Shown in pieces: positions 1 through 50,292 of a stretch of DNA of 50,292 bases. Source of the DNA: a virus. Position numbers and translations under genes: made by a program. The DNA lies in the IMG/VR virus record IMGVR_UViG_3300010885_046061, positions 1-50,292 of that record, one strand, 5' to 3'. Each line of letters begins with the position of its first letter. The first letter of the stretch is position 1. The notes under the pieces were generated by a model, which was given only the letters and a program-made list of their open reading frames with translations, was not told the origin of the DNA and ran no database searches.

Positions 1-102
1 ATCGGCACTGCATATCAAAAACTCTATCAGTTCCTAGTAGAACTGAATGTTATTACACCTCCGCAGTCCGATCAAACTGCAACTCCATCTCCATCTGCTT
101 AA
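1..102 (+). CDS. C-terminal end of an unidentified phage protein (partial)
   Basis: An open frame runs from the first base of the window to a TAA at 100-102. It gives 33 residues that end in a Pro/Ser/Thr-rich tail (ITPPQSDQTATPSPSA). The next gene has its ribosome binding site (AAGGAA) directly on this stop and starts at 113, so the two look like members of one operon. Only the tail is visible and I do not recognise the family. The call rests on the uninterrupted frame and the tight junction. Confidence 0.6.
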   Translation: MGTAYQKLYQFLVELNVITPPQSDQTATPSPSA

Positions 103-112
103 GGAAATAATT

Positions 113-802
113 ATGATTAAACACGTAGGTAAACACAGTAACAAAAAATGTGTTATTTTATTCAGAACTGTACCTAACGAGAACCATATGTGTCTTGTTA
201 TCTATCCAGATACCCTGCCTAGACACATTCACGACGACATTATGACAGCTCTAGAAAGTGAGGCAGGACAACAAGCTAAAGAGTTCAGCGACTATCTATT
301 CAGATACACTATGCAAGATGGTAGTAATGCATTAGAGACTTTACACAAAGAAAGCATGATCAAAAAAGTGCCAACTAATCAAGTTATTGTTACTCCTAAT
401 GCTAAGAGCACTGTTCGACTAGATGAATTAAATGGTATATTAGACAAGCTTGCACAAGGTGACGAAGCATTGAAAGAACTAGCAGATTTGGATTCTGCGG
501 CTGGAATGACTGGTAAACGTCGCAGACTCATTGATGGACGCGAACCAGGAGAAGTTAGGGCGCCAAGAGAAAGCCGAAGCACGCCAGCACAAGCAACCGA
601 AAATTTAAATATTAAAGATGTGCTGTCTGACGAAGACTTATCTAAATCCAGACTTGCTCAAGCACAACGTATGCAGAACGAAGCAAAAGTATTGCTAGCG
701 GAGGCTGCAAGATTACAACAAGAAGCGTTACAATTAAATGGCTCAGCAGTCAAAAATGGCACAACAAAATCCAAAAAAACAGCCAAAGCCAAAGAAGCTT
801 AA
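113..802 (+). CDS. Conserved phage protein of unknown function, charged coiled C-terminus
   Basis: A 229-residue protein starting MIKHVGKHSNKKCVILFR. I chose the ATG at 113 because AAGGAA lies 6-7 bases upstream; an in-frame start at 47 would overlap the preceding gene by more than 50 bases. Residues 1-120 look like a compact alpha/beta domain. The middle is basic and disordered-looking (GKRRRLIDGREPGEVRAPRE). Residues 175-210 form an Ala/Gln/Leu-rich helix likely to be a coiled coil, and the end is Lys-rich. From memory, T4-like marine phages carry a protein with a very similar N-terminus, but I know no function for it. The next gene starts inside its 3' end. Confidence 0.85.
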   Translation: MIKHVGKHSNKKCVILFRTVPNENHMCLVIYPDTLPRHIHDDIMTALESEAGQQAKEFSDYLFRYTMQDGSNALETLHKESMIKKVPTNQVIVTPNAKSTVRLDELNGILDKLAQGDEALKELADLDSAAGMTGKRRRLIDGREPGEVRAPRESRSTPAQATENLNIKDVLSDEDLSKSRLAQAQRMQNEAKVLLAEAARLQQEALQLNGSAVKNGTTKSKKTAKAKEA

Positions 803-1094
803 CTTAAACTCGAAAGCTATTTGGAAAAATATTCTTAAAGAAGTTGAAAAAAAAGAAGTACCTGTACATATTCTAGAAAAATTAAATGTTCATCTTAAAG
901 ACGGCACGGTGGTAACAGTTGATATTAAAAAATTATTAGCCGAAGGAGCAGATCCTGACGACATCGAAGAACATGTTACTTCAAGACTTGAAGATCTAGA
1001 TATGTACATAGACAACGTAGACTTTTTTGTAGATATTGATCTAGTAGAAAAAACTGTGCAACCTGAAACAGATAAACTGCTTTCTAAATTATGA
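738..1094 (+). CDS. Small conserved phage protein, unknown function
   Basis: A 118-residue protein with a very basic N-terminus (QQNPKKQPKPKKLNL) and an acidic second half (DPDDIEEHVTSRLEDLDMYIDN). It overlaps the preceding gene by 65 bases in another frame. A second in-frame ATG at 756 would remove six residues and shorten the overlap to 47 bases; neither start has a clear ribosome binding site. Its stop shares ATGA with the start of the dihydrofolate reductase gene (1091-1094), which points to translational coupling. I do not recognise a catalytic domain. The charge pattern would fit a small assembly or binding protein, which is inference only. Confidence 0.8.
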   Translation: MAQQSKMAQQNPKKQPKPKKLNLNSKAIWKNILKEVEKKEVPVHILEKLNVHLKDGTVVTVDIKKLLAEGADPDDIEEHVTSRLEDLDMYIDNVDFFVDIDLVEKTVQPETDKLLSKL

Positions 1095-1594
1095 TCAAAG
1101 CAATATTTGCAGTAGATCATTGGGGAGGTATGGGTCTAAACGGTAGTTTACCCTGGCCTCACCATTCTGAGGATCTACAATATTTTAAAGAACAAACTGA
1201 CAGCGGTATTATCGTTATGGGTAGACATACTTGGGACGATCCTAAAATGCCCAAACCATTACCAGGCCGAACAAATTATATAGTCACTAACAGACCAATT
1301 TTTGGGTATGGTGTGTCTACTATTCGTGGAAACATATCAGAAAAAATAAAACAGATTCAAGATAACTATCCTAAAAAAGATGTATGGATAATCGGCGGAC
1401 CTGGAATTTTAATGGAAACAAAAGATCTAGTAGATCAAGTACATATAACACATTTTAAAGGTCAATATAAAAACGATGTTCAAATTGATCTTAGAAAATA
1501 TTTAACTTTCTTTAGAGCTACCAGCGCCGCAACAAGTTTAGATAAAAAATGTTCTTGGATGACTTATAAAAATATTGACATATTCCGTCGATAA
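1091..1594 (+). CDS. frd: Dihydrofolate reductase
   Basis: This 167-residue protein should reduce dihydrofolate to tetrahydrofolate with NADPH, regenerating the folate oxidised by the thymidylate synthase encoded next. The family signatures are in place: an N-terminal strand (IFAVDHWGGMGLNGSLPW, residues 5-22), an acidic substrate-binding residue in SEDLQYFK near residue 27, the NADPH-binding MGRHTW and PGRTNYIVTNR, and the second glycine motif WIIGGPGIL near residue 100. The length is normal. The order frd-td is the same as in phage T4. It starts inside the stop of the upstream gene (ATGA), so it is probably co-translated. Confidence 0.97.
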   Translation: MIKAIFAVDHWGGMGLNGSLPWPHHSEDLQYFKEQTDSGIIVMGRHTWDDPKMPKPLPGRTNYIVTNRPIFGYGVSTIRGNISEKIKQIQDNYPKKDVWIIGGPGILMETKDLVDQVHITHFKGQYKNDVQIDLRKYLTFFRATSAATSLDKKCSWMTYKNIDIFRR

Positions 1595-1609
1595 AATTAT
1601 ACTTACGTT

Positions 1610-2515
1610 ATGGAACAACAATATTTAAATGCATTAAAATATGTCTTAGACCACGGCGTTAAAAAAACAGACAGAACCGGAACTGGCACTATCAGCGTGT
1701 TTGGTATGCAACAACGCTATAACCTACAAGATGGATTTCCTGCTGTAACTACTAAAAAATTAGCGTGGAAGAGCGTAGTGTCAGAACTACTGTGGTTTAT
1801 TGAAGGCTCCGGAGACGAACTGCGTCTACGAGAGATATTACATGGTAGCAGAGAATCTGAAAAGAAAACCATATGGGCCGACAATGCCACTGCGCCTTAC
1901 TGGACTAATCGATATAAAAAATTTCCACCTCGCGGTCCTCAATTTGAAGGTGATTTGGGTCGTGTGTATGGAGTACAGTGGCGTCATTGGCGTTCTAGTA
2001 AACAACGATTAAATGATGCCAATAACGATGTAGTCAGTGTTGAAGTAGATCAACTCTTAGAATTAATTAAGGGAATAAAAGCAGACCCTCACGGACGAAG
2101 ACATATACTGACTGCATGGAATCCAGGTGAATTACAAGACATGGCCCTGCCACCGTGCCACTGCTTTGCTCAATTTTATGTTGCAGATAATAAACTAAGT
2201 TGTCAAATGTATCAACGAAGCTGTGACATGTTTTTAGGCGTTCCTTTTAACATTGCCAGCTACAGCTTGTTAACTCATATGGTGGCGCAAGTGTGCAATT
2301 TGGATGTCGGAGAGTTTGTTCATGTATTAGGTGATGCACACATTTATTCAAATCACATAGAGCAAGTAAAAGAACAATTATCACGCGAACCTTTACCTGC
2401 GCCACAATTGTGGTTACATCCAGACATTACAGATATCACTAAATTTACCATGACTGATATTCAGTTAGACAACTATCAAAGTTACAGTGCTATTAAAGCA
2501 GACATGGCTGTATGA
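1610..2515 (+). CDS. td: Thymidylate synthase (ThyA type)
   Basis: A 301-residue folate-dependent thymidylate synthase that methylates dUMP to dTMP using methylene-tetrahydrofolate, supplying dTTP for phage DNA synthesis. Visible motifs are the N-terminal DRTGTGTISVFG, the catalytic cysteine Cys183 in LPPCHCFAQFYV, the phosphate-binding RSCDMFLGVPFNIASY, and DAHIYSNH, which contacts the nucleotide sugar. An insertion around residues 125-145 (RSSKQRLNDANNDVVSVE) makes it slightly longer than the E. coli enzyme. There is no sign of an intron, unlike the td gene of T4. It ends in ATGA, overlapping the next start. Confidence 0.98.
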   Translation: MEQQYLNALKYVLDHGVKKTDRTGTGTISVFGMQQRYNLQDGFPAVTTKKLAWKSVVSELLWFIEGSGDELRLREILHGSRESEKKTIWADNATAPYWTNRYKKFPPRGPQFEGDLGRVYGVQWRHWRSSKQRLNDANNDVVSVEVDQLLELIKGIKADPHGRRHILTAWNPGELQDMALPPCHCFAQFYVADNKLSCQMYQRSCDMFLGVPFNIASYSLLTHMVAQVCNLDVGEFVHVLGDAHIYSNHIEQVKEQLSREPLPAPQLWLHPDITDITKFTMTDIQLDNYQSYSAIKADMAV

Positions 2516-2754
2516 AAGTAAAAGTACACGAATTTTTAATGGGCGACGTAGACGACTTTGAAATCTATGTTGCTGAGCCTTTGTATAATTGGGAAAAGAG
2601 CGAACAAGGCCAGTGGGTCATGAATAATGCCATTGACACGCCTTCGTGGCATTCAGGTTGGGATAATAATACTTACGGAAATCGCGTATATATAGTTGCA
2701 GATTTGCAGGAAAAAGATTTAACATATTTTACATTGAAATGGGGAATTAAATGA
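2512..2754 (+). CDS. Small conserved phage protein, unknown function
   Basis: An 80-residue acidic, aromatic-rich protein (VKVHEFLMGDVDDFEIYVAEPLYNW at the start, given in two parts: VKVHEFLMGDVDD and FEIYVAEPLYNW). It contains several tryptophans and a beta-rich end (TYFTLKWGIK). It is joined to its neighbours by ATGA overlaps at both ends (2512-2515 with td, 2751-2754 with the epimerase). I recall similar short proteins near nucleotide-metabolism genes in T4-like marine phages, but no function. No catalytic motif is visible. Confidence 0.85.
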   Translation: MKVKVHEFLMGDVDDFEIYVAEPLYNWEKSEQGQWVMNNAIDTPSWHSGWDNNTYGNRVYIVADLQEKDLTYFTLKWGIK

Positions 2755-3719
2755 GATTTTTAATTACCGGCGGAGCTGGTTTTATAGGTCACAATGTTGT
2801 AAGACAATTAGAACAGTTGGACCACGAATGTTTTATAATAGATAGTGCCACCGATTATGGTTTTGTTCCCAAGGATGAATTGTCTTATTTAATTAGTGCT
2901 CGCAAAAATAGAATTCGTAGTTCTGTACATTATTTAGACCTTAGAGATCATTCCAAAGTAGAAACAATTTTTAAAACGTTTGGTCATACCTGTGATGCTG
3001 TTATTCATTTAGCAAGTTTTCCTAGGCAGAAAGTAGTTAATCAAAATCCAATCTGGGGCAGTGAAGTAATGAGTACTGCGTTAGTAAAATTGCTAGAACT
3101 AACAAAAATTAGTCGAATTCCTAAATTTGTTTATATTAGTAGCAGTATGGTCTACGGCGATTTCACTGATGATGTACGAGAAGATACTGTTTGCAACCCG
3201 CAAGGTCAATACGGAATTATGAAGCTTATGGGAGAACATCTTGTTAAAGATTATCACAGGCGTGGATGTTTCGATTATACCATCATACGCCCCAGTGCAG
3301 TTTACGGAGAGTTGGATGTTGAGGATCGCGTAGTATCTAAATTTATGCTCAGTGCAATGCGGGGACAAACTCTTAAGGTCAATGGTGCAGGGGAGACTCT
3401 TGATTTTACATATGTAGAAGATGCCGCACGTGGTATTATGCAGGCTGCACTCAGTGGTAACGCAAATAATAACACCTATAATATTACAAAAAGTCACAGT
3501 TATAGTCTACTAGATGCTGCTCAACTTGCAGTTAAAATTGCAGGAAAAGGAAACATCGAAGTACGCAACAAAGATACAGACTTTCCTAGCCGCGGCGCTT
3601 TGAACATCGACGCCGCACGTAAAGATTTTGGTTTTGATCCCAAGGTAGACGTTGAAGAAGGATTCCAACGATACCACAATTGGTTTAAAGGCGACCCGTT
3701 TTGGCAGAGCAAAATATAA
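2751..3719 (+). CDS. NAD-dependent nucleotide-sugar epimerase/dehydratase
   Basis: A 322-residue extended short-chain dehydrogenase/reductase. The N-terminus has the Rossmann motif TGGAGFIG (residues 6-13) for NAD binding. The active site shows YISSSMVYG (near 128-136) and the catalytic pair Tyr154/Lys158 in QYGIMK. The family acts on NDP-sugars, for example epimerising UDP-glucose or making dehydrated or epimerised precursors. The exact substrate cannot be read from the sequence. A strong ribosome binding site (GGGGA) precedes the ATG at 2751. Its partner downstream is a DegT aminotransferase, a common pairing for amino-sugar synthesis, and glycosyltransferases lie on the opposite strand. 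Confidence 0.93.
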   Translation: MRFLITGGAGFIGHNVVRQLEQLDHECFIIDSATDYGFVPKDELSYLISARKNRIRSSVHYLDLRDHSKVETIFKTFGHTCDAVIHLASFPRQKVVNQNPIWGSEVMSTALVKLLELTKISRIPKFVYISSSMVYGDFTDDVREDTVCNPQGQYGIMKLMGEHLVKDYHRRGCFDYTIIRPSAVYGELDVEDRVVSKFMLSAMRGQTLKVNGAGETLDFTYVEDAARGIMQAALSGNANNNTYNITKSHSYSLLDAAQLAVKIAGKGNIEVRNKDTDFPSRGALNIDAARKDFGFDPKVDVEEGFQRYHNWFKGDPFWQSKI

Positions 3720-4810
3720 TTCCGTTTTTCGGAGTAAAAAGGCAATATGCCAATCTTCGAAATGAAATACTAGATGTTGTAGATAAAGTCTACAGCACAG
3801 GACAAGTATTAGACGGACATTATACTAAAGAGTTTGAAAAGCAAATTGCAAAAAAATGTCATCGCAGATATGCTGTGGCAGTTAACAGTTGCAGTCAAGG
3901 TTTAATATTTGCTCAACAAGTTTTATTTTTAGAGAATACAAAAATTCTCATCCCCACTATTAGTTTTGTATCCACTATCAACAGTGTGTTGCTGAACGGC
4001 AATGAACCAGTATTGTGTGATACAGATGATCAAGCATTAATAAATTTAGAAAGCGTGGACTACGCCCTTAAAGGAGCAGGTGTACAAGGTGTTATGTATG
4101 TAAACATTTTTGGTAACACCGTCGACTGGAATCGGTTTAAAATGACCACAGATTTCTTCAACGACGATTTAAAGATTATTGAAGATGCTGCACAAAGCTT
4201 TGGTGCTAGTTACAAAGGTGTTCCCAGTGGTGCAATGGGTGATATTAGTGTACTAAGCTTTGACCCAACCAAGAATTTAAACAACTACGGATCAGGTGGT
4301 ATGGTACTAACCGATAACTTGAACATTGCCAATACGTTGATGGATCTCAGGGACAATGGCAAAATTAGTGGACACGAGATTCCAGGCACCAACAGTAAAA
4401 TGAGCGAATCAGATTGCGCTCAAATGTTAGTTAAACTTAAACATTTTGATTCTTGGCAAGCTCGCCGGACACAAATTGCAGAATACTATAACACCGAACT
4501 GAATGATTACGTTGATATACCTAAGACCACAGAAGGTACTGTTCATGCTTGGCACAAATATGTAATTAAACTAAATGATCGAACTGGATTAAAACATCAT
4601 TTAGCAATTAAAGGTGTAGAAACTAAAATACACTACGAATCACCGTTGTACGAGCACCCAGTGGGTTATCCGTATATCAATTATGTTGCTGAATTATATA
4701 GAGAAGCTAGTGCGTTTTGTCAAGAATGTTTAAGTTTACCCATGTATCCTGAACTAACAGATTCTGAAGTTGAATCTATTGTAGAACACATAATAAAATT
4801 TAATTCTTAA
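3701..4810 (+). CDS. DegT/DnrJ/EryC1-type PLP-dependent sugar aminotransferase
   Basis: A 369-residue PLP-dependent aminotransferase of the family that transfers an amino group from glutamate or glutamine to NDP-keto-sugars. Residues 5-35 (IIPFFGVKRQYANLRNEI) are the usual N-terminus. The PLP-binding EDAAQSFGASYKG lies at 161-173 and the Schiff-base lysine is Lys191 in SFDPTKNLNNYGSGG. The apparent start is TTG at 3701; there is no ATG until far inside the conserved fold, and AAGG lies about 10 bases upstream. It therefore starts inside the epimerase gene with a 19-base overlap, which implies coupled expression. Its stop overlaps the convergent acetyltransferase gene. With the epimerase it probably makes an amino sugar. 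Confidence 0.93.
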   Translation: MAEQNIIPFFGVKRQYANLRNEILDVVDKVYSTGQVLDGHYTKEFEKQIAKKCHRRYAVAVNSCSQGLIFAQQVLFLENTKILIPTISFVSTINSVLLNGNEPVLCDTDDQALINLESVDYALKGAGVQGVMYVNIFGNTVDWNRFKMTTDFFNDDLKIIEDAAQSFGASYKGVPSGAMGDISVLSFDPTKNLNNYGSGGMVLTDNLNIANTLMDLRDNGKISGHEIPGTNSKMSESDCAQMLVKLKHFDSWQARRTQIAEYYNTELNDYVDIPKTTEGTVHAWHKYVIKLNDRTGLKHHLAIKGVETKIHYESPLYEHPVGYPYINYVAELYREASAFCQECLSLPMYPELTDSEVESIVEHIIKFNS

Positions 4811-5223
4811 TCTGATTTTTCCGAATTCCAGAACAAGTTTTTAGACCCTTTTGTAGTAGATTTAAATCCATGTCCTTTATAGAACTTAGTTAGTTTGGCC
4901 TGACTTACTTGCCCTTTGTCCCAGGGGTACAATGTTAATACAATATCATCTTCTTTAGCTAAACGTTGAAGCTCAGCCATTGCTCGGGATCCTACACCTT
5001 GTCGCAGCGGGTAAGCTTGAAACCATTTAACTTCTACAGCATCGCGCTTAGACAAGCTAGGCACTAGTTCGAACATGGCAAACTGTTGTTCGTCACCTTT
5101 TCCCCATGTCATGACATGATTATTTTGCCATACTTGTGGATATTCAGAATAAACTTTTTCTATCCACTCTTTAGCACGGGTGCGGTCTGTATTAGATAAT
5201 TTAATAACTTCGTCAATACGCAT
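4807..5223 (-). CDS. GNAT-family N-acetyltransferase
   Basis: A 138-residue protein with the acetyl-CoA-binding motif A of the GNAT fold (YPLRQGVGSRAMAELQRLA, around residues 71-89), followed by a strand (DDIVLTLYPW) and the typical C-terminal LTKFYKGHGF. It should transfer an acyl group from acyl-CoA to an amine; the substrate is unknown. It is the last gene of the minus-strand operon, and its ATG directly follows the stop of the gene at 5224. Its stop overlaps the end of the convergent aminotransferase gene (4807-4810). Acetylation of an amino sugar would fit the neighbours, but that is inference. Confidence 0.85.
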   Translation of the reverse strand: MRIDEVIKLSNTDRTRAKEWIEKVYSEYPQVWQNNHVMTWGKGDEQQFAMFELVPSLSKRDAVEVKWFQAYPLRQGVGSRAMAELQRLAKEDDIVLTLYPWDKGQVSQAKLTKFYKGHGFKSTTKGSKNLFWNSEKSD

Positions 5224-6888
5224 TCAGTATTTAGTGCTATAATATTGTCTGAGCCATGCCCACTCATATGATAACATTAGCTTATTATAGTCGCCGTTAA
5301 CTGAGTTATAGTATTCTATGGCATCGTTTGCGCCTCGAATACTGTACTCTCCAAAGTTACCATTTCCCATTGTTAACCATTTTTTAAGTCTGAATTCAGT
5401 TTCAACATTAGGCTGTTCGATACTAAAATGTTTTAACTTGATAACTTCGCGAAATGCTGTACGCCATGTGGTCCAAGAGTCTTGGTCATAATGTGCAGTG
5501 CCACTTATAATCGGCACAACTTCATGAGCCTTACTTAACGTAAAATCTAATCCACTTTCTATTGTTTCCAGTACCAAACGTTTATTGTAAGCAATCATTG
5601 CCTGATGTCCGTACACCAATCCATTTACTGGATTCCGGGCATGAAAAATATAATGTTTTGGCTCCTGGAAATAATCGGGTTGCCAAGACCAATCAAAATT
5701 TGGATCAACTTCTAATTTAGCAAACACAGCAAAGAACCATGGGGTGTCACTGCGTTCGGCCGCGGCCTTGTATGCGGCCATGCGACCATTTACATTTTGG
5801 ACACGTTCGATGGTATTGTTAAAACGTAGGGCAGGAAATCCAGAGTCTTCCTGGTCCAAAACTTTACACAAATGATTATACCAATGCTCTGCGTCTGGCT
5901 CGCCATTACTGATATAGACTATGTCTAAACAGTCTTCTGTGCGTATAGATTCGCCCCTTTTTTCAACGTTTACGTAAGGATAATCGTAGATTTGTGTGCG
6001 TAAATGTGTCTTAATATCTCGGGGTACTACACAAATACTATTGCTGTTTGTAAAACTTTCCACAGTCCTGTCTTTTTCAGTCCATAAACAAATTTCACTG
6101 TTAAGCAAAATACTAGGCTGATTTGAAAATGCAGCATAGGGGAATTTGAAGTCGTAATTACGAACTTCATCTACTAGATTATCATGATCATAGTACACTT
6201 TTGGACAGGCGTATCTATAGACCTTTTGATCTTCACAGTAGTTAATAACATTAAACCAATCCAATAATTCAAGTTCAACCATTTGCTTTTTAAATGATTC
6301 AACATGAATATAAAATGTATCTCCGCGTTTTTGATTACCACTGGGGAAACAATGAATCATTTCCTCATGCCATTGAGCAGGATGCCAAGTGAAATCAAAT
6401 GCTAGATAATCGCAGACACTGCTAATAACCCAGATATATTCTGTGGTAGCTAAATTCACTATACGTTTAAGCACGTTTAAATGATCTGACACGTAACGAG
6501 TAGATTTAATCGAAGGATATTTTTCTTTAAGAGCAGTAAGTTGCACTTGACTCTCCGGATTCATAAAATCCATATAGAAAATGTCAACTGACTGATTACG
6601 GTCAATTTGACCTTCGCCCGTACGCCAATGCCATTTATGTTCAGTAGTGCCTTTAGGCACCAGCATTGTGCCTCCGTGATCCTGCCATTGGCTAGACCAA
6701 ACATGTGTATGATCTGCTTCGTATATAGGAGGGCGCCACCAAAAATCAAAATTGCTATAGTTATTTAGGCCATTGATATACCAAAAATATTCAGTTCGGC
6801 ATAATGCATCAGCCTCTTCCAGAGAGGCTGCGGGTCGTTCAAATGTAAATAAATTTGGCTTTGGGCCTGTATAAAAAACATCAAACAT
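5224..6888 (-). CDS. Three-repeat GT-A-like protein (glycosyltransferase-related)
   Basis: A 554-residue protein built from three related modules. Each has a strand like FDVFY/VDIFY/LDIVY (residues 2-6, 101-105, 321-325), then TEYFW/TEYIW/TPWFF, then FDFWW/FDFTW/FDWSW (near 47, 164 and 398). The third module (320-480) is clearly related to the protein at 20172-21098: NGRMAAYKAAAERSDT, then ARNPVNGLVYGHQA, then WRTAFREVIK. At the place where that paralogue has the metal-binding DGD, none of the three modules has DxD, so it may not be catalytic. It starts with an 8-base overlap (ATGTTTGA) on the dCMP deaminase gene and abuts the acetyltransferase. A role in glycan handling is likely but unproven. 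Confidence 0.72.
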   Translation of the reverse strand: MFDVFYTGPKPNLFTFERPAASLEEADALCRTEYFWYINGLNNYSNFDFWWRPPIYEADHTHVWSSQWQDHGGTMLVPKGTTEHKWHWRTGEGQIDRNQSVDIFYMDFMNPESQVQLTALKEKYPSIKSTRYVSDHLNVLKRIVNLATTEYIWVISSVCDYLAFDFTWHPAQWHEEMIHCFPSGNQKRGDTFYIHVESFKKQMVELELLDWFNVINYCEDQKVYRYACPKVYYDHDNLVDEVRNYDFKFPYAAFSNQPSILLNSEICLWTEKDRTVESFTNSNSICVVPRDIKTHLRTQIYDYPYVNVEKRGESIRTEDCLDIVYISNGEPDAEHWYNHLCKVLDQEDSGFPALRFNNTIERVQNVNGRMAAYKAAAERSDTPWFFAVFAKLEVDPNFDWSWQPDYFQEPKHYIFHARNPVNGLVYGHQAMIAYNKRLVLETIESGLDFTLSKAHEVVPIISGTAHYDQDSWTTWRTAFREVIKLKHFSIEQPNVETEFRLKKWLTMGNGNFGEYSIRGANDAIEYYNSVNGDYNKLMLSYEWAWLRQYYSTKY

Positions 6889-7414
6889 TTATCTGTTCAA
6901 CCTCAATTTTACACTTTTCTAAAAATTCAATTCCAGAACTGTCTCGATAAGCTTGACCGAAGTATACTTTTTTTATCCCGCTTTGATAAATTAATTTGGA
7001 ACAGTCCAAGCAGGGACTATGAGTTATAAACATAATAGCTCCTTCACCGCTTTCACCGCACTTAGCCAATTTTGCAATCGCGTTAGATTCTGCATGAAGC
7101 ACCTCTGCTTTAGTTTTTAGCCGATAGCGTCTATCGATTTCAAAACTTTCGCTATCGTTAGCAACTACGACAGTTTCATCAAATGGCCATCTTTCGTAAA
7201 TTTCTTCAGGGTCTAACCAGCCGCCTGCATCGCGACTCATATAGTCTTTGTCTTCACAGTCGTTGTCCCACCCAGACGGCATACCATTATAACCAATACT
7301 GATAATTCTATCATCTTTAACTACAATAGCACCGACGTGTAATCGTCGTGCAGTACTACACTCAGCAAAAGTTTGTGCTGTTGTCATGTAAGCTTTTATC
7401 AATTTTTGTTTCAT
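6881..7414 (-). CDS. cd: dCMP/deoxycytidylate deaminase
   Basis: A 177-residue zinc-dependent deaminase that converts dCMP to dUMP, feeding thymidylate synthase. The zinc site is visible as LHAES (His107, catalytic Glu109) and SPCLDCS (Cys135, Cys138). An N-terminal stretch with several Cys and His (ECSTARRLHVGAIVV) matches the family. I chose the ATG at 7414 because it gives an ATGA overlap with the upstream stop; an upstream in-frame TTG at 7426 would add four residues. An insertion at residues 60-100, rich in acidic residues, separates the N-terminal strand from the HAE motif. In T4 the same enzyme is allosterically controlled by dCTP and dTTP. Confidence 0.95.
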   Translation of the reverse strand: MKQKLIKAYMTTAQTFAECSTARRLHVGAIVVKDDRIISIGYNGMPSGWDNDCEDKDYMSRDAGGWLDPEEIYERWPFDETVVVANDSESFEIDRRYRLKTKAEVLHAESNAIAKLAKCGESGEGAIMFITHSPCLDCSKLIYQSGIKKVYFGQAYRDSSGIEFLEKCKIEVEQINV

Positions 7415-8106
7415 TTTCTTAACCAAGAAATATCATCCCAATTGTTGCCTGTTGGATTAAATCTATTAGAAACTCTATTATATAACTCAATATCAGGTAA
7501 CAAATATTCCATTATTTTTTCGTTAGGTGAAGAATTAAATTTTTCTTTAACGTCTAGTTCCAGATTCTTTTTTAACTCAGAGGAAATATTTGACTCACTG
7601 TCGGTTGCCAAATAATTATGTATATAGATTTTATATTTTTCTAATAGTTTCGCAATTGCCCATTTTACTCCATCATGATTTTTTACAGGTTCCATGGGAA
7701 TCCAATCAATTTGATTACAAAAGTCTTCGTAATAATTATAAACATACCCATAAGAATGTATGTCTACGATAGGAGTACTCAATACAAAATTTTGTAATTC
7801 AATATTTTTATAAAATTCAGTTATTAAATTTTTTTTAAATAACCATTCTGCTATTGCTTTATATCGCCTAGTTAAAGGATCTGACATCAAAGAAAAAACA
7901 TGACTTTTATCCCAATTAATTTCTGAAAACGGTATTTGTCTCCAACGACAGTTTTGATTAAACGTAGACGTTAAAAAAACGGAACCACATTTTAAAGTTG
8001 CAATGCACGTTAATACTTCACAGGTATATACCGCTGCCGTGGCTCCGGGACTTCTTTCGAATTTATTAAATTCTTCAACTTCTAAGATATAAGGAGTTAT
8101 GTCCAT
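7411..8106 (-). CDS. Sulfotransferase-like protein
   Basis: A 231-residue protein with two features that resemble PAPS-dependent sulfotransferases. One is a candidate 5'-phosphosulfate loop, TLKCGSVFLTSTF (about residues 37-49). The other is a candidate 3'-phosphate-binding element, SDPLTRRYKAIAEWL (about 75-89, like the RDP-x-x-R-x-x-S-x-Y of the family). The rest is Asn/Lys-rich and shows no clear match. A strong sigma70-like promoter lies directly upstream, leaving almost no leader. It could transfer sulfate to a glycan. An APS-kinase-like gene two genes upstream would fit such a role. The family call is tentative because both motifs are imperfect. Confidence 0.5.
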   Translation of the reverse strand: MDITPYILEVEEFNKFERSPGATAAVYTCEVLTCIATLKCGSVFLTSTFNQNCRWRQIPFSEINWDKSHVFSLMSDPLTRRYKAIAEWLFKKNLITEFYKNIELQNFVLSTPIVDIHSYGYVYNYYEDFCNQIDWIPMEPVKNHDGVKWAIAKLLEKYKIYIHNYLATDSESNISSELKKNLELDVKEKFNSSPNEKIMEYLLPDIELYNRVSNRFNPTGNNWDDISWLRK

Positions 8107-8115
8107 GGTTTATAA

Positions 8116-8144
8116 ATTATAGTTAATAGATGTCAACTTGTCAA
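8116..8144 (-). promoter_or_regulatory. Consensus sigma70 promoter
   Basis: On the minus strand TTGACA lies at 8144-8139 and TATAAT at 8121-8116, separated by 17 bases. Both hexamers match the bacterial consensus exactly. Transcription would begin near 8109 and the ATG is at 8106, so the message would be almost leaderless. It should drive the sulfotransferase-like gene, dCMP deaminase, the three-repeat protein and the acetyltransferase. A second TTGACA overlaps the spacer but is too close to the -10 to serve. Confidence 0.8.
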
Positions 8145-8171
8145 ATATTAATTACCTGATAATAAAATATT

Positions 8172-8396
8172 TCAGTCTTTGTCTGTTACTATAACTGCAA
8201 CTTGGTCAACCCAAATCATTCTACCATGGCAAGCAATATTCCATTTAGTTTCGCCGTATTCGTGCGTACATTCTGTAAAAGTTTCTCCGATAAGTCGAAC
8301 ATCTTCTGCTAGATGTTCGACTCCATTCTCAAATACACGCCACACTAGCTTAGAACCATTATGTTTAGTATTAAATCTAATGTGGTACTTGTTCAC
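8172..8396 (-). CDS. Small conserved phage protein, unknown function
   Basis: A 74-residue protein (KYHIRFNTKHNGSKLVWRVF at residues 3-22) with a predicted beta-rich fold. Its start is GTG at 8396; no ATG lies in the conserved part, and GTGA overlaps the stop of the kinase/nucleotidyltransferase gene. I recall similar short proteins with an LVWRVFENGVEHL core and a KWNIACHGRM segment in T4-like phages, without known function. About 65 non-coding bases holding a promoter separate it from the next gene downstream. Confidence 0.82.
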   Translation of the reverse strand: MNKYHIRFNTKHNGSKLVWRVFENGVEHLAEDVRLIGETFTECTHEYGETKWNIACHGRMIWVDQVAVIVTDKD

Positions 8397-9184
8397 TTCA
8401 GACCCAATTCTTTTCTAATTTTAGTAGCACTAATATCAGTAATTGATTCATCAAATGTTTCTTCAGCTGCTGAATATCCAACTCCTCGTCCCCACCCAAT
8501 ATGTACAATGTTAGGCACTACTTGAATATCATATTGCCCTTGATACAACGGATCTAAATCGCGACGGATAAATGATTTCACTTTTTCTACTTCGAAAGGA
8601 TTAGATCCTTGCCACCCTTGAACATCTCTAACTTGAATAATAACTTGCCCGGTACGTTGCAATAGTCTTTCAAACAATGCGCGGTGGCCATCATGCCAAG
8701 GTTGCCAGCGTCCCAGCATTTGCACAGTTTCTTTTTTCCAATCAAATACTGGACGGCGTCGATCATCAATGATGTGTTCGGCGATAAAGTCTGCCCACTT
8801 AGTGGCGTTCTGTTCGTTTATTCGAAAATCATAAATTTCGGGCTCCACAAACATTTTATTAGTATCAGCGTAACGACCTTCGCGTATAGTATCAACCCAC
8901 ACGGTCCAATCTGCTTTAAAATTATTACGCATTTCTACCAATGGTGCAACAAAATCACATAATGCATAATCTGTGTTACATGACATTGACAAATCAAACA
9001 TACGTTTACTTTGTCGAATCCTACCAGCTTCACTGAAATCCCAATCGTTAAATTGTTTTCTTACTTCGTCTGCGTTAAACCAAGTAACTGTTTTGCCATT
9101 GGCTTCTAATAATTGTTTTAATTCTGTTGCTAAGTAGGTTTTTCCTGCACCTGGCAAGCCCATTACTAAAATACGTTGTGTCAT
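8393..9184 (-). CDS. P-loop kinase (APS-kinase-like) fused to HxGH nucleotidyltransferase
   Basis: A 263-residue two-domain protein. Residues 1-140 form a P-loop kinase with Walker A GLPGAGKT (9-16), then NADEVRKQFNDWDFS (37-51), a region resembling adenylylsulfate kinase and related small-molecule kinases. Residues 153-263 form a nucleotidyltransferase of the HIGH superfamily, with GRWQPWHDGH (158-167) and the C-terminal ISATKIRKEL (251-260). Proteins of this design are often labelled adenylylsulfate kinase or NMN adenylyltransferase in phages. The substrate is uncertain: it could activate sulfate, nicotinamide nucleotide or a sugar/alcohol phosphate. It overlaps both neighbours by four bases (GTGA and ATGA). 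Confidence 0.8.
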   Translation of the reverse strand: MTQRILVMGLPGAGKTYLATELKQLLEANGKTVTWFNADEVRKQFNDWDFSEAGRIRQSKRMFDLSMSCNTDYALCDFVAPLVEMRNNFKADWTVWVDTIREGRYADTNKMFVEPEIYDFRINEQNATKWADFIAEHIIDDRRRPVFDWKKETVQMLGRWQPWHDGHRALFERLLQRTGQVIIQVRDVQGWQGSNPFEVEKVKSFIRRDLDPLYQGQYDIQVVPNIVHIGWGRGVGYSAAEETFDESITDISATKIRKELGLK

Positions 9185-10665
9185 GATATTACTTTTACTC
9201 CATATAATTTTTCAAATCTATCTGCGTCTGTTCGGTCATTAACCATAGGCTCGCCTTTGATATTTAAACTAGTATTTAATAGCATAGGACACCCCGTCAT
9301 AATAAACCATTTTTCTAAAAGTTGCCTGATTCCCGATCCGTCCGGCGGCACAGTCTGAACACGACTAGTTCCGTCATGATGCACAATAGCAGGAAATAAC
9401 TCAGGATTCCTGCACTCACTGATGACTTGCATATACCTACTGTTATCCCAATTACCAGGGATATCGAAATAATTATTAACAAGTTCCTCCAAAATAACCG
9501 GCGCAAAGGGTCTGAATTTTTCTCTTTGTTTGATTTCATTTACTTGATCCTTAATATCATCGCCACGTGGATCTGCCAATAGACTTCTATTTCCTAATGC
9601 TCGCGGACCAAATTCTGCTCTGCCAGATGCTACTCCCACAATACGATTAGATAATAGTTCATCTAATACAGCAGTAACAGGGTAAGGCCCAGGTATATTG
9701 TGACCTAAGTAAGCATTTTTCCAATTTATTTTTCTTCCGTATGCCAAAGCTGCGGCACCCAAACTACTGCCAGCATCGCCGGGATTAGGCATAACCCAGA
9801 TGTTTTTAAAATATTCCCCCAGTCTGGCATTAGCTTTACAGTTTAAAGCAACCCCGCCCATATAAACAAGATTATCACTCCAATTGAATTTTTTTGCTCG
9901 ATGCATTATATTCAGTATTAGTCTCTCAGCTAACATTTGTGAACCAGCTGCAATATCCTCATTAGCCAATTCGTCTAGTCTGCCATCAATTAAACCGAGA
10001 TGCAGATTATTTTTAAATTGTGCAGTATACTCATCTTTCACCAATGCCATCTCAATGCCATTTCCGTAGCCTGGATTACCGTATGCTGCCATACCCATCA
10101 GTATATATTCTTCTTCATTGGGTTTTAGTCCTGCTCTTCTAGTCATCGAGCTATAAAATAAACCTATACTGTGAGGGTATATTTGTCTCCATAGTTTTTT
10201 ATAAGTTGCTACTCCGTTGACATATTCAGCAGCCCATATTGTAATAGTGTCCCATTCTCCTATAGCATCAATTACAACTACAGTGGCTCGATCATATGGA
10301 CTGGTTTGAAATCCTGCGGCAGCGTGGCATTTATGATGACTAAAACAACTTATATTAGAGTTAGGGTATCGTGAAAATTCTTTTCCAATTTGATCTACTA
10401 GAATTTGTTTAGTTGTTAATTTTCGCCATTCAATGCCTTGCCCGCTGTACAGTTGTCGTGATTGCTTTAACCATGGTATTTCGTAGTACGCAACTTGTTG
10501 AATATTTAGATGCGTAATTTCTCTGAGCAGACCCAAACTTAAATTTGGATCATTTTTTATTTTAGAATAACGTTCGCTGTGTCCGGCAAAAACTATATCG
10601 CCGTGATAATCAATGACCGATACAGCAGCATCATGGAACCCTGCAGATATACCTAGTATAGTCAT
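9181..10665 (-). CDS. Carbamoyltransferase (NodU/CmcH/TobZ family)
   Basis: A 494-residue O-carbamoyltransferase. The N-terminal ASKHA-type domain begins GISAGFHDAAVSVID (residues 5-19) and carries a metal-binding His cluster HHKCHAAAGF (110-119) and GEWDTITIWA. The middle has MGGVALNCKANARL. The C-terminal domain has FGPRALGNRSLLADPR and LNTSLNIKGEP, the classic signatures. The family makes carbamoyl-adenylate from carbamoyl phosphate and ATP and transfers the carbamoyl group to a hydroxyl, as in nodulation factors and aminoglycosides. Here the acceptor is probably a sugar. It is coupled by ATGA to both the upstream 33-codon gene and the downstream kinase gene. Confidence 0.93.
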   Translation of the reverse strand: MTILGISAGFHDAAVSVIDYHGDIVFAGHSERYSKIKNDPNLSLGLLREITHLNIQQVAYYEIPWLKQSRQLYSGQGIEWRKLTTKQILVDQIGKEFSRYPNSNISCFSHHKCHAAAGFQTSPYDRATVVVIDAIGEWDTITIWAAEYVNGVATYKKLWRQIYPHSIGLFYSSMTRRAGLKPNEEEYILMGMAAYGNPGYGNGIEMALVKDEYTAQFKNNLHLGLIDGRLDELANEDIAAGSQMLAERLILNIMHRAKKFNWSDNLVYMGGVALNCKANARLGEYFKNIWVMPNPGDAGSSLGAAALAYGRKINWKNAYLGHNIPGPYPVTAVLDELLSNRIVGVASGRAEFGPRALGNRSLLADPRGDDIKDQVNEIKQREKFRPFAPVILEELVNNYFDIPGNWDNSRYMQVISECRNPELFPAIVHHDGTSRVQTVPPDGSGIRQLLEKWFIMTGCPMLLNTSLNIKGEPMVNDRTDADRFEKLYGVKVIS

Positions 10666-10763
10666 TTGTAAATAAACGGGTCTTTTTTTCTTAGTTCTTT
10701 AAGTTTTTTTCGATATCGGATTTCTAGAACTATCCGATAATATAAATTTTTAAGCCATTTCAT
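10662..10763 (-). CDS. 33-residue basic protein
   Basis: A short open frame fills the 102-base gap between two larger genes. It encodes MKWLKNLYYRIVLEIRYRKK and continues with LKELRKKDPFIYK. It starts four bases after the stop of the upstream gene, and its stop shares ATGA with the carbamoyltransferase start, so the fit is exact. The peptide is strongly basic and amphipathic, with an aromatic N-terminus and a conserved-looking DPFIYK end. I recall very similar peptides in T4-like marine phages. Function unknown; membrane or nucleic-acid binding would fit the composition. Confidence 0.75.
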   Translation of the reverse strand: MKWLKNLYYRIVLEIRYRKKLKELRKKDPFIYK

Positions 10764-10767
10764 ATTT

Positions 10768-11835
10768 TTATTTATTGAGTAAACTACTGCTGTAATCGTA
10801 ACCTGGTTTTAATCTCAAAATCTGTTGATCATAATAGTCTTTATCAGCCCAGGAATAATTAAATTCAGCTGATACATCTCCTGCTTCGATTTTAAATATG
10901 TCCAGATGATTGCTCAGAGCAGACCATTCAGATTCGGGATCTTGTAAGTTTATTATTTTACCTACTTCATGGTATCCGAAATTATATTCTGGATTATTAT
11001 GATCAAAACCATTTTTTGTTAACCATTCAGAAAACTGATCCATTCTAATTTTATGCCAAGGATAATCGCCTGCGTAAGTAACATCCCTTGACCATTCTAT
11101 ATCAAATTCTCCGCTATAATATCGTAAATGGGTAATAGCTTCGCAAACTGATTGATCTATATCTTGGCCTTGTTCGTCAATGAAAACTTCAAACAGTGTC
11201 TTTCCTATTTGTGTCCAGTGCATGTAGACATGTCCAAATTTTCTATCGTAGCAAGATTTATCAAATGTTTTTTTCAGTGTTGTGGGAAATTCAAATCTTG
11301 GACTGTTCAAAAATGTAGTAATTTGACTGGGCCTAATCCATTGTGGTGCTTCTATTTTCTTTTTTTGACTTAACATTAAACTTTCGGCTTCATGGCACAG
11401 ATTGTTTAGTTGTCTTATAGCAAATTTAGTGGTATAGTCCGCACGTTTATACCAATCACTCAATCCCCATACTGTACCTTGCAGTACTTCGAAGTGATTG
11501 TGTAATTTGTTCATCAACTCTTGATTTGGGTTTATGCTATCTGGGAGCAAATCTCCAGTGGAATAATTTTCTTCAATTTCATACTCACCGCGAAAAAATT
11601 GATTTATTTCATTTTTGGCCCAACGCAGTTCTCCACAAATATATTCTAAATCTCGTGGGCTGTCAGGAAAACCTAAAAAGCAAAAGTTTTTTTCTAGATA
11701 TTTTTGTTCCCGTAAAAGGTTTTTCAGTGCAGTGAACCAATTATTTGCTAGTTCATTGTCAAATACTTCTACGGTATAATCAATGGTTTGATATTTTTCC
11801 AATGGGTTTCTGTAAATAATTTTAACTTTATTCAT
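10768..11835 (-). CDS. Conserved phage protein of unknown function
   Basis: A 355-residue soluble protein. Visible features are a beta-strand start (MNKVKIIYRNPL), a Trp/Tyr-rich middle (GTVWGLSDWYKRADYTTKFA), and a well-marked stretch GHVYMHWTQIGKTLFEVF (about residues 200-217) followed by RYYSGEFDIEWSRD. I remember relatives in other marine T4-like phages, often near radical SAM genes, but no function. No Cys motif, P-loop or signal peptide is visible. It overlaps the upstream radical SAM gene by eight bases (ATGAATAA), so it is probably made with it and could be a substrate or partner of that pathway. Confidence 0.8.
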   Translation of the reverse strand: MNKVKIIYRNPLEKYQTIDYTVEVFDNELANNWFTALKNLLREQKYLEKNFCFLGFPDSPRDLEYICGELRWAKNEINQFFRGEYEIEENYSTGDLLPDSINPNQELMNKLHNHFEVLQGTVWGLSDWYKRADYTTKFAIRQLNNLCHEAESLMLSQKKKIEAPQWIRPSQITTFLNSPRFEFPTTLKKTFDKSCYDRKFGHVYMHWTQIGKTLFEVFIDEQGQDIDQSVCEAITHLRYYSGEFDIEWSRDVTYAGDYPWHKIRMDQFSEWLTKNGFDHNNPEYNFGYHEVGKIINLQDPESEWSALSNHLDIFKIEAGDVSAEFNYSWADKDYYDQQILRLKPGYDYSSSLLNK

Positions 11836-13120
11836 TGATACTGTCCCACCATTTTAGTACTTGTGGTCTATTAGACAAAATGTCTCGCATTGTAAATTTG
11901 TCCTGTCTGATACTTTCTAATTGTAGCATACGAAGCTTACCCTTTGCAATGGCCGATTGATATTGATCAGGCCACTGCTCTTGAAATGTAGGTCTAGTTT
12001 TTAGTTGTACAAGGATATCCTTTAAAGCGCCGCCCACTGTGGGTATGATTTCATCTACCCAAGGATGTAATAGATTCATGGGAAGGGCTAAAGGTGACAT
12101 AACTATGTCCGGGCTAAAACTAAAAATTACTTTCGAAAGAACATCGACTTTTTCTTCTTCTGCAAGTCGCTGGATATTAGTAACTTCGAACATGCCGGGC
12201 AAAGTGAGCGTAAAGTCAATTCGCATCTGACGTCTGTGACGAGCAATTTTAACTCCTTGACGGAAATTTTTAAGCCATTCATCGTAGTCAAGACCTGTTC
12301 TAATGTATTCACCAATTTTACCCGTGCCGTCGATACTTGCACAAATCTGCCAATCACGAAGCCCGTTGAGAATATCATTATAAAGATTAATGCCTTTATA
12401 ATTAATTCTTGATAAGTTTGTATTGTATCTAGCATAAACATTCGGACCGTCTCCTAATTCTATAATCCTTTGCATGTAGCGCCAATGCTGTTCATACATA
12501 AGAGGTTCACCGCCAACCCAATATACTTCTTCTATGCGGTGTTCTTCGACGGCTTGACTAAATTCTGCCTCAATTTGTGTGTCTTGAAATTGTTCAATTT
12601 GTTTTTTAACTTTGGGCTGCATCCAGTTATTTTTTGGATCATGCCAATTGATCATGTTGTGCTGTCGTTGCTCGCTTTCCCAAGCACTGCTTAACATGTC
12701 TCCGCACATGCGGCATTTAAAATTACAAAGATTACTGAATCGGTAATCCCAACTCACAGGCTTCATATCAGTTGAACCGTCGGGCTGTGTCTTTTCCATT
12801 GCCTCATTGTACTTATGGCTAAACAATTGATTAAAATAACTACGGTAAACAGATGTGTTCAATAACTTATCATTGCATACTTCACACTCGGGCAAAGTTT
12901 CTCCTGCCATCATGCGACGACGAACAGACCTCATATGCTCGCTATTCCAGTGCTCGTCTAAGGTAATAGGTATATATTTTCCTGTTCCGTCAGCGGTGTC
13001 GATGTATTGTTTAAAATTCTGTGCTGGCTCGCGACTAGCACAGCACATTCTGCGTTCAGTTTGTGGACTGAGATATGTATGTGTCCATGGTGCAAGGCAA
13101 AGAGTAAGCGGCTTATTCAT
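11828..13120 (-). CDS. Radical SAM protein with N-terminal auxiliary-cluster (twitch/SPASM-like) cysteines, group A
   Basis: A 430-residue radical SAM enzyme. The SAM-binding iron-sulfur motif is Cys132-x3-Cys136-x2-Cys139 in SNLCNFKCRMCG, and GGEP lies at 203-206. Ahead of it is a cysteine set typical of an extra iron-sulfur cluster: Cys8 in CLAPWTH, Cys26-Cys27, and Cys79/Cys82 in CEVC. Such enzymes modify peptides, sugars or cofactors by radical chemistry; the substrate is unknown. It belongs with the proteins at 13855-15105 and 15102-16433. It overlaps both neighbours by the same 8-base junction type. Confidence 0.9.
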   Translation of the reverse strand: MNKPLTLCLAPWTHTYLSPQTERRMCCASREPAQNFKQYIDTADGTGKYIPITLDEHWNSEHMRSVRRRMMAGETLPECEVCNDKLLNTSVYRSYFNQLFSHKYNEAMEKTQPDGSTDMKPVSWDYRFSNLCNFKCRMCGDMLSSAWESEQRQHNMINWHDPKNNWMQPKVKKQIEQFQDTQIEAEFSQAVEEHRIEEVYWVGGEPLMYEQHWRYMQRIIELGDGPNVYARYNTNLSRINYKGINLYNDILNGLRDWQICASIDGTGKIGEYIRTGLDYDEWLKNFRQGVKIARHRRQMRIDFTLTLPGMFEVTNIQRLAEEEKVDVLSKVIFSFSPDIVMSPLALPMNLLHPWVDEIIPTVGGALKDILVQLKTRPTFQEQWPDQYQSAIAKGKLRMLQLESIRQDKFTMRDILSNRPQVLKWWDSINE

Positions 13121-13862
13121 GAATTATATCAATTAATCTATCTGCCCATTGCTCGTGGCATTGAATACTATGATGTGATTTATCAAAAGCATTACTATCT
13201 AAGTCCCAAATTGAATTACACGAATCATTGAAATGCATTTTAACTTTATTGTTAATTAGAATTTCTTGTATTTCTTTTGAATACGTATCAACTTTCTGAA
13301 AATGTATATTATAACATGGAATGTTTAAAAGTCTAAGAATAGTATTAGCTTCGATTATTGAAGACGCCCACGATTCTAATAGATTGTTTTCGGACAATTT
13401 TATTGCATGATGAATTAAACACTGTGACGGAGAGTAGACCGATTCGAAATGTGCCACATTTTTTTCATACACAAACATTCTATAAGGGTTGGGCCATTGC
13501 GCGACCACAAATTTTGGAACTTTTTGAATATTGTTAACCCAGGATAATATATTCTTTTTTACAAACATCGCACCAGATGATGCCACGCCCAAATTAATCA
13601 CTCGCAATCCCAGGCGTTGACTCAATTGATTACTGTACACAAATTCATACGGAAGACCCACTCCTTCGGTATGACTGCACCCAATGGCTATTGCATAACT
13701 ATCCGGTATATTGTCAAATTGTTCTGTTCGATAACCCTGACTATTATACACGTATTCCACCGTATCTTTGGATACATGTTGAATACTCGTCTTTTTATTT
13801 GCCCTAGCTAGTTTTATAACCGGCCTAGCAAAACTATCTAGTAGAGTAAATTGTTCATTCAT
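13113..13862 (-). CDS. SGNH/GDSL-hydrolase-like protein
   Basis: A 249-residue protein with weak but ordered SGNH-hydrolase blocks. Block I is AIGCSHTEGVG (about residues 58-68), with the nucleophile position Ser in GCSHT. Block II is NLGVASSGAMF (about 95-105). A late Asp/His pair lies in DKSHHSIQCHEQWA near residue 230. Members of the fold act as esterases, for example removing or transferring acetyl groups on glycans. No signal peptide is seen, so it would act in the cytoplasm. It sits between two radical SAM genes with 8-base overlaps on both sides, which makes a shared pathway likely. Confidence 0.68.
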   Translation of the reverse strand: MNEQFTLLDSFARPVIKLARANKKTSIQHVSKDTVEYVYNSQGYRTEQFDNIPDSYAIAIGCSHTEGVGLPYEFVYSNQLSQRLGLRVINLGVASSGAMFVKKNILSWVNNIQKVPKFVVAQWPNPYRMFVYEKNVAHFESVYSPSQCLIHHAIKLSENNLLESWASSIIEANTILRLLNIPCYNIHFQKVDTYSKEIQEILINNKVKMHFNDSCNSIWDLDSNAFDKSHHSIQCHEQWADRLIDIIHE

Positions 13863-15105
13863 ACCCCATGGCCTTTGCTATTTCTGGATGCGTATCCATA
13901 AAGTTCTGTTTACGGTATTCATCTGTTCGTTTCATTTTTTTAAGAAATTCTTTACCGTCACTGCCTGACCCCAATTCAATGAATTTAATTACATTGTCAA
14001 TTTCTTTTTGGTATCCAGCAGATTTCCAAAATGTAGTTTTTAATTTATTTAATACTAAATCTTTTGCAATAGGTGTCAGATTCTGTATGTTCATATGACC
14101 AGGACTATGTAACATATTAAAATATATACTATCAAAAGATTTAGTACCTGCCCAAGCTAGAAGTTCATCTAAGTAATAGACATTTTGAATATTAATAGTG
14201 AAACAAAGCTGTGTGGTAATATTCGGCGAGTCAACGTGTTTAGCAAAATGTATTCCGTCGATTATTTCATTAGCGTCATCCCACTTAGCCCCGTATCGCT
14301 CATATTCAAATCTGTCATCAACATTGTCAACACTAAAAGCAATATCAACACGACCAAAATGATTCCATAACGCAGATTTTTCTACGCCCAAGCAATTAAC
14401 AGTGGCATTGGTATTGTAGTGTATATCAATATGTTTACTATCACCAGTGTTTACTGCATGACGCAATAATTCCCAGTGTTCTTCGATTAACCAAGGTTCG
14501 CCGCCTGTGAATTCAAAATACTTTATTTGTGGTAATAGTGTTTTTAAATTTTCCCAGAACGCAGAACTTTCCTGTGGCCATCTTCCTTGTTTCAACCAGG
14601 CATATGCTATGTGTGTTTTCTTATCAACATTTTTAGGCAAGTAATCCATTTCTTCGGCAGCCCATTTACTACTAGACCAGCTGCCACATATACGACATTT
14701 AAGATTACAAATATTTCCCAACTTTAAGTCAATGAACCAAAGTTGATCGGGGGTGTCATTTTGCCAATCTATTAGAGTGTCTAACTCGTCAACGGTTTTA
14801 CTTTCAGTAAATTCTTTAAATCTTAATTTGCTGTAAATGCGTTTGCTATCTCGCCCGGCATTTTCTTCTTCCCAGCATCTATTGCAAGTTTTAGGTTTTT
14901 CGCCGCGACGAAATTGCTGACGTAATGTTTGCATGTACTTACTTTTATAAATGTCAGATAATGTTACTTCGGTTAACTGAAATTTATTGCCGTTGTCATC
15001 TATTATTTCTTCTTGTGCAAGACAGCAAGGTCTTGCAGTGCCCATTGGACTAGCTTCTATGCTAATCCAAGGCAACATACAAATTGTGTCTGGCAAGTTA
15101 TTCAT
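13855..15105 (-). CDS. Radical SAM protein with auxiliary-cluster cysteines, group A
   Basis: A 416-residue radical SAM enzyme. The cluster motif is Cys133-x3-Cys137-x2-Cys140 in NICNLKCRICG, with FTGGEPWL downstream. N-terminal cysteines Cys9 (CMLPWIS), Cys27-Cys28 (PCC) and Cys74/Cys77 (CNRC) form the same extra-cluster pattern as in the other group A proteins. The segment RICGSWSSSKWAAEE right after the motif resembles MCGDMLSSAWESE and TCGPVFSSNWYND in its paralogues. The substrate is unknown. ATGA couples it to the upstream radical SAM gene, and ATGAATGA couples it to the SGNH-like gene. Confidence 0.9.
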   Translation of the reverse strand: MNNLPDTICMLPWISIEASPMGTARPCCLAQEEIIDDNGNKFQLTEVTLSDIYKSKYMQTLRQQFRRGEKPKTCNRCWEEENAGRDSKRIYSKLRFKEFTESKTVDELDTLIDWQNDTPDQLWFIDLKLGNICNLKCRICGSWSSSKWAAEEMDYLPKNVDKKTHIAYAWLKQGRWPQESSAFWENLKTLLPQIKYFEFTGGEPWLIEEHWELLRHAVNTGDSKHIDIHYNTNATVNCLGVEKSALWNHFGRVDIAFSVDNVDDRFEYERYGAKWDDANEIIDGIHFAKHVDSPNITTQLCFTINIQNVYYLDELLAWAGTKSFDSIYFNMLHSPGHMNIQNLTPIAKDLVLNKLKTTFWKSAGYQKEIDNVIKFIELGSGSDGKEFLKKMKRTDEYRKQNFMDTHPEIAKAMGYE

Positions 15106-16433
15106 TTTAAACTGGCTAGTTCTGGAAAAGTCTCCCAGAAATTTTCATTTCTAAGATCGTCTAATTTTTGTATCTCTTGTTTAAATTTAGGCCACATATG
15201 TGATTTATCATCTGCCATTAGTAAATTTATAGCACTGCGAAATCCTGTGGTTGCTCGTTTAAGTGTGTCTTGTGGTTCTAACCATTCTAAATGTTTTTCA
15301 TATGCAGGCTTTACCACAGACTCTTTAAAATGAACGGGCAATGTGTCGATTCTGTACCAGTCTGGACTTTGACAGATATTTACGTTAAAATCTTTGGCTT
15401 TAATAAAACCTAAGTCTACCCATTCTTTGTGGAAGTCCAACACATGCAGGATATTCATATTACTGATAGTTGCAGCAATATAAAAGTCAACGTGCGGAAC
15501 TTCTGCTAACATTTTTTCTCTATTAGCCACAGTTTGTTTCCACTCTGTACCTTTTCTCATTAGTTCTGCTCTTGCTCCGCTGGCATCTAAGCTGGCGCCT
15601 ACACCCACTGTTTTAAAATGTTTCCAATATTCGAAAACATGTTTATCTTTAAAGGCTAACTCACTGAAATTTGTATTGTACTGAATGCACACATCAGTGC
15701 GGCCAGCTTCAATTAGTTTTTCTAATAGATAGTAATGCTCCTTCATAATTAATGGCTCACCACCTGCAAAATAAACTTGTTCCAGATAAGGAATATGTTC
15801 CTCCATTTGACGAATCATACTATCTTCATTACCAGCGGTGTATTCTATTCTTGCCAATGGCACATTGTTTACATCTGGCACTCGGTTGTACAACTTTACA
15901 TGGTCGTTGTACCAATTACTGCTAAAGACTGGGCCACATGTTCTGCAACGAAAATTACACAAATTGCTAAATCTAACGTCCCAATATCTAATTTTGAATT
16001 CTGGATGTGTTCCATCTAGTAGAGTTTTGTCAATGTCTTGTATATTATGTCCGTAGCTACGATTGGCATCATATCGCATACTAAAGAAGCCGTTAGCTTC
16101 TTGCTCATAGCATTTAGTGCATTGTTTAACTGGTTTATCTTCCAGCATTAGTCTTCTAATTTCTTTGTAGCCTTCTTGATTCCACACCTCCTCCATTGTA
16201 TTCTTTTTTAGATTACCCACAGGATGAAAATATTCTGCAAAGCAACAAGGATATACACGGCCATCTGGGTATGCATGTTGATGAACCCAAGGCAACATAC
16301 AAAATGACTTGCTGTCAGTCAGTCTGCTAACTTGTGTCTCTGTTAGAGTGTCGGGATCAACGAATAGCGGCTTCCGACTGTTATAGTCGTAACAGCTCTT
16401 ATAAGATTTATCTATTTTTTTATCTTCACTCAT
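15102..16433 (-). CDS. Radical SAM protein with auxiliary-cluster cysteines, group A
   Basis: A 443-residue radical SAM enzyme. The motif is Cys159-x3-Cys163-x2-Cys166 in SNLCNFRCRTCG, followed by YFAGGEPLI. The auxiliary set is Cys45 (CMLPWVH), Cys63-Cys64 (YPCC) and Cys105/Cys108 (CTKC). It has an N-terminal extension of about 40 residues compared with its two group A relatives. I chose the ATG at 16433, which gives an ATGA overlap with the preceding stop; an upstream in-frame TTG at 16448 would add five residues. Substrate unknown. Confidence 0.9.
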   Translation of the reverse strand: MSEDKKIDKSYKSCYDYNSRKPLFVDPDTLTETQVSRLTDSKSFCMLPWVHQHAYPDGRVYPCCFAEYFHPVGNLKKNTMEEVWNQEGYKEIRRLMLEDKPVKQCTKCYEQEANGFFSMRYDANRSYGHNIQDIDKTLLDGTHPEFKIRYWDVRFSNLCNFRCRTCGPVFSSNWYNDHVKLYNRVPDVNNVPLARIEYTAGNEDSMIRQMEEHIPYLEQVYFAGGEPLIMKEHYYLLEKLIEAGRTDVCIQYNTNFSELAFKDKHVFEYWKHFKTVGVGASLDASGARAELMRKGTEWKQTVANREKMLAEVPHVDFYIAATISNMNILHVLDFHKEWVDLGFIKAKDFNVNICQSPDWYRIDTLPVHFKESVVKPAYEKHLEWLEPQDTLKRATTGFRSAINLLMADDKSHMWPKFKQEIQKLDDLRNENFWETFPELASLK

Positions 16434-17779
16434 AATGTATTGTACCAATCTGCCAGTGCAGGAAATGTTTTGCAGAAATCTTTGCCTCTGCGTTGATCGT
16501 ATTGCGTGTAAAATTGTTTAAAATCGTTGCGTAATTTAGACAGTTCGAATGCATCACTGTGCGGAGTTTTTACAACATCCAAATAGTCTATTAGGCGCTG
16601 TAAATGATTTATTTCGTGTTCGTGTAAGTAGTTATGTCCTTTATGTCGCACTAAGAAATCTATTAATTTTTCTTTGTATTGATTTCTAATAGATTCAGGC
16701 AACACTAATGGGCTTTGAAAACTGGGAAATCTCAGAATGTTTAAAGTAAAATTGGGATAATCTTTGCCGTATGTTTTTTTAAGATCAACTAATGTATCTA
16801 AAAATTCAGGCAAAGAATCTAAGCATAATGCGTTAATGGTACACATTACATGAAGACCACGGAATTTTTTACTTTCTATAAGTTTAATTACATTTTCTAA
16901 CCATAGATTGTAATTGAGACCATCTCGTATATATTCGGCTTGATCGTAAACACTTTCATTGCTAGTGTATAAGTCTATTTCAAGACCATCTACACTGTCA
17001 ATGAGACGATCGATGTCAACTTGAAATCCCAAATTACTGTTAATTGCTAATCTAGTTTTACTTCTTCCTTTATTCGTTTTAAACCAATCGATCAGTTTCC
17101 AAGTCTCTGCACTCATCAACGGTTCGCCGCCGGTAATCCGCAATTCTTTAAGAGTCTTATGTAAGTCGCTTTCCCACCATTTGTGAAATGCTTCCGCATA
17201 AGGATTAGTTTCGCCAAATTTATACAGTTGACTACTGTCGTGAGTATGAGTAAAATGATTCCTGCCGTCACTGACAAGATTAGTGTAGGGCCCGTTGCGT
17301 TTAATATCATTTACCCAGGTACTGCTAAACGCAGGATTGCAGTAACTACAAGCAAACTGACAAGTACGATCAAAAGCAATTTCAAGAGTTTGCAAGTCAA
17401 TGTCAGTGCTTGCCGGAGTTGCATATGCATAGTTCAAATCCTTGTCGTTATAGATAACTGTTTTGTACACTCGGTCACTGACTGCATCTCTGCCCATGTC
17501 TTCGATCTTCCAACAGTATTCGCAGCCCGAGGGTCTTTCCCCTTTCTGCATCTGTTCTCGTTCCATTTTCTTTTTCTGTGTATTGTGCAGTGCTTTGGGG
17601 TTTCGTTGGACATCGTCTATTTCTACTTTGTGAGGTAAGGGGTGATGACAACTTGTAGTCATACCACTACCTAACCAGATAGTAGCATTGTACCATTTGG
17701 CTCCGCAAAAGCTATTCGATTTAATATCAATAACTCTACGTTTATAGTCTAGATCTGTTTCATTGTTTATTCTTGGCAT
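16430..17779 (-). CDS. Radical SAM protein, group B (C-H-H variant of auxiliary site)
   Basis: A 449-residue radical SAM enzyme. The SAM motif is Cys140-x3-Cys144-x2-Cys147 in RTCQFACSYCNP, with ITGGEPLM later. Its N-terminal metal-binding set differs from group A: Cys25 (CGAKWYN), then Cys44-His45-His46 in TSCHHPLPHK instead of Cys-Cys, then Cys86/Cys89 (CEYC). It is a paralogue of 18778-20172, sharing SSTWxxDxxRNG and the KALHNT/SALHNT segment. It starts 20 bases inside the preceding gene. Substrate unknown. Confidence 0.9.
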   Translation of the reverse strand: MPRINNETDLDYKRRVIDIKSNSFCGAKWYNATIWLGSGMTTSCHHPLPHKVEIDDVQRNPKALHNTQKKKMEREQMQKGERPSGCEYCWKIEDMGRDAVSDRVYKTVIYNDKDLNYAYATPASTDIDLQTLEIAFDRTCQFACSYCNPAFSSTWVNDIKRNGPYTNLVSDGRNHFTHTHDSSQLYKFGETNPYAEAFHKWWESDLHKTLKELRITGGEPLMSAETWKLIDWFKTNKGRSKTRLAINSNLGFQVDIDRLIDSVDGLEIDLYTSNESVYDQAEYIRDGLNYNLWLENVIKLIESKKFRGLHVMCTINALCLDSLPEFLDTLVDLKKTYGKDYPNFTLNILRFPSFQSPLVLPESIRNQYKEKLIDFLVRHKGHNYLHEHEINHLQRLIDYLDVVKTPHSDAFELSKLRNDFKQFYTQYDQRRGKDFCKTFPALADWYNTL

Positions 17780-18797
17780 GTTGTTCGAATTTCATTAAAA
17801 ATTTATCTACTAGATCAAAGTCTTCGTTAGGGGTTTTTGTCGACATCAATAATTCCCTATTGTGTCGACAATTTTGTTCGGCTGCGGATAAAAATTCTTC
17901 TAAGTTAGATTTACACAAATCCTCAACCATGGCCGCAATGCGAGTTAATCTGTCGTCGTTGTTATCTATTAAGTCAAACGATTCATCAATTAAATGATTG
18001 AAAGTTTTAAATCCAAGATTACGTAAGTCTCTATAGAATCCATAATTTGCAACTGCAATAAAAGGATGTCCTACTTTAATAGGCTTGTACATTTTTTCTG
18101 TTCTAAAACTACAAGGCATAAAAAAATTAGTTTCTGTGACAAGGCTAAAGTAACTGTCTTCAAATATATTTGAAAAAAGTTGTCCGTCTGGCCAGTCATC
18201 AAAAATATATTTTCCGTTAACCACTGTGTCTTTGTTAACTTGGAAGCAGTAGTCGTCAGGCAAAAATTTGTTATCATATAAAGCCGACCATAAACTGTTT
18301 GCTAATAGACCTTTTGTATTCAATTTTTCAATGAGCGAGGATCTGTGTGGCCTGTCAACACCGTTAAGAAAATTAAATAAAAAAGGCTTATTTCTTTTTT
18401 TGAAAATGTTTTCACAAATTTCTGAATCACGCTCATGCAAAATATCAGTGGTATTCCCTAATATAAATTTAAATACGTCCACATTGAAATGATCTATATC
18501 TTCGGGCAAATCACCCGAAGATAATATAAATGGCCATGTCTTTTGATCCGACCATTTATATCCGTGTAACGTATCCAAGACTGTATTTGTTCCTTCTTGT
18601 AACATACTTAATATAAAAATTTTGTTACAGTTGGGTATGCCGTATTTTTTTAGAATATTTTTAGTTAAAAGAATCACACCGTCCGATGATAACAAATCAT
18701 AGTATGATGTGTATTCAGTGATATCAAAATTACTAGGGTACCAACTAAAGAAATTTAAATCTTCTCCTTGCAGTGAATTAATTTTGATTTTTTGCAT
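17760..18797 (-). CDS. Exostosin/GT-B-like putative glycosyltransferase
   Basis: A 345-residue protein. Its C-terminal half carries SLVTETNFFMPCSFRTEKMY, then KPIKVGHPFIAVANYG, then RDLRNLGFKTFNHLIDES. This resembles the TEK-x-x-KP-x-x-x-GHPF element of exostosin- and fucosyltransferase-related enzymes, where it binds the nucleotide-sugar donor. The N-terminal half is not recognisable. It lies between two group B radical SAM genes and overlaps each by 20 bases, so it should be made with them. A glycosyl-transfer role is likely, but donor and acceptor are unknown. Confidence 0.6.
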   Translation of the reverse strand: MQKIKINSLQGEDLNFFSWYPSNFDITEYTSYYDLLSSDGVILLTKNILKKYGIPNCNKIFILSMLQEGTNTVLDTLHGYKWSDQKTWPFILSSGDLPEDIDHFNVDVFKFILGNTTDILHERDSEICENIFKKRNKPFLFNFLNGVDRPHRSSLIEKLNTKGLLANSLWSALYDNKFLPDDYCFQVNKDTVVNGKYIFDDWPDGQLFSNIFEDSYFSLVTETNFFMPCSFRTEKMYKPIKVGHPFIAVANYGFYRDLRNLGFKTFNHLIDESFDLIDNNDDRLTRIAAMVEDLCKSNLEEFLSAAEQNCRHNRELLMSTKTPNEDFDLVDKFLMKFEQHAKNKQ

Positions 18798-20172
18798 GGT
18801 ATTGGCAATCTTTCCAAAACTCCAACATTTCTGGAAATGTTAGTTGGAAATTAGTATTTCTTCTTCGGTCGTGCTCGTTAAAAAATTTGTAAAAATTAGA
18901 CTTTTGTATTTTAACATAAGATGGATCTAATTTGCTACCTTCCTTCATCCAATCTATCACTCTTTGTAACCGTTGTAGCTCATAGTCTTTAAAACCTTTA
19001 AATGGATGCTCGGGTGTTTCTAACTTCTTCAACATAAAACTCCATGCCAATTCCAATTCATCTGCATAGCTTTCTGGCAATAACTGTAAACTTTGCCATT
19101 CTGGTTTCCTTAGTATAGGAGTATCAAACCAAACTCGTTGATATGTTTTACTGTAAATTTCTCGAAGTCCAAGCACCGATGTCATCAATTGTCTAAAACT
19201 AGTAACGCTGAGATTATTCATCGTAATAATAAATGTTAAACTACTGCGATTTGGAACCTCATTTAAAAATCTATTTACATTTTCCCACAGCATTGTGAAG
19301 TCGAGTCCGTGTCTAATATACTCAGCTTTATGGAATAGTGCATCCAAACTGACATACTGCATGAAATGTTCTATTTTAATTTGATCATTATCGCACAATC
19401 GTTTAACGTAATCAAGATATTTCTCAAACAGCTTAGGCTCTACACTAAAATTACTGGTAACATTCAAATGCAATTTAGGACTAGGATTTTCTAATACATA
19501 ATCAAATACTCGATATGTATTCTTATCCATGAGCGGCTCTCCACCAGTCATTCGAAAATGTTCTAGTTCAGGATACAAGTTTGGCCACCATGACCAAAAA
19601 GCATCAACGTAAGGATTATCTTCTCTTAGAGGAATAACTTTTCTTTCTCCAGTAAAATGACTGGGATCATTGTGCGGAGGATTAGTAGGAAAGGCGCCAT
19701 TACGTTCTACGTCACTGGCCCATGTACTAGAGTATTGAGGGCTACAATAACTACAAGTTAAGTTGCAAGCATTATTAAAATTGACTTCTACATATGACGG
19801 AAGCACATCCTCATCTCCTGTAGAATTAGTGATTGTTTCAAAATCTTTTGCAGCCCATGGTTCTCCACTGCGATAATGTCTGTCGCTTAAGTTTCCTAAG
19901 TCTTCTTGGGTCCAACAATAACTACATTCTTGTGGGCGCTCTTGTTTGAGCATGATCTTACGCTGCTCTTTTTTATAAGGTGTGTTATGCAATGCACTGG
20001 GAGTATCCTTTAACAGCGTCGAATCGATTTTATGTAACGGTGGGTGGTAGCAACTGTTATTGAGTCCTGTAGGTAAATGTAAGCTAACTTGTTTCCACTT
20101 AGCCAAACAAAGTGCAGGACCTAATTTAGATTTTGCTTCTTCTGCGGAATTTAAAAATACGCTTTTAGCCAT
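18778..20172 (-). CDS. Radical SAM protein, group B
   Basis: A 464-residue radical SAM enzyme, paralogous to 16430-17779. The SAM motif is Cys136-x3-Cys140-x2-Cys143 in NACNLTCSYCSP, followed by MTGGEPLM. The N-terminal set is Cys22 (CLAKWKQ), Cys41-Tyr-His43 (CYHPPLHK) and Cys83/Cys86 (CSYC). I chose the ATG at 20172 because it forms a TGATG stop-start junction with the upstream gene; an in-frame TTG at 20178 would add two residues. Both group B proteins end in a similar aromatic C-terminus (NFQLTFPEMLEFW here, DFCKTFPALADWY there). Substrate unknown. Confidence 0.9.
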   Translation of the reverse strand: MAKSVFLNSAEEAKSKLGPALCLAKWKQVSLHLPTGLNNSCYHPPLHKIDSTLLKDTPSALHNTPYKKEQRKIMLKQERPQECSYCWTQEDLGNLSDRHYRSGEPWAAKDFETITNSTGDEDVLPSYVEVNFNNACNLTCSYCSPQYSSTWASDVERNGAFPTNPPHNDPSHFTGERKVIPLREDNPYVDAFWSWWPNLYPELEHFRMTGGEPLMDKNTYRVFDYVLENPSPKLHLNVTSNFSVEPKLFEKYLDYVKRLCDNDQIKIEHFMQYVSLDALFHKAEYIRHGLDFTMLWENVNRFLNEVPNRSSLTFIITMNNLSVTSFRQLMTSVLGLREIYSKTYQRVWFDTPILRKPEWQSLQLLPESYADELELAWSFMLKKLETPEHPFKGFKDYELQRLQRVIDWMKEGSKLDPSYVKIQKSNFYKFFNEHDRRRNTNFQLTFPEMLEFWKDCQYHAKNQN

Positions 20173-21098
20173 CACCAACCTTCAACTCGTCTAATGACAT
20201 CTAATTCTGTCATTGTTGTTCCCATATTACGATGCACTGCTTTATAATGATGTTTAAAAAATGCGCTTTGAACTGCATCCATATCAATAATAGGCAACCC
20301 TAGTCGTGTACGTAATGTTTGGCCAACATTTTCACAGGCAGATTCTTCGTCTTTACTAAAAGTGTTCCAAAGATATGCAAGATGATCAAAGTCTTGTACT
20401 TGTTTATAATCCCACTCTCTTAACATGGTCATATAAGTTCCCAGTCGAGCACCATATACAGCCCACCAGCCGTTTTCTACATCTCGGCCGATGCTTTGCC
20501 AAATACATAAATGATCATAGTTCCGAGCATGAACTTTTTGTTCAAACTCTTGCAAGCTAGGTTTTTTTCCTCGATCCAAACACATCTTAACACCTTCACG
20601 AAAACCTGCCCGCCAAGCTTGAAAAGGTGTGGCATTGGGAAAAGTTGTGCTATAGCAATCATGCATGGGAATATATTTAGGATCAAAACAAAACTCTATT
20701 ACAGTCTCATCTCTGCCGTCAGTGGCTTCGTGTGTTCGCATGTTGTTAACGAACTCTTTGGTCCAGCAACTTATTCCGCCGTTGCCGTACATCAGTCCGT
20801 TAATATGATTGCGAGCCTTCCATCTAAACACACAATCATGATTATTGTCGTTTAACTTAAGCTGAAGATTAAAAAATTCAGCGTCTGGTACATTGTCTCC
20901 GTCTATTAGCACGAATCTATCAGTATCACTGGCTGCGGCAGCGGCTTTATGTGCAGCATCGCTGCCTTTAATGCCGTCCACACGTTTAGCCCATGGAATT
21001 AAATTTTGGATCTTAATCCAAAACTCTTCTTTTTTTGGCTCGTCGTAGGTTAAAAATATGCAGTCAAGGTCAGCAATATCAATTGTTGGTGTAGTCAT
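20172..21098 (-). CDS. GT-A-like putative glycosyltransferase
   Basis: A 308-residue protein with a GT-A-like layout: an N-terminal strand CIFLTYDEP, then AAHKAAAAASDT (48-59), then RFVLIDGDNV (61-70), whose DGD fits the metal/nucleotide-sugar DxD site. Next come KARNHINGLMYGNGGISCW and WRAGFREGVKM. It is related to the third module of the protein at 5224-6888, which lacks the DxD. Its start lies 20 bases inside the upstream gene and its stop forms TGATG with the next. No membrane segment is visible. Donor and acceptor sugars are unknown. Confidence 0.75.
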   Translation of the reverse strand: MTTPTIDIADLDCIFLTYDEPKKEEFWIKIQNLIPWAKRVDGIKGSDAAHKAAAAASDTDRFVLIDGDNVPDAEFFNLQLKLNDNNHDCVFRWKARNHINGLMYGNGGISCWTKEFVNNMRTHEATDGRDETVIEFCFDPKYIPMHDCYSTTFPNATPFQAWRAGFREGVKMCLDRGKKPSLQEFEQKVHARNYDHLCIWQSIGRDVENGWWAVYGARLGTYMTMLREWDYKQVQDFDHLAYLWNTFSKDEESACENVGQTLRTRLGLPIIDMDAVQSAFFKHHYKAVHRNMGTTMTELDVIRRVEGW

Positions 21099-21486
21099 AA
21101 TTTTCAGTGTCTTTGTATGTATCGTTAGGTTCTAATAGAATAGCTGCATTATTTTTTACAACTTTAAATCCACTGTTGCTTTTTTCCAATGTTTGTCGTT
21201 GCCCGCTGTCACTTTTAATTAACGCAGGTTTATCGTTTAATACACGATATTTGATAAAATCATTGTATATGGTTTCATCGACGATAATATATTTTCCAAC
21301 AAAACCATACATTTCTGCGTCTGCCGGATTAATGCAACTTCCGGTAATATTACCTTGATCGTCATAATACCATCTAAATTCTTTTTTTATATCTTTTGGT
21401 TTATCTATTAGACCCAGTTCATCCAATTGTCTGATAATTTCTTCAAGCGGTGTGTCGTGATAAACTGTTATAGTAGGTTCGTTCAT
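21079..21486 (-). CDS. Hypothetical protein
   Basis: A 135-residue acidic protein, beta-rich by appearance, with FRWYYDDQGNITGSCINPAD and GKYIIVDETIYNDFIKYRV, then a Lys/Asn-rich end. I do not recognise it. The first 15 codons overlap the upstream glycosyltransferase-like gene by 44 bases and its end overlaps the next by 20, so it is clearly part of the operon. It has no Cys cluster or catalytic motif that I can see. It could be a small structural or adaptor protein of the pathway; this is a guess from position only. Confidence 0.7.
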   Translation of the reverse strand: MNEPTITVYHDTPLEEIIRQLDELGLIDKPKDIKKEFRWYYDDQGNITGSCINPADAEMYGFVGKYIIVDETIYNDFIKYRVLNDKPALIKSDSGQRQTLEKSNSGFKVVKNNAAILLEPNDTYKDTENYDYTNN

Positions 21487-22321
21487 AATAGTTAATTAGT
21501 TCCTCGGTTGCATAAGATTTTTCATGATAATGTACAGGATTGTATTGATTTAAATTATTAATCCTTATAATCATATTATCGTCGGTTTCACATAATACCA
21601 TGTCTTGCCAAGACATTGAAGTGTCTCCCCAATTATTAATGGCAGGTTTCATATGAACAAAATTTAAAAAATTCATAGTAGGTATAGTACATTTTTCTAT
21701 TCCCAGTGTTTTTGCTGTTAGTGCGTACAAAACATCAGTGGACGGGTTTTCTTCCCTGCAATTTTTCAAAACATTTACTTTTAAATATTCCCAATTTCTT
21801 AAAATACGTTTAGCAGTTAAGAAAAATTCGCTGGCTACTTGACTGTAACGAAAATACATTAACCCGTTATAAACGTCGGGCAATTCGTTGTCGTTGAAAA
21901 ATTTTCTATATGTTCTGGCTGTAGCAGATTCTTGTCTATAGTTTTTACAACCTGTATTTAATACTAAGTCACGCAATCTAAAAGCATTCCACCAATGCGA
22001 TATAGATCGTGTGAACAATAAATCACATTCAACTTTGATAGTTTCTTTAAAAGGTGTCAGATTAAAAACCTGATATTCGTTGGCCAATTTCCATGTACTG
22101 GATTTATTATTTTCATCGTAGGGCAACTGTATTACATAATCAAAAACTTTATTATGCTTATCATTGATTTTTTGATTAGTTGCACTATCAACAATTACTG
22201 CATACTTTTCAAAAGGGTGAATAGTTTTTATATTAAGAGCTTGCAAGTATGCTAATTCTAAATAGTTAACCAAATCGGTATTTTGCGCGAACGTAACAAA
22301 TCCTCGACCATGTTTATTCAT
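21443..22321 (-). CDS. GT-A-like glycosyltransferase relative with altered DxD
   Basis: A 292-residue paralogue of the gene immediately upstream. Aligned segments include WKLANEYQVFNLTPFKETIK with WRNFDRYRVYDLSPYDETIL, and YFRYSQVASEFFLTAKRILR with LFRKSPMSKMFFDMVGKIQR. Where the paralogue has DTD, this one has Glu-Cys-Asp (98-100), so metal binding may be weakened or changed. I chose the ATG at 22321 (MNKHGRGF), with AGAAAG upstream; an in-frame GTG at 22330 would add three residues. The junction with the previous gene is the 8-base ATGAATAA. Function inferred as glycosyl transfer or a non-catalytic partner. Confidence 0.68.
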   Translation of the reverse strand: MNKHGRGFVTFAQNTDLVNYLELAYLQALNIKTIHPFEKYAVIVDSATNQKINDKHNKVFDYVIQLPYDENNKSSTWKLANEYQVFNLTPFKETIKVECDLLFTRSISHWWNAFRLRDLVLNTGCKNYRQESATARTYRKFFNDNELPDVYNGLMYFRYSQVASEFFLTAKRILRNWEYLKVNVLKNCREENPSTDVLYALTAKTLGIEKCTIPTMNFLNFVHMKPAINNWGDTSMSWQDMVLCETDDNMIIRINNLNQYNPVHYHEKSYATEELINYYERTYYNSLSRHTA

Positions 22322-23135
22322 TGCATACACTTTCTACAAATTTTTTGAATTGGCTAGATAACAAATAGTTTTTATCCATTATGTGTAAATTTTGTCGACT
22401 TATAACATCTGCATTATTTTGATATTTTACTGTGATAAATTTATTTGTTACCGTCATACTATGAATAGTATCTTCAATGGTGGTCATTGGCCACGGTATA
22501 CTTTGTTCAGGAGTGAGTGTATATCCATTTAAAATAATATTGGCCATACTAAAGGCAAAATCATTTCTATAATTTCCTTCTCTGATTCCAAATAAATTTC
22601 TATAATACCCGTAATTTCGTTGTATCTTACCTACCATATCAAAAAACATTTTTGACATAGGACTTTTTCGAAATAATCCAACTGTGGCCCATACCATAGG
22701 CAAACTTTGTGGGCCCATTTCGTCCTTATTCAATTCTTTTGGCGTTTGCATCTGGTACATTAATCGATAGTCAAAAGGCTGTAAAAATAATTTTAAAAGA
22801 CTGTCGTCTAAGACCAAATAATCAGTGTCCAGTAGAATGGTTTCATCGTAAGGGCTTAGATCGTATACACGATATCTATCAAAATTTCGCCATTCATAAG
22901 TTTTTCCATCTCTGGCAAATCTAAAATTTCCTTCTTTGCTTTCAGCCCGTAATATCAAATCATAATTAAAATTTGGTTCAGCTGACAGATCCGTGACCAG
23001 TGTAATTGGCAGTTTTAGATTTTTTTCTATTAATTTACTGGTTTGATCAGCAATGCCAACATAATCAACATGAGCACTGTTAAATGCAAAAATCACTACG
23101 CCTTTAGACTTTGCGGATTCGTTTAAGTTCTTCAT
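22314..23135 (-). CDS. GT-A-type putative glycosyltransferase
   Basis: A 273-residue protein with the order expected of a GT-A nucleotide-sugar transferase. It begins with a strand VVIFAFNSAHVDYV, then LPITLVTD, and then the metal-binding DxD at Asp103-Thr-Asp105 in ETILLDTDYLVLD. A later NDFAFSMANIILNG segment matches the region that follows in galactosyl/glucosyl-transferase-like families. No signal peptide or transmembrane segment is seen. It overlaps the upstream 105-residue gene by 32 bases and the paralogue downstream by eight. Sugar specificity is not readable. Confidence 0.78.
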   Translation of the reverse strand: MKNLNESAKSKGVVIFAFNSAHVDYVGIADQTSKLIEKNLKLPITLVTDLSAEPNFNYDLILRAESKEGNFRFARDGKTYEWRNFDRYRVYDLSPYDETILLDTDYLVLDDSLLKLFLQPFDYRLMYQMQTPKELNKDEMGPQSLPMVWATVGLFRKSPMSKMFFDMVGKIQRNYGYYRNLFGIREGNYRNDFAFSMANIILNGYTLTPEQSIPWPMTTIEDTIHSMTVTNKFITVKYQNNADVISRQNLHIMDKNYLLSSQFKKFVESVCNE

Positions 23136-23421
23136 GTTGTTGATGCCATTCGTTCATTGCCGCATGATAATGTTGCTGTGCTTTGACCAAAAATGTTTGT
23201 TTGTCTATTTCTATAGGATTTTGATAAACATCCTCGAGATAAAATCTTTCGATGGGCCAAGTTGCTGCAAATGCTAGTAGTTCTGGAGTTATTTCGAATA
23301 ATCCGTTTTCATAGGGCATGTGTAAGTCTGTTAAAATACGTTCCCTTAGCAATCGTTTATTAATTTGATAATCTGTGGCCAATTTTACTTGATTTACAAT
23401 TTCTTCTATGGTTGTTGTCAT
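23104..23421 (-). CDS. Small conserved phage protein, first gene of the accessory operon
   Basis: A 105-residue helical protein (TTTIEEIVNQVKLATDYQIN at residues 2-21), with FEITPELLAFAATWPIERFY in the middle and a charged Gln/Glu/His-rich helix at the end. I recall comparable short proteins in T4-like marine phages, with no known role. A sigma70-like promoter lies 27-56 bases upstream of its ATG, so this is the first gene read from it. No ribosome binding site is evident before the ATG at 23421. Confidence 0.78.
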   Translation of the reverse strand: MTTTIEEIVNQVKLATDYQINKRLLRERILTDLHMPYENGLFEITPELLAFAATWPIERFYLEDVYQNPIEIDKQTFLVKAQQHYHAAMNEWHQQHEELKRIRKV

Positions 23422-23433
23422 AATGAATAAAAT

Positions 23434-23466
23434 AATAGGTATATACTATTATAATATATACCTATT
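23434..23466. repeat. Perfect 12-base inverted repeat over the promoter
   Basis: The arms AATAGGTATATA (23434-23445) and TATATACCTATT (23455-23466) are exact reverse complements, separated by nine bases. The repeat covers the -10 box and much of the spacer of the promoter at 23448-23477. It could be a repressor or activator operator. It could also form a weak hairpin, but the arms are AT-rich and no T-run follows on either strand, so a terminator is less likely. Confidence 0.7.
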
Positions 23467-23477
23467 CCGCTTGTCAA
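23448..23477 (-). promoter_or_regulatory. Consensus sigma70 promoter of the accessory operon
   Basis: On the minus strand TTGACA lies at 23477-23472 and TATAAT at 23453-23448, with an 18-base spacer. Both hexamers match consensus. Transcription would start near 23441, about 20 bases before the ATG at 23421, and could run through the glycosyltransferase and radical SAM genes down to 8172. The -35 context (TTGACAAG) is the same as in the promoter at 8116-8144. Confidence 0.78.
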
Positions 23478-23488
23478 TTATAAATTTA

Positions 23489-24424
23489 TCAAGTAATAGT
23501 AACAGTTCCCCAACTGTTTGACAAGTTGGTACTTTCAGGATATGTAGCATATAGGCCCATTACCAATGACACGTTAATAGAATCGGCCGGTTGAGTTGAT
23601 CCAGTTGTAGCCGAGTATGCAACAAATATAAAAGTCAAGACATTTCCATTGGCTCCATATGACCCCACTGTTCCATTGGTGGCTGCCGTATATTGAATAT
23701 AATCTCCTGTATAATAGCTTGTACTATTAATTTGAGTATAGACGTCGTTGGCTCCGGTTAGTCCATAATAGCCGCCCGCTGTTGAATCAGCGATTACTGT
23801 GCCGCCAGCGCCTGCCCTAGCTCCAAAACTTGTTGCATTCATTTGTTTAGAACTAAAGTTAGTGTCAGCCAATGTTTGAATACTTGTTCCTCGAGAAGTG
23901 CCGCCTGTATTAGTAAAAGAACTATAAGCCATAATAATTCTTCCACCTGCATTAAAAAAGTATCTAGCTTGGTCCACTGATGAAAAAGTTACTGTGAATA
24001 CTCCTGTTGCACTTGCGGCTACACCAGCGGCTGCACTTAATGATAACGTTTTAGTTGTAGTACCAGTATTTGTTCCGACAGTAGCTGCACTAAGTCTGTT
24101 AGTGGCTGCTGTTGAAACTGCGGATGTTAGTGTGGACAAATAAGATATTGTGGTTCCAGCAGTAGGCGCACTTATGCCAGACCCGCTGCCGCTTTGGTGA
24201 ACCCTTGCAGAATTTAGGGTATTAACTAAACTTGCCCAGTTAGATGCTGCCACTGATCCACTAACTGATACGTTACCGACTGCGGTTTGACCATATCCAT
24301 AATTTCCACTGCCAGTGGCCCAGACTGGATTTAACTGGGCTCCGCCGCCTTGAGTTCCTGCTGCGGCCCCAACTAGATTGTTGAAATCAGTTGCTTGAAT
24401 TAATCCACCTGCTGCGTATGTCAT
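23489..24424 (-). CDS. Virion structural / tail-fibre-like protein
   Basis: A 311-residue protein very rich in Gly, Ser, Thr and Ala, with almost no charged residues. It starts MTYAAGGLIQATDFNNLVG and continues with NPVWATGSGNYGYGQTAVG. This composition and opening are typical of tail-associated structural proteins of T4-like marine phages (from memory). The C-terminal half is beta-rich (FTVTFSSVDQARYFFNAGGR, then INVSLVMGLYATYP). GGAAC lies just before the ATG. It is the last gene of the tail module. Attachment to fibres or the baseplate is inferred. Confidence 0.75.
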   Translation of the reverse strand: MTYAAGGLIQATDFNNLVGAAAGTQGGGAQLNPVWATGSGNYGYGQTAVGNVSVSGSVAASNWASLVNTLNSARVHQSGSGSGISAPTAGTTISYLSTLTSAVSTAATNRLSAATVGTNTGTTTKTLSLSAAAGVAASATGVFTVTFSSVDQARYFFNAGGRIIMAYSSFTNTGGTSRGTSIQTLADTNFSSKQMNATSFGARAGAGGTVIADSTAGGYYGLTGANDVYTQINSTSYYTGDYIQYTAATNGTVGSYGANGNVLTFIFVAYSATTGSTQPADSINVSLVMGLYATYPESTNLSNSWGTVTIT

Positions 24425-24436
24425 ATTTTGTTCCGT

Positions 24437-26059
24437 TTAACTATTTAATGTTACGATGGCGTATATTGTTCCTTCACCGTCGTCTGCCTTGTTTTCTAAT
24501 GATCGACCAATTACATTAAATGGCGTAATTTCTTGTTTGTTTGCAGCACGAGCCAGGCCGCGGCCAGCACTGACTAATCTTTGGCCTTTCTTAATACAAC
24601 CAACAACTTTAACAGGAACACGACCACTGACCGCCACCTGGGGATGAGTTTCGTTGGACCCAGCTTGACTGTTCATTAAGTATGCTGCTCGAGTACTAAC
24701 GACTCCAAAAACATCATCGCTTAATTCTTCATCTGCAATTGTAACTTCTGCAGCACCGCCCATGATCAAAACTGTGCCTGGTCCATAGTGTGCGTCTGCT
24801 TCAAATCTTTCTGCCAAGTCAGCGTATAATGCATTAATGGCCACACCATTAAAATATGCGCCATTAATATTACCAGCAGCAAAAATTGCGCCGCCTAGAC
24901 TCATTCCGCCACCAATTCGCAATGCGCCAGTTACGTTACTTGTGGCAGCATCACTGTTTGAAATAATAAGATACCCGCTGGTAGAAATATTACCCGTTGC
25001 GCGAGCTTCTCTACTTACAACAACGTTGCCTAATGCAACAAAGCTATTGGATGTAAACACGTTTCCATTTACACCAACTCCACCGCTAGTTACTCTAACA
25101 GCACCTGTCACATTGCTAGTTGCTTGATCTGCACTAGTTGTAGCGATATAGCCGCTGGTGTTAAAAGCACCAGATGTAATTAAGTTAGCAATAGTAATAG
25201 ATCCATCAGATCCGTTTACTGTTAGTGCTGTAACAGTTCCGCTACCAATATTAGCACGAATTACCAAATTCGCATTTTGTATGTTATTAGTTAACTGTGT
25301 GACATTTCCACTTACACCAACAGTAAAATTATTTCCTGTACCAACAGTTACCCCGCTGTTATTATTAACAGAAATAGTGTTGGCAAAAGTAGTAGCAATA
25401 TCTGTTCTAGCATAATTGGTCGAACTAATACTGCCTAGTGCGTCTGAGTTTGTAGCAGTGCCCACATACCTAATATTAGCAATTGCTGCACTTAAATTAA
25501 ACCCAGGTCTGATTGTACTAAACCCAGAAATAGCACTTTGCGGAGTATACTCGCTGTCTTTACTGACAATGGCCACTAAGGTATTAGAAACATATACGTT
25601 AACCGCCACGTGGCTGGTTAATCCAGAATCGGTAATAGTTCCAACAATTGTCCCAGACTGGCCGGTATTACTAGTAAATGCTGGGCCGATTAAGACCCAT
25701 GACGCACCATTGTATATATTGAGCTGCTGATTAAAGGTATCCCACCATGCATTGCCTGTAACAGATCCCGTAGGTGCGCTGTTACTGGCTGTCATTGTAC
25801 CCAAAGTTCTAAATGTAGAACCTGTATAAACTTTTAAATTGCCTGCACTATCCCACCAAAGTTGCCCAATTAATGGGGTTGTTGGCGGTGTGGTACTTGC
25901 AGAATTTTCAAGAACATGAACTAAGTCTGTATTCAAAAAAGTACCGTAACCTGCATAGTTTTTACCCACTAAGGTAAGACTACAGGCCGTACTGTTAACT
26001 GTACCGTCCGCTATGGTCGTTAAAATTGTACCATTTGTTAAATTAATCGTATAGGCCAT
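24437..26059 (-). CDS. Tail fibre protein with repeats and conserved C-terminal domain
   Basis: A 540-residue fibre-like protein. Residues 1-130 contain two WWD modules (IGQLWWDSAGNLKVYTGSTF and TGNAWWDTFNQQLNIYNGAS). A long beta-rich, Asn/Ser/Thr-rich shaft follows. Around residues 297-400 two related segments repeat: TSADQATSNVTGAVRVTSGG and SNSDAATSNVTGALRIGGGM. The C-terminal domain (from about 410) starts YADLAERFEADAHYGPGTVL and has VFGVVSTRAAYLMN, a domain found at the ends of phage fibres. It probably takes part in receptor contact. A T4-late-type promoter box (26081-26088) precedes it. Confidence 0.82.
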   Translation of the reverse strand: MAYTINLTNGTILTTIADGTVNSTACSLTLVGKNYAGYGTFLNTDLVHVLENSASTTPPTTPLIGQLWWDSAGNLKVYTGSTFRTLGTMTASNSAPTGSVTGNAWWDTFNQQLNIYNGASWVLIGPAFTSNTGQSGTIVGTITDSGLTSHVAVNVYVSNTLVAIVSKDSEYTPQSAISGFSTIRPGFNLSAAIANIRYVGTATNSDALGSISSTNYARTDIATTFANTISVNNNSGVTVGTGNNFTVGVSGNVTQLTNNIQNANLVIRANIGSGTVTALTVNGSDGSITIANLITSGAFNTSGYIATTSADQATSNVTGAVRVTSGGVGVNGNVFTSNSFVALGNVVVSREARATGNISTSGYLIISNSDAATSNVTGALRIGGGMSLGGAIFAAGNINGAYFNGVAINALYADLAERFEADAHYGPGTVLIMGGAAEVTIADEELSDDVFGVVSTRAAYLMNSQAGSNETHPQVAVSGRVPVKVVGCIKKGQRLVSAGRGLARAANKQEITPFNVIGRSLENKADDGEGTIYAIVTLNS

Positions 26060-26080
26060 TATTCATATATCCGTTTAGTA

Positions 26081-26088
26081 TATTTATA
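26081..26088 (-). promoter_or_regulatory. T4-type late promoter box
   Basis: The minus strand reads TATAAATA here, exactly the T4 late-promoter -10 consensus, 21 bases ahead of the fibre gene ATG at 26059. T4-like phages use such boxes with a phage sigma factor and the sliding clamp. The position in a short intergenic gap supports it; AT-richness makes chance matches possible. Confidence 0.65.
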
Positions 26089-26100
26089 TTCTTTTTCCAG

Positions 26101-26694
26101 TTACAAATTACTACTCAAATTTGTCAAAGTTTGAATTCTAATTGTGTAATCAATTTGAATTAGTCTGTTTAAAGCTTTTTGAACTGGGTGAAAAACCACA
26201 TGTGTTAAAAGTTTTCCACTTTCGCTTAATAACCCCAATTCATCAAAAACATAAGTTCCTGTCATTGTGGCACTGTTATCAAATGCTTGTTGCCCAGCTG
26301 GTTCAGTGTAATCTAATAGACAGCTTACAAAAAGATCTGTATAGATCAACCCCGGTGTATGTCTTACTTCTATATAATTTCTACTGGGATCTGTGTTTAA
26401 TGCACTGGTGTTATCTACTACTTTACTGTAAGTTTGATTGTATAAACTTGCGTTTTGTCCGTATGTGTTTGTGGGAAGATAGGTAATTACCCCAGTACTG
26501 TCAACTGCTGTGGCGCCGTTTCCAAACGCCATACTTTGGATAAATCCTGTACCTTTGTTAGCCAAACTCTGGGCCAAAGCTTCACTCATGTTTTCATAAT
26601 GGATTGCATTAGATTTATCACTGAGAATTTCACCGGTGCAAGGACACCAAATTTTTATGTGCCCTTGAATCATCGTATTGGTTTTATCAAACAT
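26101..26694 (-). CDS. Virion structural protein (tail-associated)
   Basis: A 197-residue protein starting at the ATG at 26694, with GGA upstream; an in-frame TTG at 26700 would add two residues. Residues 9-35 contain IQGHIKIWCPCTGEILSDK and NAIHYENMSEALAQSL, a motif I recall from small structural proteins of T4-like marine phages. The same motif occurs in shorter form in the 51-residue gene just upstream. A later segment (YIEVRHTPGLIYTDLFVSCL) suggests a beta-rich body. A virion location is likely from context; the exact role is unknown. Confidence 0.75.
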   Translation of the reverse strand: MFDKTNTMIQGHIKIWCPCTGEILSDKSNAIHYENMSEALAQSLANKGTGFIQSMAFGNGATAVDSTGVITYLPTNTYGQNASLYNQTYSKVVDNTSALNTDPSRNYIEVRHTPGLIYTDLFVSCLLDYTEPAGQQAFDNSATMTGTYVFDELGLLSESGKLLTHVVFHPVQKALNRLIQIDYTIRIQTLTNLSSNL

Positions 26695-26704
26695 AATCAA
26701 TCCA

Positions 26705-26860
26705 TTATTTTGCTGTTTCTACTAGAACTTTTCCAGTTTCGGGGTCTGTAATCCTTACAAAACCACGAACATATATACCTGTAGATTCGTTAGGTTTTTG
26801 CGGAACATCATCCTTTTTGTTCAACTCATTATTTCTATTTATCTGGTCTTTTTCTTGCAT
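26705..26860 (-). CDS. 51-residue structural-like protein
   Basis: A short open frame fills the space between two structural genes. It starts at the ATG at 26860, eight bases after the preceding stop, and ends in TAA at 26705-26707, ten bases before the next ATG. The N-terminal half is charged and disordered-looking (MQEKDQINRNNELNKKDD). The C-terminal half, YVRGFVRITDPETGKVLVE, repeats the motif of the next protein (GHIKIWCPCTGEIL). The match supports a real gene. Function unknown; a small tail component is likely. Confidence 0.78.
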   Translation of the reverse strand: MQEKDQINRNNELNKKDDVPQKPNESTGIYVRGFVRITDPETGKVLVETAK

Positions 26861-26868
26861 TTTGTATA

Positions 26869-27735
26869 TTAACTCAGTATTACATTACCATAAGAAGAAA
26901 GCACTATCCAATCTTGTAGTGCCAACTGCCAAGATAATGTGATAGTGGAAGTATTTCCTGTGAACTTAATATTGCCTGATCCTGTCTTCCAACTTGGTCT
27001 TGCTATATTTACAGTAAACGTCGAAGATCCCATACTAGAAATAACTTTTATTTGCCCCACGACTCCGTTGGCCAATGTTGCAGTCCCGACATTAGAAATA
27101 GTACTTGGATTATATACACTATATGTTGCCCCTAAATCAATGACACTGCTGTTGGCTGTAATTACTTGACTAGTTGAATTAAAAGGACGAAGTACAGAAT
27201 TATTTTCACTTAGTGTAATACTTGTACCGCCACTGGTTGTTAAATAACTAAAACTATACACCCCAGGGACAGGTGCAGTAAAAACGCGAGTGCTAGGATT
27301 ATATCCAGTGATTCCATTTGCATTGGTTGTAACATCACTGGGATTAATAATGTTATGTGTGGTGCTGATTACGTTTATACCTAAAGTAATTTCTCTAACA
27401 TTTCCAGTTGTTGGCCAATTTGTAAATGCCAAAGTAACGTTTCCATTAGTGCTTAGAGTCTGAAATTGACTGGCAGAAGCGTCGATTACCGTGGATCCAC
27501 TTACAGTTCCCAGACTTAATCTTGGGCTAGTACATGTACTAAATTTTACATCTGTAGCTGTGATGTTACCTGTTGCGGCGAAATTTCCGTTTTCGATATA
27601 TGTTTTTAATGTAGTGGCTCGAACTTTATACGTGTCCAAAGTGGGGCTGTCCGCTGTTATTGGTATCACACTAACAGAAGAACTTATAAGATTTGCCGAA
27701 GTTATTTCGGGTAGTTCAGTTATTTTAATAGCCAT
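26869..27735 (-). CDS. Tail-fibre-like structural protein
   Basis: A 288-residue Ser/Thr/Asn-rich protein. The start IKITELPEITSANLISSSVS resembles the N-termini of fibre-type proteins in T4-like marine phages. The middle (LSTNGNVTLAFTNWPTTGNV) and the end (FTGNTSTITLSWQLALQDW, then IVLSSYGNVIL) are beta-rich. AAAGG precedes the ATG, and an AATAAATA box lies 16 bases upstream of it. It follows the giant structural gene by 31 bases. A fibre or decoration role is inferred. Confidence 0.72.
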   Translation of the reverse strand: MAIKITELPEITSANLISSSVSVIPITADSPTLDTYKVRATTLKTYIENGNFAATGNITATDVKFSTCTSPRLSLGTVSGSTVIDASASQFQTLSTNGNVTLAFTNWPTTGNVREITLGINVISTTHNIINPSDVTTNANGITGYNPSTRVFTAPVPGVYSFSYLTTSGGTSITLSENNSVLRPFNSTSQVITANSSVIDLGATYSVYNPSTISNVGTATLANGVVGQIKVISSMGSSTFTVNIARPSWKTGSGNIKFTGNTSTITLSWQLALQDWIVLSSYGNVILS

Positions 27736-27751
27736 TTTAAACCTTTATCCT

Positions 27752-27759
27752 GTATTTAT
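27752..27759 (-). promoter_or_regulatory. Possible late promoter box
   Basis: AATAAATA on the minus strand, one base off the T4 late consensus TATAAATA, lies 16 bases ahead of the ATG at 27735 in a 31-base gap that partly follows the stop of the giant gene. The same octamer at a similar distance precedes the gp6-like gene (45029-45036). It is weak by itself. Confidence 0.4.
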
Positions 27760-27766
27760 TATATTT

Positions 27767-30700
27767 TTATCCCAATTGGCCTTGTCTCAAGAACTGAGAT
27801 TGAATGGTAGTTGCATTGTATAGACCAGTGCCATCAGTGGCAGTGTCATCTTGTCCGGTCCCATCAATATCAATTGGTCTAGAACTTTCTGTAGTGATTA
27901 CATTAGCAAATTCTGTTGATATTGGAGTTCCGCCAGATGAATACCATAAATTACTTCTAATGTATCCAGTGTTAGAATAAAATGTATATGCTACATTTGC
28001 TCCTGTGGTCAGTGTTACATCGGCTGCATAATCATAACTAACACCATTGGCGTTAAATCTTGGAGTTGTGGACACAGTGGCCAGTGTATTGCTAGTAATA
28101 CTAGAAACCACTCCAATATATCTACCATCAGCTGCAAAAATATTGCCTCCGATTGTTAAATTTGATAAGAAATAAGTGTTAGTTCCATTGATACTAGTTG
28201 AGTTCACTGAAACATTAATTGATCCAGGGCCAGTGTTACCTGCATACCAAATTCTATTAGAACTGTATGGAACGTACTGACTTTGTCCTCCGTCAGCCAC
28301 GGTATCACCTAGTAGGTGTTTTTTAATTCCAGTTCCATTAGTTCCTCTTCGTAACTGTCCAAGTCTGTTATTGGCACTGTCTTTTGTGTAGTATGTAATG
28401 CGTTCGCCATTGATGAACACTACGCCTGGTTCGCCACCTGAACCGGCCGGTTCAGGTAATACTGATGCATCTGTTACATTAATTTCAGTGTCGGTTATTT
28501 CTAGATTTGTTGCCAACGTAGTAATAGCAGATCCGTCTATTCTTATGTAAGTATAGTTATCCACCATATCTTTAAACACACGATAGCTTAACTTAGCATA
28601 AGGATTTGCAGAACTTGGTGCGTTGCTTATTTTCATCACTGCACTAGCAATAATTGGAGTAGTATTAGGTCCGGTGATTATTACATTTGGAGTAGTATGA
28701 TACCCTGCTCCCCCGTTTAATATTTGAAATCCATAGGCTGTGCCATTTGAATTTAATAGAACCTGGGTCACAGCCTGGGTAATATATCCGCCGCCCTCTA
28801 GTACAACTCCAGTAGTTCCTGGATTATAGCCAGACCCACCATTTGCTATGGTAACCGCATCAACATAAATTCCTTGATTGTACGACCAACCTTGGTACGA
28901 AGCTGACAGTGGATCTACTGCAAGAGTACTAACTGTCAAATCTAATGTGTCATATACCCTGCCAGGCACAAGTTCTTCTGGTGCATGGCTAGCATAAGGT
29001 CCTATATTATAGGTCGTAAAGTTGTTGGCACTAAAAGATGTGTTTGAAGTAAAGGGTTGCACAGTATACCAAATTTGATTGTTATAACTTACTAAATCTC
29101 CTTTATCATAAAAAGTATTTTGTCTCCATTCTGTATATTTGTCGTATACATAGGGACCGCCGTCTACAATTATATCTTCAGGTTTAGTACCCAGTGTTGT
29201 GTCAGTATAGTCACTGGTAATAACTGTGTCCAGTATTACATCACTTATTACGTAGGTGCCATCACTGTCTATGGTCAACGGGTCAAATGGTGTACTGTCA
29301 AAAGTTGCAACATCAAAGCCGCCGCTTTCATCAAAATCCGGCCCTTTAACTTTTACTCCAGGATAATCGATGCCCGACTGTAGCAGTGCAAAATCTTTGC
29401 CTGGCAATCCAATTTCTGGATCGTAATACGCTTGTATTCTATCGTTGGCATTGTCAATTTTAGTAACAGGATACACTGTTAAATTAGTTAAACTAAAATT
29501 ATTTCCGGAAGTAAAAGATGTATTAACTACATATGCTACACCATTATAGGTTATTATTTGACCTTGTGTAAAAACAGTGTTAGGAGTCCAATTTACAATT
29601 GTACTGCCATATGTATATCTATCATAGACTAATTTAGCTGTAATCGACCTTACTTTTTCATTCTTTAAGACTGCTCTTGCTAATGCTCCGGTTCCGTTTC
29701 CGCCGACTATAGAAATTACAGGAGTAGTAACATAGTCGCTGCCTGCATACACTAAAATTATTTTTGTAACAACACCATTGGTAATTAATGCTCTTGCCAC
29801 AGCATCATTTCCGTTATTACTACCGGTAATCACCACAGTTGGCGGGAAAGTGTAGCCAGTTCCTCCGTTGATTATTTCAATTGATTCAATATTGTAAGAA
29901 TAATTAGATAACCAATCAGCATATTGCGGTTGCTGCAAAGCTCTGATGTCTTCGATAAATTCTCCGCTAGGACTCCTGTTTATTTTTAATACTGGGTCAT
30001 AATATGGGGGTACATCAAAATCTGTTACATATCCTGTATAGTTGTCGTCGCCTTGATAATCAACTACATATTCTCTCACGGTAGTTTTATAAGGTTTTAC
30101 TTCATTGATGTAATCCAAATATATATCAATATTTTCCCTGCTGTATATAGGAGGTTGATTTAATCCTTTAATTTGTTGCAGGACATTGATAAAACTAGTT
30201 TTAAATACCCAATCAACATTTTTTTGCTCGTACAGTACATAATTTACAAAAACAAAGAATAATTTTAAAAATTCAATGTCAAGATTATTAATAAAGATAT
30301 TATTCTTAATAATATTAACGATTGATCTGATTTCGATACTTGGATTTTGATCAAATCTGTTTATATCAAAGTTATCACTGTCAAATCCCATACCATATGT
30401 AGGCAATTCATATAAATTATCTTTTAATTGTATAGTGCCATCCTGAATGGCAACAGTATTAACTATGTTAGGAAAAACTTGAATAATGAACCATTTGCCC
30501 TGTCCATTGTTTAATATCTTAACAATATCTTGTGCTTTTAAATTTAAATTACCCAATTCTGCTGTCGTTTGAATTGTATAATTTGGCTTTACAGTTTGGT
30601 CGTAGTTAGGTGCGTACCAATCAACAAATTCCCAATAGTCATTGTTATTATAAGCTTGTACCCTATCTAATACCCATTCATTTCTGACATTATAAATTTC

Positions 30701-33700
30701 AATATCATCGGTGAAAGTAAAAGTTGCTCCGCTAGTAAAATTATTTTTTACATAGTAAGCAATTTGATTATTAAGAATATATTGCCCACGTTTATAGTTT
30801 GTATTAGGTTGCCATGTTAACACCGACCTGTCTTTAACATAAATGGTCCACAAGTTACCAATTAAACTATTGGTCTGCACTAAAACTTTATAGCCGATTG
30901 GACGTATTTGAATATTCACGTAACTTAGTTCTTCTAAGTTAGTCACGGTTAAATCATATGCTCCAGAATTAGATGTTGGTATTGGTTCCCCAAGAGACAG
31001 TCCCGATATGTCGTAACCTTGACTGATTAAATTCTTTTCTAATATTTTATTTGTATAAAGAACAAATTCTCGCATGGCTTCGTCTTTGTTTACTACCATG
31101 CTTTGTCTTGGTCTAAAATCTATGCCGAATCTATTTTGAACTTGTAACGTAGGATCAGGCACTGGATTTCCAAAAACGTCTGTTCCACTGATACTATCTA
31201 TCATTTTGTTATAGATATTCTGTGGTATTTCATCAGACTTGCTAGTTGTGTCGTTTAATAAAGCAAATTCATTATGAATAATATTACTGTTGATTTGTGT
31301 AACATAGTCTAAATGGAAAATAGTGTTTCTTCCTGTGGTCTCATTTTCCATGTTATAAATGGCCACACTATCGTCTTTAAGAGCAGCAAAATATTTTATT
31401 CCAGTATTTTTAGGATCACGTATAAAACTAGCTATCGTTGCAACAGGGATACTACGGCCAAATTGATTTACTGATAATGTTGTCTTATCTTTAACCCAGA
31501 AGTAATACTTAACAGTTGCATAGTTTGTCAGTGGATCAATATATGTCAATGATGTATAAGCATTATCGCTTGGGTATTTAGGTGTTCCACTGCCTCCATT
31601 GGCCACATACTGGCTTGGCGGATAAATGCTTTCTACCCATTCGTAAACATCTACACTGCTGTTAGGAAAAGCTCTTCCCCAATTTGAATTTCTATACTTA
31701 ATCGACCCTTGTTCGTAATCTATGTATCTGATTACACTTAGATCCCACCATACTTGACCAACTTGCTGATTAGTCCAGAATAAATTATTATCTTTGGCTA
31801 CAGTACTCACTGAAGTATTGTTATAAACAGCAGGATCATAGTCTATTTTGTATGTGATTTCTTGCTCAGCTAAACCTAATATTTTTCCTTTTGCTGGATC
31901 AATATAATCTAAATTGTATTGTATAGACTGGCTTTGTGCATCGTAGATGTAAGCTTTCGTTATTCCATTAATGTCCACTCTGGGTTCTTGGCTTCGTAGT
32001 TCGTCCCAACCCAACAAATTATTTTGATTATTAAATTGGAATACTTTACCTGCATTAAAATTAAATTGATTAAAATTCAATGATCCTATCAACATTTGAT
32101 ATTCTGTTATAGAAACTCCGCTGCCGAATCTGTCATTGGTCTTAAGAGAACCCTCAGCAGAGGTAGGTGTCAATTGTTGTATAAACGCAAATTTTCCTGC
32201 GTTGGCAATAGAATTTACATTGCTTGGCAAATAGCTATAAATCCAAACAGAACCGCTGTCGTCAACTGGTTCTTTAAATCCTGTTGATCCTACATCGAAT
32301 GTTGTAACCCTTGAAGTTAAATCAAATGTTGTTGTAACAAGAGTGGCAGCAGAGTCGCTGGCCACAACTAAAATATTACTATTATTGTTAATTTGAACAA
32401 CTTTTCCAAAATAATCATAGGATTTGTTGCTATAATTGTTTATGAGTTCGACTTCTGTGAATACTTCCAATCCAAGATCACCGATTGCTGACCCTATTCC
32501 CGGTAGGATACGTAGTTTATCTGCAATGACTAGACTATTACTATCAATTTTTAAATAACCATTTACTGCTGATGCAGTTACTCCTGGTATATTAGCGTTA
32601 TTGATTGCTGTCACCACATCACCTAATCCGGTGTTGTTGAAAGTTACCACAAAGTTATTAATTCGTAAAGTGTCACCACTGTTTACCGTAGGATTCTGAA
32701 TTGCACCCGTGATTGTCCCATACACTCTTCCTTGATTTAAGAAGCGATAAACTGCTCCACTAAGCAAATTAGTTTGACTTTGATAAGGTGCGCCAACAAA
32801 AAGACTACAGTTATTTGTACATATATCTACACTATATCCAAACTGTTGATTTGCATATGGTGTTTGCGGATATATTGATTGAATTTCATGTAAAATATTA
32901 GACTCTACTGTGACAATTTGTCCTAATTTGGGAGTAGATGAAAACAGAACCCAATCTAAATTAAATGGCACCCAATCTATACCTAACGTTTGTAAAGTTC
33001 CATCTAAGTAAACTTTTGTAAATTCACTTATCGCACTAATACCACTGAATAAATTTTCACTGCCTTTAGCTATATAATTTTCTATAGATCTATTCCAAAT
33101 ATCAACAGATCCGCTATTTGTGTAAGTAACGTTGCCAATAGTAACATTTGCCAGTGGAGACCCAATTACTACTTGTGCTCCTTCTATAGTAGAAGAAACA
33201 CTGTAGCCGAATTTTTCTGCCGCATTGCCTGCAATAGTTGCATACAATGAATACCCAACTTCTTGAGATATGCTTATAGTGCCAGCCGTCGGTGGAGATA
33301 CAAAGTTAATAGTAGAACCAGATATTGTATAATCGTAATTAGGAACATACGTTCTAAGAGCACCCCTAACTAAGACTGCTTCACTGTCATAGGGGGTAAA
33401 CGAAAGGACAAAAGAATTTACATTGCCATTGGCCGTAATAGAGCTGTTACCGCTTTCCATTAAATTGTTTAGTGCATACACAAAGACTGTGCCTACTTCA
33501 GGAGCACCGACATATAACCATTGATCGTCTTTGCTAACACTAATACTATAACCAAAATTTGCAGCTGAATTAACATTTGGACATAACAGTTGCGATTCAG
33601 TTAACGATCCAAATGCACCCCTCTTGTATGTGTAAATCCACCCTCGGCCAGATCCGCTTAATGGTGCGCTGGCAATTACTCGGTCAGTTCCACTATCAAC

Positions 33701-36700
33701 CACTGATCCTAGCCCAATAGTTCCCACTGCTTTGCCGTCTAGTGTAACATCTTCTACTAACTCATTATTGAAGTTTAGGATATAATTAGATACAGCGCCA
33801 GCATTGGCTAATAAACTGCCCGAATATCCAGGAATACCCACTACTGCAAATTTATTATTGTTACTTAAACTAACAGAACTACCGTACTGTCTAGAATTAG
33901 ATAAGGTACCCGAAGGTAAACTCTTAGTCATTGACCATGGTTCAGACTTGTTGTATACTGCCCATTCAAGTTGAGTATCAGAGTTATCAACCCAAACTTT
34001 ATCATTTGGCATCCAGTTAGTCACCGAGGGAATAGAATTTATGTCCGACGGTTCAGTGACTCTCATACTTATTAATTTAAACAAACTGCCAGACTGGGTT
34101 GCCGAGCTAAAGCCTCGTAATGAAACTTCTACATCGATGGTGAATGAAGTAAGAGATTCAACTGTTATTACTCTATAGAACCCATTAAATCTATCGGTAT
34201 TTGTAATTAAAATTGGATCATTTTTAGATAGATTGTGAAACTTATCCGTTACTATAGATACCCTGGTATTTAAAGCGTTAACAGAATTAACAATTTTGGT
34301 ATCTGTATCTACTACTCTAAACACATTCCATCTTTGATTGTAATCTTTGGCTACCCAAATACTAGACCCATCTCCTATATTTTGAATGTCAGTATTTAAC
34401 GACGTAATATTTCTTAGGTCGAACAGTGTAAAATCAACATCTTCAATGTTTACAAACCCTGCAGTTAAAATGTCATCGCTGTAATCACTGTCAACTGTCC
34501 TGTTTAATAAAAATGGACTAGACCAGGGAGAGACCGCAGTTTTATACAATCCAAGATTGTCGTTATATAAAGATCCAAATACTACAGAATTGTTAGATAG
34601 CACTTCAACACTGGTAGGATTACTAAGAGTGTACGCCTCATCTAAGACCAATTCAACAAATTGATTTGTGCCGACACTTCCGTATCCGCCTACTCTGAAT
34701 GCCCAATCTTCACTGACACTGACCTCACTTTGTCGACCACTGAAACTTACTTGACCCAGTGCATTAATAGAATTTCGAGTCCCTTTTTCTTTAATATATC
34801 CTTGATAAAATTTAACCTGACTAGCATCATCTAGTCCTAATTCATTCAAGTAGGATCTATTTCTATATCCGATTAGTCCCAATGCAAACTGATCGTATTG
34901 GCTTTCTAAATTTACTTGGTCAACATCGTAAAAAGTTTCTGGTAATTGAGCATTACGAGCAAAATTAGATAACAATCCTGTTTTGATTTTATTTTTATCA
35001 ACAGGTAACCAGTCTGAGAAATTAAAAGTAGTTGCGCCTGGTAATTTTTTATTTGCCGCATAGTAAAAGTTTTTGTACTCTACTAGATCGCCTTTAAGAT
35101 AATCTTTATTCATTCTCCAGGCTTGTACGCCTGGTTGATTGTACACAAAGCCTTGTGCTGCTAATGTTCCTGTCCAGCCGCCAGTTTTTTGTCCAACAAT
35201 TTTTAATCTGTACTGTCGCTGTCCCATGACACTGTCATATATAATGTCATTAAACTGTGTTTTATTATTGAATATTAAAACGTGTTCGTATTGTACTAAG
35301 TTTAATTCTGCATACCCTATTAGGTCTATACTGTTGGTCAACGACAAATCAAATTGATTGTTGTCTCTGGTAACAGAATATCCATCAGAATTTAATACGC
35401 TAAAGTTTTGATTTACAACTTTTGTACCAAAGAAAGAATTACTGATAACATCCACTGTGGCTGATGTGTTGGTCAATTTGAGTGTATCAGCTACGGGGCT
35501 TAATGTAATTACGCTGCCAACTCCCCACCCTTGTTGTACCCAGAATAACATTTCCCTGACGCTTAGTTCCCAATTTCTAATTTGTCCCAATCTTTCATCA
35601 AAATATCCAAATTTAAATCCTTGCAAAGTTAAAAATCTTTCTATTCCAGAAAGCAAGTTGGTTATTTGCTGAAGGTTAGTGAATTCGGTACCGTAGGGCA
35701 CGTTTATTCTATAATTTGTATATTCAGTATAGTAATCTACTGTTCTGTCAAGAACTCTGACATTTTTTTTAGTTCCAGTAGTAACAGGAGGAACAACAGT
35801 AAAATAAGGTCTGGCTAAATCATATCCAGAAACTTTAAATCCTGAATTTGTTTTTTCTATTATCACTCCACTGTATCTTACATTTAAAATAGGAGTTGAT
35901 TTGCTCAGAACTAAATCATAATCGCTGTCTGGTATAATGATAGTTTCATTGGTGCTTTCGGGGCTGTTTTGTTCTGCCAGAATTTTAAGATACTGTTTGC
36001 CACTAAATCCTGCAATCCTGTAACTTAATTGAATATTATAATTTCTGACAAAATCTAACAGTGGTTGTTTATCTGTTACACCTTTACTTGTTTGATAGTC
36101 AGTAATCCAATTTAAGTAACCAGAAGCTCTGCTAATAGCACCATTGCTATTAGTATATCCGTTAACGTCAACATCATCTGGAACAATCCTATAGTTTGTT
36201 CCTGTTATTACATATTGATCTAAATCTGTATTATATCTATATTTGTTTGTGTTTAGTCCATATGCAAAATATTTTGCAGGTTTTATCATTGCTATTGCGT
36301 ATTGAACAGCAAATGGATAGTCACTGCTATTTCTCCATGCTGTTTCTGTAGGACTAAATTGTCCCATGACCCAAGATCGATTAAATCCGGTACTGTCATA
36401 TGATGTAGTAATTAATCCGATCGGTGGCAATAACTCACCATTTTCGTTTACAGGTATGAAGTCTAATAAACCTGGGCGCTTGAACCTACTATCTATGCCC
36501 TGTCTACTGCCTTGTGCAATCAGCCCATTTTGTAAATCAGTCCACAATATTTTGTTACCCGATGTATATGGAGCTGGGCCGTATTCATTTTCCCACCAGT
36601 CTGGTTGTTCACTGAAACCTAGCATCTCCCATGGAGATAAATGTGGAGTCTGACAATCGTAAAAATATTCATAACAGGCACGCCAGCTTCCTGGTAAGTT

Positions 36701-39700
36701 TGCATCATTGATCTTATCTTTGGCTGAAGAATAATTGTAACTAAACGGAGAATCGTTTACATACGTACTATTTGTCACATAATCTAAATTATTCACTCCG
36801 GCCCATTGCAAATAGTGTCTTGCAATAAGATTATTGTACTGTGCCAAAGTAAACCCTGTATCCCTAAATTTACCAGGAATGCTGTCATAGATGTTTACTA
36901 GTTTTTCACTGTATGCAACTTTGGTATTATTATAAATTCTTTTTTCTAATTCTAATATTAATTGATCTCTAAAGTCTCCAAAAGTTACAGTTAAACTTCC
37001 ATCGTGTCCTTTAATAAAAGTCTGCGGTGTTGTGTATGTATAGTCTGTGAATATTTCAGGTGTAAATTTTGGATACAATCCTAATTTAGTAGGAGTTTCC
37101 GGAATCCAGTTTCCATCGGTATCATAATATTCTACTATAGTGATAGTATCGTCGATGTTTAATTCAACCGTGTCTAATATGCTAACTCCAGGACCAGTAA
37201 CTAAGAATGTATAGTCTATCCCGTATATTAATTGAGTAGAATTTAAATACAACAGAATTGCTTTGCTGCCAACTGTTTCATTACTAAAAATTTCTGTTAT
37301 TTCGTAATTTCGTTGATTAGGATTAAAGACTGAATAAGTGATTGTTTTTTTGTTATCCCCATATGGTACCATATCACTATAATACCATGGAAAAGTTTTA
37401 TCCTTAATAATATTGATTTGTTTTAAAATATAATCAACACCAGTAACAGGATTTGTTGGATCAATTTGATTAGATTTACCAGCCAAAGTTAAAAATTTAT
37501 TTTTAAATTTAGTATATTCTTGCTGAGCATTTAATAACGAGCTGACAAAATTAAATTCTTCATCGCTCAAGAACATACCAGCATAGCTAATAGGAGCACT
37601 TTGTTGCAACATGGTGCCAGCAAAATTTTCAATGTATAAGTCTCTGAGGTTACTAACTCCCGGATATGAACCTGTAAATAGTAAATTATTTTGACTCAAT
37701 TGTCCTATATGATTTCTTAATTCACCTAAAGTGGGATATTTTAATAAAGCATTTTGTGGGTTATAATTTAAATTGTCAGGGAAAGTATAAAAACCTATCT
37801 GGCTTGATTCAGTGCTATTATATATTAAAATGTCAATTCGGTCGCCTTGCTCTATTTTCAACGGATTAATAACTAACATTAAATTGTTATCTGGCAAAGG
37901 ATATGCATTTATATCTAATACCGGTAACCGTTTAGCATTTACATAAACTATAATGTTAGGCTCAGTTGTTGACAAGTCTGGTATAATGTCAATATTAAAC
38001 CTATTTGTGATTCCATCGTAAGTAAATGCAAGATCTTGCATCTGTCTTGACGGTGAATTTACATTAGTCCAAGTGTTAATTTTACTAAATGTACCGTTTG
38101 TGTTATTTTTATGTAAGAAACCTAAATTAACATTTTTTACTACTGTTGTATTATTTTCCCCGAAAGAAAATATGTCTGTTTCAAAAAAGTTTTCAAATTC
38201 TATGTCCCCAACATTGTTAAAGTTCTTATAAGACAATGGAAAACCCAATACAGGATCTGCTGTGCCTTCACCTAATTTATAACCAAAAATCTTATTTCCT
38301 TGAAACCTAGTTTGATTGTTTACAATAGGGTATTTGCTAATGTCATTAAAACTTATTCCTTCGTCGTCGAATACATCAAATAACGGAGCTTGATTGACCG
38401 TTAACTTTTGTTGACTTTCTAACCATTCTGTACCAGTATACCAAAAACTTTTGCCGTTGTTTGTTACTCCGTTAAACACGCTGACTGTTTCATCTGCCAA
38501 CACTGTACTATCGGTTGCTGGAACTAAATGAATAATTTCAGGCTGTGTTGGATCATCATATATGTCTATAAAAGTAACGACCCAGATTTTAGCTTTAGTA
38601 TTAGGATCTTGATCTGCGCCGAAAATTATTCGCATGCCTTCGACTAACTCTATGCCATCAACAAATATTCCTGTTACACCTTCGACTGTTGTAAATGGAG
38701 TTTCTGTTTCGGTGTCAAAAATGTCCACTGGTTGTTTGGCAGTTTTTCCAAAATTATATAATTGAAGATTGCTGTCAAATTCAATAATAGGACGTTTTGC
38801 TCTGTTTTCTGAATCAACGATTTGTTCGATATTTGTATAAATTGTAGTTAACTCTAATACATTCTTGTGAAACCATCGATTTCTTCGAGTCCACGGATTC
38901 AAGTCTTTACTGGCTCTACTGATTATTAAATAATCCGGAGTTGCCAAGCTAGTATTCGTATCTATTGCAGTACTACCATAGAACGCAGGTCCCACTATGT
39001 AAGGGTATACAGGTTGATTATTTGAATTTTGAGTAACAAAATATGCATACGTTCCGTTGGGAAATTCTGGAGTTACACAAAATCGTCCGTTGTATTGATC
39101 TAATGTGCCTGTATTTTCGTCGAATGTGTAATCTTCGATAAAAGCACCTGGTAAAAATTCAAAAGTTAAACTAGTTCCAGCCGGCACAGTAACATTGGTG
39201 TTTAACTGAATCTGACTAATTGTCCCATTAAAGTTTGACAGTCCTTGAGCAGTTTTTAAACCATTGTTAATTACCCATACAGTTCCTTGTGATATGCCGC
39301 CATTATTAAGCGTTACACGCATACCTGGATTTATTCCATTAGTAGTCGATACTGCGATAAAATTCGTGCTCGTAGCATCTGCTGTAACTGTAACTGTCTG
39401 AGCAGGGGGCCTGTACAACCCATCTGAGGATGCTGTATAAGAGCTTACCATTCTGATAATACCACTTGCATCATCTATAGGATTATCGTAGCCAAACGGA
39501 CCATATATTGGGTATCCGTCTTTGGCAAATCCAATTAATTTACTATGCCCTGTTGTTAAATCAGTGTACCCTTGAACAAAGTTGGTTACATTGCCCCATG
39601 CGTTTGCTGTTATAAAATTACTATTGTTATATACATATCTTCCATTATCTAAGGTATATCCGCCGTAGGCATCTTGTCCGTTTATAAGAACTTGATTTAT

Positions 39701-41455
39701 ATCATAATGCCACGTGGTATTGTTTTGTCCAGGAACCGTTGCACCATTACTAACACCGTTTATTACTATACCAGGAAGAGTCACACCTATGTTATCAGCT
39801 GAGAATAATAAATTTTCATGTTCCCCTGGCAAGTTCTGTCCAGCTCGGTAAGGATATCTGAATTCAATATTCTGCTCAACTATATAGTTACTGTTTATAG
39901 TATTAGGAAACTGCCCCACTGCAACATTTGTCCCATCTGGATTATCTGTGGTTGTTACAGTCAATTGATCTGCGGCTGCATTAAGTTTAGCCGATGCATA
40001 TACTACAAAATTCTGCGAAGGCTGATAATTGTTCTTGGCTTGAGCAGCATTGATAATTAAATCGCTAACTGCCACTAACACGATCCCCGATCCAACACCG
40101 TCTACATAGTATTCTTTATTTTGATATGATTCCGGCATAACGCTGGCATCAAACACAATTTTTAATCCATTGGTAAATGTTACACCATTGGGGCTAACGT
40201 AACCTTTTTTTCCTAAAATTTCAGTGTCAACGTTGATTACATTATTAGAAGCTTCAACTAGTTTAATTACACCGTACTGACTTGGATCTGAACTATCTTG
40301 ATAGTATAGTTCTGTCAATGGAGCAGTGATCACCGGAATAATTTGTAATCTATCTTGGCTATTTGTATACCATTCTGTATTACCATATTCCAAACCAGAC
40401 ATAATAATTACTTTGTTATTTTCTGGTATTGGAAGATAATACACTAAGGTAAAAGTATAGTCTACGCCCACTGGGGTTAGAATAATTTTCCAAATTCCGT
40501 AACGTTGTTCTTCGGGAACCGTAACAGAGCTGGCTGTCCAGTCAGCGGGATCCACACTGTAATTTTCAAATATTAAATATTTTCCATTTAAATTTGCATT
40601 TTGTCCGTCAATGCCGCCATACTGAGATTTTATTTCCGACAATAATTTGCCTTGTAAATCTGCATAACTAACTGTGCTTACTAAATCTACTTCTTGCACC
40701 ACTGGCATAGATGTATAAAAATCTTGATCTGTGGCTGATGGCACATTAAATGAAATTGTGCCAACATCAGTTCCGTTATTAGTTACTCCTGCTATTTGTC
40801 TAGTGCTTTGATTTGTCCTATTGCTTATACCAGATATTCCTGGTTGTGTTTGAATATAAAAAGATTTTCCAGGTTGATTTACTATAAATTTATAATTGCC
40901 ACCACGTGCAAAAACAAGGTCAGGATTTGGCACAGTGCCAAATCCACTCAGATTGTAAACATTTAATCCTGCATCGGGGTATACATAAAATGTTCTCTCT
41001 AAATCTATGGTGCCTGCATACACATCAACCGGAGTGGGGCCATTGGGTAGCCAGTAATACTGTCCAAAATTAATAAATGCATCTGCATTAACTCTAGGAT
41101 TATAGCTATAAAAATCACTGGACCAAAGAGTATCCTGATTATCAGTATTACCCCCATAAAAATCTAACTTTTGTAATATTTCAGGATAGGTAGTTTGAAA
41201 TTCAACATTATTAGTATTTTGATTTTTAACAACAATGCTGGGCTCAAGTTGATAGTCTGCACGATCTGCTGTTGGTTCTAATACATAAGAATTAATGCTA
41301 TTGAATCCTGGAGCAAATTTTCTTCCCACATAACCATTAATGGGAATTAAATTTGGCTCTGTCATCAATTGATCTAGAGTAGCATTTAAAAACTTTCTGT
41401 TTGTGTCAGACTGAAATATTCCAGGTAGGAAATTTATAGTTTTTGTAATAGGCAT
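27767..41455 (-). CDS. Giant virion structural protein (4562 residues)
   Basis: This single frame takes up over a quarter of the window. The N-terminus (ITKTINFLPGIFQSDTNRKF) looks like a baseplate attachment region. Around residues 545-690 lies a YHYH-type domain (TWHYDINQVLINGQDAYGGY, then GHSKLIGFAKDGYPIYGPFG). Around 2510-3130 are at least six FG-GAP-like repeats (FGYSISVSKDDQWLYVGAPE, FGYSVDICTNNCSLFVGAPY), suggesting a beta-propeller. Four short modules beginning W-x-x-N-x-x-Y/F (near 2112, 3543, 3953 and 4108) resemble carbohydrate-binding CBM5/12 units. Near 3870-4300 are GGTGYTFPPTVVITG-type repeats. The gene directly follows the gp6-like gene, where T4 has gp7. It probably forms baseplate or fibre structures that touch the host surface. 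Confidence 0.85.
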   Translation of the reverse strand: MPITKTINFLPGIFQSDTNRKFLNATLDQLMTEPNLIPINGYVGRKFAPGFNSINSYVLEPTADRADYQLEPSIVVKNQNTNNVEFQTTYPEILQKLDFYGGNTDNQDTLWSSDFYSYNPRVNADAFINFGQYYWLPNGPTPVDVYAGTIDLERTFYVYPDAGLNVYNLSGFGTVPNPDLVFARGGNYKFIVNQPGKSFYIQTQPGISGISNRTNQSTRQIAGVTNNGTDVGTISFNVPSATDQDFYTSMPVVQEVDLVSTVSYADLQGKLLSEIKSQYGGIDGQNANLNGKYLIFENYSVDPADWTASSVTVPEEQRYGIWKIILTPVGVDYTFTLVYYLPIPENNKVIIMSGLEYGNTEWYTNSQDRLQIIPVITAPLTELYYQDSSDPSQYGVIKLVEASNNVINVDTEILGKKGYVSPNGVTFTNGLKIVFDASVMPESYQNKEYYVDGVGSGIVLVAVSDLIINAAQAKNNYQPSQNFVVYASAKLNAAADQLTVTTTDNPDGTNVAVGQFPNTINSNYIVEQNIEFRYPYRAGQNLPGEHENLLFSADNIGVTLPGIVINGVSNGATVPGQNNTTWHYDINQVLINGQDAYGGYTLDNGRYVYNNSNFITANAWGNVTNFVQGYTDLTTGHSKLIGFAKDGYPIYGPFGYDNPIDDASGIIRMVSSYTASSDGLYRPPAQTVTVTADATSTNFIAVSTTNGINPGMRVTLNNGGISQGTVWVINNGLKTAQGLSNFNGTISQIQLNTNVTVPAGTSLTFEFLPGAFIEDYTFDENTGTLDQYNGRFCVTPEFPNGTYAYFVTQNSNNQPVYPYIVGPAFYGSTAIDTNTSLATPDYLIISRASKDLNPWTRRNRWFHKNVLELTTIYTNIEQIVDSENRAKRPIIEFDSNLQLYNFGKTAKQPVDIFDTETETPFTTVEGVTGIFVDGIELVEGMRIIFGADQDPNTKAKIWVVTFIDIYDDPTQPEIIHLVPATDSTVLADETVSVFNGVTNNGKSFWYTGTEWLESQQKLTVNQAPLFDVFDDEGISFNDISKYPIVNNQTRFQGNKIFGYKLGEGTADPVLGFPLSYKNFNNVGDIEFENFFETDIFSFGENNTTVVKNVNLGFLHKNNTNGTFSKINTWTNVNSPSRQMQDLAFTYDGITNRFNIDIIPDLSTTEPNIIVYVNAKRLPVLDINAYPLPDNNLMLVINPLKIEQGDRIDILIYNSTESSQIGFYTFPDNLNYNPQNALLKYPTLGELRNHIGQLSQNNLLFTGSYPGVSNLRDLYIENFAGTMLQQSAPISYAGMFLSDEEFNFVSSLLNAQQEYTKFKNKFLTLAGKSNQIDPTNPVTGVDYILKQINIIKDKTFPWYYSDMVPYGDNKKTITYSVFNPNQRNYEITEIFSNETVGSKAILLYLNSTQLIYGIDYTFLVTGPGVSILDTVELNIDDTITIVEYYDTDGNWIPETPTKLGLYPKFTPEIFTDYTYTTPQTFIKGHDGSLTVTFGDFRDQLILELEKRIYNNTKVAYSEKLVNIYDSIPGKFRDTGFTLAQYNNLIARHYLQWAGVNNLDYVTNSTYVNDSPFSYNYSSAKDKINDANLPGSWRACYEYFYDCQTPHLSPWEMLGFSEQPDWWENEYGPAPYTSGNKILWTDLQNGLIAQGSRQGIDSRFKRPGLLDFIPVNENGELLPPIGLITTSYDSTGFNRSWVMGQFSPTETAWRNSSDYPFAVQYAIAMIKPAKYFAYGLNTNKYRYNTDLDQYVITGTNYRIVPDDVDVNGYTNSNGAISRASGYLNWITDYQTSKGVTDKQPLLDFVRNYNIQLSYRIAGFSGKQYLKILAEQNSPESTNETIIIPDSDYDLVLSKSTPILNVRYSGVIIEKTNSGFKVSGYDLARPYFTVVPPVTTGTKKNVRVLDRTVDYYTEYTNYRINVPYGTEFTNLQQITNLLSGIERFLTLQGFKFGYFDERLGQIRNWELSVREMLFWVQQGWGVGSVITLSPVADTLKLTNTSATVDVISNSFFGTKVVNQNFSVLNSDGYSVTRDNNQFDLSLTNSIDLIGYAELNLVQYEHVLIFNNKTQFNDIIYDSVMGQRQYRLKIVGQKTGGWTGTLAAQGFVYNQPGVQAWRMNKDYLKGDLVEYKNFYYAANKKLPGATTFNFSDWLPVDKNKIKTGLLSNFARNAQLPETFYDVDQVNLESQYDQFALGLIGYRNRSYLNELGLDDASQVKFYQGYIKEKGTRNSINALGQVSFSGRQSEVSVSEDWAFRVGGYGSVGTNQFVELVLDEAYTLSNPTSVEVLSNNSVVFGSLYNDNLGLYKTAVSPWSSPFLLNRTVDSDYSDDILTAGFVNIEDVDFTLFDLRNITSLNTDIQNIGDGSSIWVAKDYNQRWNVFRVVDTDTKIVNSVNALNTRVSIVTDKFHNLSKNDPILITNTDRFNGFYRVITVESLTSFTIDVEVSLRGFSSATQSGSLFKLISMRVTEPSDINSIPSVTNWMPNDKVWVDNSDTQLEWAVYNKSEPWSMTKSLPSGTLSNSRQYGSSVSLSNNNKFAVVGIPGYSGSLLANAGAVSNYILNFNNELVEDVTLDGKAVGTIGLGSVVDSGTDRVIASAPLSGSGRGWIYTYKRGAFGSLTESQLLCPNVNSAANFGYSISVSKDDQWLYVGAPEVGTVFVYALNNLMESGNSSITANGNVNSFVLSFTPYDSEAVLVRGALRTYVPNYDYTISGSTINFVSPPTAGTISISQEVGYSLYATIAGNAAEKFGYSVSSTIEGAQVVIGSPLANVTIGNVTYTNSGSVDIWNRSIENYIAKGSENLFSGISAISEFTKVYLDGTLQTLGIDWVPFNLDWVLFSSTPKLGQIVTVESNILHEIQSIYPQTPYANQQFGYSVDICTNNCSLFVGAPYQSQTNLLSGAVYRFLNQGRVYGTITGAIQNPTVNSGDTLRINNFVVTFNNTGLGDVVTAINNANIPGVTASAVNGYLKIDSNSLVIADKLRILPGIGSAIGDLGLEVFTEVELINNYSNKSYDYFGKVVQINNNSNILVVASDSAATLVTTTFDLTSRVTTFDVGSTGFKEPVDDSGSVWIYSYLPSNVNSIANAGKFAFIQQLTPTSAEGSLKTNDRFGSGVSITEYQMLIGSLNFNQFNFNAGKVFQFNNQNNLLGWDELRSQEPRVDINGITKAYIYDAQSQSIQYNLDYIDPAKGKILGLAEQEITYKIDYDPAVYNNTSVSTVAKDNNLFWTNQQVGQVWWDLSVIRYIDYEQGSIKYRNSNWGRAFPNSSVDVYEWVESIYPPSQYVANGGSGTPKYPSDNAYTSLTYIDPLTNYATVKYYFWVKDKTTLSVNQFGRSIPVATIASFIRDPKNTGIKYFAALKDDSVAIYNMENETTGRNTIFHLDYVTQINSNIIHNEFALLNDTTSKSDEIPQNIYNKMIDSISGTDVFGNPVPDPTLQVQNRFGIDFRPRQSMVVNKDEAMREFVLYTNKILEKNLISQGYDISGLSLGEPIPTSNSGAYDLTVTNLEELSYVNIQIRPIGYKVLVQTNSLIGNLWTIYVKDRSVLTWQPNTNYKRGQYILNNQIAYYVKNNFTSGATFTFTDDIEIYNVRNEWVLDRVQAYNNNDYWEFVDWYAPNYDQTVKPNYTIQTTAELGNLNLKAQDIVKILNNGQGKWFIIQVFPNIVNTVAIQDGTIQLKDNLYELPTYGMGFDSDNFDINRFDQNPSIEIRSIVNIIKNNIFINNLDIEFLKLFFVFVNYVLYEQKNVDWVFKTSFINVLQQIKGLNQPPIYSRENIDIYLDYINEVKPYKTTVREYVVDYQGDDNYTGYVTDFDVPPYYDPVLKINRSPSGEFIEDIRALQQPQYADWLSNYSYNIESIEIINGGTGYTFPPTVVITGSNNGNDAVARALITNGVVTKIILVYAGSDYVTTPVISIVGGNGTGALARAVLKNEKVRSITAKLVYDRYTYGSTIVNWTPNTVFTQGQIITYNGVAYVVNTSFTSGNNFSLTNLTVYPVTKIDNANDRIQAYYDPEIGLPGKDFALLQSGIDYPGVKVKGPDFDESGGFDVATFDSTPFDPLTIDSDGTYVISDVILDTVITSDYTDTTLGTKPEDIIVDGGPYVYDKYTEWRQNTFYDKGDLVSYNNQIWYTVQPFTSNTSFSANNFTTYNIGPYASHAPEELVPGRVYDTLDLTVSTLAVDPLSASYQGWSYNQGIYVDAVTIANGGSGYNPGTTGVVLEGGGYITQAVTQVLLNSNGTAYGFQILNGGAGYHTTPNVIITGPNTTPIIASAVMKISNAPSSANPYAKLSYRVFKDMVDNYTYIRIDGSAITTLATNLEITDTEINVTDASVLPEPAGSGGEPGVVFINGERITYYTKDSANNRLGQLRRGTNGTGIKKHLLGDTVADGGQSQYVPYSSNRIWYAGNTGPGSINVSVNSTSINGTNTYFLSNLTIGGNIFAADGRYIGVVSSITSNTLATVSTTPRFNANGVSYDYAADVTLTTGANVAYTFYSNTGYIRSNLWYSSGGTPISTEFANVITTESSRPIDIDGTGQDDTATDGTGLYNATTIQSQFLRQGQLG

Positions 41456-41465
41456 GAAATTTTCA

Positions 41466-44400
41466 TCAGTTAATTATTGTATTTACCGCCAAATTTTGTA
41501 CGTTTAGATGAGCTGCTGTTATTGCAGTTATAATTTCAATATTTTGTACAGTTGCACAACTTATTAAAATCTCATTAGGGTCGCTGCTAATTTGTTGTAA
41601 AGATCCATATGTTTGGCTTGTGCTGTTAGGCACAATGATTAAACTACTGATATTTGGTGCCAGACTTTGTTGGATATAGGTGGCCAGTTCAGTAAAATAA
41701 AAAGTTTCTCCAAAATCCCAGTTTCCCACCGCAAAAAAAGAATTTAGTAATGCCAGAACCTGACTTCTTATTTCACTGTCTGTCAAATTAATATTGGGAT
41801 TTTTAATAACTTTAAAAGTTGCCTGTAGTTCTGGTCTGGCTTTATTTCCAAACAAAGGTTTAAATTTTGCCGAGTTGTAAATTATTGCGTCGCTGACTGA
41901 CTTATAGTTATCTAACCCACTCAATGAAAGATTCAAAGATTCCCCAGTGGGTTTAGATGGTTCGGAGATTGTTCCTGTGGTGTCTAATGCCCAAGCTCTG
42001 TAGTTGGTTTCATATTCTTTTGTTAAAATATATAAATCTATTAGATTACTTGGACTAGGATCGACTCTTCTGCTACCAGGCGCATTGTGTCTATATTGAA
42101 AATATAAAGTTGGTCTTCCTATTCTAGCCAGATAATCGTTGCTTTCGACCAATGAGCGAACACCGTTGACAATATTCAATATATAGAATTTTTCATCTGC
42201 GTATGTATAGAAAATCTGGCCTGCAGGATAGTTATTGATGTTACCAACAATGCTAATTTCATTGGGAAACTCTGAATTTATTGTGCCGACAGGCACTGGT
42301 TCAAAACTTACAAAACTGTCATACCCGTAAGTTTTTATAAAAAATACAAATTTATTGTACTGAGTTGAAGATTCCAATTGTAAACTTCTGACGTTACTAG
42401 AAGAAACTATTCTATAATAAGAGTTATCGTCAGAAGTATAAAACACTTGTCCTAACGGATATACATTTATAAAAGAAATAATTTCATTTGTATTTTCAAA
42501 TGTGTCTACAATAGGTTGTACAACTGAATTAAAAATATCCGGATCGTCGGGCACGCCATCATTGTTAATATCACTGTAAGTTACTAAAATTTTACTAGCA
42601 TCCACATAACCATCAGACTCTGCAATTTGATTGTAGATATAAAATAATACGTTTTCAGTTAGCGGGAACCCTGTGTCAGGATTTCCATTTACTTTTAATA
42701 CGTTAATACTGTCATTGACCGTAAATCCAGTGACTGGATCAAATATTTTTACCCTATCATCAAAATAAAATTTAGTTTCGGATAGACTTTCGAAAATATA
42801 ACTCAATCCTCTGATTTGTACGGTATACGTACTGCTGCTTACTGTGAATGCTAATACCCAACTTGAATCTAAGTTTAGTCCATTTGACGCACCTTGATAT
42901 TGCTGACTAAATGCATTTTCAATGTCTAGATCTTCGCTGTTAACAATTACCCAGTCTCGAGTTTCTTGACTATATCTAATTCCAAATTCTGAATAATTGC
43001 TAATTAACGTAATCAATTGTGAGATAAAAGATGTACTAAAGCTATTGCTAAATCCTGGAATTGCCACCAAGGCTTGGGCATTGGACGGAATGTTCATACT
43101 TAACGCCACTGGGCCTTGTCCAGTGGCTAAGTTTCCCTGATTACCATTGCCTATTAATTGTGTAATACTGGCATATATCAATGGTTGGCCGTTTTGTGGT
43201 ACTTGACCACTGCTGGGCAAAGGCACAATCTCATTGGCACTGTTAAAATAGTTATTTTGGCCAGGGCTGAATATTATTATACTGCCTTCAGCCATATATT
43301 TGTTATTACCTACTACCCCTGGGCCAATGCCTATTTTATTTGTTTGATTGTCAACAAAGTAACCAGAACTAGACCCTGATCCAACTACACTTCTACTCCA
43401 AAATAAATTAGACAATGAATACCTATTAAAATATTCATAATAAAAATGTTGCAGTGTTTTGTTACGAATAGCAGGCAGGACCTGATTTTGAATTATTTTA
43501 TTGATTTCAGACGTAGTGTTGAAAGTAAAATTAAAACTGCTGTCTGCATCTTCTTTATAAACAATGCCGTCTTCTGCAAAAATATTCGTGCTACTATATC
43601 TACCAGTTACATCAAAAACATCTAAATATCGGCTTATACCGCTACTGGTTCTGTTCACCGCTTTGAGTTTACTAATTGTGCTATAATTGCTGTAAGGAAA
43701 AGTATTATAGTCTTCTCCCGTGACCATTCTATTTTGTGTATAGTACAATTGCGGAGCTTTGGTCTTTATTTCTGCCAGACTTTCTCTCGGCAGTGCATTA
43801 GCCACTGTGTATTTTAAACTGGCAACAATTGTTAAGTTTTCTAATCTGCCACTTCTACTGATATAAGGTATCACAAATCGAATGTTGGTCATTTCGTCAG
43901 GTGTAACTGTATAACTCAGACCTGCACTTACCCTAAAATAAGTTCTGAATGATCCTTGCGGAATAGCCGCAAAAGTGCCGTCGCCAAAAACTAAGTCAAT
44001 TTGATCCGATCCTCTAGTAGATACTTGAAAACTTTTCTTTGCTGCATTGTTATTATAGATAATGTTAACGCCAGTTACTGACGGTATCTGTTCCCACTGA
44101 GCGCCTAACCCCCCTAAATTATTAACTTCATACAACCATGTGTCTGTGTTATTAATGTTGTCTGTGTTAATGCTAACTAAATTATTAGGGATGCTTTCTG
44201 CAAAACTAAAGCTTTGATTTTGCAAGGTTCCTTGTTTAAAGTAAAAAAAGAAACCAGTGTTATTACTGCTATTGCCTAAATTATCATTTTTATAAATGAT
44301 ATTCAGTGGCCTGCCAGGTGATGGGGCAGCTTCGTAGATATAATTTTGTCCAATGCTAGTGCCACTGACAATCTCAAAATTTAGTGTAGCATTTTCTACT

Positions 44401-45011
44401 TGTGTACTATATCCAAATACCGGTAAAGTACCGGATGGTAAATTTACGTTATATTCGCTGTTAGTGACACCACTTATCAATTGAGTGTTAGCAGGGCGAC
44501 CAATCTGCTGATTCGATGGCAGTGATGAGTTTAACACTGTTACAAATTGTTCATACCAATTAATATTACTGCTATCGCTCCATTTTATAATTAAATTAGT
44601 TAGATCTATTCCGTTACTATCTTGTAATTGTTCAGACGATTGAACACTTTCAAATTTTAAAAATCCGTTAGCAGTTTGATTTCTTTTAGGAATATAGCTT
44701 ATAAGTTTGGCTAATTTTAAAACACTGTCACGACGCTCAGCTGTGTCGATAAAGTTTTCCCTTGCGTTTAAGTCTGACCTAAACGCCAAACTTTGACCAA
44801 GGAATGCAATTAAATCAATTAATGCAACATATTCGCTTGATTCGATGAAGTCGTTAAAACTTTCTGGATAATAGATTCTCAGATAGTCGATCATTGACTT
44901 TCGCAGTGTTTGAAAATCATATGCTTGAAAGTCTGCGTTCCTGAAACTTTCGTATAGTTTAGTCCAGTCCTGATTGACTAACAGACTAGTTTGACGTGTA
45001 GTGATGGCCAT
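41466..45011 (-). CDS. 6: Baseplate wedge protein, T4 gp6-like
   Basis: An 1181-residue protein. Its N-terminus shows the gp6 pattern: LVNQDWTKLYESFRNADFQA, then LRIYYPESFNDFIESSEYVA, then LGQSLAFRSDLNARENFIDT. In T4, gp6 dimers form the ring of wedges that holds the baseplate together. A J-like region (YTVANALPRESLAEIKTKAP, then RMVTGEDYNTFPY) follows. The protein is almost twice as long as T4 gp6 (about 660 residues); the extra length lies in the C-terminal half. The ATG at 45011 has GGGG five bases upstream, and AATAAATA lies ahead of it. Neighbours gp25-like and the spike gene support the call. Confidence 0.88.
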   Translation of the reverse strand: MAITTRQTSLLVNQDWTKLYESFRNADFQAYDFQTLRKSMIDYLRIYYPESFNDFIESSEYVALIDLIAFLGQSLAFRSDLNARENFIDTAERRDSVLKLAKLISYIPKRNQTANGFLKFESVQSSEQLQDSNGIDLTNLIIKWSDSSNINWYEQFVTVLNSSLPSNQQIGRPANTQLISGVTNSEYNVNLPSGTLPVFGYSTQVENATLNFEIVSGTSIGQNYIYEAAPSPGRPLNIIYKNDNLGNSSNNTGFFFYFKQGTLQNQSFSFAESIPNNLVSINTDNINNTDTWLYEVNNLGGLGAQWEQIPSVTGVNIIYNNNAAKKSFQVSTRGSDQIDLVFGDGTFAAIPQGSFRTYFRVSAGLSYTVTPDEMTNIRFVIPYISRSGRLENLTIVASLKYTVANALPRESLAEIKTKAPQLYYTQNRMVTGEDYNTFPYSNYSTISKLKAVNRTSSGISRYLDVFDVTGRYSSTNIFAEDGIVYKEDADSSFNFTFNTTSEINKIIQNQVLPAIRNKTLQHFYYEYFNRYSLSNLFWSRSVVGSGSSSGYFVDNQTNKIGIGPGVVGNNKYMAEGSIIIFSPGQNNYFNSANEIVPLPSSGQVPQNGQPLIYASITQLIGNGNQGNLATGQGPVALSMNIPSNAQALVAIPGFSNSFSTSFISQLITLISNYSEFGIRYSQETRDWVIVNSEDLDIENAFSQQYQGASNGLNLDSSWVLAFTVSSSTYTVQIRGLSYIFESLSETKFYFDDRVKIFDPVTGFTVNDSINVLKVNGNPDTGFPLTENVLFYIYNQIAESDGYVDASKILVTYSDINNDGVPDDPDIFNSVVQPIVDTFENTNEIISFINVYPLGQVFYTSDDNSYYRIVSSSNVRSLQLESSTQYNKFVFFIKTYGYDSFVSFEPVPVGTINSEFPNEISIVGNINNYPAGQIFYTYADEKFYILNIVNGVRSLVESNDYLARIGRPTLYFQYRHNAPGSRRVDPSPSNLIDLYILTKEYETNYRAWALDTTGTISEPSKPTGESLNLSLSGLDNYKSVSDAIIYNSAKFKPLFGNKARPELQATFKVIKNPNINLTDSEIRSQVLALLNSFFAVGNWDFGETFYFTELATYIQQSLAPNISSLIIVPNSTSQTYGSLQQISSDPNEILISCATVQNIEIITAITAAHLNVQNLAVNTIIN

Positions 45012-45028
45012 AGTGTCCCCGTTTTATA

Positions 45029-45036
45029 TATTTATT
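45029..45036 (-). promoter_or_regulatory. Possible late promoter box
   Basis: AATAAATA on the minus strand sits 17 bases before the ATG of the gp6-like gene, in the 44-base gap after the gp25-like gene. It is one base off the T4 late consensus. The overlapping sequence ATATATAAAA could also serve, so the exact box is uncertain. Confidence 0.4.
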
Positions 45037-45055
45037 GAGAACAAAATATGGTATT

Positions 45056-45433
45056 TTAAAGAACTGTAGTGGACTGTCGACTTTGCTGATCAAACTGAAT
45101 AGCCAATTTATCAACTTGATTAGTTGATATATAGATTATTTCTAATTCAACTTGCAGGCCCCGGTCAAATTGAGTCACTATCACATTTTGTACAGCAATT
45201 CTCGGATCATTGGCTACAATTTTTTTGATATCCTGAATAATTGCATTTTTAGTATCTTCATTTAACGGCTCAAACAACATGTCCCAAATGATAGTACCAA
45301 ATTCAGGATTCATTAATTTCTCGCCTTTTCTGATAGCAAAATGATTTTGTAAATCCTGCTTTACTAATTCAAAGTCAGTTAATTTAAATTTTTTGCTACT
45401 GCTTAGAGTGCTGAATCCGTTATAAAGTGCCAT
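45056..45433 (-). CDS. 25: Baseplate wedge protein, T4 gp25-like
   Basis: A 125-residue protein of the gp25/lysozyme-like baseplate family. The conserved core is visible as FAIRKGEKLMNPEFGTIIWD, then MLFEPLNEDTKNAI, with the EP of the family's EPR motif. The length is close to T4 gp25 (132 residues). In T4 it binds gp6 and the sheath end and is needed for wedge assembly. Its position directly before the gp6-like gene matches the T4 order. It follows the spike gene stop by eight bases. Confidence 0.9.
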   Translation of the reverse strand: MALYNGFSTLSSSKKFKLTDFELVKQDLQNHFAIRKGEKLMNPEFGTIIWDMLFEPLNEDTKNAIIQDIKKIVANDPRIAVQNVIVTQFDRGLQVELEIIYISTNQVDKLAIQFDQQSRQSTTVL

Positions 45434-45441
45434 GTTAATAT

Positions 45442-47592
45442 TTATCCGGGTTTACTAGCATTACTTGCAGCAATAACAGGTACTTGAGTTTGACTATAAA
45501 TTCCTCTATTATAATAAGAAGCCGCAGATGTACCATTGGCATCTTGAACTACTCCGCCTGTTTTATACCAAGTTGCGGCACCACTGGCGCCCACCAAATG
45601 TGCTGCACTTAACAATCCGGCGGCCTGATCTACTGTAGTGGTTGCCGAAATTACCCCTTGTCTTTCCAAAGTTGCATAATTTTGACGACTATAATTATAC
45701 ATGGCAGTTTCTTGAACTGTTTGATTGTTTTTGAAAGCGGTTGAACTGACCATTCCGTCTTTGCCAGTCCAATTATTGGGATTATTTAAAGCTTCTGTGG
45801 TCTGCGGTGTACCGGTTTTAACGTAGCCCAAATCTTGTAGGGCAGCTGATCCAAGTTGGTATTTTCCTTGGTATCCAAATTGGTTCTGTGCTGCGTAGTT
45901 TCCACTGCTTTCAGAGTAGCCAGTCTGAGCCATAAAAGCCCGTAATTGATCTTGATTAAGTATTCCCATTCCGGCTTGTGGTGTTGGTTGTGATATAAAC
46001 ACTCCTGCAGGAGCTTGCGAAGTCAATGCTTGATTTAAGGCAGATTCCGGTCCCCGGGGAGTAATGCCCACTGGGGGACTTATTGGGTTTCCGTCTATGT
46101 CAAATGCTAAACTGTTAAGAAGTTGTTCTTGATTTTCTGCCACAGCTTGTATATTTCCTCTGATATAAGGTTCATGAGTAGGAACCTTATAGTTCGTCGA
46201 TCTTAGGGCATTGGGTTGGACAAACCAGTTGTATCCATCATACTGAGCCTCAGGCAAATTATAGACGCCAATTTTTTGTGGGGGTGCAACTTCTCCTCCC
46301 CCTCCTCCACCATTTAAAGCGATTGCAGATCCATTGATACTAATGGGGCCGGAAGCTTTAATAGACATGCCGGCGCCTGATATGATGCCCATTACTGACT
46401 GACTCTTTAACTGTGCTTGCTTTCCGTAGAAATTTAATGCAGTATCTGCATTGGCTTGTACTACCTGACCTTGTAATTTTACGCTTGCACCTGCTACCAT
46501 ATTAATATTTTGTCTTGCAAAAAAACTAATGGAATTATCGCTGTGCATCATTAAATTGCCGCGTGTTCTAATAGATAAATCTTTTCCGCTATATATTAGC
46601 ACATCCCCTGTTTTTGTTAACTCAACCCATGCTGTGCCGGAACTATTACTAATATAAATCAGTCCTTCGCTGTCGTTCATCAAAATTTGATGTCCGTTTG
46701 CAGAACGCAGTCTTACTAAGTTATTTTTTCCGTATAAATCACCGTCGTCCATGACAAGACTGTGGCCGCCAACCCGAGTAGTAATTTTAAAATCATCGGG
46801 ATTAAATCTACCGGTGGTCAGTTTTTCATTTAAGTTTGGATCATTGGCAGGATCTTGACGTCCCCATGGCCTGCCCGGAGTACTAAATCCAAATACACTG
46901 CTAATAGGATCTCTTTGAGAGCTACTGGTAATTGCACCCCTAATAGGATCTCCATCCAACCCTTGTCTAATCAATATAACTGTTTGAGGTATATGAATTG
47001 GTTTTTTAATATTGTTTAAGTTTCCGCCAGCTGAGTTGTAGATTGCATTTAAATTATCCAGTGCTTCTGCCGCAGGATAACTGTAATCAACTCTGAGGTA
47101 TCGTTCCAAACCTGCTTCTACTACACTTTCTTCCTGAATGTTTGAATAAGGAACACAGCCAATTGCAGGTATCATATTACGAGTTAAATTACTGTTGATA
47201 CACGCAAACCAATATCCCTCGTTACTACCAGGTATAAAACAACATAACACTTCACTGCCCACGTCAGGCGGTGTCATAAAAAATCCATAGCTTTGAGTAC
47301 TTTTTGCAAAAGTATTATCAGCCAAACTTAGAGGCTTGCCCAATTCTCCATAAGCGCCAAGAGTTTTTCCCATGAAAGGGCTGGCATAAGATACGAGTCG
47401 CCAGTCTTCTTGACCATCTGGATCTGGGCCACCAAATTGTGGAATATAAACCCATACCCTGCCACTGCGAGTAGTTGTATCTATTTGTTTAACTACCCCA
47501 ATATAGATACCTGAATCAATGGGAAATTCAGAATTATTTTGATTGATGTAACTAGGCTGTTTAGTGCCTAAATAAGATTTATTAAATGACAT
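45442..47592 (-). CDS. 5: Baseplate spike protein, gp5-like, with C-terminal muralytic domain
   Basis: A 716-residue protein. Residues about 28-140 form an OB-fold domain (GIYIGVVKQIDTTTRSGRVW, then WRLVSYASPFMGKT), as in gp5 of T4. The middle carries GHSLVMDDGD and repeated short strands (INMVAGASVKLQGQVVQANA, then GMSIKASGPISINGSAIALN), which fit a trimeric beta-helix needle. A Gly-rich run near 428 ends it. The last 160 residues hold a lysozyme/transglycosylase-like domain: TGYSESSGNYAAQNQFGYQG, then KYQLGSAALQDLGYV, with a likely catalytic Glu near residue 560. It should puncture the outer membrane and digest peptidoglycan. Confidence 0.85.
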   Translation of the reverse strand: MSFNKSYLGTKQPSYINQNNSEFPIDSGIYIGVVKQIDTTTRSGRVWVYIPQFGGPDPDGQEDWRLVSYASPFMGKTLGAYGELGKPLSLADNTFAKSTQSYGFFMTPPDVGSEVLCCFIPGSNEGYWFACINSNLTRNMIPAIGCVPYSNIQEESVVEAGLERYLRVDYSYPAAEALDNLNAIYNSAGGNLNNIKKPIHIPQTVILIRQGLDGDPIRGAITSSSQRDPISSVFGFSTPGRPWGRQDPANDPNLNEKLTTGRFNPDDFKITTRVGGHSLVMDDGDLYGKNNLVRLRSANGHQILMNDSEGLIYISNSSGTAWVELTKTGDVLIYSGKDLSIRTRGNLMMHSDNSISFFARQNINMVAGASVKLQGQVVQANADTALNFYGKQAQLKSQSVMGIISGAGMSIKASGPISINGSAIALNGGGGGGEVAPPQKIGVYNLPEAQYDGYNWFVQPNALRSTNYKVPTHEPYIRGNIQAVAENQEQLLNSLAFDIDGNPISPPVGITPRGPESALNQALTSQAPAGVFISQPTPQAGMGILNQDQLRAFMAQTGYSESSGNYAAQNQFGYQGKYQLGSAALQDLGYVKTGTPQTTEALNNPNNWTGKDGMVSSTAFKNNQTVQETAMYNYSRQNYATLERQGVISATTTVDQAAGLLSAAHLVGASGAATWYKTGGVVQDANGTSAASYYNRGIYSQTQVPVIAASNASKPG

Positions 47593-47600
47593 GTTGTAGT

Positions 47601-50292
47601 TTACCCAAAAAAGTCTCCAACTTCAAAACCAGATCCGAAATTTAACTCTTCGAGACCGTCCAGCAATGCTGAGTTATTTAAATCAATATCGACAGCAAGA
47701 GAAGTATCCAGATCAAACTCTAATCCTAGTCCGTCGCCGCCGTCGATTCCCCAAGTTAGGTCCCCGGTGGCTATTCCTGTGGGAGCTTCCCCGAACGCAC
47801 CATATTGAGTTTCTGTGGCGCCGAACGAACCATAATCTGCTGGATTAGTACTATACGTGGGTCGGTCAAAAATAGAAGATACTGCTTTAACACCCTTATC
47901 AATGACCTGACTAGTTATTCTACCAACTACTGCTCCTACGGCCTGCGAAGCAATACTAGTACCCAATGCAGCCAACGTTGAAGCTGTGCCCTGCGGATTC
48001 TGTATGGCCGCTAACGCTAATGTCGCGGCACTACCCGGAGTTGCCAATGCAGCCAAATTAATCCTCGGACCCACAAATCTAACAGGTATCGAACTACTCG
48101 GTTGTAGATTGTTAATTGCAGTTTCTATTCGCTGGCTTGCGCTCGGAATAGGATTTCCTACTTGATCGTATAATAATTTTGCTAAATTTAAACTTTGTTC
48201 AAATTTTCCATTCCTAAAAATATTGTCCACTTTTACTATTTTATAAACACCACTGAATTCACTGTACCTATATTTGTTGGCTACACTGTTAACCGGTGCT
48301 ATTCCCAGTGATTCGTCATAATCAACAGGACTTTCAAAATTTATAAAAACATAAAGTTCGCCGCCGTCCATCCATAAGCTTTGAAATATATCATTTTGAA
48401 TAAACTGTTGTTGTATAGTATTCAAGTTCTGTCCAGCAAATACATCATCTTGTTTAATAAAATGCGGATCACCTATTATCCGCATGTCGATGTTAATCAT
48501 GTCTCCACGGGCGCCAGGAGTAATCGATCTGGCCAAATCACCTGCTTTGGTGGACAGCGGAGTTTCACCACCGGGCCTAATAAAAGTTGCATTATTGTCA
48601 GCCACAACCCCGGTTTGCACAAGAAAAGCATTTTGACCAACAGGTTCCTCGGGATTTAATGCAGGGGACGATTCTTTTGATTCACCATCTATATTTTTTC
48701 CCACAGACAATGCCGAAGCAGTTTGTGTAGTCCTGGATTTTGATTGAGCCGCAGTTAATTCTACCAAGTATAGTGTATTAAAATCCAGCTGAACATCAAT
48801 GACATCGTTGTTTTTTCCTGTAAAAATATAATCATATTTTTTAACAAACCCCGGCACACGGCCTTTGGGTGCATACGGATATTTTGCACTAAGTTTGTAA
48901 GGTTTAACATAAAATGTTATAGCCAATGCATAACGATTTTGTAATGGGTCAAAAGTTAAGACTCGTATTTTAGGAACTATTTTATACCAATTTATCCAAG
49001 TTCTTGCGATCCCAGTGGGATCTGCGCCGTTTCTAATTTTAGTAGCAACAGAATCGTCAAATATTTGATCCCCTATGTATCTGCTATTCCTAACGGCCCA
49101 GTCTATTAATCTATCTATAGTTGTTCCTGCAGGAATATTAATAGTTGCACCATCAAATACTATTTGACCTTTGTTTCTTGCTGCCGTATTACTAGCTGCT
49201 TGTAGTTCATTCTTTTTTGCAGTTGTACTACTTCCACTGGCCGGTGTTGACGCTACATTTGTTGGGCCGGATGTGGGGAAAAGTTTTCCGTTTTGTGCAA
49301 TTTCCTGATCAAATATTACCTGTACTGCGCTTACTTGTCCTATTATTCCTTGCTTTTTTTGATCTTGAAACCAAGCATTGATTGCATCACAGTACCCAGT
49401 TATTCCAAAAGTTGCAAATTCATTTTGGATACGCTCTTGTGCTGCTGATAATCTTGTTATCAAGGCCTGTGCTTCTTCGTCAGTGATTGCTGTAGAATTC
49501 GCTCGTTGTTTTAGTTCTCTTGCTTCCCTAGACACTGCTTGATATTCTGTATTTTTTTGAATAAAATTTAAATCTATACTGTTGTCCTCAAAACTTCCGC
49601 CAAATATATCTAGTACGGTTTTACCTGTTACTGTTGTATTATGGGGAAGAGAAACGTACAATTGATTAAAAGCTTGATGGTTGAACGGAACTGCATTAAT
49701 TTGATACTCTGTGCCTCGTTGACTAACTTTACTTTTAACAGACGTTAACCTGACAGGAATAATTTTTGTCATTCCTTTGATAGGGCCCGATGTTAATGTA
49801 TTATCTAAATTTATTTGTTCGCCATTTTTTGTACCAAAAAAATCTATCTGTAGTATATATGGCATGTGTATATAGCTACCAGGTCTATTACCGTTTATTT
49901 CAGCTGCTGTGGCCAACAATCTGTTTACGAGAGTAAATCCCAGAGGTTCTAATAGAGTAAAATCTATTTCTATTAGATTACTGTTTCTGTTACGAGCAGT
50001 AGGGTTTATCACTGTTTTGATTTTTAATTCTTCAAAATAAAAATCTTCGCGCCAATTGGAATTTCTGACAAATGATGCACCGTACCGGCCTGCACTACTT
50101 ATCAGCACGTTTTTAGGAGTATATACAGGATTGTCTTGTCCGATCAATGAATTATAATCAGAGGGGTCTAACATGTGTAAACTTATACAATAGGTATAAG
50201 ATTCATAATCATGCAGAGGATTGGCAATCGGTTGTTGCACTGATTGTCCTGTAATAAACCCAGTGGTTGGAGTATACCCAATATCAGCAAAA
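47601..50292 (-). CDS. Baseplate/tail hub-like structural protein (N-terminus beyond window)
   Basis: An open frame runs to the window edge without a start. The first in-frame GTG (50240) is probably not the true start, because the sequence before it (FADIGYTPTTGFITGQS) reads on as protein. At least 897 residues are visible. Segments include IEIDFTLLEPLGFTLVNRLL, then YILQIDFFGTKNGEQINLDN, then IPVRLTSVKSKVSQRGTEYQ, and a Gly/Ala-rich C-terminus with acidic leucine repeats (GLGLEFDLDTSLAVDIDLNN). It lies directly ahead of the spike gene, where a hub protein (T4 gp27 role) would be expected. The call as hub rests on position and style, not on a clear family match. Confidence 0.65.
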   Translation of the reverse strand, partial: FADIGYTPTTGFITGQSVQQPIANPLHDYESYTYCISLHMLDPSDYNSLIGQDNPVYTPKNVLISSAGRYGASFVRNSNWREDFYFEELKIKTVINPTARNRNSNLIEIDFTLLEPLGFTLVNRLLATAAEINGNRPGSYIHMPYILQIDFFGTKNGEQINLDNTLTSGPIKGMTKIIPVRLTSVKSKVSQRGTEYQINAVPFNHQAFNQLYVSLPHNTTVTGKTVLDIFGGSFEDNSIDLNFIQKNTEYQAVSREARELKQRANSTAITDEEAQALITRLSAAQERIQNEFATFGITGYCDAINAWFQDQKKQGIIGQVSAVQVIFDQEIAQNGKLFPTSGPTNVASTPASGSSTTAKKNELQAASNTAARNKGQIVFDGATINIPAGTTIDRLIDWAVRNSRYIGDQIFDDSVATKIRNGADPTGIARTWINWYKIVPKIRVLTFDPLQNRYALAITFYVKPYKLSAKYPYAPKGRVPGFVKKYDYIFTGKNNDVIDVQLDFNTLYLVELTAAQSKSRTTQTASALSVGKNIDGESKESSPALNPEEPVGQNAFLVQTGVVADNNATFIRPGGETPLSTKAGDLARSITPGARGDMINIDMRIIGDPHFIKQDDVFAGQNLNTIQQQFIQNDIFQSLWMDGGELYVFINFESPVDYDESLGIAPVNSVANKYRYSEFSGVYKIVKVDNIFRNGKFEQSLNLAKLLYDQVGNPIPSASQRIETAINNLQPSSSIPVRFVGPRINLAALATPGSAATLALAAIQNPQGTASTLAALGTSIASQAVGAVVGRITSQVIDKGVKAVSSIFDRPTYSTNPADYGSFGATETQYGAFGEAPTGIATGDLTWGIDGGDGLGLEFDLDTSLAVDIDLNNSALLDGLEELNFGSGFEVGDFFG

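Follow-up and report, generated by a model that had tools for sequence, protein, structure and literature searches.

The window, which is the whole stretch of 50,292 nucleotides of viral DNA that was analysed, carries five intact radical SAM open reading frames on its minus strand: RS1 (11828..13120), RS2 (13855..15105), RS3 (15102..16433), RS4 (16430..17779), and RS5 (18778..20172). The first-pass annotation had placed five radical SAM genes here, and all of them match one NCBI family, N_Twi_rSAM (NF033640), over their full length at 296, 331, 405, 297, and 320 bits, respectively (the range is 296-405 bits; the family cut-off is 170 bits). These five account for every Radical_SAM match across the 50 kb record. 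RS3 starts with ATG at 16433, an alternative TTG lengthening the frame to 16448, and the RS5 frame reaches 20178 with a TTG start. An N-terminal twitch domain is a trait of NF033640; to our knowledge, no reaction has been assigned to the family, and no known substrate for any member was found in the literature. In the alignment of the five, the C-x3-C-x2-C motif, GGEP, and the extra N-terminal cysteine set noted earlier (C8, C27, C79, and C82 of the twitch domain in RS1 numbering) are indeed invariant columns. Moreover, the motifs persist in homologues: of the 640 orthologues fetched, 629 have CxxxCxxC and every one has GGEP. A Pfam SPASM match lies at the N-terminus of RS1, RS2, and RS3 (6.5e-14 in RS3), and the Pfam scan gave none in RS4 or RS5. 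Because the other four enzymes are only 20-24% identical to RS1, the set consists of old paralogues. The five types form five separate clades, each of which, including that of RS1, has bacterial members; RS4 and RS5 are sister types, and RS4 is 52-55% identical to Bdellovibrionota chromosomal proteins.

The five-enzyme set is a conserved unit within a single operon-like cassette, located just downstream of tail-fibre genes. The order h308-RS5-RS4-RS3-RS2-RS1-h355 occurs in hundreds of viral contigs from a widespread group of uncultured aquatic phages, the largest contig being 374 kb, and the same core order is the commonest whether the scan is anchored on RS1, RS2, RS5, or h355, a comparison that allows for contigs or fetched stretches ending inside the cassette. 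RS2 was recovered at 61 viral loci, an RS1 orthologue accompanies it in 60 of the 62 RS2-anchored loci, and RS5 relatives are encoded in 416 viral stretches. Neighbouring genes of the cassette share a few bases, and the stop-start overlaps that had been remarked upon are both real and conserved: the spacing is at most 30 nt between RS4 and RS3 in 119/120 loci and between RS3 and RS2 in 108/108, and in 13 loci RS3 is fused to RS2. The order and overlaps of the genes, the fusion, and their joint presence across hundreds of contigs thus lend strong support to the earlier suggestion of one undescribed phage pathway. The genes are not carried singly at unrelated loci in phages; RS1 relatives do occur singly in some Bdellovibrionota genomes. 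No described system of this kind was found in the literature, and as far as could be found, the ordered five-enzyme unit is new. When RS2, RS3, RS4, RS5, h308, and h355 were compared by tblastn with 50,697 phage records, the hits were confined to Vibrio jumbo phages, all distant, and a single marine single-cell fragment, and h355 matched nothing in that collection. An A-type Fe-S carrier was present in 10/10 tested records of at least 288 kb.

Upstream of RS5 lies h308 (20172..21098, minus strand), a conserved cassette partner with an invariant D66-x-D68-N69 motif. Most or all of the 50 best PDB folds for its AlphaFold model (pLDDT 81) belong to GT-A glycosyltransferases or sugar/alditol nucleotidyltransferases, the best E value being 0.008, and h308 is accordingly predicted to be a glycosyltransferase of GT-A-like fold. 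Next on the same strand come the small conserved protein h135 (21079..21486; 45/62 RS2-anchored and 28/80 RS5-anchored loci) and two genes, at 21443..22330 and 22314..23135, each present in 78/80 RS5-anchored loci. Both are predicted from motifs to encode GT-A-like glycosyltransferases (LDTDY in the second) and have no Pfam match; the second overlaps the next gene in 119/119 cases. The minus-strand genes that follow encode candidate acceptors: a Ser/Thr/Gly-rich fibre-like protein (23489..24424; 28% Ser+Thr), whose type stands upstream of the cassette in 73/80 RS5-anchored loci, and a tail-fibre-like protein (24437..26059; 22% Ser+Thr) whose best match is PHROG 6427, of unknown function, with weaker matches to tail fibre PHROG 19602 and virion structural PHROG 14394.

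At the other end of the core, h355 (10768..11835, minus) adjoins RS1 in 75/80 h355-anchored loci; its AlphaFold model (pLDDT 76) has no PDB fold match, and the ten matches found are all viral uncharacterised proteins. A carbamoyltransferase usually follows, here an O-carbamoyltransferase of the NodU/TobZ/GdmN type (9181..10665, minus; Carbam_trans_C 3.7e-47, GdmN 2.2e-47, TobZ 1.5e-33), and then a fused APS-kinase-like kinase and nucleotidyltransferase (8393..9184, minus; PF01583 1.9e-9, PHROG 10255 kinase, cytidyltransferase PHROGs, PDB 2yvu 3.8e-6). Family matches identify both of these downstream enzymes as initially annotated; the acetyltransferase label at 4807-5223 has motifs and no family match. 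The cassette ends downstream with S554 (5224..6888, minus), which occurs in 42/62 RS2-anchored loci and has no family match; as read from the sequence and unscored, its C-terminal part resembles h308. A convergent plus-strand operon encodes an NAD-dependent sugar epimerase/dehydratase (2751..3719; PF01370 3.9e-42) and a DegT/DnrJ/EryC1 sugar aminotransferase (3701..4810; PF01041 1.8e-77), which could supply the sugar and an aminosugar, respectively.

Exchangeable slots interleave the core genes. In the window, the slot between RS5 and RS4 holds a GT-B-like protein (17760..18797, minus), whose putative glycosyltransferase assignment rests on motifs, there being no Pfam or PDB match, and that between RS2 and RS1 an SGNH/GDSL-like hydrolase or acyltransferase (13113..13862, minus), a label with a weak Lipase_GDSL_3 match (E 0.0034). 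The GT-B-like proteins form the largest slot cluster (144 proteins, 92 loci), and SGNH-like proteins, whose representative matches DUF6071, occupy slots 118 times in 59 loci. Sugar-metabolism genes predominate among the annotated slot proteins, which include an epimerase, a UDP-glucose dehydrogenase, a GHMP sugar kinase, a Stf0 sulfotransferase, a class III aminotransferase, and a StrB1-like amidinotransferase. Of the 449 slot products, 444 have no predicted membrane segment. When h308, h355, RS3, and the GT-B-like protein were searched by sequence against the PDB, viperin-like radical SAM folds were the only useful matches.

Bacterial relatives occur in several settings. A Bacteriovoracaceae chromosome (locus L144) carries relatives of all five types in a gene run with no recognisable glycosyltransferase gene, so that the enzymes may not need one. 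In Bdellovibrionota, one locus (L409) has a set of RS1, RS2, RS4, RS4, and RS5 near genes for a sugar nucleotidyltransferase and a GT2 enzyme, and in another (L413) glmU and glmS flank an RS1 relative, an arrangement seen in one genome with a divergent RS1. N_Twi enzymes of one Elusimicrobia genome carry fused TPR arrays, which are usually protein-binding. One cultured phage, Vibrio phage K566, has a distant version of the locus: two GT8 genes and a weak GT4-like gene are interspersed among its radical SAM genes, and PagP and LpxC lie next to them.

We give about an even chance to the reading that this one cassette lets the phage make a glycan of unusual chemistry, most likely placed on a tail-fibre or adhesin protein. 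A nucleotide-activated sugar, which may be an aminosugar, would be produced in the cytosol by the cassette kinase/nucleotidyltransferase and perhaps by the epimerase and DegT aminotransferase of the neighbouring operon, and soluble glycosyltransferases would transfer sugars onto the acceptor. Working one after another or as partners, the five twitch enzymes would then each attack an unactivated C-H position by means of a 5'-deoxyadenosyl radical, the result being oxidation, epimerisation, deoxygenation, or cross-linking, and the carbamoyltransferase and slot enzymes would complete the product. A tail fibre or adhesin is the most likely acceptor because the cassette lies directly behind the fibre genes and lacks membrane export machinery; fibre proximity in itself weighs little, many unrelated genes being found at that site in marine T4-like phages. 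Counted in favour of a glycan pathway were one-family membership, the core order, the coupled overlaps, the fusion, the slot sugar genes, the TobZ/GdmN-type carbamoyltransferase, the h308 fold, the K566 glycosyltransferases, the L413 and L409 loci, the near-absence of membrane segments, and the Fe-S carrier. Counted against it were the lack of a known substrate for any NF033640 member, the glycosyltransferase calls at 17760-18797, 21443-22330, and 22314-23135, which have no family match, the h308 fold E of just 0.008, L144 with no recognisable glycosyltransferase, and the restriction of glmU-RS1-glmS to one genome. If a glycan is indeed the product, phages would diversify the surface facing the host or host defences by radical chemistry on sugars.

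The acceptor is probably a virion adhesin. Host LPS core or lipid A, which the phage would recode to exclude, for example, competing phages, is a less likely target and on balance an unlikely one. The distant K566 version adjoins PagP and LpxC, both lipid A enzymes, and the pelagimyophage authors proposed a surface change for glycosyltransferase genes of the same genomic region (PMC7029224). However, no lipid A gene is recognised in the window cassette, which has no membrane protein, flippase, polymerase, or priming enzyme, and a lytic phage would presumably gain little from such a change late in infection. A simple hydropathy scan for Wzx/Wzy-type flippases or polymerases found, at 141 loci, no ORF of at least 150 aa with at least four predicted TM segments; an exported polysaccharide cluster was rejected for this lack of membrane proteins. 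It is similarly improbable that the enzymes modify side chains of virion proteins (thioether, C-C cross-link, or epimerisation) in the manner of the SPASM enzymes of RiPP pathways. Peptides are common SPASM/twitch substrates (PMC11002830), the Elusimicrobia fusions to TPR arrays fit such a role, and glycosyltransferase genes can be absent from Bdellovibrionota runs, but annotated slots are dominated by sugar-metabolism genes and no small precursor ORF is conserved. In particular, the 138 core intervals contain 20 gaps longer than 60 nt with no recurring candidate across lineages, on which ground a RiPP precursor system was rejected, and general Pfam/NCBIfam scans of the window gave no match to an RRE/B1-type recognition domain.

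A hypermodified, glycan-bearing DNA base is a very remote prospect. Phages are known to glycosylate bases, and TS, DHFR, and dCMP deaminase genes lie nearby; however, the cassette is linked to fibre genes rather than to these, and four jumbo records gave no TS match. Moreover, TS of the window and of the seven relatives read has PFNIASY, whose Asn is that of the dUMP-specific enzyme. A dCMP hydroxymethylase of the TS type, in which Asp replaces Asn, was accordingly not seen; with every active site read of the dUMP type, DNA-base modification was rejected. Just as remote is a chance gathering of five unrelated auxiliary metabolic genes in a variable region. The T4-like host-recognition region is a known gene sink (PMC7029224), but the fixed order in hundreds of contigs, the overlaps, the RS3-RS2 fusion, and the five separate clades with bacterial members argue otherwise, and synteny across the anchored scans contradicts the idea. 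Among the product classes first suggested, a glycan fares best on the slot genes, the K566 locus, and the bacterial neighbourhoods, a peptide less well, and a nucleotide or DNA decoration poorly.

Radical SAM chemistry in aminoglycoside and deoxysugar pathways is carried out by enzymes of the BtrN, NeoN, and DesII types. These are radical SAM proteins that act on sugars or aminocyclitols, as is proposed here for RS1-RS5, and their pathways can use TobZ-type carbamoyltransferases or StrB1-type amidinotransferases. BtrN, NeoN, and DesII gave no sequence match among the NCBIfam or PDB hits, and the auxiliary cluster domain of a BtrN-type twitch dehydrogenase is C-terminal, whereas RS1-RS5 have their twitch domain at the N-terminus; the comparison with BtrN thus extends at most to chemistry and not to family membership. 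A more specific proposal, tentative and rather on the unlikely side, is that the five paralogous twitch enzymes constitute a physical assembly line that jumbo phages and predatory Bdellovibrionota have exchanged and that builds a radical-chemistry sugar on a phage adhesin with aminoglycoside-like enzyme types (oxidised or epimerised, amidinated, carbamoylated). If true, the product would represent a type of virion glycan that is not known in phages.

Like the window, the K566/K567 locus of cultured Vibrio jumbo phages has N_Twi-like radical SAM genes among glycosyltransferase genes, there GT8 genes and one GT4-like gene, but it differs in having lipid A genes alongside and only ~25% identity. 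The definition of NF033640 does not include the ordered set of five orthologous types, which recurs here across hundreds of viral contigs; at least one bacterial chromosome also has every type. An orphan family thereby becomes a pathway whose partners are defined and which can be put to the test. Earlier work had already noted that T4-like phages can have multiple radical SAM genes (PMC7029224; PMC5332604): as in the window, the host-recognition cluster of uncultured marine T4-like phages has several of them together with glycosyltransferases beside tail fibres. Unlike the present analysis, the available portions of these reports record presence only and mention neither orthologous types nor a fixed order, a fusion, or a counterpart in bacteria. 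The freshwater SAR11 myophages of PMC7029224 are stated there to lack radical SAM genes, and TARA_ERS488813_N000010 has 12 (PMC5332604).

The window encodes five intact radical SAM enzymes on the minus strand, as the first-pass annotation had proposed: RS1 (11828-13120), RS2 (13855-15105), RS3 (15102-16433), RS4 (16430-17779), and RS5 (18778-20172). All five match the N-terminal twitch radical SAM family (N_Twi_rSAM, NF033640 of NCBIfam) with scores of 296-405 bits (family cut-off 170), and the extra cysteine set remarked on in that annotation corresponds to their N-terminal SPASM/twitch domain. Because the other four share 20-24% identity with RS1, taken as the reference, the five are old paralogues rather than recent duplicates. 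In the right half of the window, a linear IMG/VR virus record of 50,292 bases, lie genes for T4-like baseplate and tail proteins. A single ORF of 4562 aa (27767-41455) has matches to baseplate wedge PHROGs and to one virion structural PHROG, and is very large for a tail protein.

That the five types belong together, as was first supposed from the window, was checked by anchored scans of viral contigs, in which they co-occur. The RS2-anchored scan gave 61 loci, the RS5-anchored scan 416 matching stretches (80 retained), and the RS1- and h355-anchored scans each more than 550 stretches among the matches listed; owing to duplicate contigs and overlapping scans, these counts do not equal numbers of independent phages. 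Once truncation of contigs or fetched stretches within the cassette is taken into account, the commonest order with any anchor is (h308) RS5 RS4 RS3 RS2 RS1 h355, where h308 (20172-21098) is a conserved partner upstream of RS5; h355 (10768-11835) immediately follows RS1 in 75 of 80 h355-anchored loci. Neighbouring core genes overlap, with a spacing of at most 30 nt in 119 of 120 RS4-RS3 pairs, 108 of 108 RS3-RS2 pairs, and 48 of 50 h308-RS5 pairs. At 13 loci, several of the same lineage, RS3 and RS2 are fused into one protein of approx. 850 aa. Many cassette records are of jumbo-phage size (up to 374 kb), and N_Twi matches number 5-16 in each of the 22 records examined. A gene for an A-type Fe-S carrier also occurs in all 10 of the tested records that reach 288 kb or more, consistent with a requirement for Fe-S enzymes. 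A contig of the Rhodobacteraceae MAG NAT686 (NZVE01000006.1) carries fibre, glycosyltransferase (GT), h308, RS5, and three RS3-like genes; because these follow the phage order, the contig probably belongs to a phage and was placed in a bacterial bin.

This conserved, ordered five-enzyme cassette is linked both to fibre genes and to the chemistry of sugars. Transcriptionally upstream lie fibre-like genes and three predicted GT-A-like proteins; downstream, h355 is followed by an O-carbamoyltransferase related to GdmN and TobZ and by a kinase-nucleotidyltransferase fusion, both anticipated at first pass. Among 449 clustered proteins from exchangeable positions (slots) between core genes, a GT-B-like family is the largest (144 proteins, 92 loci), followed by an SGNH-like family (118 proteins, 59 loci) and smaller clusters. 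Representatives include an epimerase, UDP-glucose dehydrogenase, GHMP kinase, Stf0 sulfotransferase, class III aminotransferase, and an amidinotransferase that, within the PDB, best matches the inosamine-phosphate amidinotransferase StrB1 (1bwd, 1.7e-22). Given these families and sugar-type representatives, the slots resemble those found in variable glycan loci. Among PDB folds, the predicted model of h308 (pLDDT 81) is closest to GT-A glycosyltransferases and to sugar/alditol nucleotidyltransferases (E 0.008 at best), a likeness that is suggestive, not conclusive. For h355, a PDB fold search gave no match, and its ten matches are viral uncharacterised proteins, one of them from Agrobacterium phage Atu_ph07.

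We infer that the cassette builds a modified sugar and transfers it to an acceptor, most probably a virion adhesin. A peptide pathway would usually show a precursor gene; across 138 core intervals, only 20 gaps exceed 60 nt and no peptide recurs across lineages, which counts against such a product. Modification of DNA would need a hydroxymethylase or similar, and the thymidylate synthases read from the window and seven relatives, all dUMP-type, argue against it. An exported polysaccharide, in turn, would need membrane enzymes, and a search for these found none, which makes that product less likely as well. All three are arguments from absence, and enzymes of unknown kinds could still serve. 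The window's thymidylate synthase (1610-2515) is an ordinary one beside dihydrofolate reductase, and four cassette-carrying jumbo records of 317-344 kb have no thymidylate synthase match.

Radical SAM cassettes were noted earlier in the host-recognition region of pelagimyophages (PMC7029224), as were 12 radical SAM genes in one T4-like genome (PMC5332604). A search of the open-access literature found no account of the five orthologous types or of the order in which they stand, nor of the fusion of RS3 with RS2 or a counterpart in bacteria. One such counterpart lies in a Bacteriovoracaceae MAG (L144), where eight N_Twi enzymes, including relatives of all five phage types, form a single run flanked by obg/rplU and lgt (named from sequence); no GT gene could be recognised within that run. 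A FastTree phylogeny groups RS1 and RS4 with Bdellovibrionota proteins in well-supported clades, and likewise RS5 in its inner clade; RS4 and RS5 are sisters, and the bacterial links of RS2 and RS3 are weaker. RS1 is matched at E <= 1e-80 in 8 of the 291 Bdellovibrionota genomes searched: one locus (L409) has RS1, RS2-like, RS4, RS4, and RS5 types in the vicinity of a GT2 and a sugar nucleotidyltransferase; at another (L413), a divergent RS1 sits between glmU and glmS; and other matching genomes have RS1 alone.

Adjoining RS4/RS5 types in Bdellovibrionota is a protein of 305-325 aa with an invariant RNS...SDxD motif (L144:15718-16677, L228:6152-7126, L230:6200-7114), which has no Pfam match and resembles a pol-beta-type nucleotidyltransferase. 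A 37 kb island in a Bdellovibrionia genome (G027, C1:741000-778000; L220-L221) holds a varied group of about a dozen N_Twi radical SAM genes, together with a protein that resembles amidinotransferases, a likeness read from the sequence, not scored. An uncultured Elusimicrobia MAG (G028; L222, L223, and L224 on contigs C22, C126, and C2) has 72 N_Twi_rSAM matches, and many of these ORFs, 540-1160 aa long and arranged head to tail, have a TPR array fused ahead of the radical SAM enzyme. Among cultured phages, Vibrio phage K566 carries an N_Twi locus in which two GT8 genes and one gene with a weak likeness to GT4 are interleaved among the radical SAM genes, and which adjoins PagP and LpxC.
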